DNA of 64,000 nt from Ophiura sarsii (lineage: Eukaryota; Echinodermata; Ophiuroidea; Amphilepidida; Ophiuridae): NCBI GenBank assembly GCA_035610835.1, contig CM069449.1:36625098-36689097 (forward strand), read 5' to 3'. Under the pieces are notes generated by a model. It ran no database searches. It was not told the origin of the DNA and saw only the letters and a program-made list of their open reading frames with translations. This document shows positions 1-64,000 of this stretch, one piece after another; the first letter of the stretch is position 1; every line of letters begins with the position of its first letter. A program made the translations under genes and the position numbers.

Positions 1-644
1 AGTGTTTTCATCAAATTCTTTTTACAGTAGGCCTATACAAGAGCCTATAGTGTGATGTTTACAGCAACTTGTTTGGCAGAACTGCGCCAGTATTTAACTT
101 TCCAAACCAGCGAGTGTTTTATAAGGGACTCAGAAAAGGAGTCAAGAAAAATGTGGGTATCAAAATGATACTACAAGTTCTTGCTACCTTTTACCAATAC
201 ATTTCAATAATTGGATCAATTACTTGCTCTAACATAAGTTGTTTTAATTTGTCCCTTATCACATTCTATCCATTTTGTGTGGTGTAGTCATATTCATATT
301 TCAGTAAAGAGGGTGGGTAATAGTATTTAAAATCCAAATTATTGAAATTTTGTATGGCATTTTATATTAATCTAGTCTACACATACATCGAAGGTTTATT
401 ATGAACAACACCCTATACCCCATCATCCCAGAGAAAAACAAACAACATAGCAAGCCAGTGTTTCATTAGGCCTTGATACCAATACCATGGATGGAATCGT
501 TTAAATATGTTCCAGTTTCTGTTTCATGCGTCACTTTTCCACGTGTATACGAATAATTATTTCTTTAAACATGTTAAAACAAACGAGGATTTTACGTTTT
601 GTGACATGTTTTAATGCATTTATAATGTTATTATTTTCAAACAG
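1..644. other. No gene recognised at left edge
   Basis: AT-rich sequence with only short chance reading frames. It may contain the promoter, 5' UTR or an intron of the fusion gene, but no exon with a matching phase could be defended. Confidence 0.5.
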
Positions 645-919
645 GAATTTCCTTTTTCCAAGAAGAACACCTAGTCCATCGATGCATCATGTCCATAAGT
701 CAACCACTGTCGTGTTCATCACCCGAATCCATGGATACAGACGACTCGGACTCTGACAACATTAGGGAAGAAAATAATGACAATATTGACGTGCAATCCT
801 CAGAGCATACCATTATGACCACATTATCTGAAGTTGATAGTTCCCACGATGAAGATTTAATCAGGACAAGTCTTGCTGAGAAAAGTATTGAAAAGGAAGA
901 GCATCTCCAGGAGGAAAAG
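645..919 (+). CDS. First recognised exon, acidic N-terminus
   Basis: An AG acceptor (ttttcaaacag) ends at 644 and a donor (AAAG|GTATGT) follows 919. From the ATG at 689 the exon codes for 77 residues rich in Ser, Asp and Glu, for example SMDTDDSDSDNIREENND. The frame is also open upstream of that ATG to 645, so an earlier coding exon may exist at or beyond the left edge. It ends in phase 0, matching the next exon. There is no recognisable domain; it is probably a disordered acidic segment. Confidence 0.55.
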
Positions 920-3900
920 GTATGTAAATTAATTACAAACTGAAAAACAATTGACATAGGCGATTGATTTCATGAAAACGAGACGCAACTGAAGTTGCCC
1001 CCAGAGATTTATGTTACCAGCCTCATTCAACATGTTCATTCAAAGCACTTCCATTGTCAGTCTAAGTCGAGATGTGTATGTATTTTAAAATGATATAAAA
1101 TATCAAATATTACGAGGGTCATTCAATAAGTTCTACCTCCTCACTCATAACATCGCTAATATGAATGTCAGCCTCATGACATTTGTCATGATTATGGCTC
1201 CGAATCATAGCTACACATTTATAGTAAATGCTAATTTATACCTATTTCACTTAGTTAGTGTCATGATGCAATCAAAGCCAGAGAGAGATTTTGGACAACG
1301 GACACGGAAAATTACCCCAAAGATGATAAATACATGTTTTTTCGTTTTCTCTACGTATTGTATAATTAGGTATAACCGCCCGATTCATATATTGAACTTA
1401 GAAAACAATGGATGATTTCTGAATAAAATGTTATATAGTATACTTTCATGTTTAAATCAGATGGTAGCCAATATTAACCTTTGTAGCTTGCAAATAGTGT
1501 GATGTAAACTCGAATGTATTAACACACCTTTAGCATACTGGATTCAGTCACATGTTCGTTGTTACAAGTCAAGCCACAGTGATGCCTCGAATGTTAAATC
1601 TTAACATGATAGTAACTTGATAATTTTTTCTTATATGCAACATTTAAAATAGTTAATCAGATAGACAGTGATAGAAAAATATATCTTCGAGAGACTTGAA
1701 ATATATCCATTGATCTCGTAGTTCCTATGAAAAGCAAATATGACTTTTTCAGCGGTTCTCTAGGGTAGGGTTAAAATTGATGGCTGTCCTGGTCTGGTTC
1801 TGGATAATTAGAGGGCATATTCTGCTGGAAGATTTAAGGGGAGCGATAATCAAGTGAGGGCGCCCTATGATTAATTATGTTAATTGATTTAAGGGTGCAC
1901 ACGTCACAACTATTACAGTCATCGTCAAAGCTTCGCCATCACCCAGCTAGTCTCTAAATAACGGAAAGAATGATTCATATTGACATTATTTGGCATCAAA
2001 GATGATTGAATTTGGTCTCTATTTGTTCACTGAATTGTACCCGATATATTTTGAATGAAAAGAGTATACCTCTATACGTTTTAAGAATGACTACGCTGTA
2101 TAAATAGGGAAATATTGAAAAATCTAAGAGGGCAACCCGACCTGAATTTTTGACCTAAGTTAGATCTATGTGTGTTAATTACTATTCCAAAATTTTATAA
2201 ACGTAGTTGCAAGGTAACTCAAGATATCGCCAAAAATTAAAAAAGACCCCCGCCGCGGCAACTTCAACTCCAAGGCCTAAACCTTAACCATCTCCAGTAC
2301 CCCACCCGTCACTCCCCCGCCCCCCGCCCGTGGCATATCCGTTACGCAATTTAGCATCACATTTCTTCATTAACCCCCTGTCTCCCAAACCACATTACAT
2401 CATTACACACAACCCCCATTCGTCACCGCCACCGCTCGCCCCGCCCCGTGGCATATCTCAACCCCAAGGCCCAAGTTCCACGCCCCGTGGCTTATCTCAA
2501 CGCCAAGGCCTAACCTTAACCATCTCCCGTAGCGCGGCGTATTTCTCCAATATTTGTCCGCCCGCGTGTCACATACAGTATATCCCACATCTGACACTAT
2601 CGTTACGCAACATTTAATAATACATTTCTTTATTAACCCCATCCCAAACCACATAACCCTAACATAACCTAGGCCCTAAGGGGATCATTACACACAACCT
2701 CTAACCGTCACCGCCCCCGCCTCGTGGCTTTAATGCAACCCCAAGGCCTAAACCGTAACCAACTCCCGTGGCGCAGCGTATTTCTCCAATATTGCCCGCC
2801 CGCGTGTGTAGGGGTGCGTGGGTGTAGTGCGTGTGCGCGTTTATTTTGCATGGCGCACTGCGACGCGCTATGTGGAACGCGCGCCGATTGCATGGTTACA
2901 GTGTACGCATAGAGAAAAAACAAACATGGCCCGTAGAAATAGTCTCAGAAGCTGGGCTGAAAAGGCCCTAAATTGCCATCATTTTGCTCATATCTCGGTC
3001 AATTCTGTACGGTTTTCGTCCATTTATAGCTTATAACCTGTCTCAAGACATCATCTAGTATCAGTGAAATATTCACGGCTTTAAAATGCAAAATGAAAAA
3101 GCCTTTACATACATACATACAACATAAGACAAATTATAGTATGACTAGCGGTACGCCCGTCCTTCGGACGGGCTCTCCCGCTAGGGAGTAGGGCCTACCA
3201 GATAGAACACCTACAAAATGAAACAACACATAATTTAAGTGTTGGCAAATTAATGACGAGACACATAGGAATAGAACAATATTAAAAATATTTTTGTTTT
3301 AATTCAAAAGTTTTCAAATTTCAATTAAAAGACCCCCGCCCGCCCACGCCTCGTGGCATATTTCAACTCCAAGGCCTAAACCTTAACCATCTCCCGTAGC
3401 CCACCAGTCACTCCCCGCCCTGCCCCGCCCGTGGCATATCCGTTACGCAATTTAGCATCACATTTCTTCATCATTACACCCCCCCCCCCCCCATTCGTCA
3501 TATGGCATATTACGCAATTTAGCATCACATTTCTTTAACCCCCTGCCTCCCAAACCACATTACATCATTACACCCCCCACCCCCGCCCGTGGCATGTCTC
3601 AACCCAAGGCCTAAAAGTCCCCCGCCCGCGGCTTATCTCAACGCCAAGGCCTAACCTTAACCATATCCCGTAGCGCGGCGTAGGCCCTATTTCTCCAATA
3701 TTTGTCCGCCTGGGTGTCGCATACAGTATCAAATCCCACATCACACATCTGACACCATGTTACGTAATTTAGATTCACCATATCATGTTTTGTTTGATCA
3801 GAAACCACATTATTTCGTTACCTTATGACCCACCGCTGCCGCCCTCCCTGTCGTCCCCGTCCCGTCCCCGTCTCCGCCCCGCCCCGTGGCTTATCTCAAC

Positions 3901-6900
3901 CCCAAGGCCTAAACCATAACCAACCCTGTGTGGCGCAGCGTATTTCTACAATATTTGCCCGCCCGCGTGTGTAGGGGTGCGTGGGTGTAGTGCGTGTGCG
4001 AGTTTATTTTGCATGGCGCACTGCGACGCGTTATGTGCTACGCGCCGACTGCATGGTTACAGTGTACGCAGAGAAAAACAAACATGGCCTGTAGATGTAG
4101 TCTCAAAAGCCGGGCTGAAAAGGCCTAAATTGGACATCATTTTGCTCATATCTCGGTCAATTCTGTACGGTTTTCGGCCATTTATAGCTTATAACCCGTG
4201 TCAAGTAATCATCTATTATCAGTGCAATATTCACGGCGTTAAGATGCAAAATGAGAAAGCCTTTTCAGGATACATACATACTCACATACATACATACATA
4301 CAACATACGGCAAATTATAGTATGACTAGCGGCGTACCCTCGCTGCGCTCGGGTCCCCGCTAGATGGTTACGCCACATTACCTACCTTTGAAACCACATA
4401 AACCCCCTACAACCCCCCCCCCCCCCCCCCAATTTTTTTTTTTTAAAAGGTTGATTTTATAATCATATCCCCTTATAGGCATTATAAACCCCCTACAACC
4501 CCCCCCCCCCAATCAAGTTGATTTATAACCATTCTTTAACCCACTGCCACCCAAACCACATTACTTCATTAAAAAAACCCTCGCCCGTTCTGCCCCCGGC
4601 CCGCCGCCCCCGCACCGTGCTTATCTCAACACCCACGGCCTAACTAAACCTAAACCATCTCCCCAAGCCAAGGCTGTATCCCCTGGTTTATACTTTTAAC
4701 CACACTACATGTATTTCCTTCCACCTCGTGACCCTCGCTGTTAGTGTATCACATTTCTTCATTAACCCCCTGCCTCCCAAACCTCATTACTTCATGGCAT
4801 CCCCTCGCCCCGCGTGCTTATAGGCCTATCTAAACCTTCAAGGCCTAAATTAACTAACTCCCGTAGCGTTCTTCATTATCCTCCTGCCTCCCAAACCTCA
4901 TTACTTCATGGCCTCCCCTCGCCATCCCCCTACCGTCCCTCGCCCGCAGTCCCCGCCCCTTCCGCCGTTCCCGCTCGCCCCGTGCTTATAAACCTTCAAG
5001 GCCTAAATTAACCAAGTCCCTTAGCGCAGCGTATCTCTCCAATATTTTCCCGCCCGCGTGTGTAGCGGTGCGTGGGTGTAGTGCGCGTGAGCGTATGACT
5101 TTTGCATGGCGCACTACGACGCGGTATGTGTTACGCGCCAACTGCATGGTTGCATTACGCACAAAAATAAACAAATAGCCCGTAGAAACAGTTTGAAAAG
5201 GCCCTGGGTTTTACTCTTTTGCTCATATCTCGGTCAATTCTGTACGGTTTTCTGTCATTTATAGCTTATAACCCGTGTCAAGTAATCATCTATTATCAGT
5301 GCAACGTTCGCGGCTTTTAGACGCAAAATGAGAAAGCCTTTTCAGGATACATACATACTCACATACAACATACGGCAAATTATAGTAAGACTAGCGGGAC
5401 GCCCGTCCTACGGACGGGCTCTCCCGCTAGGGAGTAGGGCCTGCCAGATAGAACACCTACAGGCTACAAATGAAACAACACAAAATTTTGGAAAATCTAT
5501 AACGAAACACATAGGAATAGAACAATATTTAAAATATTTTTGTTTTAATTCAAAGACCCCCCGCCCGCCCACGCCCCGTGGCATATTTTAACTCCAAGGC
5601 CTAAACCTTAACCATCTCCCGTACCCCAACCGTCACCATCCCGCCCTCAAACGCCCCGCACGCCCCCGCACGCCCCCGCCCGCCCCCGGCCCGTGGCATA
5701 TCCGTTACGCAATTTAGCATCACATTTCTTCATTAACCCCCTGCCTCCCAAACCACATTACATCATTACACACAACCACCATTCGTCACCGCCCCCGCCC
5801 GCCCCGTGGCATATCTCAACCCCAAAGGCCTAAAGTTCCCCGTCCCGTGGCTTATCTCAACGCCAAGGCCTCACTTTAACCATCTCCCGTAGCGCGGCGT
5901 ATTTCTCCAATATTTGTCCACCCGCGTGTCACATACAGTATCAAATCCCACATCTGACACCATGTTATGTAATTTAGATTCACCATATCATGTTTTGTTT
6001 TACCAGAAACCACATTATTTCGTTACCTTATGACCCGCTGCCGCCCCGCCCGCCCGCCCAGCCGTCCCCGCCCGCTCCCGTCTCCGCCCCCGCCCCGTGG
6101 CGTATCTCAACCCCAAGGCCTAAACCATAACCAACCCCGTGTGACGCAGCGTATTTCTCCAAGTGCCCGCCCGCGTGTGTAGGGGTGCGTGCGTGTGCGC
6201 GTTTATTTTGCATGGCGCACTGCGACGCGTTATGTGCTCCACGCGCCGACTGCATGGTTACAGTGTACGCAGAGAAAAACAAACATGGCCCGTAAAAAAT
6301 AGTTTCAAAAGCCGGGCTGAAAAGGCCCTAAATTGCCATAATTTTGCTCATATCTCGGTCAATTCTGTACGGTTTTCGGCCATTTATAGCTTATAACACT
6401 CACATTATAATCATCTTTTATCCGTGCAATGTTCACGGCGTTTAGTTGCAAACTGAGAGAGCCTTTTATGGATACATACATACATACATAGTCACAACAT
6501 ACGGTGAATTATAGTAAGACTAGCGGCACGCCCGTCCTGCGGACGGGCTCTCCCGCTAGGGAGTAGGGCCTACCAGATAGACACCTACAAAAATAAAGTG
6601 TTGAAAATTTATAACGAAACACACAGGAATAGAACAATATTTAAAACATTTTTGTTTTAAATCAAAAGGTTTTGTAGCCTAATTCAAAAGTTTTTAAATT
6701 TCAATTTAAAAAAAAAATGAAAATTGCCCCCCGCCCGCACACGCCCCGTGGCATATTTCAACACCAAGGCCTAAACCTTAACCATCTCCCGTACCCCACC
6801 CGTCCCTCCCCCTCCCTGTCCCCTCCCGGCCCGCCCCCGTCCAGTGGCGCGCATATCCGTTACGCAATTTAGCATCACATTTTTTCATTAACCCCCTGTC

Positions 6901-9900
6901 TCCCAAACCACATTACATCATTACACACAACCCCCATTCGTCACCGCCCCGCCCGCCCCTCCCCGTGGCATACCTCAAGGCCAAAGCCCAAAGTTCCCCG
7001 CCCGCAATTTATCTCAACGCCAAGGCCTAACCTTAACTATCTCCCGTAGCGCGGCGTACTTCTCCAATATTTGTCCGCCCGCGTGTCACATACAGTATCA
7101 AATCCCACATCTGACACCATCGTTACGCAATTTAATAATACATTTCTTTATTAACCCCATCCCAAACTACATAACCATAACATAACCTAGGCCCTAAAGG
7201 GATCAATACACACAACCCCTAACCGCCCCGCCCCCGCCCCGTGGCTTATGCAACCCCAAGGCCTAAACCGAAACCAACTCCCGTGGCGCAGCGTATTTCT
7301 CCAATATTTGCCCGCCCGCGTTTGTAGGGGTGCGTGGGTGTAGTGCGTGTGCGCGTTTATTTTGCATGGCGCACTGCTGGGCGCTATGTGTAACGCGCGC
7401 CGACTGCATGGTTACAGTGTACATGTACGCAGAGAAAAACAAACATGGCCCGTAGAAATTAGTCTCAAAAGCCGGGCTGAAAAGGCCTAAATTGGACATA
7501 TGTAAGCATATATATAATGCCTGCATTCTGGAGGGAAAATCTTGCCAGCGGTAACGCGGACAGGGAGGGGGAGGGTAAGCAACGTTAGAATAAGACGAGA
7601 GAATAACTTTGTTTATTTCAAATAATCTGAACAATTTCCACGCGGTAGTCGCCTGAGACGACAGTTCTAAAACTTCACAAAATGTTTAAAAAATGTCAAC
7701 ATTATTCATGCCGTCACCATATTTGGATTCATTATGAGAAGTGCATTAAAATAAGTACACTGGCCCTAGTATTGCGTCAGTGATTCTTAAGATAGACTTG
7801 GGAAAAGGTTTCTAAAAAATATGTTTTGTATATGGTAAAACTAATTGCCGCGTGTAAAGTGATACGCACATTTTGTTGCACTTTGCTGAAAAGAGTGAAA
7901 TCTCCATCCCGTAGGCCTACACATCGGGCCATGTATCTACCTTTCACATTTTGTACCCTTTTGGCGTATTTGGCCGCCCATAGTATAGCATCGACGAGCC
8001 AAATCGGCTAGGTGGAACAGCACTTTCTTGAAATATTGAATTTAGTTCTAATTTATTTTTTTCTTATTATTTTGAATTCACAGCTACAGAAAAAGGCGAA
8101 CATCAAAGCACATGATACCAGAGATAAGTCAGGAAGATTTGTTCGGCGTGGAGAAAAAGCGTCAAAAGCCCGATTAATAAAAAACATTCGTAAACATAAT
8201 GGTGAGTTCACAAATGTATCACTTTAATTTTGTTTTAAATCTCTACAAGTGTTGACGCTTTCGTTATACTGGTTTGAAATTAAATAATATGCATAGGCCT
8301 ATATGAACAGTCAGGGCAAACTGCCAAAAAACGGCAACCTGTGAAATGATTCAGAATCTGGAAACACAATATCGCCGAATCAGGTAATACAGGGTGAGTC
8401 AGAAAGAAGTTTACCCGGATTAGTGATGTTTTAAAAAACAAACAAATGACACTCGAGAGTTCAGTAAAGCATATCTTTAACAAGCATTCTCTCCTGCTTA
8501 TTAGGAAAAACAGAATGACGCAAATTCATCATTGCTAAGAGGAGTTATGCCTATTTTAATAAAGGTACTCATTTTGCAAGCTGTCCACGGAATACTTGAC
8601 AAAACGAATGTAAGTAAGCATTTTAGCGGGGTACTTACCTACAATTAATGCCCTGCCCTTCAGTAAAACAGGCATAACTTCTGTTAGGAATGATCAATTT
8701 GCTTCATTGATTTTCTCTAATAAGCAGCAGAGTATGTTTAGTAAATAAATGCTTTACTGAACTTTTAAGTGTCATTTATTTGTTTCGAAAAACATCACTA
8801 ATCTTGGTCAATAGGGAAGTACGCAGCTAAAATGCATACTTTACATTTGTTTGGTCAAATATTCCGTGGACAGCTTGCAAAATGAGTACCTTTATTAAAA
8901 TAGACATAACTCCTCTTAGCAATGCTCAATTTGGGTCATTCCTTTTTCCTAATAAGCAGGAGAGAATGCTTGTTAAAGATATGCTTTACTGAACTCTCGA
9001 GTGTCATTTGTTTGTTTTTTAAAACATCACTAATCCGGGTAAACTTCTTTCTGACTCACCCTGTATTGCTTTTCTTTGCCATTGGTTATGTTTGTGAATT
9101 GAACAACTACTTCTTCGTGTTCAGTAAGGTACTTAAATCAAAATCATTACCATTTATCCTCATCAACTATGCCTCAGCAACATGGGTTCATTTTCTTACC
9201 TTTATTATCATGTGCCCATATATTCCTATCGTGGTCCTGTAGACTCCAGAGAAAGACCTTGGTGAACAAGCGGGCATAGAATATCACAAAATACAGGTTA
9301 TTTTCGGTACACAAACCAGTATAAAGTGATAAGCTTCAACCACATGTTGTTCTAAATGATGACCATGACGACTCTTTTTCTGCTTCTAATTGCTCGCTAG
9401 TGACGCCAAACTCGGAACCACTATTTTAATCGAAGTCACAAATGTACAGAGTATCAATGTCTTCCTCTCAAAACCCCTCAAATTCATTATTTTCGTCAGA
9501 TTTAGCATTAACAAAACACACGAAATAGCTACCGCCGGCACTGTATCAGAGCAGCCATTTAGAACTTCATCATTATTTACATTCTAAACGCATTTATGAA
9601 GGTGTCATTCTTCGAACACTAAATAGATAGCAACCCACGGCAGTGCCAAAGTGTAAACACATTTGCCTGTTAAATATTTATTTATTTTGTGCTTAGACTC
9701 CATCATGTTGTAAAAAAGTCTTAGACTCCATCATGTTGTAAAAAAGTGCGTATCTAAACTGTAAACGCGTGTATGGAGGTGTCGTTTTTGGAAACACAAA
9801 GACAAAATCTCGTGCAGGAAAGAGCTGTTTAGAACGTTTTATGCTTAAGAGCTCAACATGGGAACAAATATCCGTCGTGTGATTCAACATGTAAACAGTT

Positions 9901-12900
9901 TGTGCTAAGACATTAAACATGTTTAATTTACTTTTTAGTGATTAAATCCTAAGCACTGTATTTACAGTGTAGTGGTTGGTAAATGCAGTTCAAATAATTG
10001 CTAAAAGCTTACCTATTTAATGTTAATGCTTGATTTCCTTTTTGTTTTGTTACTATTCGATGTGTATTATGTGTTTTCTGTTTTATTTGTTATAGCGCAT
10101 AGGGACTTAATTGGGTTATATGCGCTCAATGAGCAATGTTTGATTATTATTTGTTATTATTATGATGAAGAACGACCAAGTGAATTTCGTGCACACTTTT
10201 GCCTATTAAAATGAATAGACATTGAACACTTTTATGCCAAATATGTATATTTGGCGTCAAAACATCCACCGTTTTCCAATATCTTGCTTACATTTAATCA
10301 GAACCTGTAATGACAAGTATGCGCCTTTGTACAAGAAGAAAACTAGGCCATAAGGCAACTTAACATTTTGTTTTCAGGTAAACCTATTTTTCTAACCAGT
10401 ATACACTGTCGCTAAAGCTTCTGATTGTAATGACCATCGTAAAGTCTGTATACACTGTAAATTGGGTGTTTAGATCCTAAACACAAAGCTAAACACTATC
10501 TTGAAGACACTGTTTAAACATGTTTAATTACTAAACATGTTTACAACCTAAACACTAATGCTAAACACAAGTTTGACCTCACTTTCTAAACATGTTTAAA
10601 TGTTAAACATGTTTAGTGTCATTCATAATGTTAGCACTGAAACATGTCAACCACTTCAATGTTTAGAAAGCAAACATTTTAAGATGATCAAATGTTTAGA
10701 TTCTAAACATGTTCCGTGGCAGTACATGCAATCAGGCTGTCTCAGTGGTTGCTATGGCCGTCAACATGTTAGGTTGTGGTAAAAAGTTATATGAAGTTGA
10801 TGTGATATTGTTGGTAAGATGGTTAGTTAGATCCTATACTTAAATTCATCAAACTATTCGCTCATCATAAATGTACATCACAGCATATAGTATGCTGTAT
10901 CGAAGTTAAGTAAGCTTAAACTATACACACACACGATGAGCATAACAATTGATACTACATGTTAGGCTCTCACCATCTTACCTCGTAACATCTCACCAAC
11001 TCACTGAACAAAATTTGTGACCATAACATATTTGACGGCCTCCCACGTGATATCACAGTTCAATTTGGATAAATTTGAGATGGAAAATCTGATTTTCCAT
11101 CCCAATTTACTAAATACGATTAAATCCAAAATCCAAAATGGCGACAGTCGCTAACATGATCCAATACGTTCAACCAATAACATTCAATATTGTTCGTCAC
11201 GTGTTCAACTGATGTTTAAATGCTAAACGCCTGATAACCTAAACATGTTTAGGAAGTATTTACATCATATAACGTATGTGTTTAATTACTAAACGTATAT
11301 GGCCTAGGCCTAACGTGTTTAGCCGTGTTTAAAGTAAACATGTTTAGATGTTTAATTTCAAAACACTCAATTTGCAGTGTATTGTCAACCTTTTTTCGGG
11401 TTGTAAGTGTTATATGTGTTCGTTTTCACTACAGAAGTAACGATGACAAAGAAAACCGAAAGTCGGCAAAATGACGGTAGAAATGATAAGGACCTCCACG
11501 AAGAGAAAATTAAGAAGAAAAAGAAGAAGAAGAAGAAGAAAAAGAAGAAGAACAGCGAAAGACAAGAATACACAGGAGACAATAGCGAACATGACAATGG
11601 TAGAAGGCCTAGTGAAAATTACAACGACGAAAGGAAGGCTTCTGAAGTTGGATTTATTCGCAAAGACAAAACGAAAAAAGAAAACAACGAAAGTCGGGAA
11701 AAAACAGGAAGCAAATATAACGATGATGAATGTGGTGAGACATTTGAACACAATGACGGTGACGATAAGGCTTCAGATGTTGAATTGATGGGTAAAAGCA
11801 AGACGAAGAAGAAGATGAAGAAAATCAATATTCAGATAAATACAGGAAGCAAAAGCAACGATGATGAATGTGGTGAGACATTTAAACACAATGACGGTGA
11901 CGACAAGGCTTCAGATGTTGAATTGATGGGTAAAAGCAAGACGAAGAAGAAGATGGACAAAATCGATATTCAGATAAATACAGGAAGCAAAAGCAACGAT
12001 GATGAATGTGGTGAGACATTTGAACACAATGACGGTGACGATAAGGCTTCAGATGTTGAATTGATGGGTAAAAGCAAGACGAAGAAGAAGATGGACAAAA
12101 TCGATATTCAGATAAATACAGGAAGCAAAAGCAACGATGATGAATGTGGTGAGACATTTGAACACAATGACGGTGACGATAAGGCTACAGATGTTGAGTT
12201 GATGGATAAAAGCAAGACGAAGAATAAGATGGAGAAAATCAATATTCAGATAAATACAGGAAGCAAAAGCAACGATGATGAATGTGGTGAGACATTTGAA
12301 CACAATGACGGTGACGATAAGGCTTCAGATGTTGAATTGATGGGTAAAAGCAAGACGAAGAAGAAGATGAAGAAAATCAATATTCAGATAAATACAGGAA
12401 GCAGCAACGATGATGAATGTGGTGAGACATTTGAACACAATGACGGTGACGATAAGGCTTCAGATGTTGAGTTGATGGATAAAAGCAAGACGAAGAATAA
12501 GATGGACAAAATCGATATTCAGATAAATACAGGAAGCAGCAACGATGATGAATGTGGTGAGACACTTAAACACAATGACGGTGACGATAAGGCTACAGAT
12601 GTTGAGTTGATGGATAAAAGCAAGACGAAGAATAAGATGGAGAAAATCAATATTCAGATAAATACAGGAAGCAAAAGCAACGATGATGAATGTGGTGAGA
12701 CATTTGAACACAATGACGGTGACGATAAGGCTTCAGATGTTGAATTGATGGGTAAAAGCAAGACGAAGAAGAAGATGGACAAAATCGATATTCAGATAAA
12801 TACAGGAAGCAGCAACGATGATGAATGTGGTGAGACACTTAAACACAATGACGGTGACGATAAGGCTACAGATGTTGAGTTGATGGATAAAAGCAAGACG

Positions 12901-15900
12901 AAGAATAAGATGGAGAAAATCAATATTCAGATAAATACAGGAAGCAAAAGCAACGATGATGAATGTGGTGAGACATTTGAACACAATGACGGTGACGATA
13001 AGGCTTCAGATGTTGAATTGATGGGTAAAAGCAAGACGAAGAAGAAGATGGACAACATCGATATTCAGATAAATACAGGAAGCAAAAGCAACGATGATGA
13101 ATGTGGTGAGACACTTAAACACAATGACGGTGACGACAAGGCTTCAGATGTTGAATTGATGGGTAAAAGCAAGACGAAGAAGAAGATGGACAACATCGAT
13201 ATTCAGATAAATACAGGAAGCAAAAGCAACGATGATGAATGTGGTGAGACATTTGAACACAATGACGGTGACGATAAGGCTACAGATGTTGAATTGATGG
13301 GTAAAAGCAAGACGAAGAAGAAGATGGACAACATCGATATTCAGATAAATACAGGAAGCAAAAGCAACGATGATGAATGTGGTGAGACATTTGAACACAA
13401 TGACGGTGACGATAAGGCTTCAGATGTTGAGTTGATGGATAAAAGCAAGACGAAGAAGAAGATGGAGAAAATCAATATTCAGATAAATACAGGATGCAGC
13501 AACGATGATGAATGTGGTGAGACATTTGAACACAATGACGGTGACGATAAGGCTTCAGATTTTCAATTGATGGGGAAACAAAAGAAAAAAACACAGAAAA
13601 CCGAAAGTCGGGAAAATGCAGAAAATAAAAACGTACATACTGATTCAGACGCGGTAACCATGGTAACGAAGGATTTAAACATTAAGTCATATGACGTAGA
13701 GAGCATACACCGTGATGCGGGAATAAAAGACAGGAACGACACAGCTTTCACAATGAATCATTCTTTTCAACATTCATTCATCGACTTTGTCAACATGCAA
13801 GACGGACATGAAAAAGGGCTTGCTACTGCAAACGGGCACAAAACAAATATCATAAGCAAGAACACTACTCCTCGTAGTCAGAAACGAAGAAGGACAAGGA
13901 AACAGCCGTATTGGAGAAATGATCCAAATTTTATCTTTACTTCTATAATCCCAAAACCACGAAATAGACATAAAAAAGAAGTAAAAACAAACGAACCACG
14001 TAGAAATTTGAAAAATAAAGAACGGTGTGAAAGCGTCGGGGTAAGGAGAGGAGGGCAATGTCAAGAAGGAAGTGATGACAGCAAGATGAGTCAAGCAAAT
14101 GCGGAAAGTAGTAGCGAAGATGCTAACGTTAATAATGGTAACCAAGATGATGGCGAGGATAAGAGTTCAGATATAAGAACGATGGGCAAAGAAAAGATGA
14201 AAACGAAGAACAGCAAAATTCAGGGAAATACAGAAAGTAGTAGCGACGATGATGAAAAGAAGGAGAAGAAGAAGGAGAAGAAGAAGAAGAAGAAGAAGAA
14301 AGGTCAGGAGAATACAGAAAACAGCAGCAGGGATGATACATTTTATGGTAAACATGACAAAGGTAGTACATGTAGGCCTGGTGAAAATTACAATGACAAA
14401 AGGAAGGCTTCTGAAGTTGGATTTATTCGCAAAGACAAAACAAAAAAAGAAAACAACGAAAGTCGGGAAAAAACGGGAAGCAAATGTAACGATGATGAAT
14501 GTGGTGAGACATTTGAACACAATGACGGTGACGATAAGGCTTCAGATGTTGAATTGATGGGTAAAAGCAAGACGAAGAAGAAGATGGACAACATCGATAT
14601 TCAGATAAATACAGGAAGTAAAAGCAACGATGATGAATGTGGTGAGACATTTGAACACAATGACGGTGACGACAAGGCTTCAGATGTTGAATTGATGGGT
14701 AAAAGCAAGACGAAGAAGAAGATGAAGAAAATCAATATTCAGATAAATACAGGAAGCAGCAACGATGATGAATGTGGTGAGACATTTGAACACAATGACG
14801 GTGACGATAAGGCTTTGATGGGTAAAAGCAAGACGAAGAAGAAGATGGAGAAAATCGATATTCAGATAAATACAGGAAGCAAAAGCAACGATGATGAATG
14901 TGGTGAGACATTTGAACACAATGACGGAGACGATAATGCTTCAGATGTTGAATTGATGGGTAAAAGCAAGACGAAGAAGAAGATGGATAAAATCGATATT
15001 CAGATAAATACAGGAAGCAACAACGAAGGTGATGAAGATAGGAGACCTGTTGAGAACCCCCACTATGATGGCGGCGATGAGGATAAGACGACTTTGGACG
15101 TTGAATCGACTAGTAAAAAGAAGAAGAAGAAGACAAAGAAGAAGAAGAAGAAGAAGACAAAGAAGAAGGAGAATGAAGGGGATGAAGATAGTACCGATGA
15201 TATCGAGACTCCAGACGTCAACTTTGAATTACTGGGCTATGATATCGAGACTCCAGACGTCAACTTTGAATTACTGGGCTATGATATCGAGACTCCAGAC
15301 GTCAACTTTGAATTACTGGGCCTTATCGATGATGATGACGGTAGTAAGACGAAGAAGAAGAAGAAGAAAAAGAAGAAGAAGAAGAAGAAGAAAGAGAAAA
15401 TCGATATTCAGATAAATACAGAAAGCAACAACGAAGGTGATGACGATAGGAGACCTGTTGAGAACCCCCACTATGATGGCGGCGATGAGGATCAGACGAC
15501 GTTAGACGTTGGATCGACTAGTAAAAAGAAGAAGAAGAAGAAGAAAAAGAAGAAGAAGAAGAAGAAGAAGACGACAAAGAAGGAGAATGAAGGGGATGAT
15601 GATGAAAGTTATATTCATGAAAAAACAGGAATCAATAACAAAGAAAATGAAGATGAGAGTAGTAGTCATGGTGAGAACTCCGGTTATGATCACGAGGATG
15701 AGGATACCGAGACTCCAGACGACAACTTTGAACTGGGCTTTAACGATGATGATGATGACGGTAGTAAGACGAAGAAGAAGAAAAAGAAGAAGAAGAAGAA
15801 AAAGAAGAAGAAGAAAGAGAAAATCGATATTCAGATAAATACAGGAAGCAACAACGAAGGTGATGACGATAGGAGACCTGTTGAGAACCCCCACTATGAT

Positions 15901-18900
15901 GGCGGCGATGAGGATAAGACGACGTTAGACGTTGGATCGACTAGTAAAAAGAAGAAGAAGAAGAAGAAAAAGAAGAAGAAGAAGACAAAGAAGGAGAATG
16001 AAGGGGATGATGATGAAAGTTATATTCATGAAAAAACAGGAATCAAATACAAAGAAAATGAAGATGAGAGTAGTAGTCATGGTGAGAACTCCGGTTATGA
16101 TCACGAGGATGAGGATACCGAGACTCCAGACGACAACTTTGAATCACTGGGCTTTAACGATGATGAAGACGGTAGTATTAATTACTTAAGCCAAAGTGAC
16201 AGCGCGGCGAGCGAGACTTCAATGACCGGCGAAAAGATGAGGAAAAGAGAGAGTACAGAAAGTAGAATAACATATGTTGAGCGTAGTAATCAAAGCGTGG
16301 ATAATGATGTGGATAGCAATATTTCAGATGATATACCGATTGGCAAAGGCGAAAAGAAGATGAAAAGAGGAAGAAATACCCAAATTATCAATAAGAAAAA
16401 GAAAATCTCTTTACCTGATAATTACCAAAAGAATAGCGCCAAATTCAAACACGGAGAGAAAACTCATGACGATGACGAAGATGAAGCAGAAAGTGATGGA
16501 AGTAAGTCGGCCTTCGAGGATGTGTCTGTTCCGACAACTTGGACATTTGAGCTATCGCAAGAGGATTGGTTAATAGTTTCGCCCACTAAAGAGTGTCCAC
16601 ATAAACTTAGGACGGGGTGGACTGACATCTTCTACGATAAATTCAAAGCAGTCAACAAATCATGTGTGCTCGTCGTGAAAGCCCAACACATAAAAAAAGC
16701 AGGGTCCAGAAAAATACACTCGCCATACTTTATGGGAAAGGCTAAATGTGCCATGGGCACGTGTTGCTCATACACTTTCTCTATCGAAAAGAAGCCAGCT
16801 TCAGGCAATGTTATCGTTGTCGTCACCCGCCTTGGGCACATTTTGCACCAGAAGTGTGACTTCAACAAGCGAAAATGTAAAGGTACTCTTCGGAAACAAC
16901 TCGAAAACAAACTGGACAAGAAAGCCCCATCGGAAGTGTATTTTTCAGAAATGGCGGAAATGACGTCTACCGAATTTGAGGCTGGTAACCTCACTGCGTG
17001 CCAATCCAGAAATGTATTAAAAGCAGTAGCTTCAAAGGCAAAATCAGTGGAGAAGTTACACCAGGACCTATTTCGTGAACTTATTCTAGGCATGGAGCTG
17101 TACCGTGACACCGATGTACATTCCAGGGTCATTCCAGGCTTCATACAATATCTGTCATATGATCCTCTTGTCATAATCATATTCACCGAAGAGCAGATAC
17201 AGAAATTGTGGAATGCCTGTAAAGATCCACAAAGTGTCCTGTGTTTTGATGCCACCGGAGCTCCTATTTTGAGACCAACTGACAACCCCAAGAAGATATT
17301 CTTCTATTCCATCATTTTGGCGACAGACAAGGGGGAACCTACGCTGCCAATTGCAAGCATGTTTTCCAACAGCCATTCAATGCCAACCATAACCCATTTC
17401 CTGATGCTGGTGAGGAGGTCATTGTCGGAACTTCATAGCTCAAAACGCAAACTACCGACAATAGAAACTGACTGGAGTTGGGGAATGGTTCAATCGGCCT
17501 GCATGGCAGCAAATAACATGAACATAACAAAATATATAGAATGTATATTTCGTGGTGATGAGGCACAATTGACTCCAATCCATATATGTGCAGCGCATGT
17601 CCTGCACCGCGTAGCCCAAAAGTGCACAAAACTAGAAAAAAGACGACAGCAGAGGGATTTTCTAGTGTTCATTTTCCGGCTCTTGATGACACAGACATCT
17701 ATTAACTCAATGACAGCGGTTTTGAAGCTAGTGTGTAGAGTGCTCCTGACAAAGACAAAAACACCCAATGTTATAAAAAAAACAAAGAAACTTCACCGGT
17801 TACTGCGGACACCAAGCAAAGAGGTACCGGAATTGGACTCTCTGGATGATGATACCAAGGAGTTAGATGACATACCTGTAACTGCGCAAACTCTACGCGA
17901 AAGGTCTCCGTACTTTGCTTATTTCAAAGTTATCATTGAAAAAATAAAGGACAAGAAGGCGTCGCGGAGTCATCATGGTCATGAAGACAATCCCCTGTTC
18001 TATCCCCAATTCGTTGACATGCTTCTCAAGGACTACTTGCCATTTGCACCTCTATGGTCTGCAATGATGATACGACACCAACAACCCGAGGAGGAACCGC
18101 GTTTGACCAATTGCGAGATAGAACAGTGGATGGGTCAAGTGAAACACAGGATCTGGGCCAGAAAATCCCAAATGAGACCATATTGGGCCATACGAAAACT
18201 GTACACATCTGTGAAAGGACGGGAGCGTCACCACACGATAACAAAGCGGCGAAAGTCAAAATGTCCTTCAAAAATTGATGAGACTGTTCTCGAGGAAGTG
18301 TGGACGCCAAAAAAAAGGGGCAGAAAGTCATCCAAATATTTCATCCTTAGCAAAGGCCAAAGCAGTAGTAAAATAAGCAAGGTATCGACGAAGGCGATGG
18401 AGAAGAATACAGACAGAGGCACGAAAAGGAGCAGGGTGTTGATGGAGGGGATTGAGAAGAATACAGGCAGAGACACGAAACGGAGCAAGGTATTGACGAA
18501 GGAGGTGGAGAATAATGCAGGAAGAGGCAAAAAAATGAGCAAGGTATTGACGAAGGAGAATACAGACAGAGGCCAGAAAGGGACCAAGGTATTGACGGAG
18601 GAGATGGAAGAGAATACGGGAAGAGGCACAAAAAGAAGCAAGGTCTTGACGAAGGAGAATACAGACAGAGGCCAGAAAGGGACCAAGGTATTGACGGAGG
18701 AGATGGAGGAGAATACGGGAAGAGGCACAAAAAGAAGCAAGGTCTTGACGAAGGAGAATACAGACAGAGGCCAGAAAGGGACCAAGGTATTGACGGAGGA
18801 GATGGAAGAGAATACGGGAAGAGGCACAAAAAGAAGCAAGGTCTTGACGAAGGAGAATACAGACAGAGGCCAGAAAGGGACCAAGGTATTGACGGAGGAG

Positions 18901-21900
18901 AATACGGGAAGAGGCACAAAAATGAGCAAGGTCTTGACGAAGGAGAATACAGACAGAGGCCAGAAAGGGACCAAGGTATTGACGGAGGAGATGGAGGAGA
19001 ATACGGGAAGAGGCACAAAAAGGAGCAAGATCTTGACGAAGGAGAATACAGACAGAGGCCAGAAAAGGACCAAGGTATTGACGGAGGAGGTGGAAGAGAA
19101 TACATTTAAAGGCACGAAAAGGAGCAAGGTGTTGACGGAGGAAAGGAAAGGTACCCAGAAGGAAAAAAAGCCAGCACCACCAAAAGGTTTATCTTGGGGT
19201 GGTTCTTACAAAGCAATTGACATTCACAATACGTGTCCTGTAGATAATCTGATGACGGCTTTTCATATGATACTTCTCCGGCGACCAGACATCCTCAATG
19301 CCCTTAAAATAAGGTCGAGCATGCCTGGAGCACATCCGTGCCCTATCATATTAAGAATGCATGGTCTTTTTCTAAAAGAACATTGGGATGCCGGTCGATA
19401 TCTTTGGCTGAACGACGTACTTCAGCTAGTACCAAAGAAAGGCACAATAGACGTATGGGGAGGCGAAAACGAACGATTTGTTGCTGAACTGGCGCCTATT
19501 CAAACGTCGATAACCATCAGTACATGTGATAATACCAGATGCCCTCGAAAAACACGGTGGATGGCGAGTAATGATATTAACCTCAAGTAAGTTGAACTAT
19601 ATTTGATATCCTTCTTTCAACCATTTACTAAATGGCACTTTGGGCGCAAAACTGCGTAAATTTGCGTAATGCAACATAAGCCTCGTATTATTTTTTATGA
19701 ACTGAAATCAAGCGTTCAATTGTCTCTGTTATGTGCCTATCGAATAAAACTTGTATTCACTCCTCCGATTTTCATAACCCAATTTCTGACAATATTACAT
19801 ACTTATTATGTGCTATTGATTCGATTTCAAATAAAGACTTCAGTTTTATGGGGATGGTCCAAATTTATTTCAAAACCTAAAATGTTTGCTTCCGGCTCGA
19901 CTGTACTATATCCCCACACATGCTAACATTATAGGCCCTTGAAGGGGAGGGGTCATACAAATAATGACGTAAACTGGCTGTATACACACAACAACAACAA
20001 CAAAACCCGGGATAATTTGTTTACTAACAATGTCAGTAATTTAATGATGGAATTTCTCAGTCACATTCGTGCATGTCGTGAGAAATAAGAAATGAAATAC
20101 ATACATTTTTATTATTAAATGTTTATTTTATCTCTTCTAAAAAGTCCATTAAAAGGTGAAAAGACCAAGACGATTCAAGACCATCTAGACATGTGGGAAA
20201 ACAATCCTGGTGAGAAGGTGTGCAACTTAACTCTAGCTGATGGACAGGAAGGCACCAGGAAGGAGGTTGATGTGACTGTTTTGAACTCAGATGACGAATA
20301 TACCACAGTAACGTAAGATTAATTACTATGAATTACCTCGAATTCAAAGAATATTTTATGAGGGAGCATGGAGCACTGCTTCAAAAATGACTCAAATGTT
20401 GAAAAGTACATGTGACAAAATTGTACATGAGGGATCCAATACAACATGACAAGATGACATCAAACTGTACTTTCTATAGAGCAATGTTTAAATAGAGACC
20501 GTCGTCATCATGATCACGCATGTGCATTCTACACTAAAGACCAGACTGTCCAAGAAGTGTGATTTTCCTGTGGACCCGGCTGTATCGGTTTTTCGTACTA
20601 TTATATTTAACTTGTAAACTTATTTGTTTTCCATTTTAGTGTGGAGGAGAACAAATGCACGGGTGTACGTACTATGGCACCGCGACGTTTTGAATATTCT
20701 CCAGCACCGATAGCCGTCATCAGTGTAGAAAACCTGAAAATCACAACAAAGACCCTGAATGAACAACTAATTTTGTCTAACTGCAGGTGAGTATCAATTT
20801 TTAAAGGTCAAAGAATACAATTTGGAGATTTTATTTTTGACCGAATTTTGTTCATCTAGTTTGCAAGTGATTGTAGGTTTATAATTAATAGTGAAATTAC
20901 CTAAATTTTGCATTTTATAGTTCTCCCTCAATGATGTGTTGCAATTTATTATACATTCATACTTCTGAGCTGTTCAATATTTGACCTAACATTACTGTTT
21001 ATTTCCACTATATTACGCTCCCGTCCTTTCACAGATAGATGTGTACCGTTTTTGCATGGACCAATAAGGGCTCATTTGTGATTTTCTGGCCCAGATAATG
21101 TATTTTCACTTGGCCCATCCACTGTTCCACTAAATGAAATGTTTGCTGAGCCAATCAAGATTAACGTCTATTGAGATAATAATTGTCTGCATTATGCCTT
21201 ATTAAGCGTTAATTACAATCGCAAAATGTTCAAGGGAAATCTATAAAATCACAATTCACAAATCACATTATGGATTCCTGAGTTCGAACATATCGGATAT
21301 TAACAAAAAATACAAAGACTGTCACAGAGGTTCGTTTATCTAAATGCATAATGTGATTCAATATATTATACTGTTACGGTTATACAATTACGAGGTCCAT
21401 TTTGGCGGTCATTATGAATTTAAAGTAACAAAGCAAACGTACTGGATACGAGTTTCAAGAGATCTATCCCATTGTTAAAATTTGACTTTACATTTTGGTT
21501 GTGAAATTTGACATTTTTTTTCAAAATTTCAGTTCACTTACATCTTGAATATGTTTTAAGACCACAAAGGATGTTACAAAGGTTGGTTTGTAGTTGGTTT
21601 TGGGAGTATGGATGGCACACAGGGCCCTCTCAATACGAAAACTGTCACTACTATAATGTACATACCTCAATGTTAAGTCTTTAAAGGGGCATTAAGAGAT
21701 CCTTCATGAAGGGAGCCCTCATTTTTTTATCAGAAGTTGGGTTTTTCGCATACGTATTGCTTATAAACAAAGAAGCTGCGTCGGCATTAAATAATATCAA
21801 ATATTATACGTACTAACTACCATCCAAAATAATAGAGCTTAATTCGGAGTATTTCATGTGAAATTCATGGATTTGATAGCGTTTCGAGTTTCGATGTGAT

Positions 21901-24900
21901 GACATAGAAACTACCAAATTCATCTAAAATGGCCACATATGGCTTCTTGCTTATTTGTTTCATGTTCATTCAAAATAACCTTGAAGACCACCCATGGCTT
22001 GTTGCGTGATGCATAACCTACCTGATTCAATTGGTGGTGATTTTGAACCAAAATACAAACAAAGTGAAAAGCACTAATATACCCTCGGAAATGCTGAGAA
22101 AATGTCTTTATTTTTCATTTTTACTGATTTCTTTTGAAGAAATCTTACATGAGAGGATATCTAAATGCATAATGTGATTCATCTATCTATCTAAAAAAGG
22201 TGAAAATATTGAATTTCATTTTTTGAGAAATCTCTCCATGCCCCTTTATATATTCATTAATTTTGTCTACCGTACGAATGCAGGTATCGACTTTATGCAG
22301 TTACCAGGATGATTCGTAGTCATTTTGTGGCATATATGTTACAATGGCCAAATGCTGCTGGAAAGAAACAGATACTTCTGTACAACGATATGAAAACACC
22401 TATATTTAAGAGAGCAGACAGAATGAATTTACAAGACGCCCAGCACCTAGTGTATGTTCTTAACGAAGAGCATACTGGGATATTCGATACACAGTACTCT
22501 ACCTTACACAAGGTAGGCCTTATGCAATTTAAACATTTATGATATCGATCAGTCTATATTTTAGGTAAAACTTATAGGAAGCCTATATGGCACAGACACG
22601 GCAGAACAAATATAACCAAGCTGGTTATTCGAGATAGTTGCCTAATGATCTGATGATATGATAAACAAAATACAAAATGTTGATTTGTTAACAGCACAAA
22701 ATACAAAATGACGGCCATGCAGGTGAAAAACGCCCTCTATGCAAATATGGTTCGCATTATGTATCACGCGTACTGCAGGGGGTACTGTCGGACGTAAAAT
22801 GCTCGTTGCGGCTCTACGAGCAATTTTGAATCGACGTTTTCTTGTACAAAGAGGGCTGATTTTTCTTAATCCTTATAGGTGTAAGTTCATACATGTAATA
22901 CAATTATAAAAATATACTAATCCCAGTTTTTATCATAACTAAGGGCGCAGCCTCCAACACATCTCTTAGTGCCCCTTTAACAATTAACCTAAATCAAATT
23001 ATTCGTCCTGCGTATTCCAACGCAATGTGTTAAGCAATCCCCACAAAACACTGCAAAAAGTCACATTTTGTTCTTGAGATTCATTCAGAGATAGTTCAGC
23101 AAAAAGGGTATAAGAGGAGCTTCAAATATTGAAATATGAGTTTTATAACTACCGATTTATAGCAGTTTGAGGTACATTTTTGTTAAATTTGTATTCAAAA
23201 CAGGATGGATTTCAAGTTCGTATCCAGCATGGAGACCTTGCAAAAGTGAAAGCAGATGTCATCGTCAATGCTGCTAACAGTTACCTACAACATGGAGGGG
23301 GTGTTGCAAAAGCACTTTCAGAAGCAGCAGGGCCCTCTCTACAGATCGAGAGCGATAGACTTGTGCAGAAATGCGGCGCAGTTTCTGTTGGCAAATGCGT
23401 CGTTACAGGTGCTGGTCTACTGAATGCCCAGCACGTAATACATGCAGTTGGTCCTATGGTTGACAAGCACACCGAGCACCCTCATCTGCTTTGCAAAGCA
23501 TTTTCCAGCGCACTCGAAACAGCCTGCAAGCTGAAAGCACAGATAGTTGCAATACCGCTGATAAGTTCGGGTAAGTGTTTGTACATGCATGTAAAAACAT
23601 AGACGATGCCGGACACGGCTCGTTCACGAATATTTCAAGGTTTATATTATGCGTACGACGAGGTACGAGCTACCGTGATCAAACAATGATCCTGACCTCG
23701 AATGGGACGAAACATACTAACACTGAAGTAGGCCATTCGTGTCCACCATCGTCTGTAAAAAAACATGGGCGTATCCAAGAGGGGTGGGCCGCCTTTGCAA
23801 CCACTCGCGGAAATTTCAATGTTTTACTTTAATTTCTGTCCAATTTCCGGGTCAGGTTCAAGGTGTCGACCAGGGGAAACTATTCAAATTAGTATAAAAA
23901 TAGCATTGTGTTCGCGCTGTCCGTTCATGACCCGAATATTATTTTAGAAACGCATTTAAAAACAAGCAGTGGCAAGGATCACTTCTATTCTTGTCGCCTA
24001 TAGTTTATCACCTTATACGTCATAAAATGAGGGCCTATGACGGAATGACAGTCTATTTTGACAATTCCATGGCGTAAATCGAGGATAAGTCGCAATGATC
24101 TCCCAATCTTTGATCATGGGGATGGCCCATGTTATAATCATTATCCCATTATGATTATTTATAAATTGAATGATCAATGACGCTTTTTCAACGGAGAAAT
24201 AAATCTTTGGAAATTCAATTAACTTTTAAGAGTTAATCCAAATTCGGCTCATTTTGTCTTCTCTTGAGAACATTCACTGTAAAAAGATGCGTTTATATTT
24301 CTGATAACACTTAATAAACACTTCAACACGTTTATTTTTGTGTTTTATGTGTAAAGGAGTGTCAATATTTATTAACACACCAACATGTTTATATCAGCAA
24401 TAAGAAACATGTTGGGGTGTTAATAATGATACAACAAATACCTCTATAAACGTGTTGTAGTGTTTATACAAACGTTTATCGTATGTAATGCCTCCTATAC
24501 CTTTACACGTAAAACATAAAAATAAACGTGTTGAAGTGTTGATAAGGCGAATCTGACCGGGAAAACAGCTCATTGATCGGGAAGACTGTTCAAACTATCG
24601 GCCAAAAGGCGTGGAAGTAATTTTTAAATTTTCTGTATAGTTTGTGTGGTGGGTTTATAGAAAAAGCACTGTTGATTATTTTATTGAGCTCCTTTTTCCG
24701 CGCCAGTTTGGAGACAACGCGAACCTCCCCCTCCCACCCGCTCAAATTTCTGACGAAGCGCCATCGTCTACCGGGAAAAACACCCTTTGCCCCCCCCCCC
24801 CCCTCCCCCACCCCCCCCCCCCCCCCCCCCCCCCCCCACTGAAAAATACCCCAGATACGCCACTTGCGTAAGCATGTCCCTAAATTGATTTACATTTACC

Positions 24901-25299
24901 CCACCCATTCGGAGTTTATATATATGCCTAAAAGTAAGTTCACGAAATTGGACTCACTAATCCCGTCTTAAAAATACAAATTCTGCTAGCTTCTCGCCCT
25001 TTTAGATGATGTGAATTTCGTCCAAAACTCTTCTCTGCGTGAGGCTTTCTATGAACATGATGAACCCCCATTTGGGTTCCATCGGGACGTGGGATGGTCA
25101 TTTCGTATTAATGATCTCTGTTTAATCCGTATCTTTATCTTTAGGTATATATGGCGTTAGTGTCGACGACGCATGTCAAGCACTGAAGAAAGCGACCAAG
25201 TCTCACATGGCGAAACAAACAACAATTAAAGTGGTTAATGTCATCATAAAGAAGAAGAAAATGGCGAGTTACGTGAGAGCATTAATGCGTGGACAGTAA
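689..25299 (+). CDS. Eight-exon gene: MULE-like transposase / USP-like protease / macrodomain fusion
   Basis: Overall gene model, joining 689-919, 8084-8201, 11435-19586, 20145-20312, 20640-20786, 22284-22512, 23204-23570 and 25145-25299. All seven introns start GT and end AG, each junction keeps phase (0,1,2,2,2,0,1), and the sum is 3188 codons plus TAA. Residue numbers below use the ATG at 689. Order: acidic start (1-77), basic linker (78-116), Lys/Asp/Glu repeats (about 117-1800), C2H2-type zinc finger (about 1888-1921), DDE core with D2055, D2129 and E2346, repeat linker, USP-like protease (C2717, H2952, D2974), macrodomain (3016-3188). MULE transposases move DNA, USP proteases cut ubiquitin-type isopeptide bonds and macrodomains bind ADP-ribose. 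Whether this protein does any of these is inference. It could be a domesticated transposase or a transposon that captured domains. The true 5' end is uncertain, because the first exon may extend back to an acceptor at 644. Confidence 0.75.
920..2230. other. Intron 1, unique-looking part
   Basis: Non-coding AT-rich intron. A sequence at 1111-1132 (ACGAGGGTCATTCAATAAGT) resembles a mariner-type terminal repeat, but no partner end was found. Nothing else was recognised. Confidence 0.5.
3143..3190. repeat. Hairpin of array unit 1
   Basis: ACTAGCGG, then GCCCGTCCTTCGGACGGGC, then CCCGCTAG: an inner 8-bp perfect stem with a TTC-centred loop inside an outer inverted repeat CTAGCGG/CCGCTAG. Equivalent hairpins lie at 5390-5432 and 6518-6560 with loop bases TAC and TGC. 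Confidence 0.8.
4325..4368. repeat. Hairpin of array unit 2 with a different inner stem
   Basis: The same outer CTAGCGG/CCGCTAG repeat encloses ACCCTCGCTGCGCTCGGGT instead of the GCCCGTCC stem. It forms an imperfect stem (ACCC/GGGT and GC/GC with an internal mismatch). Confidence 0.65.
7500..8083. other. Intron 1, 3' part
   Basis: Non-coding sequence between the tandem array and exon 2. Only short chance frames; it ends in the exon 2 acceptor tract. Confidence 0.5.
8084..8201 (+). CDS. Exon 2, short basic linker
   Basis: The exon is bounded by acceptor gaattcacag (ends 8083) and donor AATG|GTGAGT. It encodes about 39 residues rich in Lys and Arg (LQKKANIKAHDTRDKSGRF then VRRGEKASKARLIKNIRKHN). 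It enters in phase 0 and leaves in phase 1, which fits the acceptor at 11434, where G plus AA makes Glu. The segment is basic and probably nuclear or nucleic-acid facing; no domain was recognised. Confidence 0.6.
8390..9063. mobile_element. Foldback DNA element with CAGGGTGAGTCAGAAAG ends
   Basis: The left end CAGGGTGAGTCAGAAAGAAG and right end CTTCTTTCTGACTCACCCTG are inverted copies extending over 150 bp each (for example AACATCACTAATCCGGGTAA on the right). TA flanks both ends. A third, more diverged inverted copy of the arm lies at about 8650-8840, so the interior is itself a duplicated arm. No transposase is present. It lies in intron 2 of the fusion gene. Confidence 0.8.
9064..10452. other. 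Intron 2, no gene recognised
   Basis: AT-rich sequence with a local tandem duplication of GTTGTAAAAAAGT-type sequence (9700-9750) and scattered AAACATGTTTA words. No exon with fitting splice sites was found. Confidence 0.45.
10453..11379. mobile_element. Nonautonomous TIR element just upstream of exon 3
   Basis: Left end TA|CACTGTAAATTGGGTGTTTAG and right end AAACACTCAATTTGCAGTG|TA are inverted, giving an element of about 927 bp with a TA target duplication. The interior is rich in the palindrome AAACATGTTT. It is consistent with a Tc1/mariner-type or related MITE. It ends about 55 bp before the exon 3 acceptor. Confidence 0.75.
11435..19586 (+). CDS. Exon 3, giant exon: repeat region, zinc finger, MULE-type transposase core, protease start
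   Basis: One open exon of 8152 bp between acceptor ttttcactacag and donor CTCAA|GTAAGT. It opens with EVTMTKKTES and polylysine. Next come 14 tandem copies of a roughly 46-residue unit with core NDDECGETFEHNDGDDKASD, a unique stretch, four more copies, and three larger units with polylysine blocks. From about 16530 the sequence becomes ordinary protein. C-x4-C-x24-H-x2-H near 16747-16848 resembles WRKY/FLYWCH-type fingers seen with MULE transposases. FDATG (17248), ETDWSW (17470), HICAAHVLH (C-x2-H) and NCEIEQWMGQVKH (18121) fit the MULE D-D-CxxH-E layout. After a 33-residue repeat linker, HNTCPVDNLMTAF (Cys at 19234) matches the Cys box of USP-like proteases, followed by CDNTRC. Residues outside the motifs were not compared with any database. 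Confidence 0.8.
11700..13610 (+). repeat. Intra-exon tandem repeat, 14 units of about 138 bp
   Basis: Fourteen in-frame copies of a 135-138 bp unit encode NDDECGETFEHNDGDDKASD, VELMGKSKTKKKM and DKIDIQINTGSKS-like segments. Variation is limited to a few alternations: K/E after the TF/TL, D/G in LM-GK, and the GSKS/GSS length difference. The strong conservation, including synonymous sites, indicates recent expansion or homogenisation. Each unit has one Cys. Confidence 0.9.
14475..15020 (+). repeat. Second block of the same 138-bp coding repeat (4 units)
   Basis: Four more copies of the NDDECGETFEHNDGDD unit; the third is shortened by deletion of the ASDVE portion. The preceding segment (ENYNDKRKASEVGFIRKD) repeats the segment that precedes the first block at about 11615, so a larger stretch was duplicated inside the exon. 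Confidence 0.9.
15020..16190 (+). repeat. Three larger coding units with polylysine blocks
   Basis: Three related units each contain RRPVENPHYDGGDED, a Lys-rich block from AAG/AAA runs, and an acidic piece with ETPDVNFELLG or ETPDDNFE. In the first unit a 17-residue piece (YDIETPDVNFELLG) is itself tripled (15188-15320). The reading frame stays open throughout, so selection or recent origin keeps it in frame. Confidence 0.85.
18380..19140 (+). repeat. 99-bp coding minisatellite between transposase and protease domains
   Basis: Six copies of a 33-residue unit containing KENTDRGQKGTKVLTEEMEE and NTGRGTKRSKVLT, preceded by diverged copies from about 18390. One copy lacks the EMEE block. The repeat is highly charged (Lys, Arg, Glu) and likely a flexible linker. 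Long open frames on the opposite strand here are mirrors of this repeat. Confidence 0.9.
19587..20144. other. Intron between exons 3 and 4
   Basis: 558 bp, AT-rich, with a short CAA microsatellite near 19990. No feature was recognised beyond the splice sites. Confidence 0.6.
20145..20312 (+). CDS. Exon 4, USP-like domain insert region
   Basis: The exon lies between acceptor ctcttctaaaaag and donor GTAAC|GTAAGA, with phase 2 at both ends. The first base completes Asn with AA from exon 3. It encodes 56 residues, including PLKGEKTKTIQDHLDMWENN and GEKVCNLTLADG. Position and length fit the fingers region between the Cys and His boxes of USP proteases. Only some of the expected zinc-ligand cysteines are visible, so the zinc site may be lost or atypical. 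Confidence 0.65.
20640..20786 (+). CDS. Exon 5, USP-like domain
   Basis: Acceptor ttttccattttag ends at 20639 and donor TGCAG|GTGAGT follows 20786. The phases join exactly to exons 4 and 6. It encodes 49 residues, including VEENKCTGVRTMAPRRF and YSPAPIAVISVENL. The last part resembles the hydrophobic strand (P-x-x-L/I-x-I-x-L) that precedes the His box in USP folds. Confidence 0.65.
20787..22283. other. Intron between exons 5 and 6
   Basis: Non-coding. It contains an inverted-repeat element at 21681-22249 and otherwise nothing recognisable. The short sequence CTAAATGCATAATGTGATTCA occurs twice (21340 and 22160). Confidence 0.6.
21681..22249. mobile_element. MITE-like element with TTAAAGGGGCAT ends
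   Basis: TTTAAAGGGGCATTAAGAGAT at the left and ATCTCTCCATGCCCCTTTATA at the right form imperfect terminal inverted repeats, 569 bp apart. A further right-type end (ATCTCTTAGTGCCCCTTTAA) lies at 22960-22981, so a second, truncated family member may flank exon 6. Confidence 0.65.
22284..22512 (+). CDS. Exon 6, His and Asp boxes of the USP-like protease
   Basis: Acceptor acgaatgcag and donor CACAAG|GTAGGC bound 229 bp. The exon encodes YRLYAVTRMIRSHFVAYMLQ, then QILLYNDMKTPIF. SHFVAY carries the candidate catalytic His (22321, residue 2952) and LYNDM the Asn-Asp pair (Asp at 22387, residue 2974). With the Cys at 19234 this completes a USP-type triad. The spacing (about 235 residues Cys to His) is within the range of compact USP domains. 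It ends in phase 0 before the macrodomain. Confidence 0.7.
22513..23203. other. Intron between exons 6 and 7
   Basis: Non-coding. It carries a TIR-like end at 22960-22981 related to the element at 21681. No other feature. Confidence 0.55.
23204..23570 (+). CDS. Exon 7, macrodomain (first two thirds)
   Basis: Acceptor attcaaaacag and donor TTCGG|GTAAGT. The translation begins DGFQVRIQHGDLAKVKADVI and contains VNAAN (Asn at 23267 and 23276), HGGGVAKAL, AAGPSL, VVTGAGLL, VIHAVGP and IPLISSG. These are the ordered signature motifs of ADP-ribose-binding macrodomains. The HGGGVA loop is the type found in the first macrodomain of PARP9/PARP14-like proteins; it lacks the Asp of the MacroD GGGVDG loop. 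Binding of ADP-ribose is likely. Hydrolase activity cannot be decided from this. Confidence 0.85.
24270..24550. repeat. Inverted-repeat element in the macrodomain intron
   Basis: AACACTTCAACACGTTTATT near 24308 is inverted at 24518-24540 (AATAAACGTGTTGAAGTGTT). AACACACCAACATGTTTAT pairs with AACATGTTGGGGTGTTAAT in the middle. The left edge CACTGTAAAAAGATGCG resembles the ends of other TA-type MITEs here, but a matching right end was not found. Confidence 0.6.
24787..24838. repeat. Polycytosine tract
   Basis: About 50 bases almost entirely C, with a CTCCCCCA break. It sits next to TACCCCAGATACGCCACTTG, a widespread invertebrate repeat end, so it is likely the low-complexity edge of that repeat. 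Confidence 0.8.
25145..25299 (+). CDS. Exon 8, macrodomain C-terminus and stop
   Basis: Acceptor atctttag ends at 25144. The first base completes the Gly codon begun in exon 7, giving SSGIYGVSVDDACQAL, the second ADP-ribose-binding loop. The exon continues with KKATKSHMAKQTTIKVVNVI and a short basic tail and ends at TAA (25297-25299). No clear AATAAA signal was seen in the next few hundred bases. Confidence 0.8.
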
Positions 25300-28200
25300 T
25301 GATCTAAACTAACTTTCTGGAAATTCCCAAAAATTCCTGGACAGGAAAACGTGCAATGTAGAGAAGGAAATTCAGAGATGAACACTTTGACTATAGACCA
25401 TTTCAAATTGAGATCGGAAATCTTCGGAAAACAGCTCACGTGGAGTAGGTGCGTTGCGCGTTCTTCGCAACAGTTGATCGCATTCACAGTATTGTCCTAT
25501 ACTCTGTTTGGCCATCTCGAGACAGTGACGTAACTGAACAGGCGCAGCTTTTACGCACGCGTGTGTATCTTCCGCCTTTCAACGCTCGTGTTCCAGCGCG
25601 CATTATGTGATGCAATTAGTAGAATAGTTGATTGTCGCCTAGTGATTTACTATGTTTACATACACGCGTGCTTACATGAGAAGTAAAACGTGGAACGAGA
25701 CTAATTTGTTCTTTTATCAACAATGGAGTTGACGGGCAAATTCCAAATGTATCGAGCAGACGGTAAAAAGTGAAAATATATTACCCCAAATCTCTTTTAC
25801 CTCGCCGTTTTTGTTACTGAAATGCCGCAACATCAACTTTGTGAGGAATACAATCTATCTCCAACACCAGCGCAATCTACCACACGGGCAGACGGGTGAA
25901 AAACACGTTTGTTTTTCTCCGGCACATGGACATGACCTGTCAGGAGCTGACAGGTCATGGAACCGAGTGTTTACACTCGGCTAATCGGAAACATTCGGAA
26001 CCGATCGTATATTTTCGGATTTGAAATTGTCAATAGTGAAATACCGTACAGTTATCACTATGAACTCCTCTCTCAAACTGTTCAGTGCATCAAGTTGTGA
26101 ACTACATGAAGCGATAATCATAATGAATACAGTATGGATGACAACAGTCTTGGCACCAAAGGAGGAGGATATTCTTAAAAGTGTATGTAAATAATACACA
26201 TGATAAAGTATTGCCACTGCTATAGTATATTATCAACGTTTTAAAGGTATAGATGACCCGATCACATTTTCGTAACACAGAATTATTTCAACATACGGAG
26301 ATTTTCATATCATATGAAAGCGTATTTTTCTCATCATCATACTGAAATTTGACGGCCTAAATCGGTATAATTACGGAGAAATCGATCAAATAACGTCGAA
26401 TTACCGCGAATGGTGGTAACCACCGATATAGTTTGTGTACTACTCAATGGGTACAGTTCACAGCATCTTGTGCGTCTAAAATAAGAACCATTAGAGCTAT
26501 GCAACTCAAACTTTGGAACACGACTTTTTTAAAGATGGCCCTTTCATGTAGAATAGAAAACTTCAAGTTGAAAATCGGAACATCTACCTTTAATTAAATG
26601 TTTTTGTCAATGAGTTGATCATTTCTTTACTTGGTGTGCACGAGGCCTTTTTTCTGGACAACACGTGATTGATAAATTATTATTAATTTGATAATGATCA
26701 ATTAATCATACACTGACATGTCTGAATATTTGCTGTAAGATAATGAAAGCTCCGAAATGGATAGAAACATTCTTATTGGAACATAAATATTGCGGAACAT
26801 GAATTAATTATAACGTAAATTTTAAGAATTTTTCATTAAAAATCATGTTATACATGTACACTTTTGACACGCCTGTAAAAGCTTTAACGAAGAAATAATG
26901 TTATAATGTATGTGTTCTTCATATTTTGTTCAAAAAAGACTTATGGTGCTAAAACCATGTTTTAATTACCTGAATTGATCTTTAAAGCTGTGCATTATTA
27001 TATGTGGGGTGGGGGGGGGGGGGGGGGGGGGGGGGGTAAGGCGAGTCAAACATTATGTTATGTACGCATAAAACCCTCTATTTTCCAAACACGCGTAGCC
27101 TATTAACCGGCGACAATATACACGTGTTTGGAAATCGAGGGTTTTGCGTATAGAGAGGCCACTTGATGAACATGGAATTTCGTGTCACTTGTGGTGTTAA
27201 CATTATTCAGAAGACTTTATATTTTTACAATAATCTGGCTGACAAGGCTAAAAAGTGAAATGAACTGAGATATTTGTGTTATAAATCATGATTTTTATTT
27301 TTTATGCTAATATTGCCCAAAAATGCCAATTTTAAGAATATCTGTAACTATTAAAATAAATTAAGCAAAACTGTAATTAAAATTAGATTGTATATAATGT
27401 CTATCATAATAAATAACAAATTAATCCAATAATGCTATCTGGCTAGCCTTTTGGGGGTAAAAAGTGCCAATTGTTACTATTTTTTTACCAAAATTACATA
27501 GTTGGCATTTTTTCTGATTGTCTTTTCTTCTTGAAATAGTATCCATTTTGTTGACCAAAGCATTTAGATCAAAATTGTCATTTATACTTTTTTTTCTGTG
27601 ACTTTTAGGTTTTTGACCTATGAGCTTTTCACAAAAAGCCTGTTTTTGCCAATTTTTGCTGACTTCTACTTAAATATAACACTTTGATGTGCCAGTGGAT
27701 CTTCATATAGTGAAGCGGATACTAGTAATGTAAAAAAAAAATGGTCAAGATGTTCACTTCTGGCAGTATGAAAATTGGGTTATAGGGGTGATTTGATGTA
27801 CTGATTTCAAAAATCTAAAACCCAACAATTTTAGAGCAATGATTTGGTGGCCATCTTGGATTTCAAAATGGCCGCCATTCAAATATAGGAGATTTGGTAA
27901 AATTGCTCTACCTTTGATATTTATACATCAACATTTCACCAATATGATCTCTATAACACAGTGCAGAGTTTTAGAGGGGTTGGTTGTGCCAATTGTACTT
28001 TGATTATTCCTGGTTGCCATGGAAACAATAAAAAGAACAGTCATTTGGGGGGCAAAAAGACCTAATATAGAATTATTTATTTTTAACCTGTCCACAAAAA
28101 TGAACATCATGTATTGTATACCAAATCAACGCTTCAATTCTTAGGAATCTGCATATTGGAAAGTATGGTTGCTCTTTGAGTTTTGAACCTGTTTCCATGG

Positions 28201-29950
28201 CAACAGCTTCATTGTTTCAAGAACAATTCACATTCAGCTGTGCATCAAATTTGTGTCACCCTTGATAATTTCAGAATATTAAGTTTCCCCAAGAATACCT
28301 TTTGTGGGCAATTGCTTGTCCAAATATTGCAACATGTGTTCTTCATTATTGCAACTTGGTTACCATGGCAACCAAAAGTAAATGTTTTTATTTTAAAGAT
28401 ATTGTTGATGTCTTGAATTTATTTGTATATTATAAATTGTGAATTTCAGTTACTTTATCATCAATCAAATTTAAATTGCCACACACATGCCTATAGTGGA
28501 ATATGAAAGATAAAACTGACTGAAATATTAAACAGTTTTGTTTGGTAAGATTTTTTCGATCGCACAGTCTAATGAGGCCGAGGCTTCCCGCTCCATTCAA
28601 AATGGCTGCCATTGTTCAGGGATCAAAATCAAAATGATTTCAACTTAACCGACTTGCTCGTGGGAAATCAAGTTTATTATTAAGTTAGTTACATTAAAAA
28701 TGTATAGTTTGCCCTGATGTTAAAAAATGAACACTCTTTGCTATTAAAACCTTATTTGAACACCTTTTCCCTGCGTAACTCGCACGTTCAAACTTTGAAT
28801 ACTAACTGTTTATGTATACCACTATGTTGAACGTTTATATAGCTGCGACACATGCTCGTCACCCCAGGTTTACAGTCGAGTCATGTGGGTATTTCCATTA
28901 CTGCATATTAATATATATGGGCGATTCCATGAAAATGTGACGGAACAAAAAACTATAAATTGATCCAAAATAATTATTTTAACCTTCATGTTGTTCAAAG
29001 CCCATGCAAAGGTTCAGGGATTTGGCTATTGTTTACTATGAAAAAATTCTACTTTTCTTACTTTCAAAATTCAAAATTTGAGAGAATTCTTAAAACACTA
29101 AGTTTAATATCACCAATTGTTTTGTTTTGTCGAATAGGAACTATTATTAATATTATCCTACTCAAGTGATGTGCACGACGACAATGTTGCGCTCCCGCAG
29201 GTGGCACTCTGCATCATTGACCCGACTGCATGAATCACTAAAAAAAGGGAAACACCACTCAATCGGTCGTGCGCGGCACTGGCGAAATCGAATACATAGT
29301 TCCTATTCGACAGAATAAACGGACAAAAGTGGCAACAATGTGTAATGTTTTGCGGCTTATCTTAAAGGCATATTATGTAATCTTGTCCAGGGGGTGCTCT
29401 CTATTCATGATATTTTTAGAAATTGAATTACAATTTCTTGCCAGTGGCATAGCCAGGGGGTGGGGGCCCCCCTTAAAATTACCCTTTATTTTCACTCTTT
29501 AAAACCATAATTTTCAAGTAATTAGGAATAGTAGGCCTATCGCTCTGTAACTCAGAATATATTCATGATTTATGATCAGAAATGTAAATCTGCAAGAAAA
29601 TCTACTTTCTAAAATAAATCTTGAATAGAGGGCGCCCCTTGGAAAAGATCACAAAATATGCGGGTTGAGCATTGAGAGGAATATTTTGTTGGTCAGGCCT
29701 ACATATGTACTTGTCAATGGGAAATTAAATAGTGGCACCCCTTAGCTTATACGGACGGACGGGTCGGGTAAACGTGGTCGCAGTCGGCCCAATGGTTACC
29801 GATCTATACGCCACCAATGAAGAAGAATCTAGGAACAATTTAATGACAATGAAAATACCGGTATAATTATACAGAAATGAGATCGTCAACATGGTCAATA
29901 TTGTATTGTGTTAATCATTTATTATAGTATTAATTTCAAAGTTGTCGCAA
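25300..29950. other. Intergenic, no gene recognised
   Basis: AT-rich sequence downstream of the fusion gene. It contains a polyguanine tract (27011-27036), a hairpin (27067-27151), a GGTTGCCATGGAAAC-type motif occurring near 28011 and 28190-28205, and a repeat word CAGTGGCATAGCCAGGGGG near 29441. Reading frames are short and look random. Confidence 0.55.
27067..27151. repeat. Hairpin / short foldback
   Basis: CATAAAACCCTCTATTTTCC-AAACACG at the left pairs with CGTGTTTGG-AAATCGAGGGTTTTGCG at the right. This gives a stem of more than 20 bp around a roughly 35-base loop, directly after the polyguanine tract. Confidence 0.7.
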
Positions 29951-30145
29951 TACATCTATCATGTTTTGTATTCTTGTAATGTTATTTTGGCCTTGTTTAT
30001 ATTAATGTGTACATTGTGTTTTATGTTTGAGAACTTGCAAATAAAAATACATCTATCATGTTTTGTATTCTTGTAATGTTATTTTGGCCTTGTTTATATT
30101 AATGTGTACATTGTGTTTTATGTTTGAGAACTTGCAAATAAAACC
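29951..30145. repeat. 97-bp tandem duplication carrying AATAAAA
   Basis: TACATCTATCATGTTTTGTA starts at 29951 and again at 30048. The intervening 97 bp are repeated almost without change, each copy ending GAACTTGCAAATAAAA. It could be the 3' end of a retroposed sequence; no coding part was recognised. Confidence 0.8.
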
Positions 30146-30601
30146 CTACGGGCTAGAAAGTTTATTAAGGAGACCTGACCTTTTTCGTGGCATTTCCGCT
30201 GAATTTAAAACAATAAAAATAACGAAGGCAAATAATGTAAACATTTGCTACAATGTCTCAAAAAAGTAAGACCCCCAATTTTGATCCTTAAAAGGAAATC
30301 ACTTAGGCGGATCACTCTTTGGTCAATTTTCATTTACCTTGCAGAGATTAACTTTTCCTTTTCTTTAGGCTCAGTTTTAAAGCAAAATTCGATTAAAAGT
30401 TCACTTGTTACCTGTTAGCGTTGAGCATTGTTGAAAGAGGAATTAAACCCGTCAAACAGTCATTTAGAAGATAATGAGTATTTTAATTCATAATGATTAA
30501 AAAAAGATGACGGGGGAGTGGTGGATTTATCCAATGTGGCAACAGGTCAATGTTTACTTATGGTGTGATAGCGCGTCACTAAATAGTTCCGGAGCAAAAC
30601 C

Positions 30602-30756
30602 CGCCGGGATGCGATTTTTTGTTCGTACATCAGATCCTACATGTAGTGAAATCAGAAAAATCATTTCATTCAGAGAATTTTGCTTTATTCCGTATTAAAA
30701 CGGAATAAAGTTAATTTCACTAGGATCATGTACGAAAAAAAAAATGCCCCCGGGAT
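30602..30756. repeat. Short foldback element
   Basis: Arms with TTCGTACATCAGATCCTAC and TAGGATCATGTACGAAAAAA are inverted, centred on CTTTATTCCGTATTAAAACGGAATAAAG, itself a near-perfect palindrome. Ends read CGGGATGC and GCCCCCGGG. No target duplication was clear. Confidence 0.65.
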
Positions 30757-31026
30757 AACTTTCACAACTAGGCCTATATGCATATAAATACGCATCTTTA
30801 TGTGAACCATAGAATTGACAACGGCACCAAATACTGAGCTGAGAATGTTGTCCGTTGTCGACTTGTGTCGAATATAAGCCGAAATACGTACTACATGACC
30901 ATGATGATCGTCACAGTGACCTGATCGTGTTATCACAGGAATTGAAGCATTTAACTAGTCAAGGGCGATGTGTTTTTTGTTTTAATTTAAACCACCATAA
31001 TGTTTAGATTCAACAAAGACTACATC

Positions 31027-31386
31027 AAGGGTTGAGCGCCAGAAGGCCTTAATTCAAAAAATGCTACTTCGAGATAATCAACTTTCAAAAATTTGGGATT
31101 TCCACTCTTTTCAGGGTGGAAAAGAGTGAAAAATCACTCTAAACGAGTGGCACATCACTCCAAATAGAGCGAAATTTACTCCTAAAGTGAGCTGTCCCTC
31201 CACGAGCTCTCAGAGAGTACAGTACACTGTTGCACCCAACTTATAACTCTAATTTTCGTCAAATTAAGAGTGTTTATGGGTTATCTCTTTATTGTTCTGA
31301 AAATCTAGGTTATATGGATTATTTTAGTACCAAAATATAAAATTGCCCAAAAATGTTGGTAACGGCCTTCTGGCGGTCAACCCTCG
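31027..31386. mobile_element. MITE-like TIR element, GGGTTGAGCGCCAGAAGGCC ends
   Basis: GGGTTGAGCGCCAGAAGGCC at the left is matched by GGCCTTCTGGCGGTCAACCC at the right as an inverted copy with two changes, about 360 bp apart. The interior has GAGTG/CACTC alternations. It has no coding capacity. Confidence 0.7.
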
Positions 31387-31678
31387 ACATGAAAGGCCCC
31401 AAAAATAAGAGAAAGTACAGAACCTTTGACCACGTAGTTCTGCATTACATTCAACGCATTGTGCTATAAAAAGAACTGAAAACCGCCATACCCTGTTATC
31501 TGGAACCGCTCGTCCCTAGTCATCGCCTGTACAATTATTTGAAAAATAAAATGTAGCCTAAGGACCAAAATTCGAAAGATTACCAGAGATATGTTGGGGA
31601 CAAAATGTATATCGTATCATAGTAAAAGTTGGGAACGGTTTACCCGGGCTTGGTGAAGACAAAAGTAGTGTGCTACCT

Positions 31679-32076
31679 AATCATCATCATCATCATCATC
31701 TACCTATACTGTGCATAAACCTCAATATTGAGTATACTCGCACAATGTATCCCTGGAACCTAGGAATACAAACATGAGCGTACAGACACAGACCGGGACG
31801 ATCCCCTACTCTTTACGAAGGAGTCTGTGACCTTTTAACGTGCTCGGGGATAGCTCTTCCGATACACGGGACCAACATTTCTACGTACCTTCCGAAGCAC
31901 GATGCGCCATGAACATGCCAACTTCAGTCTGCACGGTCTGAAGGAGGCATGGGGACGAGGCTGTGTTGGTGTATCGTTTTGAACTCTCACTCATAAACGA
32001 TCCATCAACAGAACTACGGTGCGCAGCAGTGTACGACGCTCTAACCGACTGCGCCACCTCGCCCCTCAGTGGTGGA
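31679..32076 (-). mobile_element. tRNA-derived SINE with (GAT)n tail
   Basis: On the minus strand the element starts GGGGCGAGGTGGCGCAGTCG, GTTAGAGCG, an A-box-like segment (TGGCGCAGTCGG). About 55 bases later comes GAGAGTTCAAAAC, a B-box-like segment, then a roughly 300-bp body ending in GATGATGATGATGATGAT. That is the layout of a Pol III SINE: tRNA-like head, body, simple tail. The tRNA part does not fold into a complete functional tRNA. Confidence 0.7.
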
Positions 32077-32079
32077 ACA

Positions 32080-33160
32080 GATTTTTTTCAACTAGCCAGA
32101 CGGGCAGGTATTACTCACAGAATTTACCTGCCCGACAAAAATTCCACCAGCCCAAAGTCTTGTCATACTATTTTGCAGCAAACAATTAAGAGCAAGAATA
32201 CTTTTAAATGATGATACAATTACATGTTTTTGTCTTTATTGTACGATGTTCCACTGTAACCCTAGCCCGTAACAGCTGGGGTGTGGGGGAGGGGGGAGGG
32301 ATTCAACTTTTCTTTGGGTAAAACAGCCAAAAACCTCTCAGATTTGGCTCATAAATGCCACTAGAATTGAACAACATTGTGCGTTGCGCGTACTACAGCG
32401 TAATCTTACCGTGGTAACGCGTCGCGTGCATGTTTGGGCGTGCATGTTTTTGACTGCCGCGCGGCACGCGCCGTCCTACACATGGCGTAGAAGCTACACG
32501 GGAAATGGCTATAGGCCTGTTTGTAGGGTATTTGGTGTCATGTTGGGGGAAGGGGGAGGGGGTGCTATTTGATAGAGTGTTACTCAAATACAAAATAGCC
32601 TAAAGACAACAAAAACCCTCTAAAATGTAACAAACCCACCTTTTTGTGGTGCCGAGGTTAAAAAACGTGACCAGTGGCAATCTCAACCGACAGTGTTAAT
32701 TTCGACCGAAATGCTGACTATAACCGTGTTTTGTATATTAAAGTTGTGTCTAACGACGTCGTCTGTTCAGACGATGGAGGACACGAATGGCCTTAAATTC
32801 CGTTGATTCAATACAAAAATGGAATTGATAATAATGACCCCAGCCCAGAAAATTAATCACACGTTGGAAATAATCTATTTCATCCTGAAACCGCCGGAGT
32901 AAGATAACCAGCTCCATTCAGTGTCAGTAACATTTTTTTAAATTTAATCCGTCGTTAGTCATTTCATACATTCGCTTTATCTTCTCGTCGTATGCATGAT
33001 CCATGTCCGGCATCGTCTGTTCCGCTCTTGTTTGGAGTATTATAGTACCCTCGCTTGATTAATTCAGGCAAAATAGAATAATACGATTCGCGATTGTATC
33101 GTCGTAGGTGGCGTTAACATATTATACACATGGATTAAGACGATGCCAGACAAGTGCTGT
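32080..33160. other. No gene recognised
   Basis: Mixed AT-rich sequence with short G-rich patches (GGGGGAGGGGGG near 32286, GGGGGAAGGGGGAGGGGG near 32545). No supported coding region. Confidence 0.5.
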
Positions 33161-33699
33161 GATTCAATATTAACAAAAAAGAATGTATCTTTGGGCTGGA
33201 AAATCTTCGGTCAAAGTTCCTGTTTCTTTCCGAAAATAGTCTTTAGGTCTCGTGATTCAATATTATTAACAAAGATAATAAATCTTTGCGCTCAAATTAA
33301 GAGTAAAATCGATTGAAATTAAGACCTTTTTCTTTTTCTTTTTTTTGCCAATGTAAAAAAGAAAAAGTAAAAGAAAATAGAATTAAAAGTCTATTTTTTG
33401 TGTTGATAATGTAGAAATGAAACACGCACTCTACGTGGAAAAAACTTCGGTCAAAGTTCATGTATCTTTCAGACAATAATCTTTAGGTATTTAGATTCAT
33501 TATTATTATCTAGAAAATAACATGCAATCTACGTGGAAAAATCTCTGGTTAAAGTTCATGTATCTTTCAGACAATTATCCTAACGTATTCCGAATCATTA
33601 TTATTAACAAAAAATAATATGTCGTTGGGGTCAGTTTGCCAACAAAATCGATTGAATTTAAGTCATTTTTCTTTCTTTTTTGCCAATGTAGAAAGAAAA

Positions 33700-35521
33700 G
33701 CCTAGGGGAGGCTTATGATCAAGTGAAAGAGAAAGACCTTACCAATAAGCTAAGAGAGGTAGAAAATGCTCACATAAACAGCAAGCATGGTAAGAGTTGG
33801 AAACTGATAAACCAAATATCAGGAAGACTGACAACAAGAAAGGGGCAAATCAAAGGGTCCACGCAAAAGGAGAGATTAAACAACTGGTACACTCACTTCA
33901 ATAATCTACTTGGGAGCCCACCACATATAAGTAATGAGGATGAGGAAATTGCTCCAATACTATCAGATCTCAACATTAAAGTAGGAACTTTTGACTTGGA
34001 GGAATATGAGAAGGCTAAGAAGGCACTAGTAGAGGAGAAAAGCTGTGGGGAAGATGGTATTACACCTGAAATGCTCAAAAGATGTGATTTGGATAACATC
34101 ATTCTCGACCTCTGCAATGATGCCTTGTTGAACGGGAAAAAGCCAGAACAGTGGTCCATTCTCAACATAGTACCAATACCGAAATCAGGTGATCTCAGCT
34201 TGGGGGGGGGGGGGGGGGGGGGGGGGTGGGGGGGGGGTAACTACCGTGGAATAAGCCTGAGTTCAATTGTTGCCAAGCTATACAACAAGATGATACTCAA
34301 CAGAATTAGACCGGAGCTCGACGTCCACCTAAGAGCTAATCAAAATGGCTTCAGAGTAGGACGTACCACTGTAGGTCATATACTTGCCCTTCGAAGAATT
34401 ATTGAGGGAATAAGATCAAATCACCTGCCAGCCATCATAACCTTTATCGACTTCAAGAAAGCGTTTGACACAATACATAGGGGACGAATGCTGCAAATAT
34501 TGAAAGCCTATGGTGTACCTGATCAGCTTACAAATGCGATAGCAGACATATACAAAGACACCAAGGCAAAGGTAATATCACCAGATGGAGAAACAGAAGT
34601 GTTTGAGATACTGGCTGGAGTATTACAAGGAGACACCCTGGCTCCATATCTTTTTGTCATTGTTCTTGACTATGCCCTAAGAGAGGCCATAGATGGCAGA
34701 GAAGAAGAGCTAGGATTCCACCTAACAAAAAGAAGCAGCAGAAGAATAGGACCAACCGTAGTAACAGACTTAGACTTTGCTGATGACATTGCACTGTTGT
34801 CTGAGGAAGTGTCTCAAGCGCAATCACTACTCAATAGAGTGGAGACTTCAGTGGGAAGAGTTGGGCTCAAAATGAACGCTGCAAAGACGAAGTACATGTC
34901 CTTCAACCAGACGCAAGTACCTGTAATTACCACAAGTGAAGGCATGCGCCTTGATAAAGTGGAAGACTTCAAATACCTTGGAGCCTGGATGAAAAACACT
35001 GAAAAGGACATCAAAACACGCAAAGCAGCTGCATGGAGAGCTTGTGGCAAACTTAGTCAGCTATGGAAGGCTAAATCATTATCCAGAAAGCTCAAAGAAA
35101 GACTGTTCATAGCTACAGTAGAATCCGTCCTCCTTTATGGATGTGAGGCATGGACAGTCACCCCAAAGCTTGGTAAACAACTGGATGGATGCTACACTAG
35201 GATGCTAAGATCTGTGTTCAACATCAACTGGAGTCAGCATATGACAAATAAGGACCTGTATGGGGACATGCCAAAAGTCTCGGACAAGATCAGAGAACGC
35301 AGAGCAAGATTTGCTGGACACTGCTTCAGAGGGTCCAAGGAGCTTGTACACAAACTTATACATATTGGATCCCAAAGCACGGAGCAAGAAAGCGTGGTAG
35401 ACCAGCTCTGACCTACATTGACATACTCAAACATGATACAGGACTGCAGGTGGAAGAAATCAAGACAGCTATGTTGGATAGGAAGAGAGACATTGTGGTT
35501 CGGAAAAATCATCCGCCCTAA
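33700..35521 (+). pseudogene. Reverse transcriptase fragment (non-LTR), frameshifted
   Basis: The open frame runs to 35411 and contains FIDFKKAFDTIHR (motif A), AGVLQGDTLAPYLF (motif B) and DLDFADDIALL (motif C, the catalytic Asp pair), followed by a thumb-like region (LLYGCEAWT). The apparent start is satellite sequence read through, so no native start exists. A polyguanine run at 34202-34238 adds a Gly stretch (SLGGGGGGGG...NYRG) between RT motifs. The native C-terminus (KRGRPALTYIDILKHDTG to TAA at 35519) lies in another frame, so a one-base loss near 35365 breaks the protein. Related to RTE-type reverse transcriptases by motif style; the clade is not certain. Confidence 0.85.
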
Positions 35522-35539
35522 GTCAAGTCAAGTAAGTCA
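33700..35539 (+). mobile_element. 5'-truncated non-LTR retrotransposon, RTE-like
   Basis: The insertion interrupts a satellite monomer and is flanked by AGAAAGAAAA at 33690-33699 and 35540-35549, a 10-bp target-site duplication. The 5' part, including any endonuclease, is missing, as expected from incomplete reverse transcription. After the coding region the element ends within about 20 bp in AAGTCAAGTCAAGTAAGTC, a short 3' UTR with a simple-repeat tail like RTE-group elements. Confidence 0.85.
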
Positions 35540-37609
35540 AGAAAGAAAAAACGCCCTCTACGTGGAAATATCTTCGGTCAAAGTTCATGTATCTTTCAGA
35601 AAACATTCTTTACGTTTATAGATTCATTACTATTAACAACAAAAAATATCTTTGGGCTCAGTTTGCCAGCAAAATTGATTGAAGTTAAGATACTTTTTTT
35701 TGTTTTGCCAATGTAGGAAAAAAATACGCCCTTAACGTGGAAAATTCTTCGGTCAAAGTTCATGTATCTTTCAGAAAATATTCTTTACGTATAGGCCTAT
35801 AGATTCATTATTATTAACAAAAAATAATATATCTTTGGGCTCAGTTTGCCAGCAAAATGAATTAAAGTTAAGATACTTTTGCTTTGTTTTTGCCAATGTA
35901 GAAAGAAAACACGCCCTCTACGTGGAAAAATCTCCGGTAAAAATTCATGTATCTTTCAGACAATAATCTTTCAATAATCTTTCAGAAAATATTCTTTACA
36001 CATTAAAATTCATTATTATTAACAAAAAACATAATATCTTTGGGCTCAGTTTGCGAGCTAAATTGATTAAAGTTAATATACTTTTGCTTTGTTTTTGCCA
36101 ATGTAGAAAGAAAACACGCCCTCTACGTGGAAAAATCTCCGGTAAAAATTCATGTATCTTTCAGACAATAATCTTTCAGTTTGTCAACAAAATCAATTGA
36201 AGTTAAATCCTTTTTCTTTATCTTTTTTGCAAATGTAGAAAGAGAACACGCCCTCTACGTGGAAACATCTCCGGTAAAAATTCATGTATCTTTCAGACAA
36301 TAATCTTTACGTATTAACCTTCATTATTATTAACAAAAAAGAATATATCTTTTGGCTCAGTTTGTCAGCAAAATTGATTGAAGTTATGTCCTTTTTTTCT
36401 TCTCTTTTTGCCAATGTACCGTAGAAAGAAAACACGCCCTCTACGTGGAAAAATCTCCGGGAAAAGTTCATGTATCTTTCAGAAAATATTCTTTACGTAT
36501 ATAGATTTATTATTATTAACAAAAAATAATATATCTTTGGGCTCAGTTTTCCAGCAAAATTGATTGAAGTTAAGTCTATTTTCTTTATCTTTTTTGCTAA
36601 TGTAGAAAGAAAACACGCCCTCTACGTGGAAAAATCTCCGGTAAAAGTTCATGTATCTTTCAGAAAATATTCTTTACGTATTAACATTTATTATCATTAA
36701 CAAAAAATAATATATCTTTGGGCTCAGTTTGCCAGCAAAATCGATTGAAGATAAGTCTATTTTCTTTATCTTTTTTGCCAATGTAGAAAGAAAACACGCC
36801 CTCTACGTGGAAAATCTCCGGTAAAAGTTCATGTATCTTTCAGAAAATATTCTTTACGTATTAACATTTATTATTATTAACAAAAAATAATATATCTTTG
36901 GGCTCAGTTTGCCAGCAAAATCGATTGAAGTTAAGTCTATTTTCTTTATCTTTTTTGCCAATGTAGAAAGTAAACACGCCCTCTACGTGGAAAAATCTCC
37001 GGTCAAAGTTCATGTATCTTTCAGACAATAATCTTTACGTATTAACATTCATTATTATGAACAAAAAATAATATATTTTTGGGATCAGTTTGCCAGCAAA
37101 ATCGATTGAAGTTAAGTCCTTTTTCTTTCAAAATTTTGACAATTTTGACAATGTAGAGAGAAAACACGCCATCTGCGTGCAAAAATCTTCGGTCAAAGTT
37201 CATGTATCTTTCAGACAATAATCTTTACGTATTAATATCCATTATTATTAACAAAAAATAACATATCTTTGGGCTCAGTTTGCCAGCAAAATTGATTGAA
37301 GTCAAATCCTTTTTCTTTCTTTTTTTGCCAATGTAGAAAGAAAAGACGCCCTCTACTTGGAAAAATTTCCGGTAAAAGTTCATGTATCTTTCAGATTTTT
37401 TTTTTTTTTTTACGGATTATCATTCATTATTATTAACAAAAAATATTATATCTTTAGGCTCAGTTTGTCAGCAAAATCGATTGAAGTTAAGTCATTTTTT
37501 TTTTTTGCCTATGTAGAAAGAAAACACGCCCTCTACGTAGAAAATCGCCGGTAAAAGTTCATGTATCTTTCAGAAAATATTCTTTACGTATTAACATTTA
37601 TTATTATTA

Positions 37610-40600
37610 ACAAAAAATAATATATCTTTGGGCTCAGTTTGCCAGCAAAATCGATTGAAGTTAAGTCTATTTTCTTTATCTTTTTTGCCAATGTAGAAAG
37701 TAAACACGCCCTCTACGTGGAAAAATCTCCGGTCAAAGTTCATGTATCTTTCAGACAATAATCTTTACGTATTAACATTCATTATTATGAACAAAAAATA
37801 ATATATTTTTGGGATCAGTTTGCCAGCAAAATCGATTGAAGTTAAGTCCTTTTTCTTTCAAATTTTGACAATGTAGAGAGAAAACACGCCCTCTGCGTGC
37901 AAAAATCTTCGGTCAAAGTTCATGTATCTTTCAGACAATAATCTTTACGTATTAATATCCATTATTATTAACAAAAAATAACATCTCTTTGGGCTCAGTT
38001 TGCCAGCAAAATTGATTGAAGTCAAATCCTTTTTCTTTCTTTTTTTGCCAATGTAGAAAGAAAAGACGCCCTCTACTTGGAAAAATTTCCGGTAAAAGTT
38101 CATGTATCTTTCAGAATTTTTTTTTTACGGATTATCATTCATTATTATTAACAAAAAATATTATATCTTTAGGCTCAGTTTGTCAGCAAAATCGATTGAA
38201 GTTAAGTTTATTTTCTTTTTCTTTTTTGCCAATGTAGAAAGAAAACACGCCCTCTACGTTGAAAAATCTCCGGTAAAAGTTCATGTTTCTTTCAGAAAAT
38301 AATCTTTACGTATTAACATTCATTATTATGAACAAAAAATAATATATTTTTGGGATCAGTTTGCCAGCAAAATCGATTGAAGTTATGTCCTTTTTCTTTC
38401 TTTTGCCTATATAGAAAGAAAACACGCCCTCTACGTGGAAAAATCTTCTATCAAAGTTCATGTATCTTTCAGAAAATATTCTTTACGTATATAGATTTAT
38501 TATTAATAACAAAAAATAATATATCTTTGGGCTCAGTTTGCCAGCAAAATCGATTGAAGTTAAGTCTATTGTCTTTATCTTTTTTGCCAATGTAGAAAGA
38601 AAACACGCCCTCTAGGTAGAAAATCGCCGGTAAAAGTTCATGTATCTTTCAGAAAATATTCTTTACGTATATAGATTTATTATTATTAACAAAAAATAAT
38701 ATATCTTTGGGCTCAGTTTGCCAGCAAAATCGATTGAAGTTAAGTTTATTTTCTTTTTCTTTTTTGCCAATGTAGAAAGAAAACACGCCCTCTACGTTGA
38801 AAAATCTCCGGTAAAAGTTCATGTTTCTTTCAGAAAATAATCTTTACGTATTAACATTCATTATTATGAACAAAAAATAATATATTTTTGGGATCAGTTT
38901 GCCAGCAAAATCGATTGAAGTTATGTCCTTTTTCTTTCTTTTGCCTATATAGAAAGAAAACACGCCCTCTACGTGGAAAAATCTTCTATCAAAGTTCATG
39001 TATCTTTCAGAAAATATTCTTTACGTATATAGATTTATTATTAATAACAAAAAATAATATATCTTTGGGCTCAGTTTGCCAGCAAAATCGATTGAAGTTA
39101 AGTCTATTGTCTTTATCTTTTTTGCCAATGTAGAAAGAAAACACGCCCTCTAGGTAGAAAATCGCCGGTAAAAGTTCATGTATCTTTCAGAAAATATTCT
39201 TTACGTATATAGATTTATTATTATTAACAAAAAATAATATATCTTTGGGCTCAGTTTGCCAGCAAAATCGATTGAAGTTAAGTTTATTTTCTTTTTCTTT
39301 TTTGCCAATGTAGAAAGAAAACACGCCCTCTACGTTGAAAAATCTCCGGTAAAAGTGTATGTTTCTTTCAGAAAATAATCTTTACGTATTAACATTCATT
39401 ATTATGAACAAAAAATAATATATTTTTGGGATCAGTTTGCCAGCAAAATCGATTGAAGTTATGTCCTTTTTCTTTCTTTTGCCTATATAGAAAGAAAACA
39501 CGCCCTCTACGTGGAAAAATCTTCTATCAAAGTTCATGTATCTTTCAGAAAATATTCTTTACGTATATAGATTTATTATTAATAACAAAAAATAATATAT
39601 CTTTGGGCTCAGTTATCTTTTTTGCCAATGTAGAAAGAAAACACGCCCTCTACGTGGAAAATCTCCGGTAAAAGTTCATGTATCTTTCAGACAATAATCT
39701 TTACGTATTGATATTCATTATTATTAACAAAAAATAACATATCTTTGGGCTCAGTTTGCCAGCAAAGTTGATTGAAGTTAAGTCCTTTTTCTTTCTTTTT
39801 TGCCTATGTAGAAAGAAAACACGCCGTCTGCGTGGACAAATCTTGGGTAAAAGTTCATGTATCTTTCAGAAAATATTTTTTACGTATTAACATTCATTAT
39901 TATTAATGAATGTTCATTATTATTAACAACAAATAATATATCTTTGTGCTCAGTGTGCCAACAAAATCGATTGAAGTTAAGTCTATTTTCTTTTTCTTTT
40001 TTGCCAATGTAGAAAGAAAACACGCCCTCTACGTTGAAAAATCTCCGGTAAAAGTTCATGTTTCTTTCAGAAAATATTCTTTACGTATTATCATTCAGTA
40101 TTATTAACAAAAATAATATATCTTTGGGCTCAGTTTGTCAGCAAAATTGATTGAAGTTATGTCCTTTTTCTTTCTCTTTTTGCCAATGTAGAAAGAGAAC
40201 ACGCCCTCTACGTGGAAACATCTCCGGTAAAAATTCATGTATCTTTCAGACAATAATCTTTACGTATTAACCTTCATTATTATTAACAAAAAATAATATA
40301 TCTTTGGGCTCAGTTTGCCAGCAAAATTGATTGAAGTTAAGTCTATTTTCTTTATCTTTTTTGCCAATGTAGAAAGTAAACACGCCCTCTACGTGGAAAA
40401 ATCTCCGGTCAAAGTTCATGTATCTTTCAGACAATAATCTTTACGTATTAACATTCATTATTATGAACAAAAAATAATATATTTTTGGGATCAGTTTGCC
40501 AGCAAAATCGATTGAAGTTAAGTCCTTTTTCTTTCAAATTTTGACAATGTAGAGAGAAAACACGCCCTCTGCGTGCAAAAATCTTCGGTCAAAGTTCATG

Positions 40601-42961
40601 TATCTTTCAGACAATAATCTTTACGTATTAATATCCATTATTATTAACAAAAAATAACATCTCTTTGGGCTCAGTTTGCCAGCAAAATTGATTGAAGTCA
40701 AATCCTTTTTCTTTCTTTTTTTGCCAATGTAGAAAGAAAAGACGCCCTCTACTTGGAAAAATTTCCGGTAAAAGTTCATGTATCTTTCAGAATTTTTTTT
40801 TTACGGATTATCATTCATTATTATTAACAAAAAATATTATATCTTTAGGCTCAGTTTGTCAGCAAAATCGATTGAAGTTAAGTTTATTTTCTTTTTCTTT
40901 TTTGCCAATGTAGAAAGAAAACACGCCCTCTACGTTGAAAAATCTCCGGTAAAAGTTCATGTTTCTTTCAGAAAATAATCTTTACGTATTAACATTCATT
41001 ATTATGAACAAAAAATAATATATTTTTGGGATCAGTTTGCCAGCAAAATCGATTGAAGTTATGTCCTTTTTCTTTCTTTTGCCTATATAGAAAGAAAACA
41101 CGCCCTCTACGTGGAAAAATCTTCTATCAAAGTTCATGTATCTTTCAGAAAATATTCTTTACGTATATAGATTTATTATTAATAACAAAAAATAATATAT
41201 CTTTGGGCTCAGTTTGCCAGCAAAATCGATTGAAGTTAAGTCTATTGTCTTTATCTTTTTTGCCAATGTAGAAAGAAAACACGCCCTCTAGGTAGAAAAT
41301 CGCCGGTAAAAGTTCATGTATCTTTCAGAAAATATTCTTTACGTATATAGATTTATTATTATTAACAAAAAATAATATATCTTTGGGCTCAGTTTGCCAG
41401 CAAAATCGATTGAAGTTAAGTTTATTTTCTTTTTCTTTTTTGCCAATGTAGAAAGAAAACACGCCCTCTACGTTGAAAAATCTCCGGTAAAAGTTCATGT
41501 TTCTTTCAGAAAATAATCTTTACGTATTAACATTCATTATTATGAACAAAAAATAATATATTTTTGGGATCAGTTTGCCAGCAAAATCGATTGAAGTTAT
41601 GTCCTTTTTCTTTCTTTTGCCTATATAGAAAGAAAACACGCCCTCTACGTGGAAAAATCTTCTATCAAAGTTCATGTATCTTTCAGAAAATATTCTTTAC
41701 GTATATAGATTTATTATTAATAACAAAAAATAATATATCTTTGGGCTCAGTTTGCCAGCAAAATCGATTGAAGTTAAGTCTATTGTCTTTATCTTTTTTG
41801 CCAATGTAGAAAGAAAACACGCCCTCTAGGTAGAAAATCGCCGGTAAAAGTTCATGTATCTTTCAGAAAATATTCTTTACGTATATAGATTTATTATTAT
41901 TAACAAAAAATAATATATCTTTGGGCTCAGTTTGCCAGCAAAATCGATTGAAGTTAAGTTTATTTTCTTTTTCTTTTTTGCCAATGTAGAAAGAAAACAC
42001 GCCCTCTACGTTGAAAAATCTCCGGTAAAAGTGTATGTTTCTTTCAGAAAATAATCTTTACGTATTAACATTCATTATTATGAACAAAAAATAATATATT
42101 TTTGGGATCAGTTTGCCAGCAAAATCGATTGAAGTTATGTCCTTTTTCTTTCTTTTGCCTATATAGAAAGAAAACACGCCCTCTACGTGGAAAAATCTTC
42201 TATCAAAGTTCATGTATCTTTCAGAAAATATTCTTTACGTATATAGATTTATTATTAATAACAAAAAATAATATATCTTTGGGCTCAGTTATCTTTTTTG
42301 CCAATGTAGAAAGAAAACACGCCCTCTACGTGGAAAATCTCCGGTAAAAGTTCATGTATCTTTCAGACAATAATCTTTACGTATTGATATTCATTATTAT
42401 TAACAAAAAATAACATATCTTTGGGCTCAGTTTGCCAGCAAAGTTGATTGAAGTTAAGTCCTTTTTCTTTCTTTTTTGCCTATGTAGAAAGAAAACACGC
42501 CGTCTGCGTGGACAAATCTTGGGTAAAAGTTCATGTATCTTTCAGAAAATATTTTTTACGTATTAACATTCATTATTATTAATGAATGTTCATTATTATT
42601 AACAACAAATAATATATCTTTGTGCTCAGTGTGCCAACAAAATCGATTGAAGTTAAGTCTATTTTCTTTTTCTTTTTTGCCAATGTAGAAAGAAAACACG
42701 CCCTCTACGTTGAAAAATCTCCGGTAAAAGTTCATGTTTCTTTCAGAAAATATTCTTTACGTATTATCATTCAGTATTATTAACAAAAATAATATATCTT
42801 TGGGCTCAGTTTGTCAGCAAAATTGATTGAAGTTATGTCCTTTTTCTTTCTCTTTTTGCCAATGTAGAAAGAGAACACGCCCTCTACGTGGAAACATCTC
42901 CGGTAAAAATTCATGTATCTTTCAGACAATAATCTTTACGTATTAACCTTCATTATTATTA
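37610..42961. repeat. 2676-bp tandem duplication within the satellite
   Basis: 37610-40285 is repeated at 40286-42961 with almost no visible differences, at a constant offset of 2676 bp (e.g. the monomers at 38016 and 40692, and 39426 and 42102). Inside each copy a 538-bp block (three monomers) repeats at 38350, 38888 and 39426. The array therefore has higher-order structure. Confidence 0.9.
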
Positions 42962-44208
42962 ACAAAAAAGAATATATCTTTTGGCTCAGTTTGCCAGCAA
43001 AATTGATTGAAGTTAAGTCCTTTTTTTCCTCTTTTTGCCAATGTAGAAAGAAAACACACCCTCTACGTGGAAAAATCTCCGGGAAAAGTTCATGTATCTT
43101 TCAGAAAATATTCTTTACGTATATAGATTTATTATTATTAACAAAAAATAATATATCTTTGGGCTCAGTTTTCCAGCAAAATTGATTGAAGTTAAGTCTA
43201 TTTTCTTTATCTTTTTTGCTAATGTAGAAAGAAAACCCGCCCTCTACGTGGAAAAATCTTCGGTAAAAGTTCATGTATCTTTCAGAAAATATTCTTTACG
43301 TATTAACATTTATTATTATTAACAAAAAATAATATATCTTTGGGCTCAGTTTGCCAGCAAAATCGATTGAAGATAAGTCTATTTTCTTTATCTTTTTTGC
43401 CAATGTAGAAAGAAAACACGCCCTCCTACGTGGAAAATCTCCGGTAAAAGTTCATGTATCTTTCAGAAAATATTCTTTACGTATTAACATTGATTATTAT
43501 TAACAAAAAATAATATATCTTTGGGCTCAGTTTGCCAGCAAAATCGATTGAAGTTAAGTCTATTTTCTTTATCTTTTTTGCCAATGTAGAAAGTAAACAC
43601 GCCCTCTACGTGGAAAAATCTCCGGTCAAAGTTCATGTATCTTTCAGACAATAATCTTTACGTATTAACATTCATTATTTAATCAACAACAACAAAAAAA
43701 TTGGGATCAGTTTGCCAGCAAAATCGATTGAAGTTAAGTCCTTTTTCTTTCAAATTTTAACAATGTAGAGAGAAAACACGCCCTCTACGTGGAAAAATCT
43801 CCGGGAAAGTTCATGTATCTTTCAGAAAATATTCTTTATGTATATAGTCATTATTATTGACAAATAAGAATATATCTTTATACTCATTTTGCCAGCAAAA
43901 TCGATTGAAGTTAAGTCCATTTTCTTTATCTTTTTTGCCAATGTAGAAAGAAAACCCGCCCTCGACGTGGAAAAATCTTCGGTAAAAGTTCATGTATCTT
44001 TTATAAAATATTCTTTATGTATATAGAGTCATTATTATTGACAAATAAGAATCTATCTTTGGGCTCAGTTTGCCAGCAAAATTGATTGAAGTTAAGTCCT
44101 TTTTCTTTATTTTTTTGGCCAATGTTAGAAGAAAACAACCATAAGAAAACACGCCCTCTACGTGGACATATCTTCGGTTCAAAGGTTATATATCTTTAAT
44201 CACGGTCT

Positions 44209-44311
44209 TTAATCTGCCAAATATGCCAATATGCCAATATATCAATATGCCAATATGCCAATATGCCAATATGCCAATATGCCAATATGCCAATATGCCA
44301 ATATGCCAATA
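44209..44311. repeat. 10-bp minisatellite ATATGCCAAT
   Basis: About ten copies of ATATGCCAAT, with one ATATATCAAT variant, directly after the end of the 180-bp satellite. Confidence 0.9.
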
Positions 44312-45042
44312 TCGTGCTGGGATTACCGCGGTGAATTTGATACCTTAATCACGTTACGTACGTAACGTGCCCGACCGTGAAAAAGTACCCTTTATACGTG
44401 AATCTTTGGACACGCCTGATACCCCCCTCGCCATTACAGTGGAACCCCCGGGTGATTAGCTATACCGTACATTCACAGTGTTAAACTAATTCATTATTGA
44501 GATAAAATAGTTCATAGTATCTAATCCAAATTTACACACTTACTGTGTACGTTTTGACAATTTGCAGTTGTCTTTCTCAACACTAATTCATTATTGCTTG
44601 TCGATTGTGGGCCATGTCGAGGACGGGGTCGAGGAGCTGTAGAAATGTGTGTATTTTGGCTGATTTGAAAGCGGACAAACCACAAATAGCTACGAATTTG
44701 ACCTCTAACCTAGATTTGTCACGGTCAAGGGCTCGTGACGTCATTCCGGGGTCACCTATAATAGTAATAATGAGGGAGCCAATAATGAGCCAGTTCTATC
44801 TAGTGAGCATTTAAAAAAATATAAACAATTCTTTCATACTATTAAATACTATATATTATAAAGTGTTCACACCTTGAGAAACCAAATATCATATATTTGG
44901 AATTCATTCAGCGCATTGTTTTCAACCGAATATGCCAGTAAAACAAAAACTCAACTGCATGATTTTGGGCAAATTTGATTTAGACCCACCAGCACAAAAA
45001 AGAGGCGTTTTATCCGGGTTTCATACATGAAAAGCTCACATA
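44312..45042. other. No gene recognised
   Basis: Includes a palindromic ACGTTACGTACGTAACGT near 44351. Otherwise unremarkable AT-rich sequence with short chance frames. Confidence 0.5.
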
Positions 45043-45858
45043 GGGTAGGTGTGGGTAATACGGGACGATTAAGCACATTTGCATAATTAGCATAAACAAT
45101 AACGTAGACACACAAAGCAAAGTTTGTTATTTGTAATCCCGGGTTTGTAATCTACATCTATTTAAATTTATTTTAGTAAAAAAACAGAGTCAGTCTATGT
45201 TTGGTTATAGGCAGTTAATGACAAATAATGACGTCATCGTAAATGGTCCCGTATTACCTGCACATGAAGGTAATATGAGACAGTGTACTTTTGTTATGAG
45301 AAAAAACAATTTTTGTACAAAAACCTATTTTGTTTTAATGTTGTCCTTACTTATTACCCCAGAGGCACACATTTAAGACATTTTGTTTGTTTGTGTTTTT
45401 ACATTGATATAACACGGGTTTTCAATGCATGTCCCGTATTACCTGCACTAATTTTCATCAAATCAGCATCAATCAATACACTGCCAGGCCGAAATACACT
45501 ATAACAGTAGGTCACAAACACGATATTATGTTGAACCCTTTCTGAACTATGACCAAAATACAAGAATTACAGCTCACCACCACATTTAAATTTTGCACCA
45601 CCCTATTTTATGAAAACATACTTTTTATATCAGGCCATTTTTAAGAGGTACTTTTTCATGCCTAATCATTGTTAGATGACTCTCTCATTAGGAAGTTGTT
45701 CCTTCACCCTGTATAGCATACCAATATATGCCCAGGGATGTACCTGAACTATAGAATGCGATATTTCAACCATCCAACTCAATGTATAGCCAGTGTATGG
45801 GCTAGTTGATGCCAGGTGTCCCGTATTACCTTCCGTCCCGTATTACCCACACCTACCC
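45043..45858. mobile_element. TA-flanked TIR element, GGGTAGGTGTGGGTAATACG ends
   Basis: GGGTAGGTGTGGGTAATACG (with GGAC) at the left is inverted at the right (GTCC CGTATTACCCACACCTACCC), 816 bp in total, with TA on each side. CCCGTATTACCTGCAC occurs twice more inside. There is no transposase, so it is nonautonomous. Confidence 0.8.
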
Positions 45859-46640
45859 TAATAAGTTATTAAAGTGCAGAGCCAGGAAGAAGACCACCTA
45901 CAATTATTATCAATAACGCTGACAACATAACTGATGACATACATGTTGTTACTTAACCTTGAATCAACTTTAGACAAATTGATAAAGCTTTTGGTGGATG
46001 ACTGCATATGCTCTGGGACTATGAAACCCATATGAACTTCCCTGTGAACTTAAATTGAACCACACAGCACAGTGTCTAAGGTTGATATATTGGTGGAAAC
46101 TATGTCTAGGGGAGATGTGGGAGAGTTGAGCCATACGGAGAGTTGACCCATCCCCCCTCCCAAAAAAAACACCACTCTCCCATAGAGTCAGGCGCGGATC
46201 AAGGGGGCCGACGGGCCCGCCCCCCCCCCCTCCAAAAAAGAAAAGAAAGGGGAAAGAGAAGAAGAGGAAAAGAAAAGGAGGAATGGGGAAGTTTAAAAGA
46301 AGAGGGACACAAACAAACATTAAATAGATAGGGGTAGGGCCTATGAGGCCCATATAATAAGACTTATCATAACGATGTATTTGGAGGCTCATTTTGAGAC
46401 ATATTGGCTTAGGCCAATTTATCTATTAGGGGATGTCCTCATCTCAGCAGGCCTTCATTTAAATGTGATACGGCCTATAGGCCCTATCAGTTATATAAAT
46501 CATGTAGGCTAGGCCTAATTTGTTAGCAACTATGACTTTATAAGATAAGGAATCAACTTAAAACCTAATAACCGCCGAAAACCCGAGCCACTTAAAATTT
46601 GGGCCGTAAATGATGTGAGTTTTCCGTTTACAGTGTCGGC
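45859..46640. other. No gene recognised, repeat debris
   Basis: Contains GGCGCGGATCAAGGGGGCCG with a polycytosine edge (46190-46235), a word common in dispersed invertebrate repeats, and a purine-rich GGAAAAG tract. No supported gene. Confidence 0.5.
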
Positions 46641-47480
46641 AAAATTGCGTGAATTGGGGTTTGAAAATATAAATGTGTCACCTTCCGAGGGGGACACATC
46701 ACCCTGCGACTTCCCAACATTGAAAATCGTGAATTTAACAGGTTTAACAAATTACTTTATCACCTATAAAATACCCCTAAATCATATATATAGGATCATT
46801 CCGGAAAAAATAAGTGAAATAATAAAAGCTAATAAAGAAATACAAGCGTTAAATGAAATGGATTTTAAACAAAAAACCGGGGCAAAAAGTATACACCAAA
46901 TCGCATGAATTTAGTTTCAAATTTCAATTTTCGTCCAGCTTCTGAGGGGAAGGGGGGTGGCACATCTCCCCTCAGACACCCGCCTATCCGCGCAAGCGCG
47001 GAACACAGAGCCTATTGTAATTCGGGCGTTACTGGATCTGGAGTGTTCCGTTTCCTGCAATGAAACCATACAAATCGTGTGTATTGAGGTTTGAAAATAT
47101 AAATTTGTCGGCCCCTGACGAGGGGGGCACATCACCCTCTTACACCCCTGCACATTCTTATAACAATTTTCACAGGTTTGACCGATTATCACAACCGCTT
47201 GGCCTATGAAATTTTGCCTAAATCATAGGATGATTCTAGAAAAATAAGTGAAATAATAAAACATTCTAGCGGGAAATGAAATGAATTTACAGTTAAACCA
47301 GGGCAAAAGTATACCAAATCGCATGATTTGAGTTGGACAGTTTGATTTTCGTCCAGCTTCTCAGGGGGCACATCCCCCTCAGACACCCCCTGTCCGCACA
47401 AGTGCGGAGGGCGACGCTGGCGCGCCGCTTGATCCATCCTACAGCGATTTTTGATGTTGCCCCACCCCCTGGGCAAATTT
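46640..47480. repeat. Two tandem copies of a roughly 425-bp repeat
   Basis: GGTTTGAAAATATAAATGTGTC near 46658 recurs near 47090. TTTTCGTCCAGCTTCTGAGG near 46928 recurs near 47347. Each is followed by CCCTCAGACACCC and a CCGCGCAAGCGCGGA-type small hairpin. The 97-codon open frame starting at 46615 lies across copy 1 and is not conserved in copy 2, so it is not called a gene. Confidence 0.75.
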
Positions 47481-47579
47481 AGTATGTTTCTAGTAAACGT
47501 TTCAAATTTCAACTCTCTAGAATATTCCTATGCCCCAAAATCCTCTTGACAATAAAATCCGTCATTTTGGAAAATCATT

Positions 47580-49630
47580 AATTTCCAGTAGAAACAGTGA
47601 TCTTCTAGAGTCATTAAATATCATCCACTATCTTTTCATTCTGCATCAATCATCATTAGCAGACCTGAACTATCTTCAGTAGATAGCAGTGACCTCCTAG
47701 AGTTATCAAATATCTTCCTCTATCTCTTCAATCTACATCAATCATCATCAGCAGTCCTGGACTATTTTCAGTAGATAGGAATGACATCGTAGAGGCATCA
47801 AAATATCTTCTTCTATCTCTTCACTTTACATTAATCATCATCAGAAGTCCTTAACTATCTTCAGTAGATAGCAGTGACATCCTAGAGTCATTAAATATCA
47901 TCCTGTATCTCTCAATTCTACATCAATCATTGAACTATTATTGAACTAGTATTGAACTATCTTCAGTAGATAGCAGTGACCTCCTAGAGTCAATAAATAT
48001 CGTCCACTATCTCTTTAATCTACATCAATCATCATCATCAGTCCTGAACTATCTTCAGTAGATAGCAGTGACCTCCTACAGTTATTAAATATCTTCCACT
48101 ATCTCTTCATTCTACATCAATCATCATCAGCAGACCTGAACTATCTTCAGTAGATAGCAGTTACCTCCTCTAATCATTAAATATCATCCTCTATCTCTTC
48201 ACTCTACATAAATAATCATCAGCAGCCCTGAGCTATCTTCAGTAGATAGGAAAAAACTCCTAGAGTCATCAAATATCTTCCTCTATCTCTTCATTCTACA
48301 TCAATCATGATCAGCAGTCCTGAACTATCTTCAGTAGAAAGCAGTGATCTTCTAGATTCATTAAATATCATCCACTATCTTTTCATTCTGCAGCAATCAT
48401 CATTAGCAGACCTGAACTATCTTCAGTAGATAGCAGTGACCTCCTAGAGGCATCAAATATCTTCTTCTATCTCTTCACTCTACATTAATCATCATCAGAA
48501 GTCCTAAACTATCTTCAGTAGAAAGCAGTGACTTCCTAGAGTCATTAAATATCATCCTGTATCTTTCAATTCTACATCAATCATCATCAGCAATACTAAA
48601 CTATATCTTCAGTAGATAGCAGTGACTTTCTAGAGTCATCAAATATCTTCTTCTATCTCTTCATTCTACACCAATCATCATCAGCAGTCCTGAACTATCT
48701 TCAGAAGATAGCAGTGACCTCATAGAGTCATTAAATATCTTCTTCTATCTCTTCATTCCACATCAATCATCATCATCATCAGTCCTGAACTATCTTCAGT
48801 AGATAGCAGTGACCTCCTAGAGTCATTAAATATCTTCCACTATCTCTTCATTCTACATCAATCATCATCAGCAGACCTGAACTATCTTCAGTAGATAGCA
48901 GTTACCTCCTATAATCATTAAATATCATCCTCTATCTCTTCACTCTATATCAATCATCATCATCACACCTGAACTTTTTTAGTAGATAGCAGTGACCTGC
49001 TAGAGTCATGATGTATTACCCTCTATCTCTTCATTCTACATTAATCATCATCAGAAGTCCTGAACTATCTTCAGTAGAAAGCAGTGATCTTCTAGAGTCA
49101 TTAAATATCATCCACTATCTTTTCATTTTGCATCAATCATCATTAGCAGACCTGAACTATCTTCAGTAGATAGCAGTGACCTCCTAGAGTTATCAAATAT
49201 CTTCCTCTATCTCTTCAATCTACATCAATAATCATTAGCAGACCTGAACTATTTTCAGTAGATAGCAGTCACTTTCTAGAGTTATCAAATATCTTCCTCT
49301 ATCTCTTCATTCTACATCAATCATCATCATCACACCTGATCTTTCTTTAGTAGATAGCAGTGACCTTCTTAAGTCATGATGTATTACCCTCTATCTCTTC
49401 ATTCTACATCAATCATCATCAGCAGTCCTGAACTATCTTCAGTAGAAAGCAGTGATCTTCTAGAGTCATTAAATATCATTCACTATCTTTTCATTCTGCA
49501 TCAATCATCATTAGCAGACCTGAACTATCTTCAGTAGCTAGCAGTGACCTCCTGGATATCAACTATCTTCCTCTATCTCTTCAATCTACATCAATCATCA
49601 TCAGCAGTCCTGAACTATCTTCAGTAGATA
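47580..49630. repeat. Satellite array, about 92-bp monomer, left block
   Basis: Tandem units of about 92 bp with GAACTATCTTCAGTAGATAG, CAGTGACCTCCTAGAGTCAT, TAAATATCTTCCACTATCTC and TTCATTCTACATCAATCATC, joined by variable (ATC)n. CTATC...GATAG is a small inverted repeat in every unit. The array continues at 52809 after an insertion. Confidence 0.93.
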
Positions 49631-49859
49631 CACTCTTAAAAGTATCTAGTCATTTTTAACTAGAATCTAGTCAAAAATGACTAGATTGTCAAGTAAAATA
49701 TGACTTTACGCTATTCTAGTTATTTTGACTAGAAAAATCTAGTCGAAGCGAGTGACAAGGAAAACTAGTCATTTGTGAAACCTAGTCAAAATTAAATATA
49801 TTTAATTCAATTATCTGGTAAATGAGCCTTTACTATTACTACATGTACATTTTAGACCT

Positions 49860-50136
49860 ACAATCTCGGCCAATATTGTTGGAACACTTTTATACGTGTG
49901 TTTAAAAACTCCCCCTCTCCCCCTGGATCAATGTTGAAACATGATTTTTGGGTTACGGGATACTGGGAAGGGCCAACATTGCCCAGTGGGGAGGGGGGAG
50001 TTATTAATGTTTAGGAAAGGCTTTAAGCCTTCCGTCAAAGACAGCAATGTTTTGATAGTGTACATTTTGCACAAACGGGAACGCACGAAAGGGTCATTAT
50101 TACATGGATGTTCCAACTAATTATGGCCGCGATTGT
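49860..50136. mobile_element. 277-bp MITE, copy 1
   Basis: Ends ACAATCTCGGCCAATATTGT and ATTATGGCCGCGATTGT are imperfect inverted repeats. CT flanks both sides, suggesting a 2-bp target duplication. Sequence appears identical to copy 2 at 52066-52342. Confidence 0.8.
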
Positions 50137-50579
50137 CTGAATCATCTGTTAAAAAAATCATCTGTTTTAAGGGTTTTGGGCATAACTTTTGATTCAATAA
50201 AGCTTTCTTTACCAGATTTGAAGGATATATAGGTTATGTTATTGGTCACGTGGCCAACTACTTAAAAAGGTCATGCCTCAACTTACTGTTAGGGATAGGT
50301 CACTTTTAATTACAGAGGTATATTTGGCATACTAAATGCCCAATAAATTATGGATGTTGCCAGTAATTTAAATTTAAATGGTTTCTCGATCACATATACC
50401 AACAGCTAAACATGCTGGAACACATTCTCGTCGCTTACGCGACTCCTGCGTCATTCAAAATGGATTACATAACAAGGAAGGGGAAGGGGCGCTATCGCCA
50501 ACAAGTTAAATTAATTGTTATATGGTATTTTTAAAAGTCTACGGGGGAATTGGACATTATTTTTAAAAAAATATTCAAA

Positions 50580-50680
50580 ACATAGTCCGGTGCCAGGCTC
50601 GAACTTACAACATTTGGTTTGAAAGCATGAAAGCAACGCAACAACAGCGCTCTTACCCACTGCACCACGGATGAGACCAT
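50580..50680 (-). mobile_element. tRNA-like SINE head
   Basis: The minus strand reads CATCCGTGGTGCAGTGGGTA, AGAGCGCTG (A-box-like) and, about 50 bases on, GTAAGTTCGAGCCTGG (B-box-like). The spacing is longer than in a plain tRNA and no full cloverleaf forms, so a SINE head is the better call. The body towards lower coordinates is not delimited. Confidence 0.55.
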
Positions 50681-51479
50681 ACCACGGAACAGCGTTTTAA
50701 AAGATATCAGGACAATTATAGACATAATCGATATGGTCAGTCGTTATTGTTAATGCACTGTATATAGTTCAATTTGACAACGTATTTGGATAGGCCATAA
50801 CAGTAATCCATGGGATATTTTCAATCAGGAGTCCAAAATATTACGGGAATGTCGAGTTTCAACAGTATGCCATCATTTTCAGATAAAAGTCTTTGACCTA
50901 CTTCTCCTTTACTTATCGTGGCATACTGTCGCGTCAATTGATTTTGCGTGTAGTGTTTTGGCTTACTGTGAATATAGCCTCGACATGCACACAAAGTTCC
51001 AGAATTACATTGTAACCTGTTATATCTATGATTTGTTGACACGAGATTGCATATCATTTCACTGCGAGCGACGCTTAATATGTATCTCTATGTAAAGGTT
51101 GGGATGGGGCGGGGGGGGGGGGGGGGGGGGGGGTGTATGTTTTACTATGCATTATAACGCAAGGAGGTATAATACCAATATGTTTATGGTTGACATGTCA
51201 ATAAAAGAGAGCTACGAGTTCCTTTTTAAATACAATCATAACAAGTCCTGTGTGTTTTACATATTTTATTAATCTACCGACTATGATTTTCACATGCTTG
51301 ATATCAACTTCTATGTTGGGGAGGGGACTAAGAGCGTTGGTGTATAAGTTATAGAACATGTTATGATTAGTCTGCAATTTTAAACATTTTGTGAAAATTT
51401 GGAATGTCGTCTACAGACGACTGCCGCGTGGAAAGTGTCACTTAAATAGAGCTACATGAATATGTACAATTAGGTTTAT

Positions 51480-51498
51480 TTGTTATTTGTTTATTTGT

Positions 51499-51577
<79 letters not shown>

Positions 51578-51582
51578 TCATA
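51480..51582. repeat. (TTTA)n microsatellite
   Basis: About 100 bases of ATTT/TTTA repeats with a few TTTG units at the left edge. Confidence 0.95.
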
Positions 51583-52065
51583 TTTAAAACAATACATAAG
51601 TCGATTGTTAAGATTGCGTGAAGTTTGTTGAAAAAATAGAACAAATTCATATAGATAATCACAACTTTCCAATTTGACATTAGACCTAAACTATCTAATT
51701 CCAATTCAAATGTGACCGTTTCTCCAAATAAATTAAACACAAATGTTTAAATTAATAGTATGAACAGTGGGCATAATACTATTATCACATTCTGCTAATT
51801 TTACAGCGATCTGTTAAATAGTTCTGGACATAAAGTGAATCCATGTGACCATTTTATGAACAAAAATACACCAGAAATAGACCTTATATCTAATTAAAAG
51901 TGACCGTTCCCTAAAACCGTTAATGAAAAGATCAACTTTTGTCATTCACTTTTATCTATGGTATGTAGGCAAAATGATCTCCAAGTATCAATAAAATCGA
52001 ATTAGCCGTTACGAAAATACAATGATTTAAACTAATCGAAAACTTTACATTTGTCACTCGAGGAG

Positions 52066-52342
52066 ACAATCTCGGCCAATATTGTTGGAACACTTTTATA
52101 CGTGTGTTTAAAAACTCCCCCTCTCCCCCTGGATCAATGTTGAAACATGATTTTTGGGTTACGGGATACTGGGAAGGGCCAACATTGCCCAGTGGGGAGG
52201 GGGGAGTTATTAATGTTTAGGAAAGGCTTTAAGCCTTCCGTCAAAGACAGCAATGTTTTGATAGTGTACATTTTGCACAAACGGGAACGCACGAAAGGGT
52301 CATTATTACATGGATGTTCCAACTAATTATGGCCGCGATTGT
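52066..52342. mobile_element. 277-bp MITE, copy 2
   Basis: Same sequence and orientation as 49860-50136 (offset 2206 bp). The flanks are different, AG on both sides. This shows independent insertion rather than a long duplication or an LTR pair. Confidence 0.8.
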
Positions 52343-52808
52343 AGTACTAACTACTATACAATAGCCCTACCCTTCTGTTATATCACTAGTAATCTTAATA
52401 TGGTTTTACGTACACCTTTAACACACTTATAAATGATAGCATTTCATATATAAATAGTCTCTTCTTCCACTATATAAATTCTGTGGTGTCAGCCTCGTTT
52501 GACAAGAATCTAGGCATTTTGACTAGAATCTTGTTAAAGTGACTAGAACTCCTTGCAATGACCAGATACATTTTGAAATGACAAGTTTATCTGGTCAAAC
52601 TGACCAGATTCTGGTCAAAATACTTTGACTCGGGTTTCTAGTCGAAAAACGTCATTTCTTGCATACGACATGCAACATGAAACACGTTACAACTAACTAG
52701 GCTCGTGTTAAAATAACAAGACAATCTTGTTAAACTGACTAGATTCTAGTCAAACTTATTTTGACTAGACACTCTCGTCATATTAACGACGAGATCATTC
52801 TAAGAGTG

Positions 52809-54121
52809 TAGGAATGACTTCGTAGAGGCATCAGATATCTTCTTCTATCTCTTCATTCTACATTAATCATCATCAGAAGTCCTTAACTATCTTCGGTAGA
52901 TAGCAGTGACCTCCTAGAGTCATTAAATATCATCCTGTATCTCTCAATTCTACATCAATCATTATCAGCAGTACTGAACTATCATCAGTAGATAGCAGTG
53001 ACCTCCTAGAGTCAATAAATATCTTCCACTATCTCTTTAATCTACATCAATCATCATCATCATCATCAGTCCTGAACTATCTTCAGTAGATAGCAGTGAC
53101 CTCCTAGAGTCATTAGTCATTAAATATCTTCCACTATCTCTTCATTCTACATCAATCATCATCAGCAGACCTGAACTATCTTCATTAGATAGCAGTTACC
53201 TCCTATAATCATTAAATATCATGCTCTATCTCTTCACTCTACATCAACCATCATCATCACACCTGAACTTTCTTTAGTAGATAGCAGTGACCTGCTAGAG
53301 TCATGATGTATTACCCTCCATCTCTTCATTCTACAGTGACATCCTAGAGTCATTAAATATGTTTCAATATCTCTTTATTCTACATCAATCATCATCAGCA
53401 GACCTAAACTATCTTCAGTAGATAGGAATGACCTCGCAGAGTCATCAGATATCTTCCTCTATCTCTTCATTCTACATCAACCATCATCATCACACCTGAA
53501 CTTTCTTTAGTAGATAGCAGTGACCTCCTAGAGTCATGATGTATAACCCTCTATCTCTTCATTCTACATCAATCATGATCAGCAGTCCTGAACTATCTTC
53601 AGTAGAAAGTAGTGATCTTCTAGATTCATTAAATATCATCCACTATCTTTTCATTCTGCATCAATCATTATTAGCAGACCTGAACTATCTTCAGTAGATA
53701 GCAGTGACCTCCTAGAGTTATCAAATATCTTCCTCTATCTCTTCAATCAACATCAACATCATCAGCAGTCCTGAACTATCTGCAATAGATAGGAATGACC
53801 TCGTAGAGGCATCAAATATCTTCTTCTATCTCTTCACTCTACATTAATCATCATCAGAATTCCTAAACTATCTTCAGTAGAAAGCAGTGACCTCCTAGAG
53901 TCATTAAATATCATCCTGTATCTCTCAATTCTACATCAATCATCATCAGCAATACTGAACTATCTTCAGGAGATAAGAGTGACTTTCTAGAGTCATCAAA
54001 TATCTTCCTCTATCTCTTCATTCTACTTCCATCATCATCAGCAGTCCTGAACTATCTTCAGAAGATAGCAGTGACCTCATAGAGTCATTAAATATCTTCT
54101 TCTATCTCTTCATTCCACATC

Positions 54122-54168
<47 letters not shown>

Positions 54169-54900
54169 GTCCTGAATTATCTTCAGTAGATAGCAGTGAC
54201 CTCCTAGAGTCATTAAATATCTTCCACTATCTCTTCATTCTACATCAATCATCATCAGCAGACCTGAACTATCTTCAGTAGATAGCAGTTACCTCCTATA
54301 ATCATTAAATATCATCCTCTATCTCTTCACTCTACATCAACCATCATCATCACACCTGAACTTTCTTTAGTAGATAGCAGTGACCTCCTAGAGTCATTAA
54401 ATATCTTCCACTATCTCTTCATTCTACATCAATCATCATCAGCAGACCTGAACTATCTTCAGTAGATAGCAGTTACCTCCTATAATCATTAAATATCATC
54501 CTCTATCTCTTCACTCTACATCAATCATCATCATCACACCTGAATTTTCTTTAGTAGATAGCAGTGACCTCCTAGAGTCATGATGTATTACCCTCTATCT
54601 TTTCATTCTACATTTATCATCATCAGAAGTTCTGAACTATCTTCAGTAGAAAGCAGTAATCTTCTAGAATCATTAAATATCATCCACTATCTTTTCATTC
54701 TGCATCAATCATCATTAGCAGACCTGAACTATCTTCAGTAGATAGCAGTGACCTCCTAGAGTTATCAAATATCTTCCTCTATCTCTTCAATCTACATCAA
54801 TCATCATCATCAGTCCTGAAATATCTTCAGTAGATAGCAGTTACCTCCTAGAGTCATTCAATATCTTCCATTATCTCTTCATTCTACATCAATAATCATC
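52809..54900. repeat. Satellite array, about 92-bp monomer, right block
   Basis: Continuation of the left block. The monomer split by the insertion resumes at GGAATGACTTCGTAGAGGC. A longer (ATC)n run lies at 54125-54170. Variants with GTCATGATGTATTACCC occur in both blocks, so they are one original array. Confidence 0.93.
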
Positions 54901-54904
54901 TCTG

Positions 54905-55324
54905 CTGATAAATGTTGCAATAAAATGAAAAGCCAAAGGTTTTGAAGCTAAAACTAAATTCATAGTTTTTATAAATGTAACACGTTACTCTTTTTTAAAG
55001 CTTAATTATAGGCAGGCCTAGGCTATGTATGGCCAAGCTTCAACTTGATGTTCAACCGAGACAGTAGACCATCAAAGGAGACCAGCCCATGGGTTCCAGT
55101 GAGTGCAAGTCTGCATGTTCATCTACATCGTTTAGGAGTATAGGCGCTAGGCTAGGCCGACTAGTTCCAGTGAAAGCTTTTAAGTGTTGAAAATCAAGTC
55201 GGCAAACCAGACCATTTTCAAAGGAGACAAAACAAAGAGAAGATAAGTCATACAAGCAAATGTAAGCTGTCTTTATTAATGTTGTATTTATTTCTCACTC
55301 AGCACAAAACGGACTTAAATAAAT
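54905..55324. other. No gene recognised
   Basis: Transition between the 92-bp satellite and the transposase remnant. A short minus-strand open frame (55052-55255) has no recognisable motif. Confidence 0.45.
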
Positions 55325-56640
55325 TTACACATTGTAATTATGTTCCGATCTAATCATAATATCTCCGCACCCAATGGTGTGTCCAAAGTCGGTTTTCACG
55401 GCTTTGCTGCGCTCACTGTGGATTTTTCTTTTAGATCTCTTGATGCGCATTTGTTTGGACGTGTTGTAATGGTTTAGATAAGCATTTCTTTTGTGCAAAC
55501 GTTTTAAAGCTTGAAACGCGAACGTGCCTGTATTATTTTCAGCACCAAGATACTTATTTACTATAATCATAGATCTGATTCTGCTTACAGACATAGAATG
55601 ACAAGCGCAGTGAACACGTGCTTTAAATGTTCTGATGAATGTTTTCGATTTTGGAACGCTTAGCTGTGTCGTGCGATGAGATGCTTCACTCCTGTTAGTG
55701 TTGAGATTATAACGTTGATTTTCCACTGCCTTCAAGCCCAACTTTTTATCTAAGCAATTCAATATTTTGTTTTCATCTTCTTGTGACAAGTCCTCTATAT
55801 AATGCGAGTCGGGAAGACATCTTGGAGTGCGAGACGTCTGCTCTTTACCATGTTTACGATATAAATAGCATGCTACGCACTTATCTATGCACGTTTTTGT
55901 GTCACCTTTTATGCACGCGATAATACCTGATTTGGCTTCAATGCATTTGGTTTGTAATTTTGTAATATTTTGTTTATATCGCCGGTGCAAAGCATTGAAC
56001 TCACAAACAGCACGTTTTGCTATAAAATCTAGTAATCTTCCTTGCTTGTTTCTTCTCACTGTTACAAGGTCGTACATGTACGCGGAATTAAGCTGTAGTT
56101 TACGTAAGTTTCTCCTCAGCGTTGATGAAAGATGTTTCGAACAATCTTGATTAACAAGTTTAAACCCGGTCTTTTCTACAATTTAATTTATGCCTTTGTA
56201 TAATGCGCCGCCTCCAACACCGTCCGTAAGGCCCAGTTCACATTCGCTATACGCTATTCGTTAGTCCGACGTGTAGGACCCTTTGTTTTGTCACAAAATT
56301 AAAATGAATATCCCAATATCGCCCAGCGGTCAGAGGATTTTCGCGGTAAGTATACTGATGAAGATTTGTAAATCATAGGCGATATTGGGATATTCAGTTT
56401 CATTCTGTGACAAAGCAGGGTCCTACACGTCGGACTAACGAATAGCGTATAGCGAATACCGTATACCGAATACTTCTATGTGAACTGGGCCTAATAACTT
56501 CAGTCGGTATGATGTTATCCGTTACAAGTTACACACGACTGACCTAAAACAAATTCGGCATTTCCAATAGCCTGGGCCGGGCTGTAATTTCTTAACATGG
56601 GGCTATATCCCTGTACTCCATCGTGAGCTCTACCTTACTC
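55325..56640 (-). pseudogene. Decayed transposase, Mutator/Kolobok-like, interrupted by a MITE
   Basis: A 250-codon minus-strand frame (56077-55328) has NTNRSEASHRTTQLSVPKSK, RVHCACHSMS and Lys/Arg-rich C-terminal motifs typical of invertebrate Mutator/Kolobok-type transposases. Homologous-looking sequence continues upstream past the ATG: QDCSKHLSSTLRRNL, then DGVGGGALYKGIN with an in-frame TAA near 56188. Beyond the MITE at 56230-56491 it continues as IIPTEVI and, after a frameshift, QAIGNAEFVLGQSCVTCNG. The frame matches across the MITE when one TAA is removed. Stops, the frameshift and the MITE make it a pseudogene. The superfamily is inferred from motif style only. Confidence 0.55.
56230..56491. 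mobile_element. 262-bp MITE with TAA target duplication, Harbinger-like
   Basis: GGCCCAGTTCACAT at the left and ATGTGAACTGGGCC at the right are perfect inverted ends. Long arms continue (TAGTCCGACGTGTAGGACCC against GGGTCCTACACGTCGGACTA; ATATCCCAATATCGCC against GGCGATATTGGGATAT). TAA flanks both sides (56227-56229, 56492-56494). A 3-bp TAA/TTA target is the usual PIF/Harbinger choice. Confidence 0.85.
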
Positions 56641-56785
56641 CTCACTCCTGAGCCGCGTCAATCACTGTTCAGCATAGCAACATAAATTTAATGGATTGTT
56701 CCATTTTTTCCACGGGGTTCAAATTTTATAACGTATAGGTATCTGTATATTTCAATAGCGGCTAGCGGGTCTCCATTAGGTATTA

Positions 56786-59700
56786 CTAGGGACCTCATAA
56801 GTGAGTTGGGAGTAAGGCCTCAGGGACCTCATAAGTGAGTTGGGATTATAGCCACTGGGACCTCATAAGTGAGTTGGGAGTAAGGTCTCCGGGACCTCAT
56901 AAGAGAGTTGGGAGTAAGGTTATTATTTTATTTTAATATTTAAAAAAAATATATATATCAGGGACCTCATAAGTGAGTTGGGATTAAGGCCTCAGGGACC
57001 TCATAAGTGAGTTGGGAGTAAGGTCTCCGGGACCTCATAAGTGAGTTGGGATTAAGGCCTCAAACAATATTTAAGCACGCTTTTGCAATGACAATATCGG
57101 TTCCTCATAAGTCAGTTGGGAGTAAGGCCTCAGGGACCTCATAAGTGAGTTGGGATTAAGGCCTCAGGGACCTCATAAGTGAGTTGGGAGTAAGGCCTCA
57201 AATAATATTTAAGCACCGTTTTTACGATGATAATATCGGTTCCTCATAAGTGTGATAGTAGTTAGGTATCAGGGACCTCATAAGTGAGTTGGGATTAGGG
57301 CCTCAGGGACCTCATAAATGAGTTGGGATTAAGGCCTCAGGGACATCATAAGTGAGTTGGGAGTAAGGTTATTATTTTATTTTAATATTACAAAAATATA
57401 TATATCAGGGACCTCATCAGTGAGTTGGGAGTAAGGCCTCAGGGCCCTCATAAGTGAGTTGGGATTAAGGCCTCAGAGACCTCATAAGTGAGTTGGGAGT
57501 AAGGTCTCCGGGACCTCATAAGTGAGTTGGGATGAAGGCCTCAAATAATATTTAAGCACGCTTTTGCAATGACAATGTCGGTTACTCATAAGTGAGATGG
57601 GAGTTAGGTATCAGGGACCTCATAGGTGAGTTGGGATTAAGGCCTCAGGGACCTCATAAGTGAGTTGGGAGTAAGGTTATTATTTTATTTTAATATTTAA
57701 AAAAAGCTATAAAAAAAAACAATATTATCAGGGACCTCATAAGTGAGTTGGGATTAAGGCCACAGGGACCTCATAAGTGAGTTGGGATTAAGGCCTCAGG
57801 GACCTCATAAGTGAGTTGGGAGTAAGGCCTCAAATAATATTTAAGCACCGTTTTTACGATGATAATATCGGTTCCTCATAAGTGTGATAGTAGTTAGGTA
57901 TCAGGGACCTCATAAGTGAGTTGGGATTAAGGCCTCAGGGACCTCAAAAGTGAGTTGAGAGGAAGGTCTCCGGGACCTCATAAGTGAGTTGGGATTATAG
58001 CCACAGGGACCTCATAAGTCAATTGGGAGTAAGGTCACCGGGACCTCATAAGTGAATGGGATTAAGGCCTCAAATAATATTTAAGCACGCTTTTGCAATG
58101 ACAATATCGGTTCCTCATAAGTCAGATGGGAGTTAGGTATCAGGGACCTCATAAGTGAGTTGGGATTAAGGCCTCAGGGACCTCATAAGTGAGTTGGGAG
58201 TAAGGTTATTATTTTATTTTAATATTAAAAATAAATAAAAAAATAGCAGGGACCTCATAAGAGAGTTGGGAGTAAGGCCTCAGGGACCTCATAAGTGAGT
58301 TGGGATTAAGGCCTCAGGGACCTCATAAGTAAGTTGGGAGTAAGGCCTCAAATAATATTTAAGCACCGTTTTTACGATGATAATATCGGTTCCTCATAAG
58401 TGTGATAGTAGTTAGGTATCAGGGACCTCATAAGTGAGTTGGGATTAGGGTATCTGTGTATTTCAATAGCGGCTAGCGGGTCTCCATTAGGTATTACTAG
58501 GGACCTCATAAGTGAGTTGGGATTAAGGCCTCAGAGACCTCATATTAAAGTGAGTTGGGAGTAAGGCCTCAAATAATATTTAAGCACCGTTTTTACGATG
58601 ATAATATCGGTTCCTCATAAGTGTGATAGTAGTTAGGTATCAGGGACCTCATAAGTGAGTTGGGATTAGGGCCTCAGGGACCTCATAAGTGAGTTGGGAT
58701 TAAGGCCTCAGGGACATCATAAGTGAGTTGGGAGTAAGGTTATTGTTTTATTTTAATATTACAAAAATATATATATCAGGCACCTCATCAGTGAGTTGGG
58801 AGTAAGGCCTCAGGCCCTCATAAGTGAGTTGGGATTAAGGCCTCAGAGACCTCAAAGGTGAGTTGGGAGTAAGGTCTCCGGGACCTCATAAGTGAGTTGG
58901 GATGAAGGCCTCACATAATATTTAAGCACGCTTTTACAATGACAATGTCGGTTACTCATAAGTGAGATGGGAGTTAGGTATCAGGGACCTCATAGGTGAG
59001 TTGGGATTAAGGCCTCAGGGACCTCATAAGTGAGTTGGGAGTAAGGTTATTATTTTATTTTAATATTTAAAAAAAGATATAAAAAAACAACAATATTATC
59101 AGGGACCTCATAAGTGAGTTGGGATACGGGCCTCAGGGACCTCATAAGTGAGTTGGGATTAAGGCCTCAGGGACCTCATAAGTGAGTTGGGAGTAAGGCC
59201 TCAAATAATATTTAAGCACCGTTTTTACGATGATAATATCGGTTCCTCATAAGTGTGATAGTAGTTAGGTATCAGGGACCTCATAAGTGAGTTGGGATTA
59301 AGGCCTCAGGGACCTCATAAGTGAGTTGAGAGGAAGGTCTCCGGGACCTCATAAGTGAGTTGGGATTAAGGCCTCAAATAATATTTAAGCACGATTTTGC
59401 AATGACAATGTCGATTACTCATAAGTGAGATGGGAGTTAGGTATCAGGGACCTCATAAGTGAGTTGGGATTAACGCCTCAGGGACCTCATAAGTGAGTTG
59501 GGATAATATTTATATTAAAAAAAAAAACTTTTTTATCAGGGACCTCATAAGTGAGTTGGGAGTAAGGCCTCAGGGACCTCATAAGTAAGTTGGGATTAAG
59601 GCCTCAGGGACCTCATAAGTGAGTTGGGAGTAAGGTCTCCGGGACCTCATAAGTGAGTTGGGATGAAGGCCTCACATAATATTTACGCACGCTTTTGCAA

Positions 59701-62700
59701 TGACAATGTCGGTTACTCATAAGTGAGATGGGAGTTAGGTATCAGGGACCTCATAGGTGAGTTGGGACTAAGGCCTCAGGGGACCTCATAAGTGAGTTGG
59801 GAGTAAGGTTATTATTTTATTTTAATATTTAAAAAAAGATATAAAAAAAACAATATTATCAGGGACCTCATAAGTGAGTTGGGATTAAGGCCTCAGGGAC
59901 CTCATAAGTGAGTTGGGATTAAGGCCTCAGGGACCTCATAAGTGAGTTGGGAGTAAGGCCTCAAATAATATTTAAGCACCGTTTTTACGATGATAATATC
60001 GGTTCCTCATAAGTGTGATAGTAGTTAGGTATCAGGGACCTCATAAGTGAGTTTGGATTAAGGCCTCAGGGACCTCATAAGTGAGTTGAGAGGAAGGTCT
60101 CCGGGACCTCATAAGTGAGTTGGGATTAAGGCCTCAAGTAATATTTAAGCACGATTTTGCAATGACAATGTCGGTTACTCATAAGTGAGATGGGAGTTAG
60201 GTATCAGGGACCTCATAAGTGAGTTGGGATGAAGGCCTCAGGGACCTCATAAGTGAGTTGGGATGAAGGCTTTAGGGACCTCATAAGAGAGTTGGGAGTA
60301 AGGTTATTATTTTATTTTAATATTAAAAAAAAATATAAATATCAGGGACCTCATAAGTGAGTTTGGAGTAAGGCCTCAGGGCCCTCATAAGTGAGTTGGG
60401 ATTAAGGCCTCAGGGACCTCATAAGTGAGTTGGGAGTAAGGTCTCCGGGACCTCATAAGTGAGTTGGGATTAAGGCCTCAAATAATATTTAAGCACGCTT
60501 TTGCAATGACAATGTCGGTTACTCATAAGTGAGATGGGAGTTAGGTATCAGGGACCTCATAGGTGAGTTGGGATTAAGGCCTCAGGGACCTCATAAGTGA
60601 GTTGGGAGTTAGGTTATTATTTTATTTTAATATTTAAAAAAAGATAAAATAAAAATAAACAAAAATATTATCAGGGACCTCATAAGTGAGTTGGGTAATA
60701 AGGCCTCAAATAATATTTAAGCACCGTTTTTACGATGATAATATCGGTTCCTCATAAGTGTGATAGTAGTTAGGTATCAGGGACCTCATAAGTGAGTTGG
60801 GATAATATTTATATTAAAAAAAAAAAAACTTTTTTAACAGGGACCTCATAAGTGAGTTGGGAGTAAGGCCCCGGGGACCTCATAAGTAAGATGGGATTAA
60901 GGCCTCAGGGACCTCATAAGTGAGTTGGGAGTAAGGACTCCAGGACCTCATAAGTGAGTTGGGATTAAGGCCTCAAATAATATTTAAGCACGCTTTTGCA
61001 ATGATAATATCGGTTCCTCATAAGTGTGATAGTAGTTAGGTATCAGGGACCTCATAAGTGAGTTGGGATTAAGGCCTCAGGGACCTCATAAGAGAGTTGG
61101 GAGTAAGGTTATTATTTTATTTTAATATTTAAAAATATATATATATCAGGGTCTCATAAGTGAGTTGGGAGTAAGGCCTCAGGGCCCTCATAAGTGAGTT
61201 GGGATTAAGGCCTCAGGGACCTCATAAGTGAGTTGGGAGTAAAGTCTCCGGGACCTCATAAGTGAGTTGGGAGTAAGGTTATTATTTTATTTTAATATTT
61301 TAAAAAAGAAAACTTTTTTTAACAGGGACCTCATAAGTGAGTTGGGATTAAGGCCTCAGGGACCTCATTAGTGAGTTGGGAGTAAGGTTATTATTTAATT
61401 TTAATATTTAAAAAAACACACTTTTTTTATCAGGGACCTCATAAGTGAGTTAGGAATAAGGCATCAGGGACCTCATAAGTGAGTTGGGATTAAGGCCTCG
61501 GGGACCTCATAAGTGAGTTGGGAGTAAGGTTATTATTTTATTTTAATATTTAAAAAAACAAATTATCCGGTTAATCATAAGTGAGATGGGAGTAAGGTAT
61601 CAGGGACCTCATAAGTGAGTTGGGATTAAGGCCTCAGAGACCTCATAAGTGAGTTGGGAGTAAGGTTATTATTTTATTTTAATATTTAAAAAAATATATA
61701 TATATATATTATCAGGGACCTCATAAGTGAGTTGGGATTAAGGCCTCAGAGACCTCATAAATGAGTTGGGAGTAAGGTTATTATTTTATTTTAAAATTAA
61801 AAAAAAAAAAACTTTTTTAACAGGGACCTCATAAGTGAGTTGGGAGAAGGGCCTCAGGGACCTCATAAGTGAGTTGGGATTAAGGCCTCAGGGACCTCAT
61901 AAATGAGTTGGGATTAAGGCCTCAAATAATATTTAAGCACGCTTTTGCAATGACAATATCGATTCCTCATAAGTGAGATGGGAGTTAGGTATCAGGGACC
62001 TCATAAGTGAGTTGGGATTAAGGCCTCAGGGACCTCATAAGTGAGTTGAGAGGAAGGTCTCCGGGACCTCATAAGTGAGTTGGGATTAAGGCCTCAAATA
62101 ATATTTAAGCACGATTTTGCAATGACAATGTCGATTACTCATAAGTGAGATGGGAGTTAGGTATCAGGGACCTCATAAGTGAGTTGGGATTAACGCCTCA
62201 GGGACCTCATAAGTGAGTTGGGATAATATTTATATTAAAAAAAACAACTTTTTTATCAGGGACCTCATAAGTGAGTTGGGAGTAAGGCCTCAGGGACCTC
62301 ATAAGTAAGTTGGGATTAAGGCCTCAGGGACCTCATAAGTGAGTTGGGAGTAAGGTCTCCGGGACCTCATAAGTGAGTTGGGATGAAGGCCTCACATAAT
62401 ATTTACGCACGCTTTTGCAATGACAATGTCGGTTACTCATAAGTGAGATGGGAGTTAGGTATCAGGGACCTCATAGGTGAGTTGGGATTAAGGCCTCAGG
62501 GGACCTCATAAGTGAGTTGGGAGTAAGGTTATTATTTTATTTTAATATTTAAAAAAAGATATAAAAAAAACAATATTATCAGGGACCTCATAAGTGAGTT
62601 GGGATTAAGGCCTCAGGGACCTCATAAGTGAGTTGGGATTAAGGCCTCAGGGACCTCATAAGTGAGTTGGGAGTAAGGCCTCAAATAATATTTAGGCACC

Positions 62701-64000
62701 GTTTTTACGATGATAATATCGGTTCCTCATAAGTGTGATAGTAGTTAGGTATCAGGGACCTCATAAGTGAGTTTGGATTAAGGCCTCAGGGACCTCATAA
62801 GTGAGTTGAGAGGAAGGTCTCCGGGACCTCATAAGTGAGTTGGGATTAAGGCCTCAAGTAATATTTAAGCACGATTTTGCAATGACAATGTCGGTTACTC
62901 ATAAGTGAGATGGGAGTTAGGTATCAGGGACCTCATAAGTGAGTTGGGATGAAGGCCTCAGGGACCTCATAAGTGAGTTGGGATGAAGGCTTTAGGGACC
63001 TCATAAGAGAGTTGGGAGTAAGGTTATTATTTTATTTTAATATTAAAAAAAATATAAATATCAGGGACCTCATAAGTGAGTTTGGAGTAAGGCCTCAGGG
63101 CCCTCATAAGTGAGTTGGGATTAAGGCCTCAGGGACCTCATAAGTGAGTTGGGAGTAAGGTCTCCGGGACCTCATAAGTGAGTTGGGATTAAGGCCTCAA
63201 ATAATATTTAAGCACGCTTTTGCAATGACAATGTCGGTTACTCATAAGTGAGATGGGAGTTAGGTATCAGGGACCTCATAGGTGAGTTGGGATTAAGGCC
63301 TCAGGGACCTCATAAGTGAGTTGGGAGTTAGGTTATTATTTTATTTTAATATTTAAAAAAAGATAAAATAAAAATAAACAAAAATATTATCAGGGACCTC
63401 ATAAGTGAGTTGGGTAATAAGGCCTCAAATAATATTTAAGCACCGTTTTTACGATGATAATATCGGTTCCTCATAAGTGTGATAGTAGTTAGGTATCAGG
63501 GACCTCATAAGTGAGTTGGGATAATATTTATATTAAAAAAAAAAAAAAAATTTTAACAGGGACCTCATAAGTGAGTTGGGAGTAAGGCTCCGGGGACCTC
63601 ATAAGTAAGATGGGATTAAGGCCTCAGGGACCTCATAAGTGAGTTGGGAGTAAGGACTCCAGGACCTCATAAGTGAGTTGGGATTAAGGCCTCAAATAAT
63701 ATTTAAGCACGCTTTTGCAATGATAATATCGGTTCCTCATAAGTGTGATAGTAGTTAGGTATCAGGGACCTCATAAGTGAGTTGGGATTAAGGCCTCAGG
63801 GACCTCATAAGAGAGTTGGGAGTAAGGTTATTATTTTATTTTAATATTTAAAAAAATATATATATCAGGGTCTCATAAGTGAGTTGGGAGTAAGGCCTCA
63901 GGGCCCTCATAAGTGAGTTGGGATTAAGGCCTCAGGGACCTCATAAGTGAGTTGGGAGTAAAGTCTCCGGGACCTCATAAGTGAGTTGGGAGTAAGGTTA
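56786..64000. repeat. 34-bp minisatellite array with higher-order structure, running off the window
   Basis: Basic unit is GGGACCTCATAAGTGAGTTG plus GGATTAAGGCCTCA (34 bp), or a variant ending GGGAGTAAGGTCTCC. Two longer spacers recur. One has AATAATATTTAAGCACGCTT, TTGCAATGACAATATCGGTT and GATGGGAGTTAGGTATCA. The other has AAGGTTATTATTTTATTTTA and an A/T run. The array reaches the right edge and codes for nothing. Confidence 0.95.
59265..64000. repeat. 2720-bp duplication inside the 34-bp array
   Basis: The stretch from about 59265 to 61270 reappears from about 61985 to the window end at a constant offset of about 2720 bp (e.g. GAAGGCTTTAGGGACC at 60265 and 62985). Rare variants are shared in order, so this is a large segment duplication rather than unit-by-unit expansion. 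Confidence 0.85.

Follow-up and report, generated by a model that had tools for sequence, protein, structure and literature searches.

A candidate transposon-derived gene of Ophiura sarsii with transposase-like, USP-like protease and macrodomain parts in one predicted frame

Transposases that carry a protease are a known theme, with Ulp1, OTU and VTD domains and one C19 case on record. Mutator-like and Ginger1 transposases bear Ulp1 or OTU protease domains, and hydra and lancelet have Mutator elements with Ulp1, according to the sections of PMC2836005 cited here, which also give the Trichomonas vaginalis protein XP_001314237.1 as a transposase_11 combined with peptidase C19. The VTD deubiquitinases are transposon-borne, and their later domestication in several lineages has been suggested by the authors who described them (PMC9741609). 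Transposons have repeatedly acquired ubiquitin or SUMO proteases, and explanations for this are so far only proposed (PMC2836005, PMC9741609). Metazoans also have MULE-derived FHY3 and Mutator-derived FLYWCH genes (PMC10027918). The initial annotation of the locus described here presented it as an animal counterpart of plant MULEs, a novelty that the hydra and lancelet Ulp1 Mutators and the Trichomonas transposase_11-C19 protein had already taken away (PMC2836005). A transposase joined to a macrodomain was not found in searches of open-licence papers; PMC5982333 was considered as a precedent for a MULE transposase with a macrodomain and set aside, as the passage concerned names them as separate genes.

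Gene model and transposase-like core

We analysed a window of 64,000 nucleotides from the O. sarsii genome. The gene in it is modelled at 11443-25299 on the forward strand, with six exons, five phase-consistent GT-AG introns (phases 2-2-2-0-1) and a single stop-free frame of 3070 residues (Table 1). From the N to the C terminus, the encoded order is charged repeats, zinc finger, transposase-like core with DDE and CxxH motifs, USP-like cysteine protease split across four exons, and macrodomain at the C-terminus. Exon 1, of 8.1 kb, holds the repeat-rich N-terminus; its frame is open from 11407 to 19590 and has its first ATG at 11443. The gene start had earlier been placed at 16530, which this ATG corrects, and the residue numbering, which ran up to 3188, was about 118 too high. 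The motifs claimed from the first inspection (the D/D/CxxH/E set, with D1936 in CFDATG and with CAAH as CxxH, and HNTCPVDNL, SHFVAY, YND, VNAAN, HGGGVA and SSGIYG) all lie in the one spliced frame. The three junctions proposed at that time (19586/20145, 22512/23204 and 23570/25145) are GT-AG and phase-matched, and so are two that had not been listed (20312/20640 and 20786/22284).

Exon 1 ends at a phase 2 donor, AA/gtaagt. The copy at a second locus (C15, see below) has a donor at the aligned position, and two related sequences, P0001 and P0002, terminate there. In the N-terminal part, Tandem Repeats Finder reported repeats at 11700-13578, 14469-15020 and 14973-16177; P0002 has charged repeats of its own in this part. 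Intron 3 contains an antisense fragment that is 86% complementary to 18142-18210 and that also shows in tblastn and in blastn with relic loci. No AATAAA or ATTAAA was found in the first 1.2 kb past the stop codon, a point against the single-gene model.

Table 1. Positions of the parts of the window gene, numbered from the first nucleotide of the window
Feature	Position	Strand	Content or basis
Exon 1	11443..19586	+	N-terminal repeats, zinc finger, DDE core, repeat linker, USP-like Cys half; 2714 residues plus 2 nt
Lys/Asp/Glu-rich tandem repeats encoding N-terminal part	11700..16177	+	138-bp units and derivatives
DDE transposase-like region	16531..18330	+	Motif assignment
Zinc finger	16747..16878	+	Alignment, C15 translation
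Tandem-repeat linker, DDE core to protease	18376..19142	+	Tandem Repeats Finder; absent from P0001 and P0002
USP-like Cys half	19174..19586	+	N2596-T-C2598, finger C2695-x4-C2700
Exon 2, USP-like domain	20145..20312	+	168 nt, GT-AG, phase 2-2
Exon 3, USP-like domain	20640..20786	+	147 nt
Antisense fragment of related DDE coding sequence	21015..21127	-	In intron 3, outside mRNA
Exon 4, USP-like His half	22284..22512	+	229 nt; YRLYAV, H2833 (22321), N2854-D2855 (22384-22389)
Exon 5, main macrodomain part	23204..23570	+	VNAAN, HGGGVA; Pfam Macro
Exon 6, macrodomain end and stop codon	25145..25299	+	SSG/IYG

The MULE signature is a D-D-E triad with CxxH between the second D and the E. The window gene has this arrangement, with D1936 (17248), D2010 (17470), C2049xxH2052 (17587-17598) and E2227 (18121), and the catalytic residues are identical in P0001, P0002 and C15. 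In Pfam searches, whose HMMER filters drop most weak matches, neither the window region nor P0001 nor P0002 matched any transposase family at E <= 10, and a PDB sequence search with the DDE region returned only two weak unrelated matches. Because no Pfam MULE profile matched, we label the core MULE-like rather than MULE; its motifs and conservation point to a putative DDE transposase. The zinc finger had been drawn as C-x4-C-x24-H-x2-H. That pattern is present at residue 1769, but the first His of H-x2-H varies among the window gene, P0001, P0002 and C15, which excludes the finger as drawn. What is kept in all four sequences is C-x4-C ... H-x9-C (C1769, C1774, H1802, C1812), as taken from the alignment for the first three and read by eye from the translation for C15.

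A second locus and dispersed relics

The same domain order, proposed as something to be sought in related genomes, is repeated within the same genome at C15:69.43-69.45 Mb, where no recognisable His exon (the counterpart of exon 4) was found. This locus has the transposase core together with the USP Cys exon, exons 2 and 3, and the two macrodomain exons, in the order, strand and intron phases of the window gene and at about 29-56% protein identity. Identity is 50-53% in the DDE region, 38-40% in the USP Cys exon and 55% in the counterpart of exon 5, which has the same phases in and out. Exon 3 (162 nt, same phases) is 45% identical over 40 residues (E 8e-6), and exon 2 (165 nt, same phases) is 29% identical, with an E of 0.98 on its own. 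The last exon, from C15:69431022 downward, has an AG acceptor of the same phase, 30% identity over 37 residues (E 1.9e-4), and a stop codon at a place similar to that in the window gene. The N-terminal part at C15 is open and charged over 790 residues and has a PYWRxDxxF peptide in common with the window gene, as read by eye. The copy is decayed and carries a frameshift.

Between the two loci, pN compared with pS was 0.31 vs 0.79 in the macrodomain, 0.31-0.33 vs 0.80-0.82 in the DDE region, 0.39 vs 0.88 in exon 3, and 0.38 vs 0.74 in the USP Cys exon. In each comparison pN is clearly below pS, and the architecture is therefore old and has been kept under protein-level constraint, a constraint that spans the shared history of the two loci and is alone no proof of present host use.

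When clusters within 0.1 Mb are counted as one, the 49 match rows of the DDE region in the genome lie in the window, at C15:69.44 Mb and at eight further sites. The eight are decayed pieces of the DDE region, and the window gene is the only intact copy among the matches. DNA identity of the relic fragments is 74-97%, and that of the C10 relic 92-97%. Such fragments show copying, as expected of a transposon, and count against the explanation that we favour below.

A low-copy, dying DNA transposon, with the window gene as its last intact copy and one protein whose captured protease and macrodomain serve transposition, would account for this spread of matches, for the intact DDE catalytic set and for the closeness of the C10 relic. 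The other family with this protease module points the same way; with a 400-residue query, it showed one open copy on C16, another on C7 with a broken frame, and fragments on both C3 and C10. The flanks and the relics argue against a transposon. Limited scans revealed no terminal inverted repeats, in that no 14-nt inverted seed links 5000-11442 with 25300-32000, a scan that shorter or diverged repeats would escape. Six relic regions that were scanned contain no USP or macrodomain exons at E <= 1, and their coding homology is confined to exon 1. Directly upstream of the start lies a high-copy repeat, so the sequence up to about 11380 was rejected as an end of the gene's own (40 of 190 candidates scored). 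The segment at 26241-26593 was rejected likewise, since it is repeated at high copy number: of 721 candidates 40 were scored, and each of them, the window included, was at least 95% identical. We consider a dying transposon possible without expecting it, and for the intact copy a retained gene, domesticated or nearly so, is more likely than an active transposon.

The USP-like protease and the macrodomain

The protease region has the catalytic features of USPs, namely Asn two residues before Cys (N2596, C2598), an aromatic residue after His (H2833-F), and N2854/D2855. All six sequences compared (the window gene, the C15, C16 and C7 loci, P0001 and P0002) share NTCP-DN, W-x-G and C-x4-C without change, and a profile of the Cys half matches the C7 and C16 loci. 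The fingers subdomain of several USPs contains a four-Cys zinc finger. In the window gene and C15, C-x4-C is kept and exons 2 and 3 supply one Cys each, with unusual spacing. The chain order in Ulp1 (C48) proteases is His before Asp before Cys; an Ulp1 assignment was excluded, as Cys comes first in the window protein, and a VTD assignment was excluded by the absence of the Asp-x-His motif, the residues before H2833 being R-S. Shuffling the region 20,000 times never produced a pattern in USP order (Cys box, YxLxAV-type strand, H[YFW]x[ASG][YFHL], ND) that was composed after the sequence had been seen; the Cys box pattern by itself appeared in 63 of these shuffles. The preference for a USP-type over an Ulp1-type protease is upheld by Cys before His, the aromatic residue after His and YND, and motifs and conservation suggest a putative USP. 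The ubiquitin removal that had been proposed could just as well be removal of SUMO.

The module might instead be another papain-like or a dead domain, with neither deubiquitinase nor deSUMOylase activity. In keeping with this, the window region has no Pfam UCH/USP profile match, a PDB sequence search with the USP region returned only one weak unrelated match, and the hhalign comparison with human USP2 was not significant, being no better than shuffles (99 of 200 shuffles reached the score of the whole region, and 11 of 200 that of the C-terminal part). We also count on this side the second USP signature (PROSITE pattern), which we take to be incomplete in the window protein. For the His half, the pairwise score was only modest, with 69 of 5000 shuffles reaching it. 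A domain of another kind is nevertheless unlikely in our view, given the Cys-His-Asn/Asp order with its neighbouring residues, the YRLYAV strand in exon 4 vs YNLYAV in USP2, the lack of the VTD D-x-H motif (PMC9741609, as cited) and a Cys-first order unlike that of Ulp1.

No protein among 1338 candidates of a USP-only search reached E <= 1, a profile search returned P0001 alone, and a search of viral contigs gave nothing useful. With exon 4 as query, the window itself was the sole match in the genome at E <= 0.001; weaker matches at C3, C14 and C9 (E 1.0-2.6) were discarded, as their translations contain no His box. At another place in the genome, the same USP-like Cys module forms the end of a chromodomain protein, and so the module is a recurrent partner and not a single accident.

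The macrodomain, as initially claimed, is recognised by Pfam (Macro, E 2e-32), with 112.1 bits in the spliced form and 101.9 bits in the exon 5 frame alone against a gathering cut-off of 22, and it is PARP14-like. Its ADP-ribose loops are VNAAN, HGGGVA and SSGIYG. The closest PDB chain is PARP14 3vfq (E 1.6e-36), and PARP9 matches with E 5.7e-18. A tree that also included 25 other macrodomain rows of the genome places the window and C15 versions of the exon 5 macrodomain as sisters (99/99), both on branches flagged as long. No ATG lies between the upstream stop and the macrodomain in the window or at C15, so the start for the macrodomain exon must come from an upstream exon. Two adjoining genes, a transposase-USP gene to about 22540 and a macrodomain gene whose 5' exon escaped recognition, are improbable: the exon 4 frame runs to a stop at 22540 and the link from exon 4 to the macrodomain is visible only at the window locus, but the exon 5 acceptor has the phase left by exon 4, neither macrodomain is preceded by an in-frame ATG, intron 4 contains no AATAAA or ATTAAA, and two diverged loci have these neighbours in identical orientation.

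A proposed retained gene and its closest described systems

Computation gives an open gene model, kept catalytic residues, protein-level constraint across two loci and a layout most of which is repeated at C15. Our best explanation, about which we are evenly divided, is a single protein-coding gene of DDE-transposon origin, a retained copy whose product would bind DNA, remove ubiquitin or SUMO, and bind ADP-ribose. We infer that all exons are joined in one mRNA and that the DDE and protease parts have the corresponding folds and activities. In the working model, the protein, presumably nuclear, would bind DNA through the zinc finger and the DDE core. Its USP-fold protease would strip proteins at the bound DNA of ubiquitin or, with equal likelihood, of SUMO, and the PARP14-type macrodomain would bind, and possibly hydrolyse, ADP-ribose. 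ADP-ribose made by PARP at a DNA break or on chromatin may recruit the protein through the macrodomain, and removal of ubiquitin or SUMO marks there might protect the transposase or steer repair.

More tentatively, one chain may combine three activities, guided DNA binding or cleavage, ubiquitin or SUMO removal, and ADP-ribose reading or erasing, as a DNA-directed eraser at PARP-marked breaks that the host kept after the parent transposon died. A protease linked to an ADP-ribose domain hints at a use for the combination, namely action at PARP-marked DNA breaks. The question can be tested because the modules lie in one frame, are separable, and each have a standard assay.

Like the window gene, FHY3 and FLYWCH are Mutator-type sequences kept as animal genes; they differ in that the cited section describes no protease or macrodomain partner for them (PMC10027918). 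The VTDs have a D-x-H active site, absent from the window protein, and are mostly Helitron-borne when non-viral (PMC9741609). XP_001314237.1 resembles the window gene in its combination of a transposase with a USP-class protease, but its transposase is of the transposase_11 type and comes from a protist, and the passage on it mentions no macrodomain (PMC2836005). USPL1 is a SUMO-specific USP without blocking loops, with Cys236 and His456; its Cys-His spacing is 220 vs 235 in the window protein, and the distance from the AV strand to the catalytic His, 6 residues in the window protein vs 10 in USP2, is a hint only of likeness to USPL1 (PMC8983731, in the parts cited). With PARP14 and PARP9 the window gene shares a macrodomain match, and it differs in having one Macro and no PARP domain in Pfam scans. 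Mutator-like and Ginger1 elements come close in that a cysteine protease of the ubiquitin/SUMO type has been added to a DDE transposase, in animals too; their protease is Ulp1 or OTU, whereas that of the window gene is USP-like and is followed by a macrodomain (PMC2836005, as cited).

The predicted fusion gene and its domains

The open frame was joined to five further exons by five GT-AG introns (phases 2-2-2-0-1), and the spliced frame encodes 3070 residues from the ATG at 11443 to the stop at 25299 without internal stops. A canonical-looking splice acceptor (by eye) directly precedes the ATG, and the gene may therefore also have a non-coding exon at its 5' end. All motifs from which the initial annotation proposed a fusion of MULE-type DDE transposase, USP-like protease and macrodomain were found in this frame; its residue numbering was about 118 too high.

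Features of the window gene, the second locus and their surroundings (C1, C7, C8, C10, C15 and C16 are contigs of the same genome)
Feature	Location	Details
Window open frame	11407-19590	
N-terminus	first part of window protein	~1690 residues; charged, repeat-rich
Zinc finger	after N-terminus	
DDE/CxxH core	after zinc finger	
Repeat linker	between core and protease	
USP-like protease	exons 1 and 4	Cys box, exon 1; His box, exon 4
Macrodomain	exons 5 and 6	C-terminal
C15 DDE region	C15:69445308-69446991	52-53% identity; same strand as macro match
C15 USP Cys exon	between C15 DDE and macro matches	38-40% identity
C15 exon 2	between C15 DDE and macro matches	165 nt (window 168); 29% identity, E 0.98 alone
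C15 exon 3	between C15 DDE and macro matches	162 nt (window 147); 45% identity
C15 exon 5		388 nt (window 367)
C15 macro match	C15:69439132-69439470	55% identity
C15 last exon	8.1 kb past macro exon	30% over 37 residues, E 1.9e-4
DDE relic regions	C10 46.5 Mb; C1 64.4, 68.9, 75.3, 75.4 Mb; C15 41.3 Mb	six compared
C8 cluster	56.15-56.17 Mb	diverged DDE pieces, USP Cys relic
C7 open frame	C7:70731652	USP Cys exon match, E 0.14
C16 open frame	C16:62569890	USP Cys exon match, E 5.9
Nested inverted repeats	8386-9067	long; 125-nt arms, 100% complementary
Short inverted-repeat element	10453-11379	64 bp upstream of start codon
Uniform high-copy repeat	26241-26593	~0.9 kb downstream of gene
Reverse transcriptase frame	33618-35411	597 residues; RVT_1, E 1.8e-32
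Tandem arrays	36176-44137, 47586-49630, 52815-54900, 56788-63997	periods ~180, 92 and 34 bases
Macrodomain match clusters	C8:48.3-48.8, 62.3-62.6, 11.6-11.8 Mb; C7:49.9-52.3 Mb	in long open frames

The macrodomain assignment is firm. Its Pfam score was 102 bits when the exon 5 frame was taken by itself and rose to 112 in the spliced form, and among solved chains PARP14 came closest. For the DDE core, Pfam returned no transposase family at E ≤ 10, and a PDB sequence search gave just two weak, unrelated matches. The putative core was named from D1936, D2010, C2049xxH2052 and E2227. All of these residues are shared by the window protein, the decayed C15 copy, and P0001 and P0002, two related proteins (46-48% identity to the window protein) that were the sole matches of a protein search. 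In the protease, an Asn-Thr-Cys box and C-x4-C are followed by a strand, YRLYAV, that resembles YNLYAV in USP2, then by a short loop leading to H-F, and by YND. This ordered pattern, composed after the sequence was seen, appeared in none of 20,000 shuffles, and the Cys box alone in 63. Direct comparison with USP2 was weak (hhalign scored no better than shuffles, and the Smith-Waterman score of the His half was reached by 69 of 5000 shuffles); the module is therefore named USP-like.

A second locus on C15

The top match elsewhere in the 1.57-Gb genome for the macro exon, and the longest other matches to the DDE region, both fell on C15. Between them lie counterparts of the USP Cys exon and of exons 2 and 3, exon 2 being placed through its splice sites and position. 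Exons 2, 3 and 5 have the phases of their window counterparts, and the last exon has an AG acceptor, a matching phase and a similarly placed stop. The genome has 38 macro matches at E ≤ 0.001; from this number we calculated a chance of about 1e-4 that one would lie on the same strand as a given locus and no more than 10 kb from it. In a macrodomain tree of 27 rows (25 of them from further retrieved loci, besides the window and C15, with identical rows removed), the window and C15 were sisters (99/99); both branches are long, and the tool flags this. At both loci no ATG occurs between the preceding stop and the macrodomain, and the start must therefore come from an upstream exon. Window intron 4 contains neither AATAAA nor ATTAAA. 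Exon 4 was seen directly linked to exon 5 in the window only. The C15 copy carries a frameshift within its DDE part, and its stretch from exon 3 to the macro exon yielded no His exon (the best of 28 candidate exons scored 25, against 403 for the window His exon with itself); it is therefore probably a pseudogene, or misassembled at that stretch.

Between the two loci synonymous sites were near saturation, whereas nonsynonymous sites were not. The macro exon had a pN/pS of 0.31/0.79 and exon 3 one of 0.39/0.88; the USP Cys exon gave 0.38/0.74, and two DDE stretches gave 0.31/0.80 and 0.33/0.82. Against five DDE relics, third-codon-position differences were 1.7-2.2 times the mean of the other two positions; three of the five are on C1, look like mutual duplicates and are therefore not independent.

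Copies, flanks and the protease module elsewhere

The DDE region gave at least 49 match rows at E ≤ 10, with the best candidates alone scored. They group into the window (the core and a fragment in intron 3), the C15 locus at 69.44 Mb and eight further places, C1 56.3 and 63.0 Mb among them, and the window copy is the sole intact one. In the six relic regions compared, coding-sequence homology was confined to exon 1 (74-97% DNA identity), and no USP or macro exon was detected at E ≤ 1. The C8 cluster had no macro match within 35 kb, and its USP Cys relic groups with the C7/C16 protease modules, not with that of the window gene. A 14-nt seed scan revealed no terminal inverted repeats of the window gene, and high-copy repeats are present in both flanks. 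The short inverted-repeat element upstream looks complete, belongs to a high-copy family and has ends CACTGTAAA / TTTGCAGTG with TA on both sides (by eye); the downstream repeat is very uniform, with 95-98% identity among the copies scored. Farther along the window, the reverse transcriptase frame is perhaps a LINE-type element, and large tandem arrays occupy most of its right half.

For the weak matches to the USP Cys exon in C7 and C16, a profile of the window, C15, P0001 and P0002 was run on 1575 open frames; it matched the C7 frame with E 2e-10 and the C16 frame with E 1e-6. Aligning one group with the other by hhalign gave 97.6% probability (E 2.6e-12), and NTCP-DN, W-x-G and C-x4-C were invariant across the Cys-module sequences. 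The module sits at the end of both frames. The C16 frame (1671 residues) has a chromodomain that exceeds the Pfam cut-off (E 4e-6), and the similarly large C7 frame one below it (E 2e-4). Since C16 residues 1-1030 had no Pfam match of note, we call this family transposon-like from its copy pattern, one open, one broken, plus fragments. About 3.9 kb of sequence following the C16 frame showed neither a His nor a macro exon. Judged from these alignments, the putative USP-like Cys module has long been joined to more than one large protein, and the macrodomain may be a later addition. Elsewhere on C8 and C7, some frames of the macrodomain clusters hold several matches each, which suggests a PARP14-like expansion.

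A possible mechanism and known systems

PARPs mark DNA breaks, including those of transposition. In the mechanism we propose, the finger and DDE core would make transposase-like contact with DNA, and the protease would remove ubiquitin or SUMO nearby. The macrodomain would bind ADP-ribose and thus bring the protein to PARP-marked breaks or hold it there, and the protease could counter marks leading to degradation or repair choice. We keep the SUMO alternative because the loop preceding the catalytic His is short (6 residues versus 10 in USP2), much as the SUMO-specific USPL1 lacks blocking loops (PMC8983731); this is a hint only that SUMO rather than ubiquitin may be removed.

Literature searches limited to open-licence papers turned up no transposase-macrodomain fusion. 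Bao and colleagues propose repair factors as targets of transposon proteases; they report that Mutator elements of hydra and lancelet carry Ulp1 domains, that Ginger and Helitron carry OTU domains, and that Trichomonas has a C19 protease together with a transposase (PMC2836005). VTD deubiquitinases are likewise transposon-borne, with later domestication proposed (PMC9741609).
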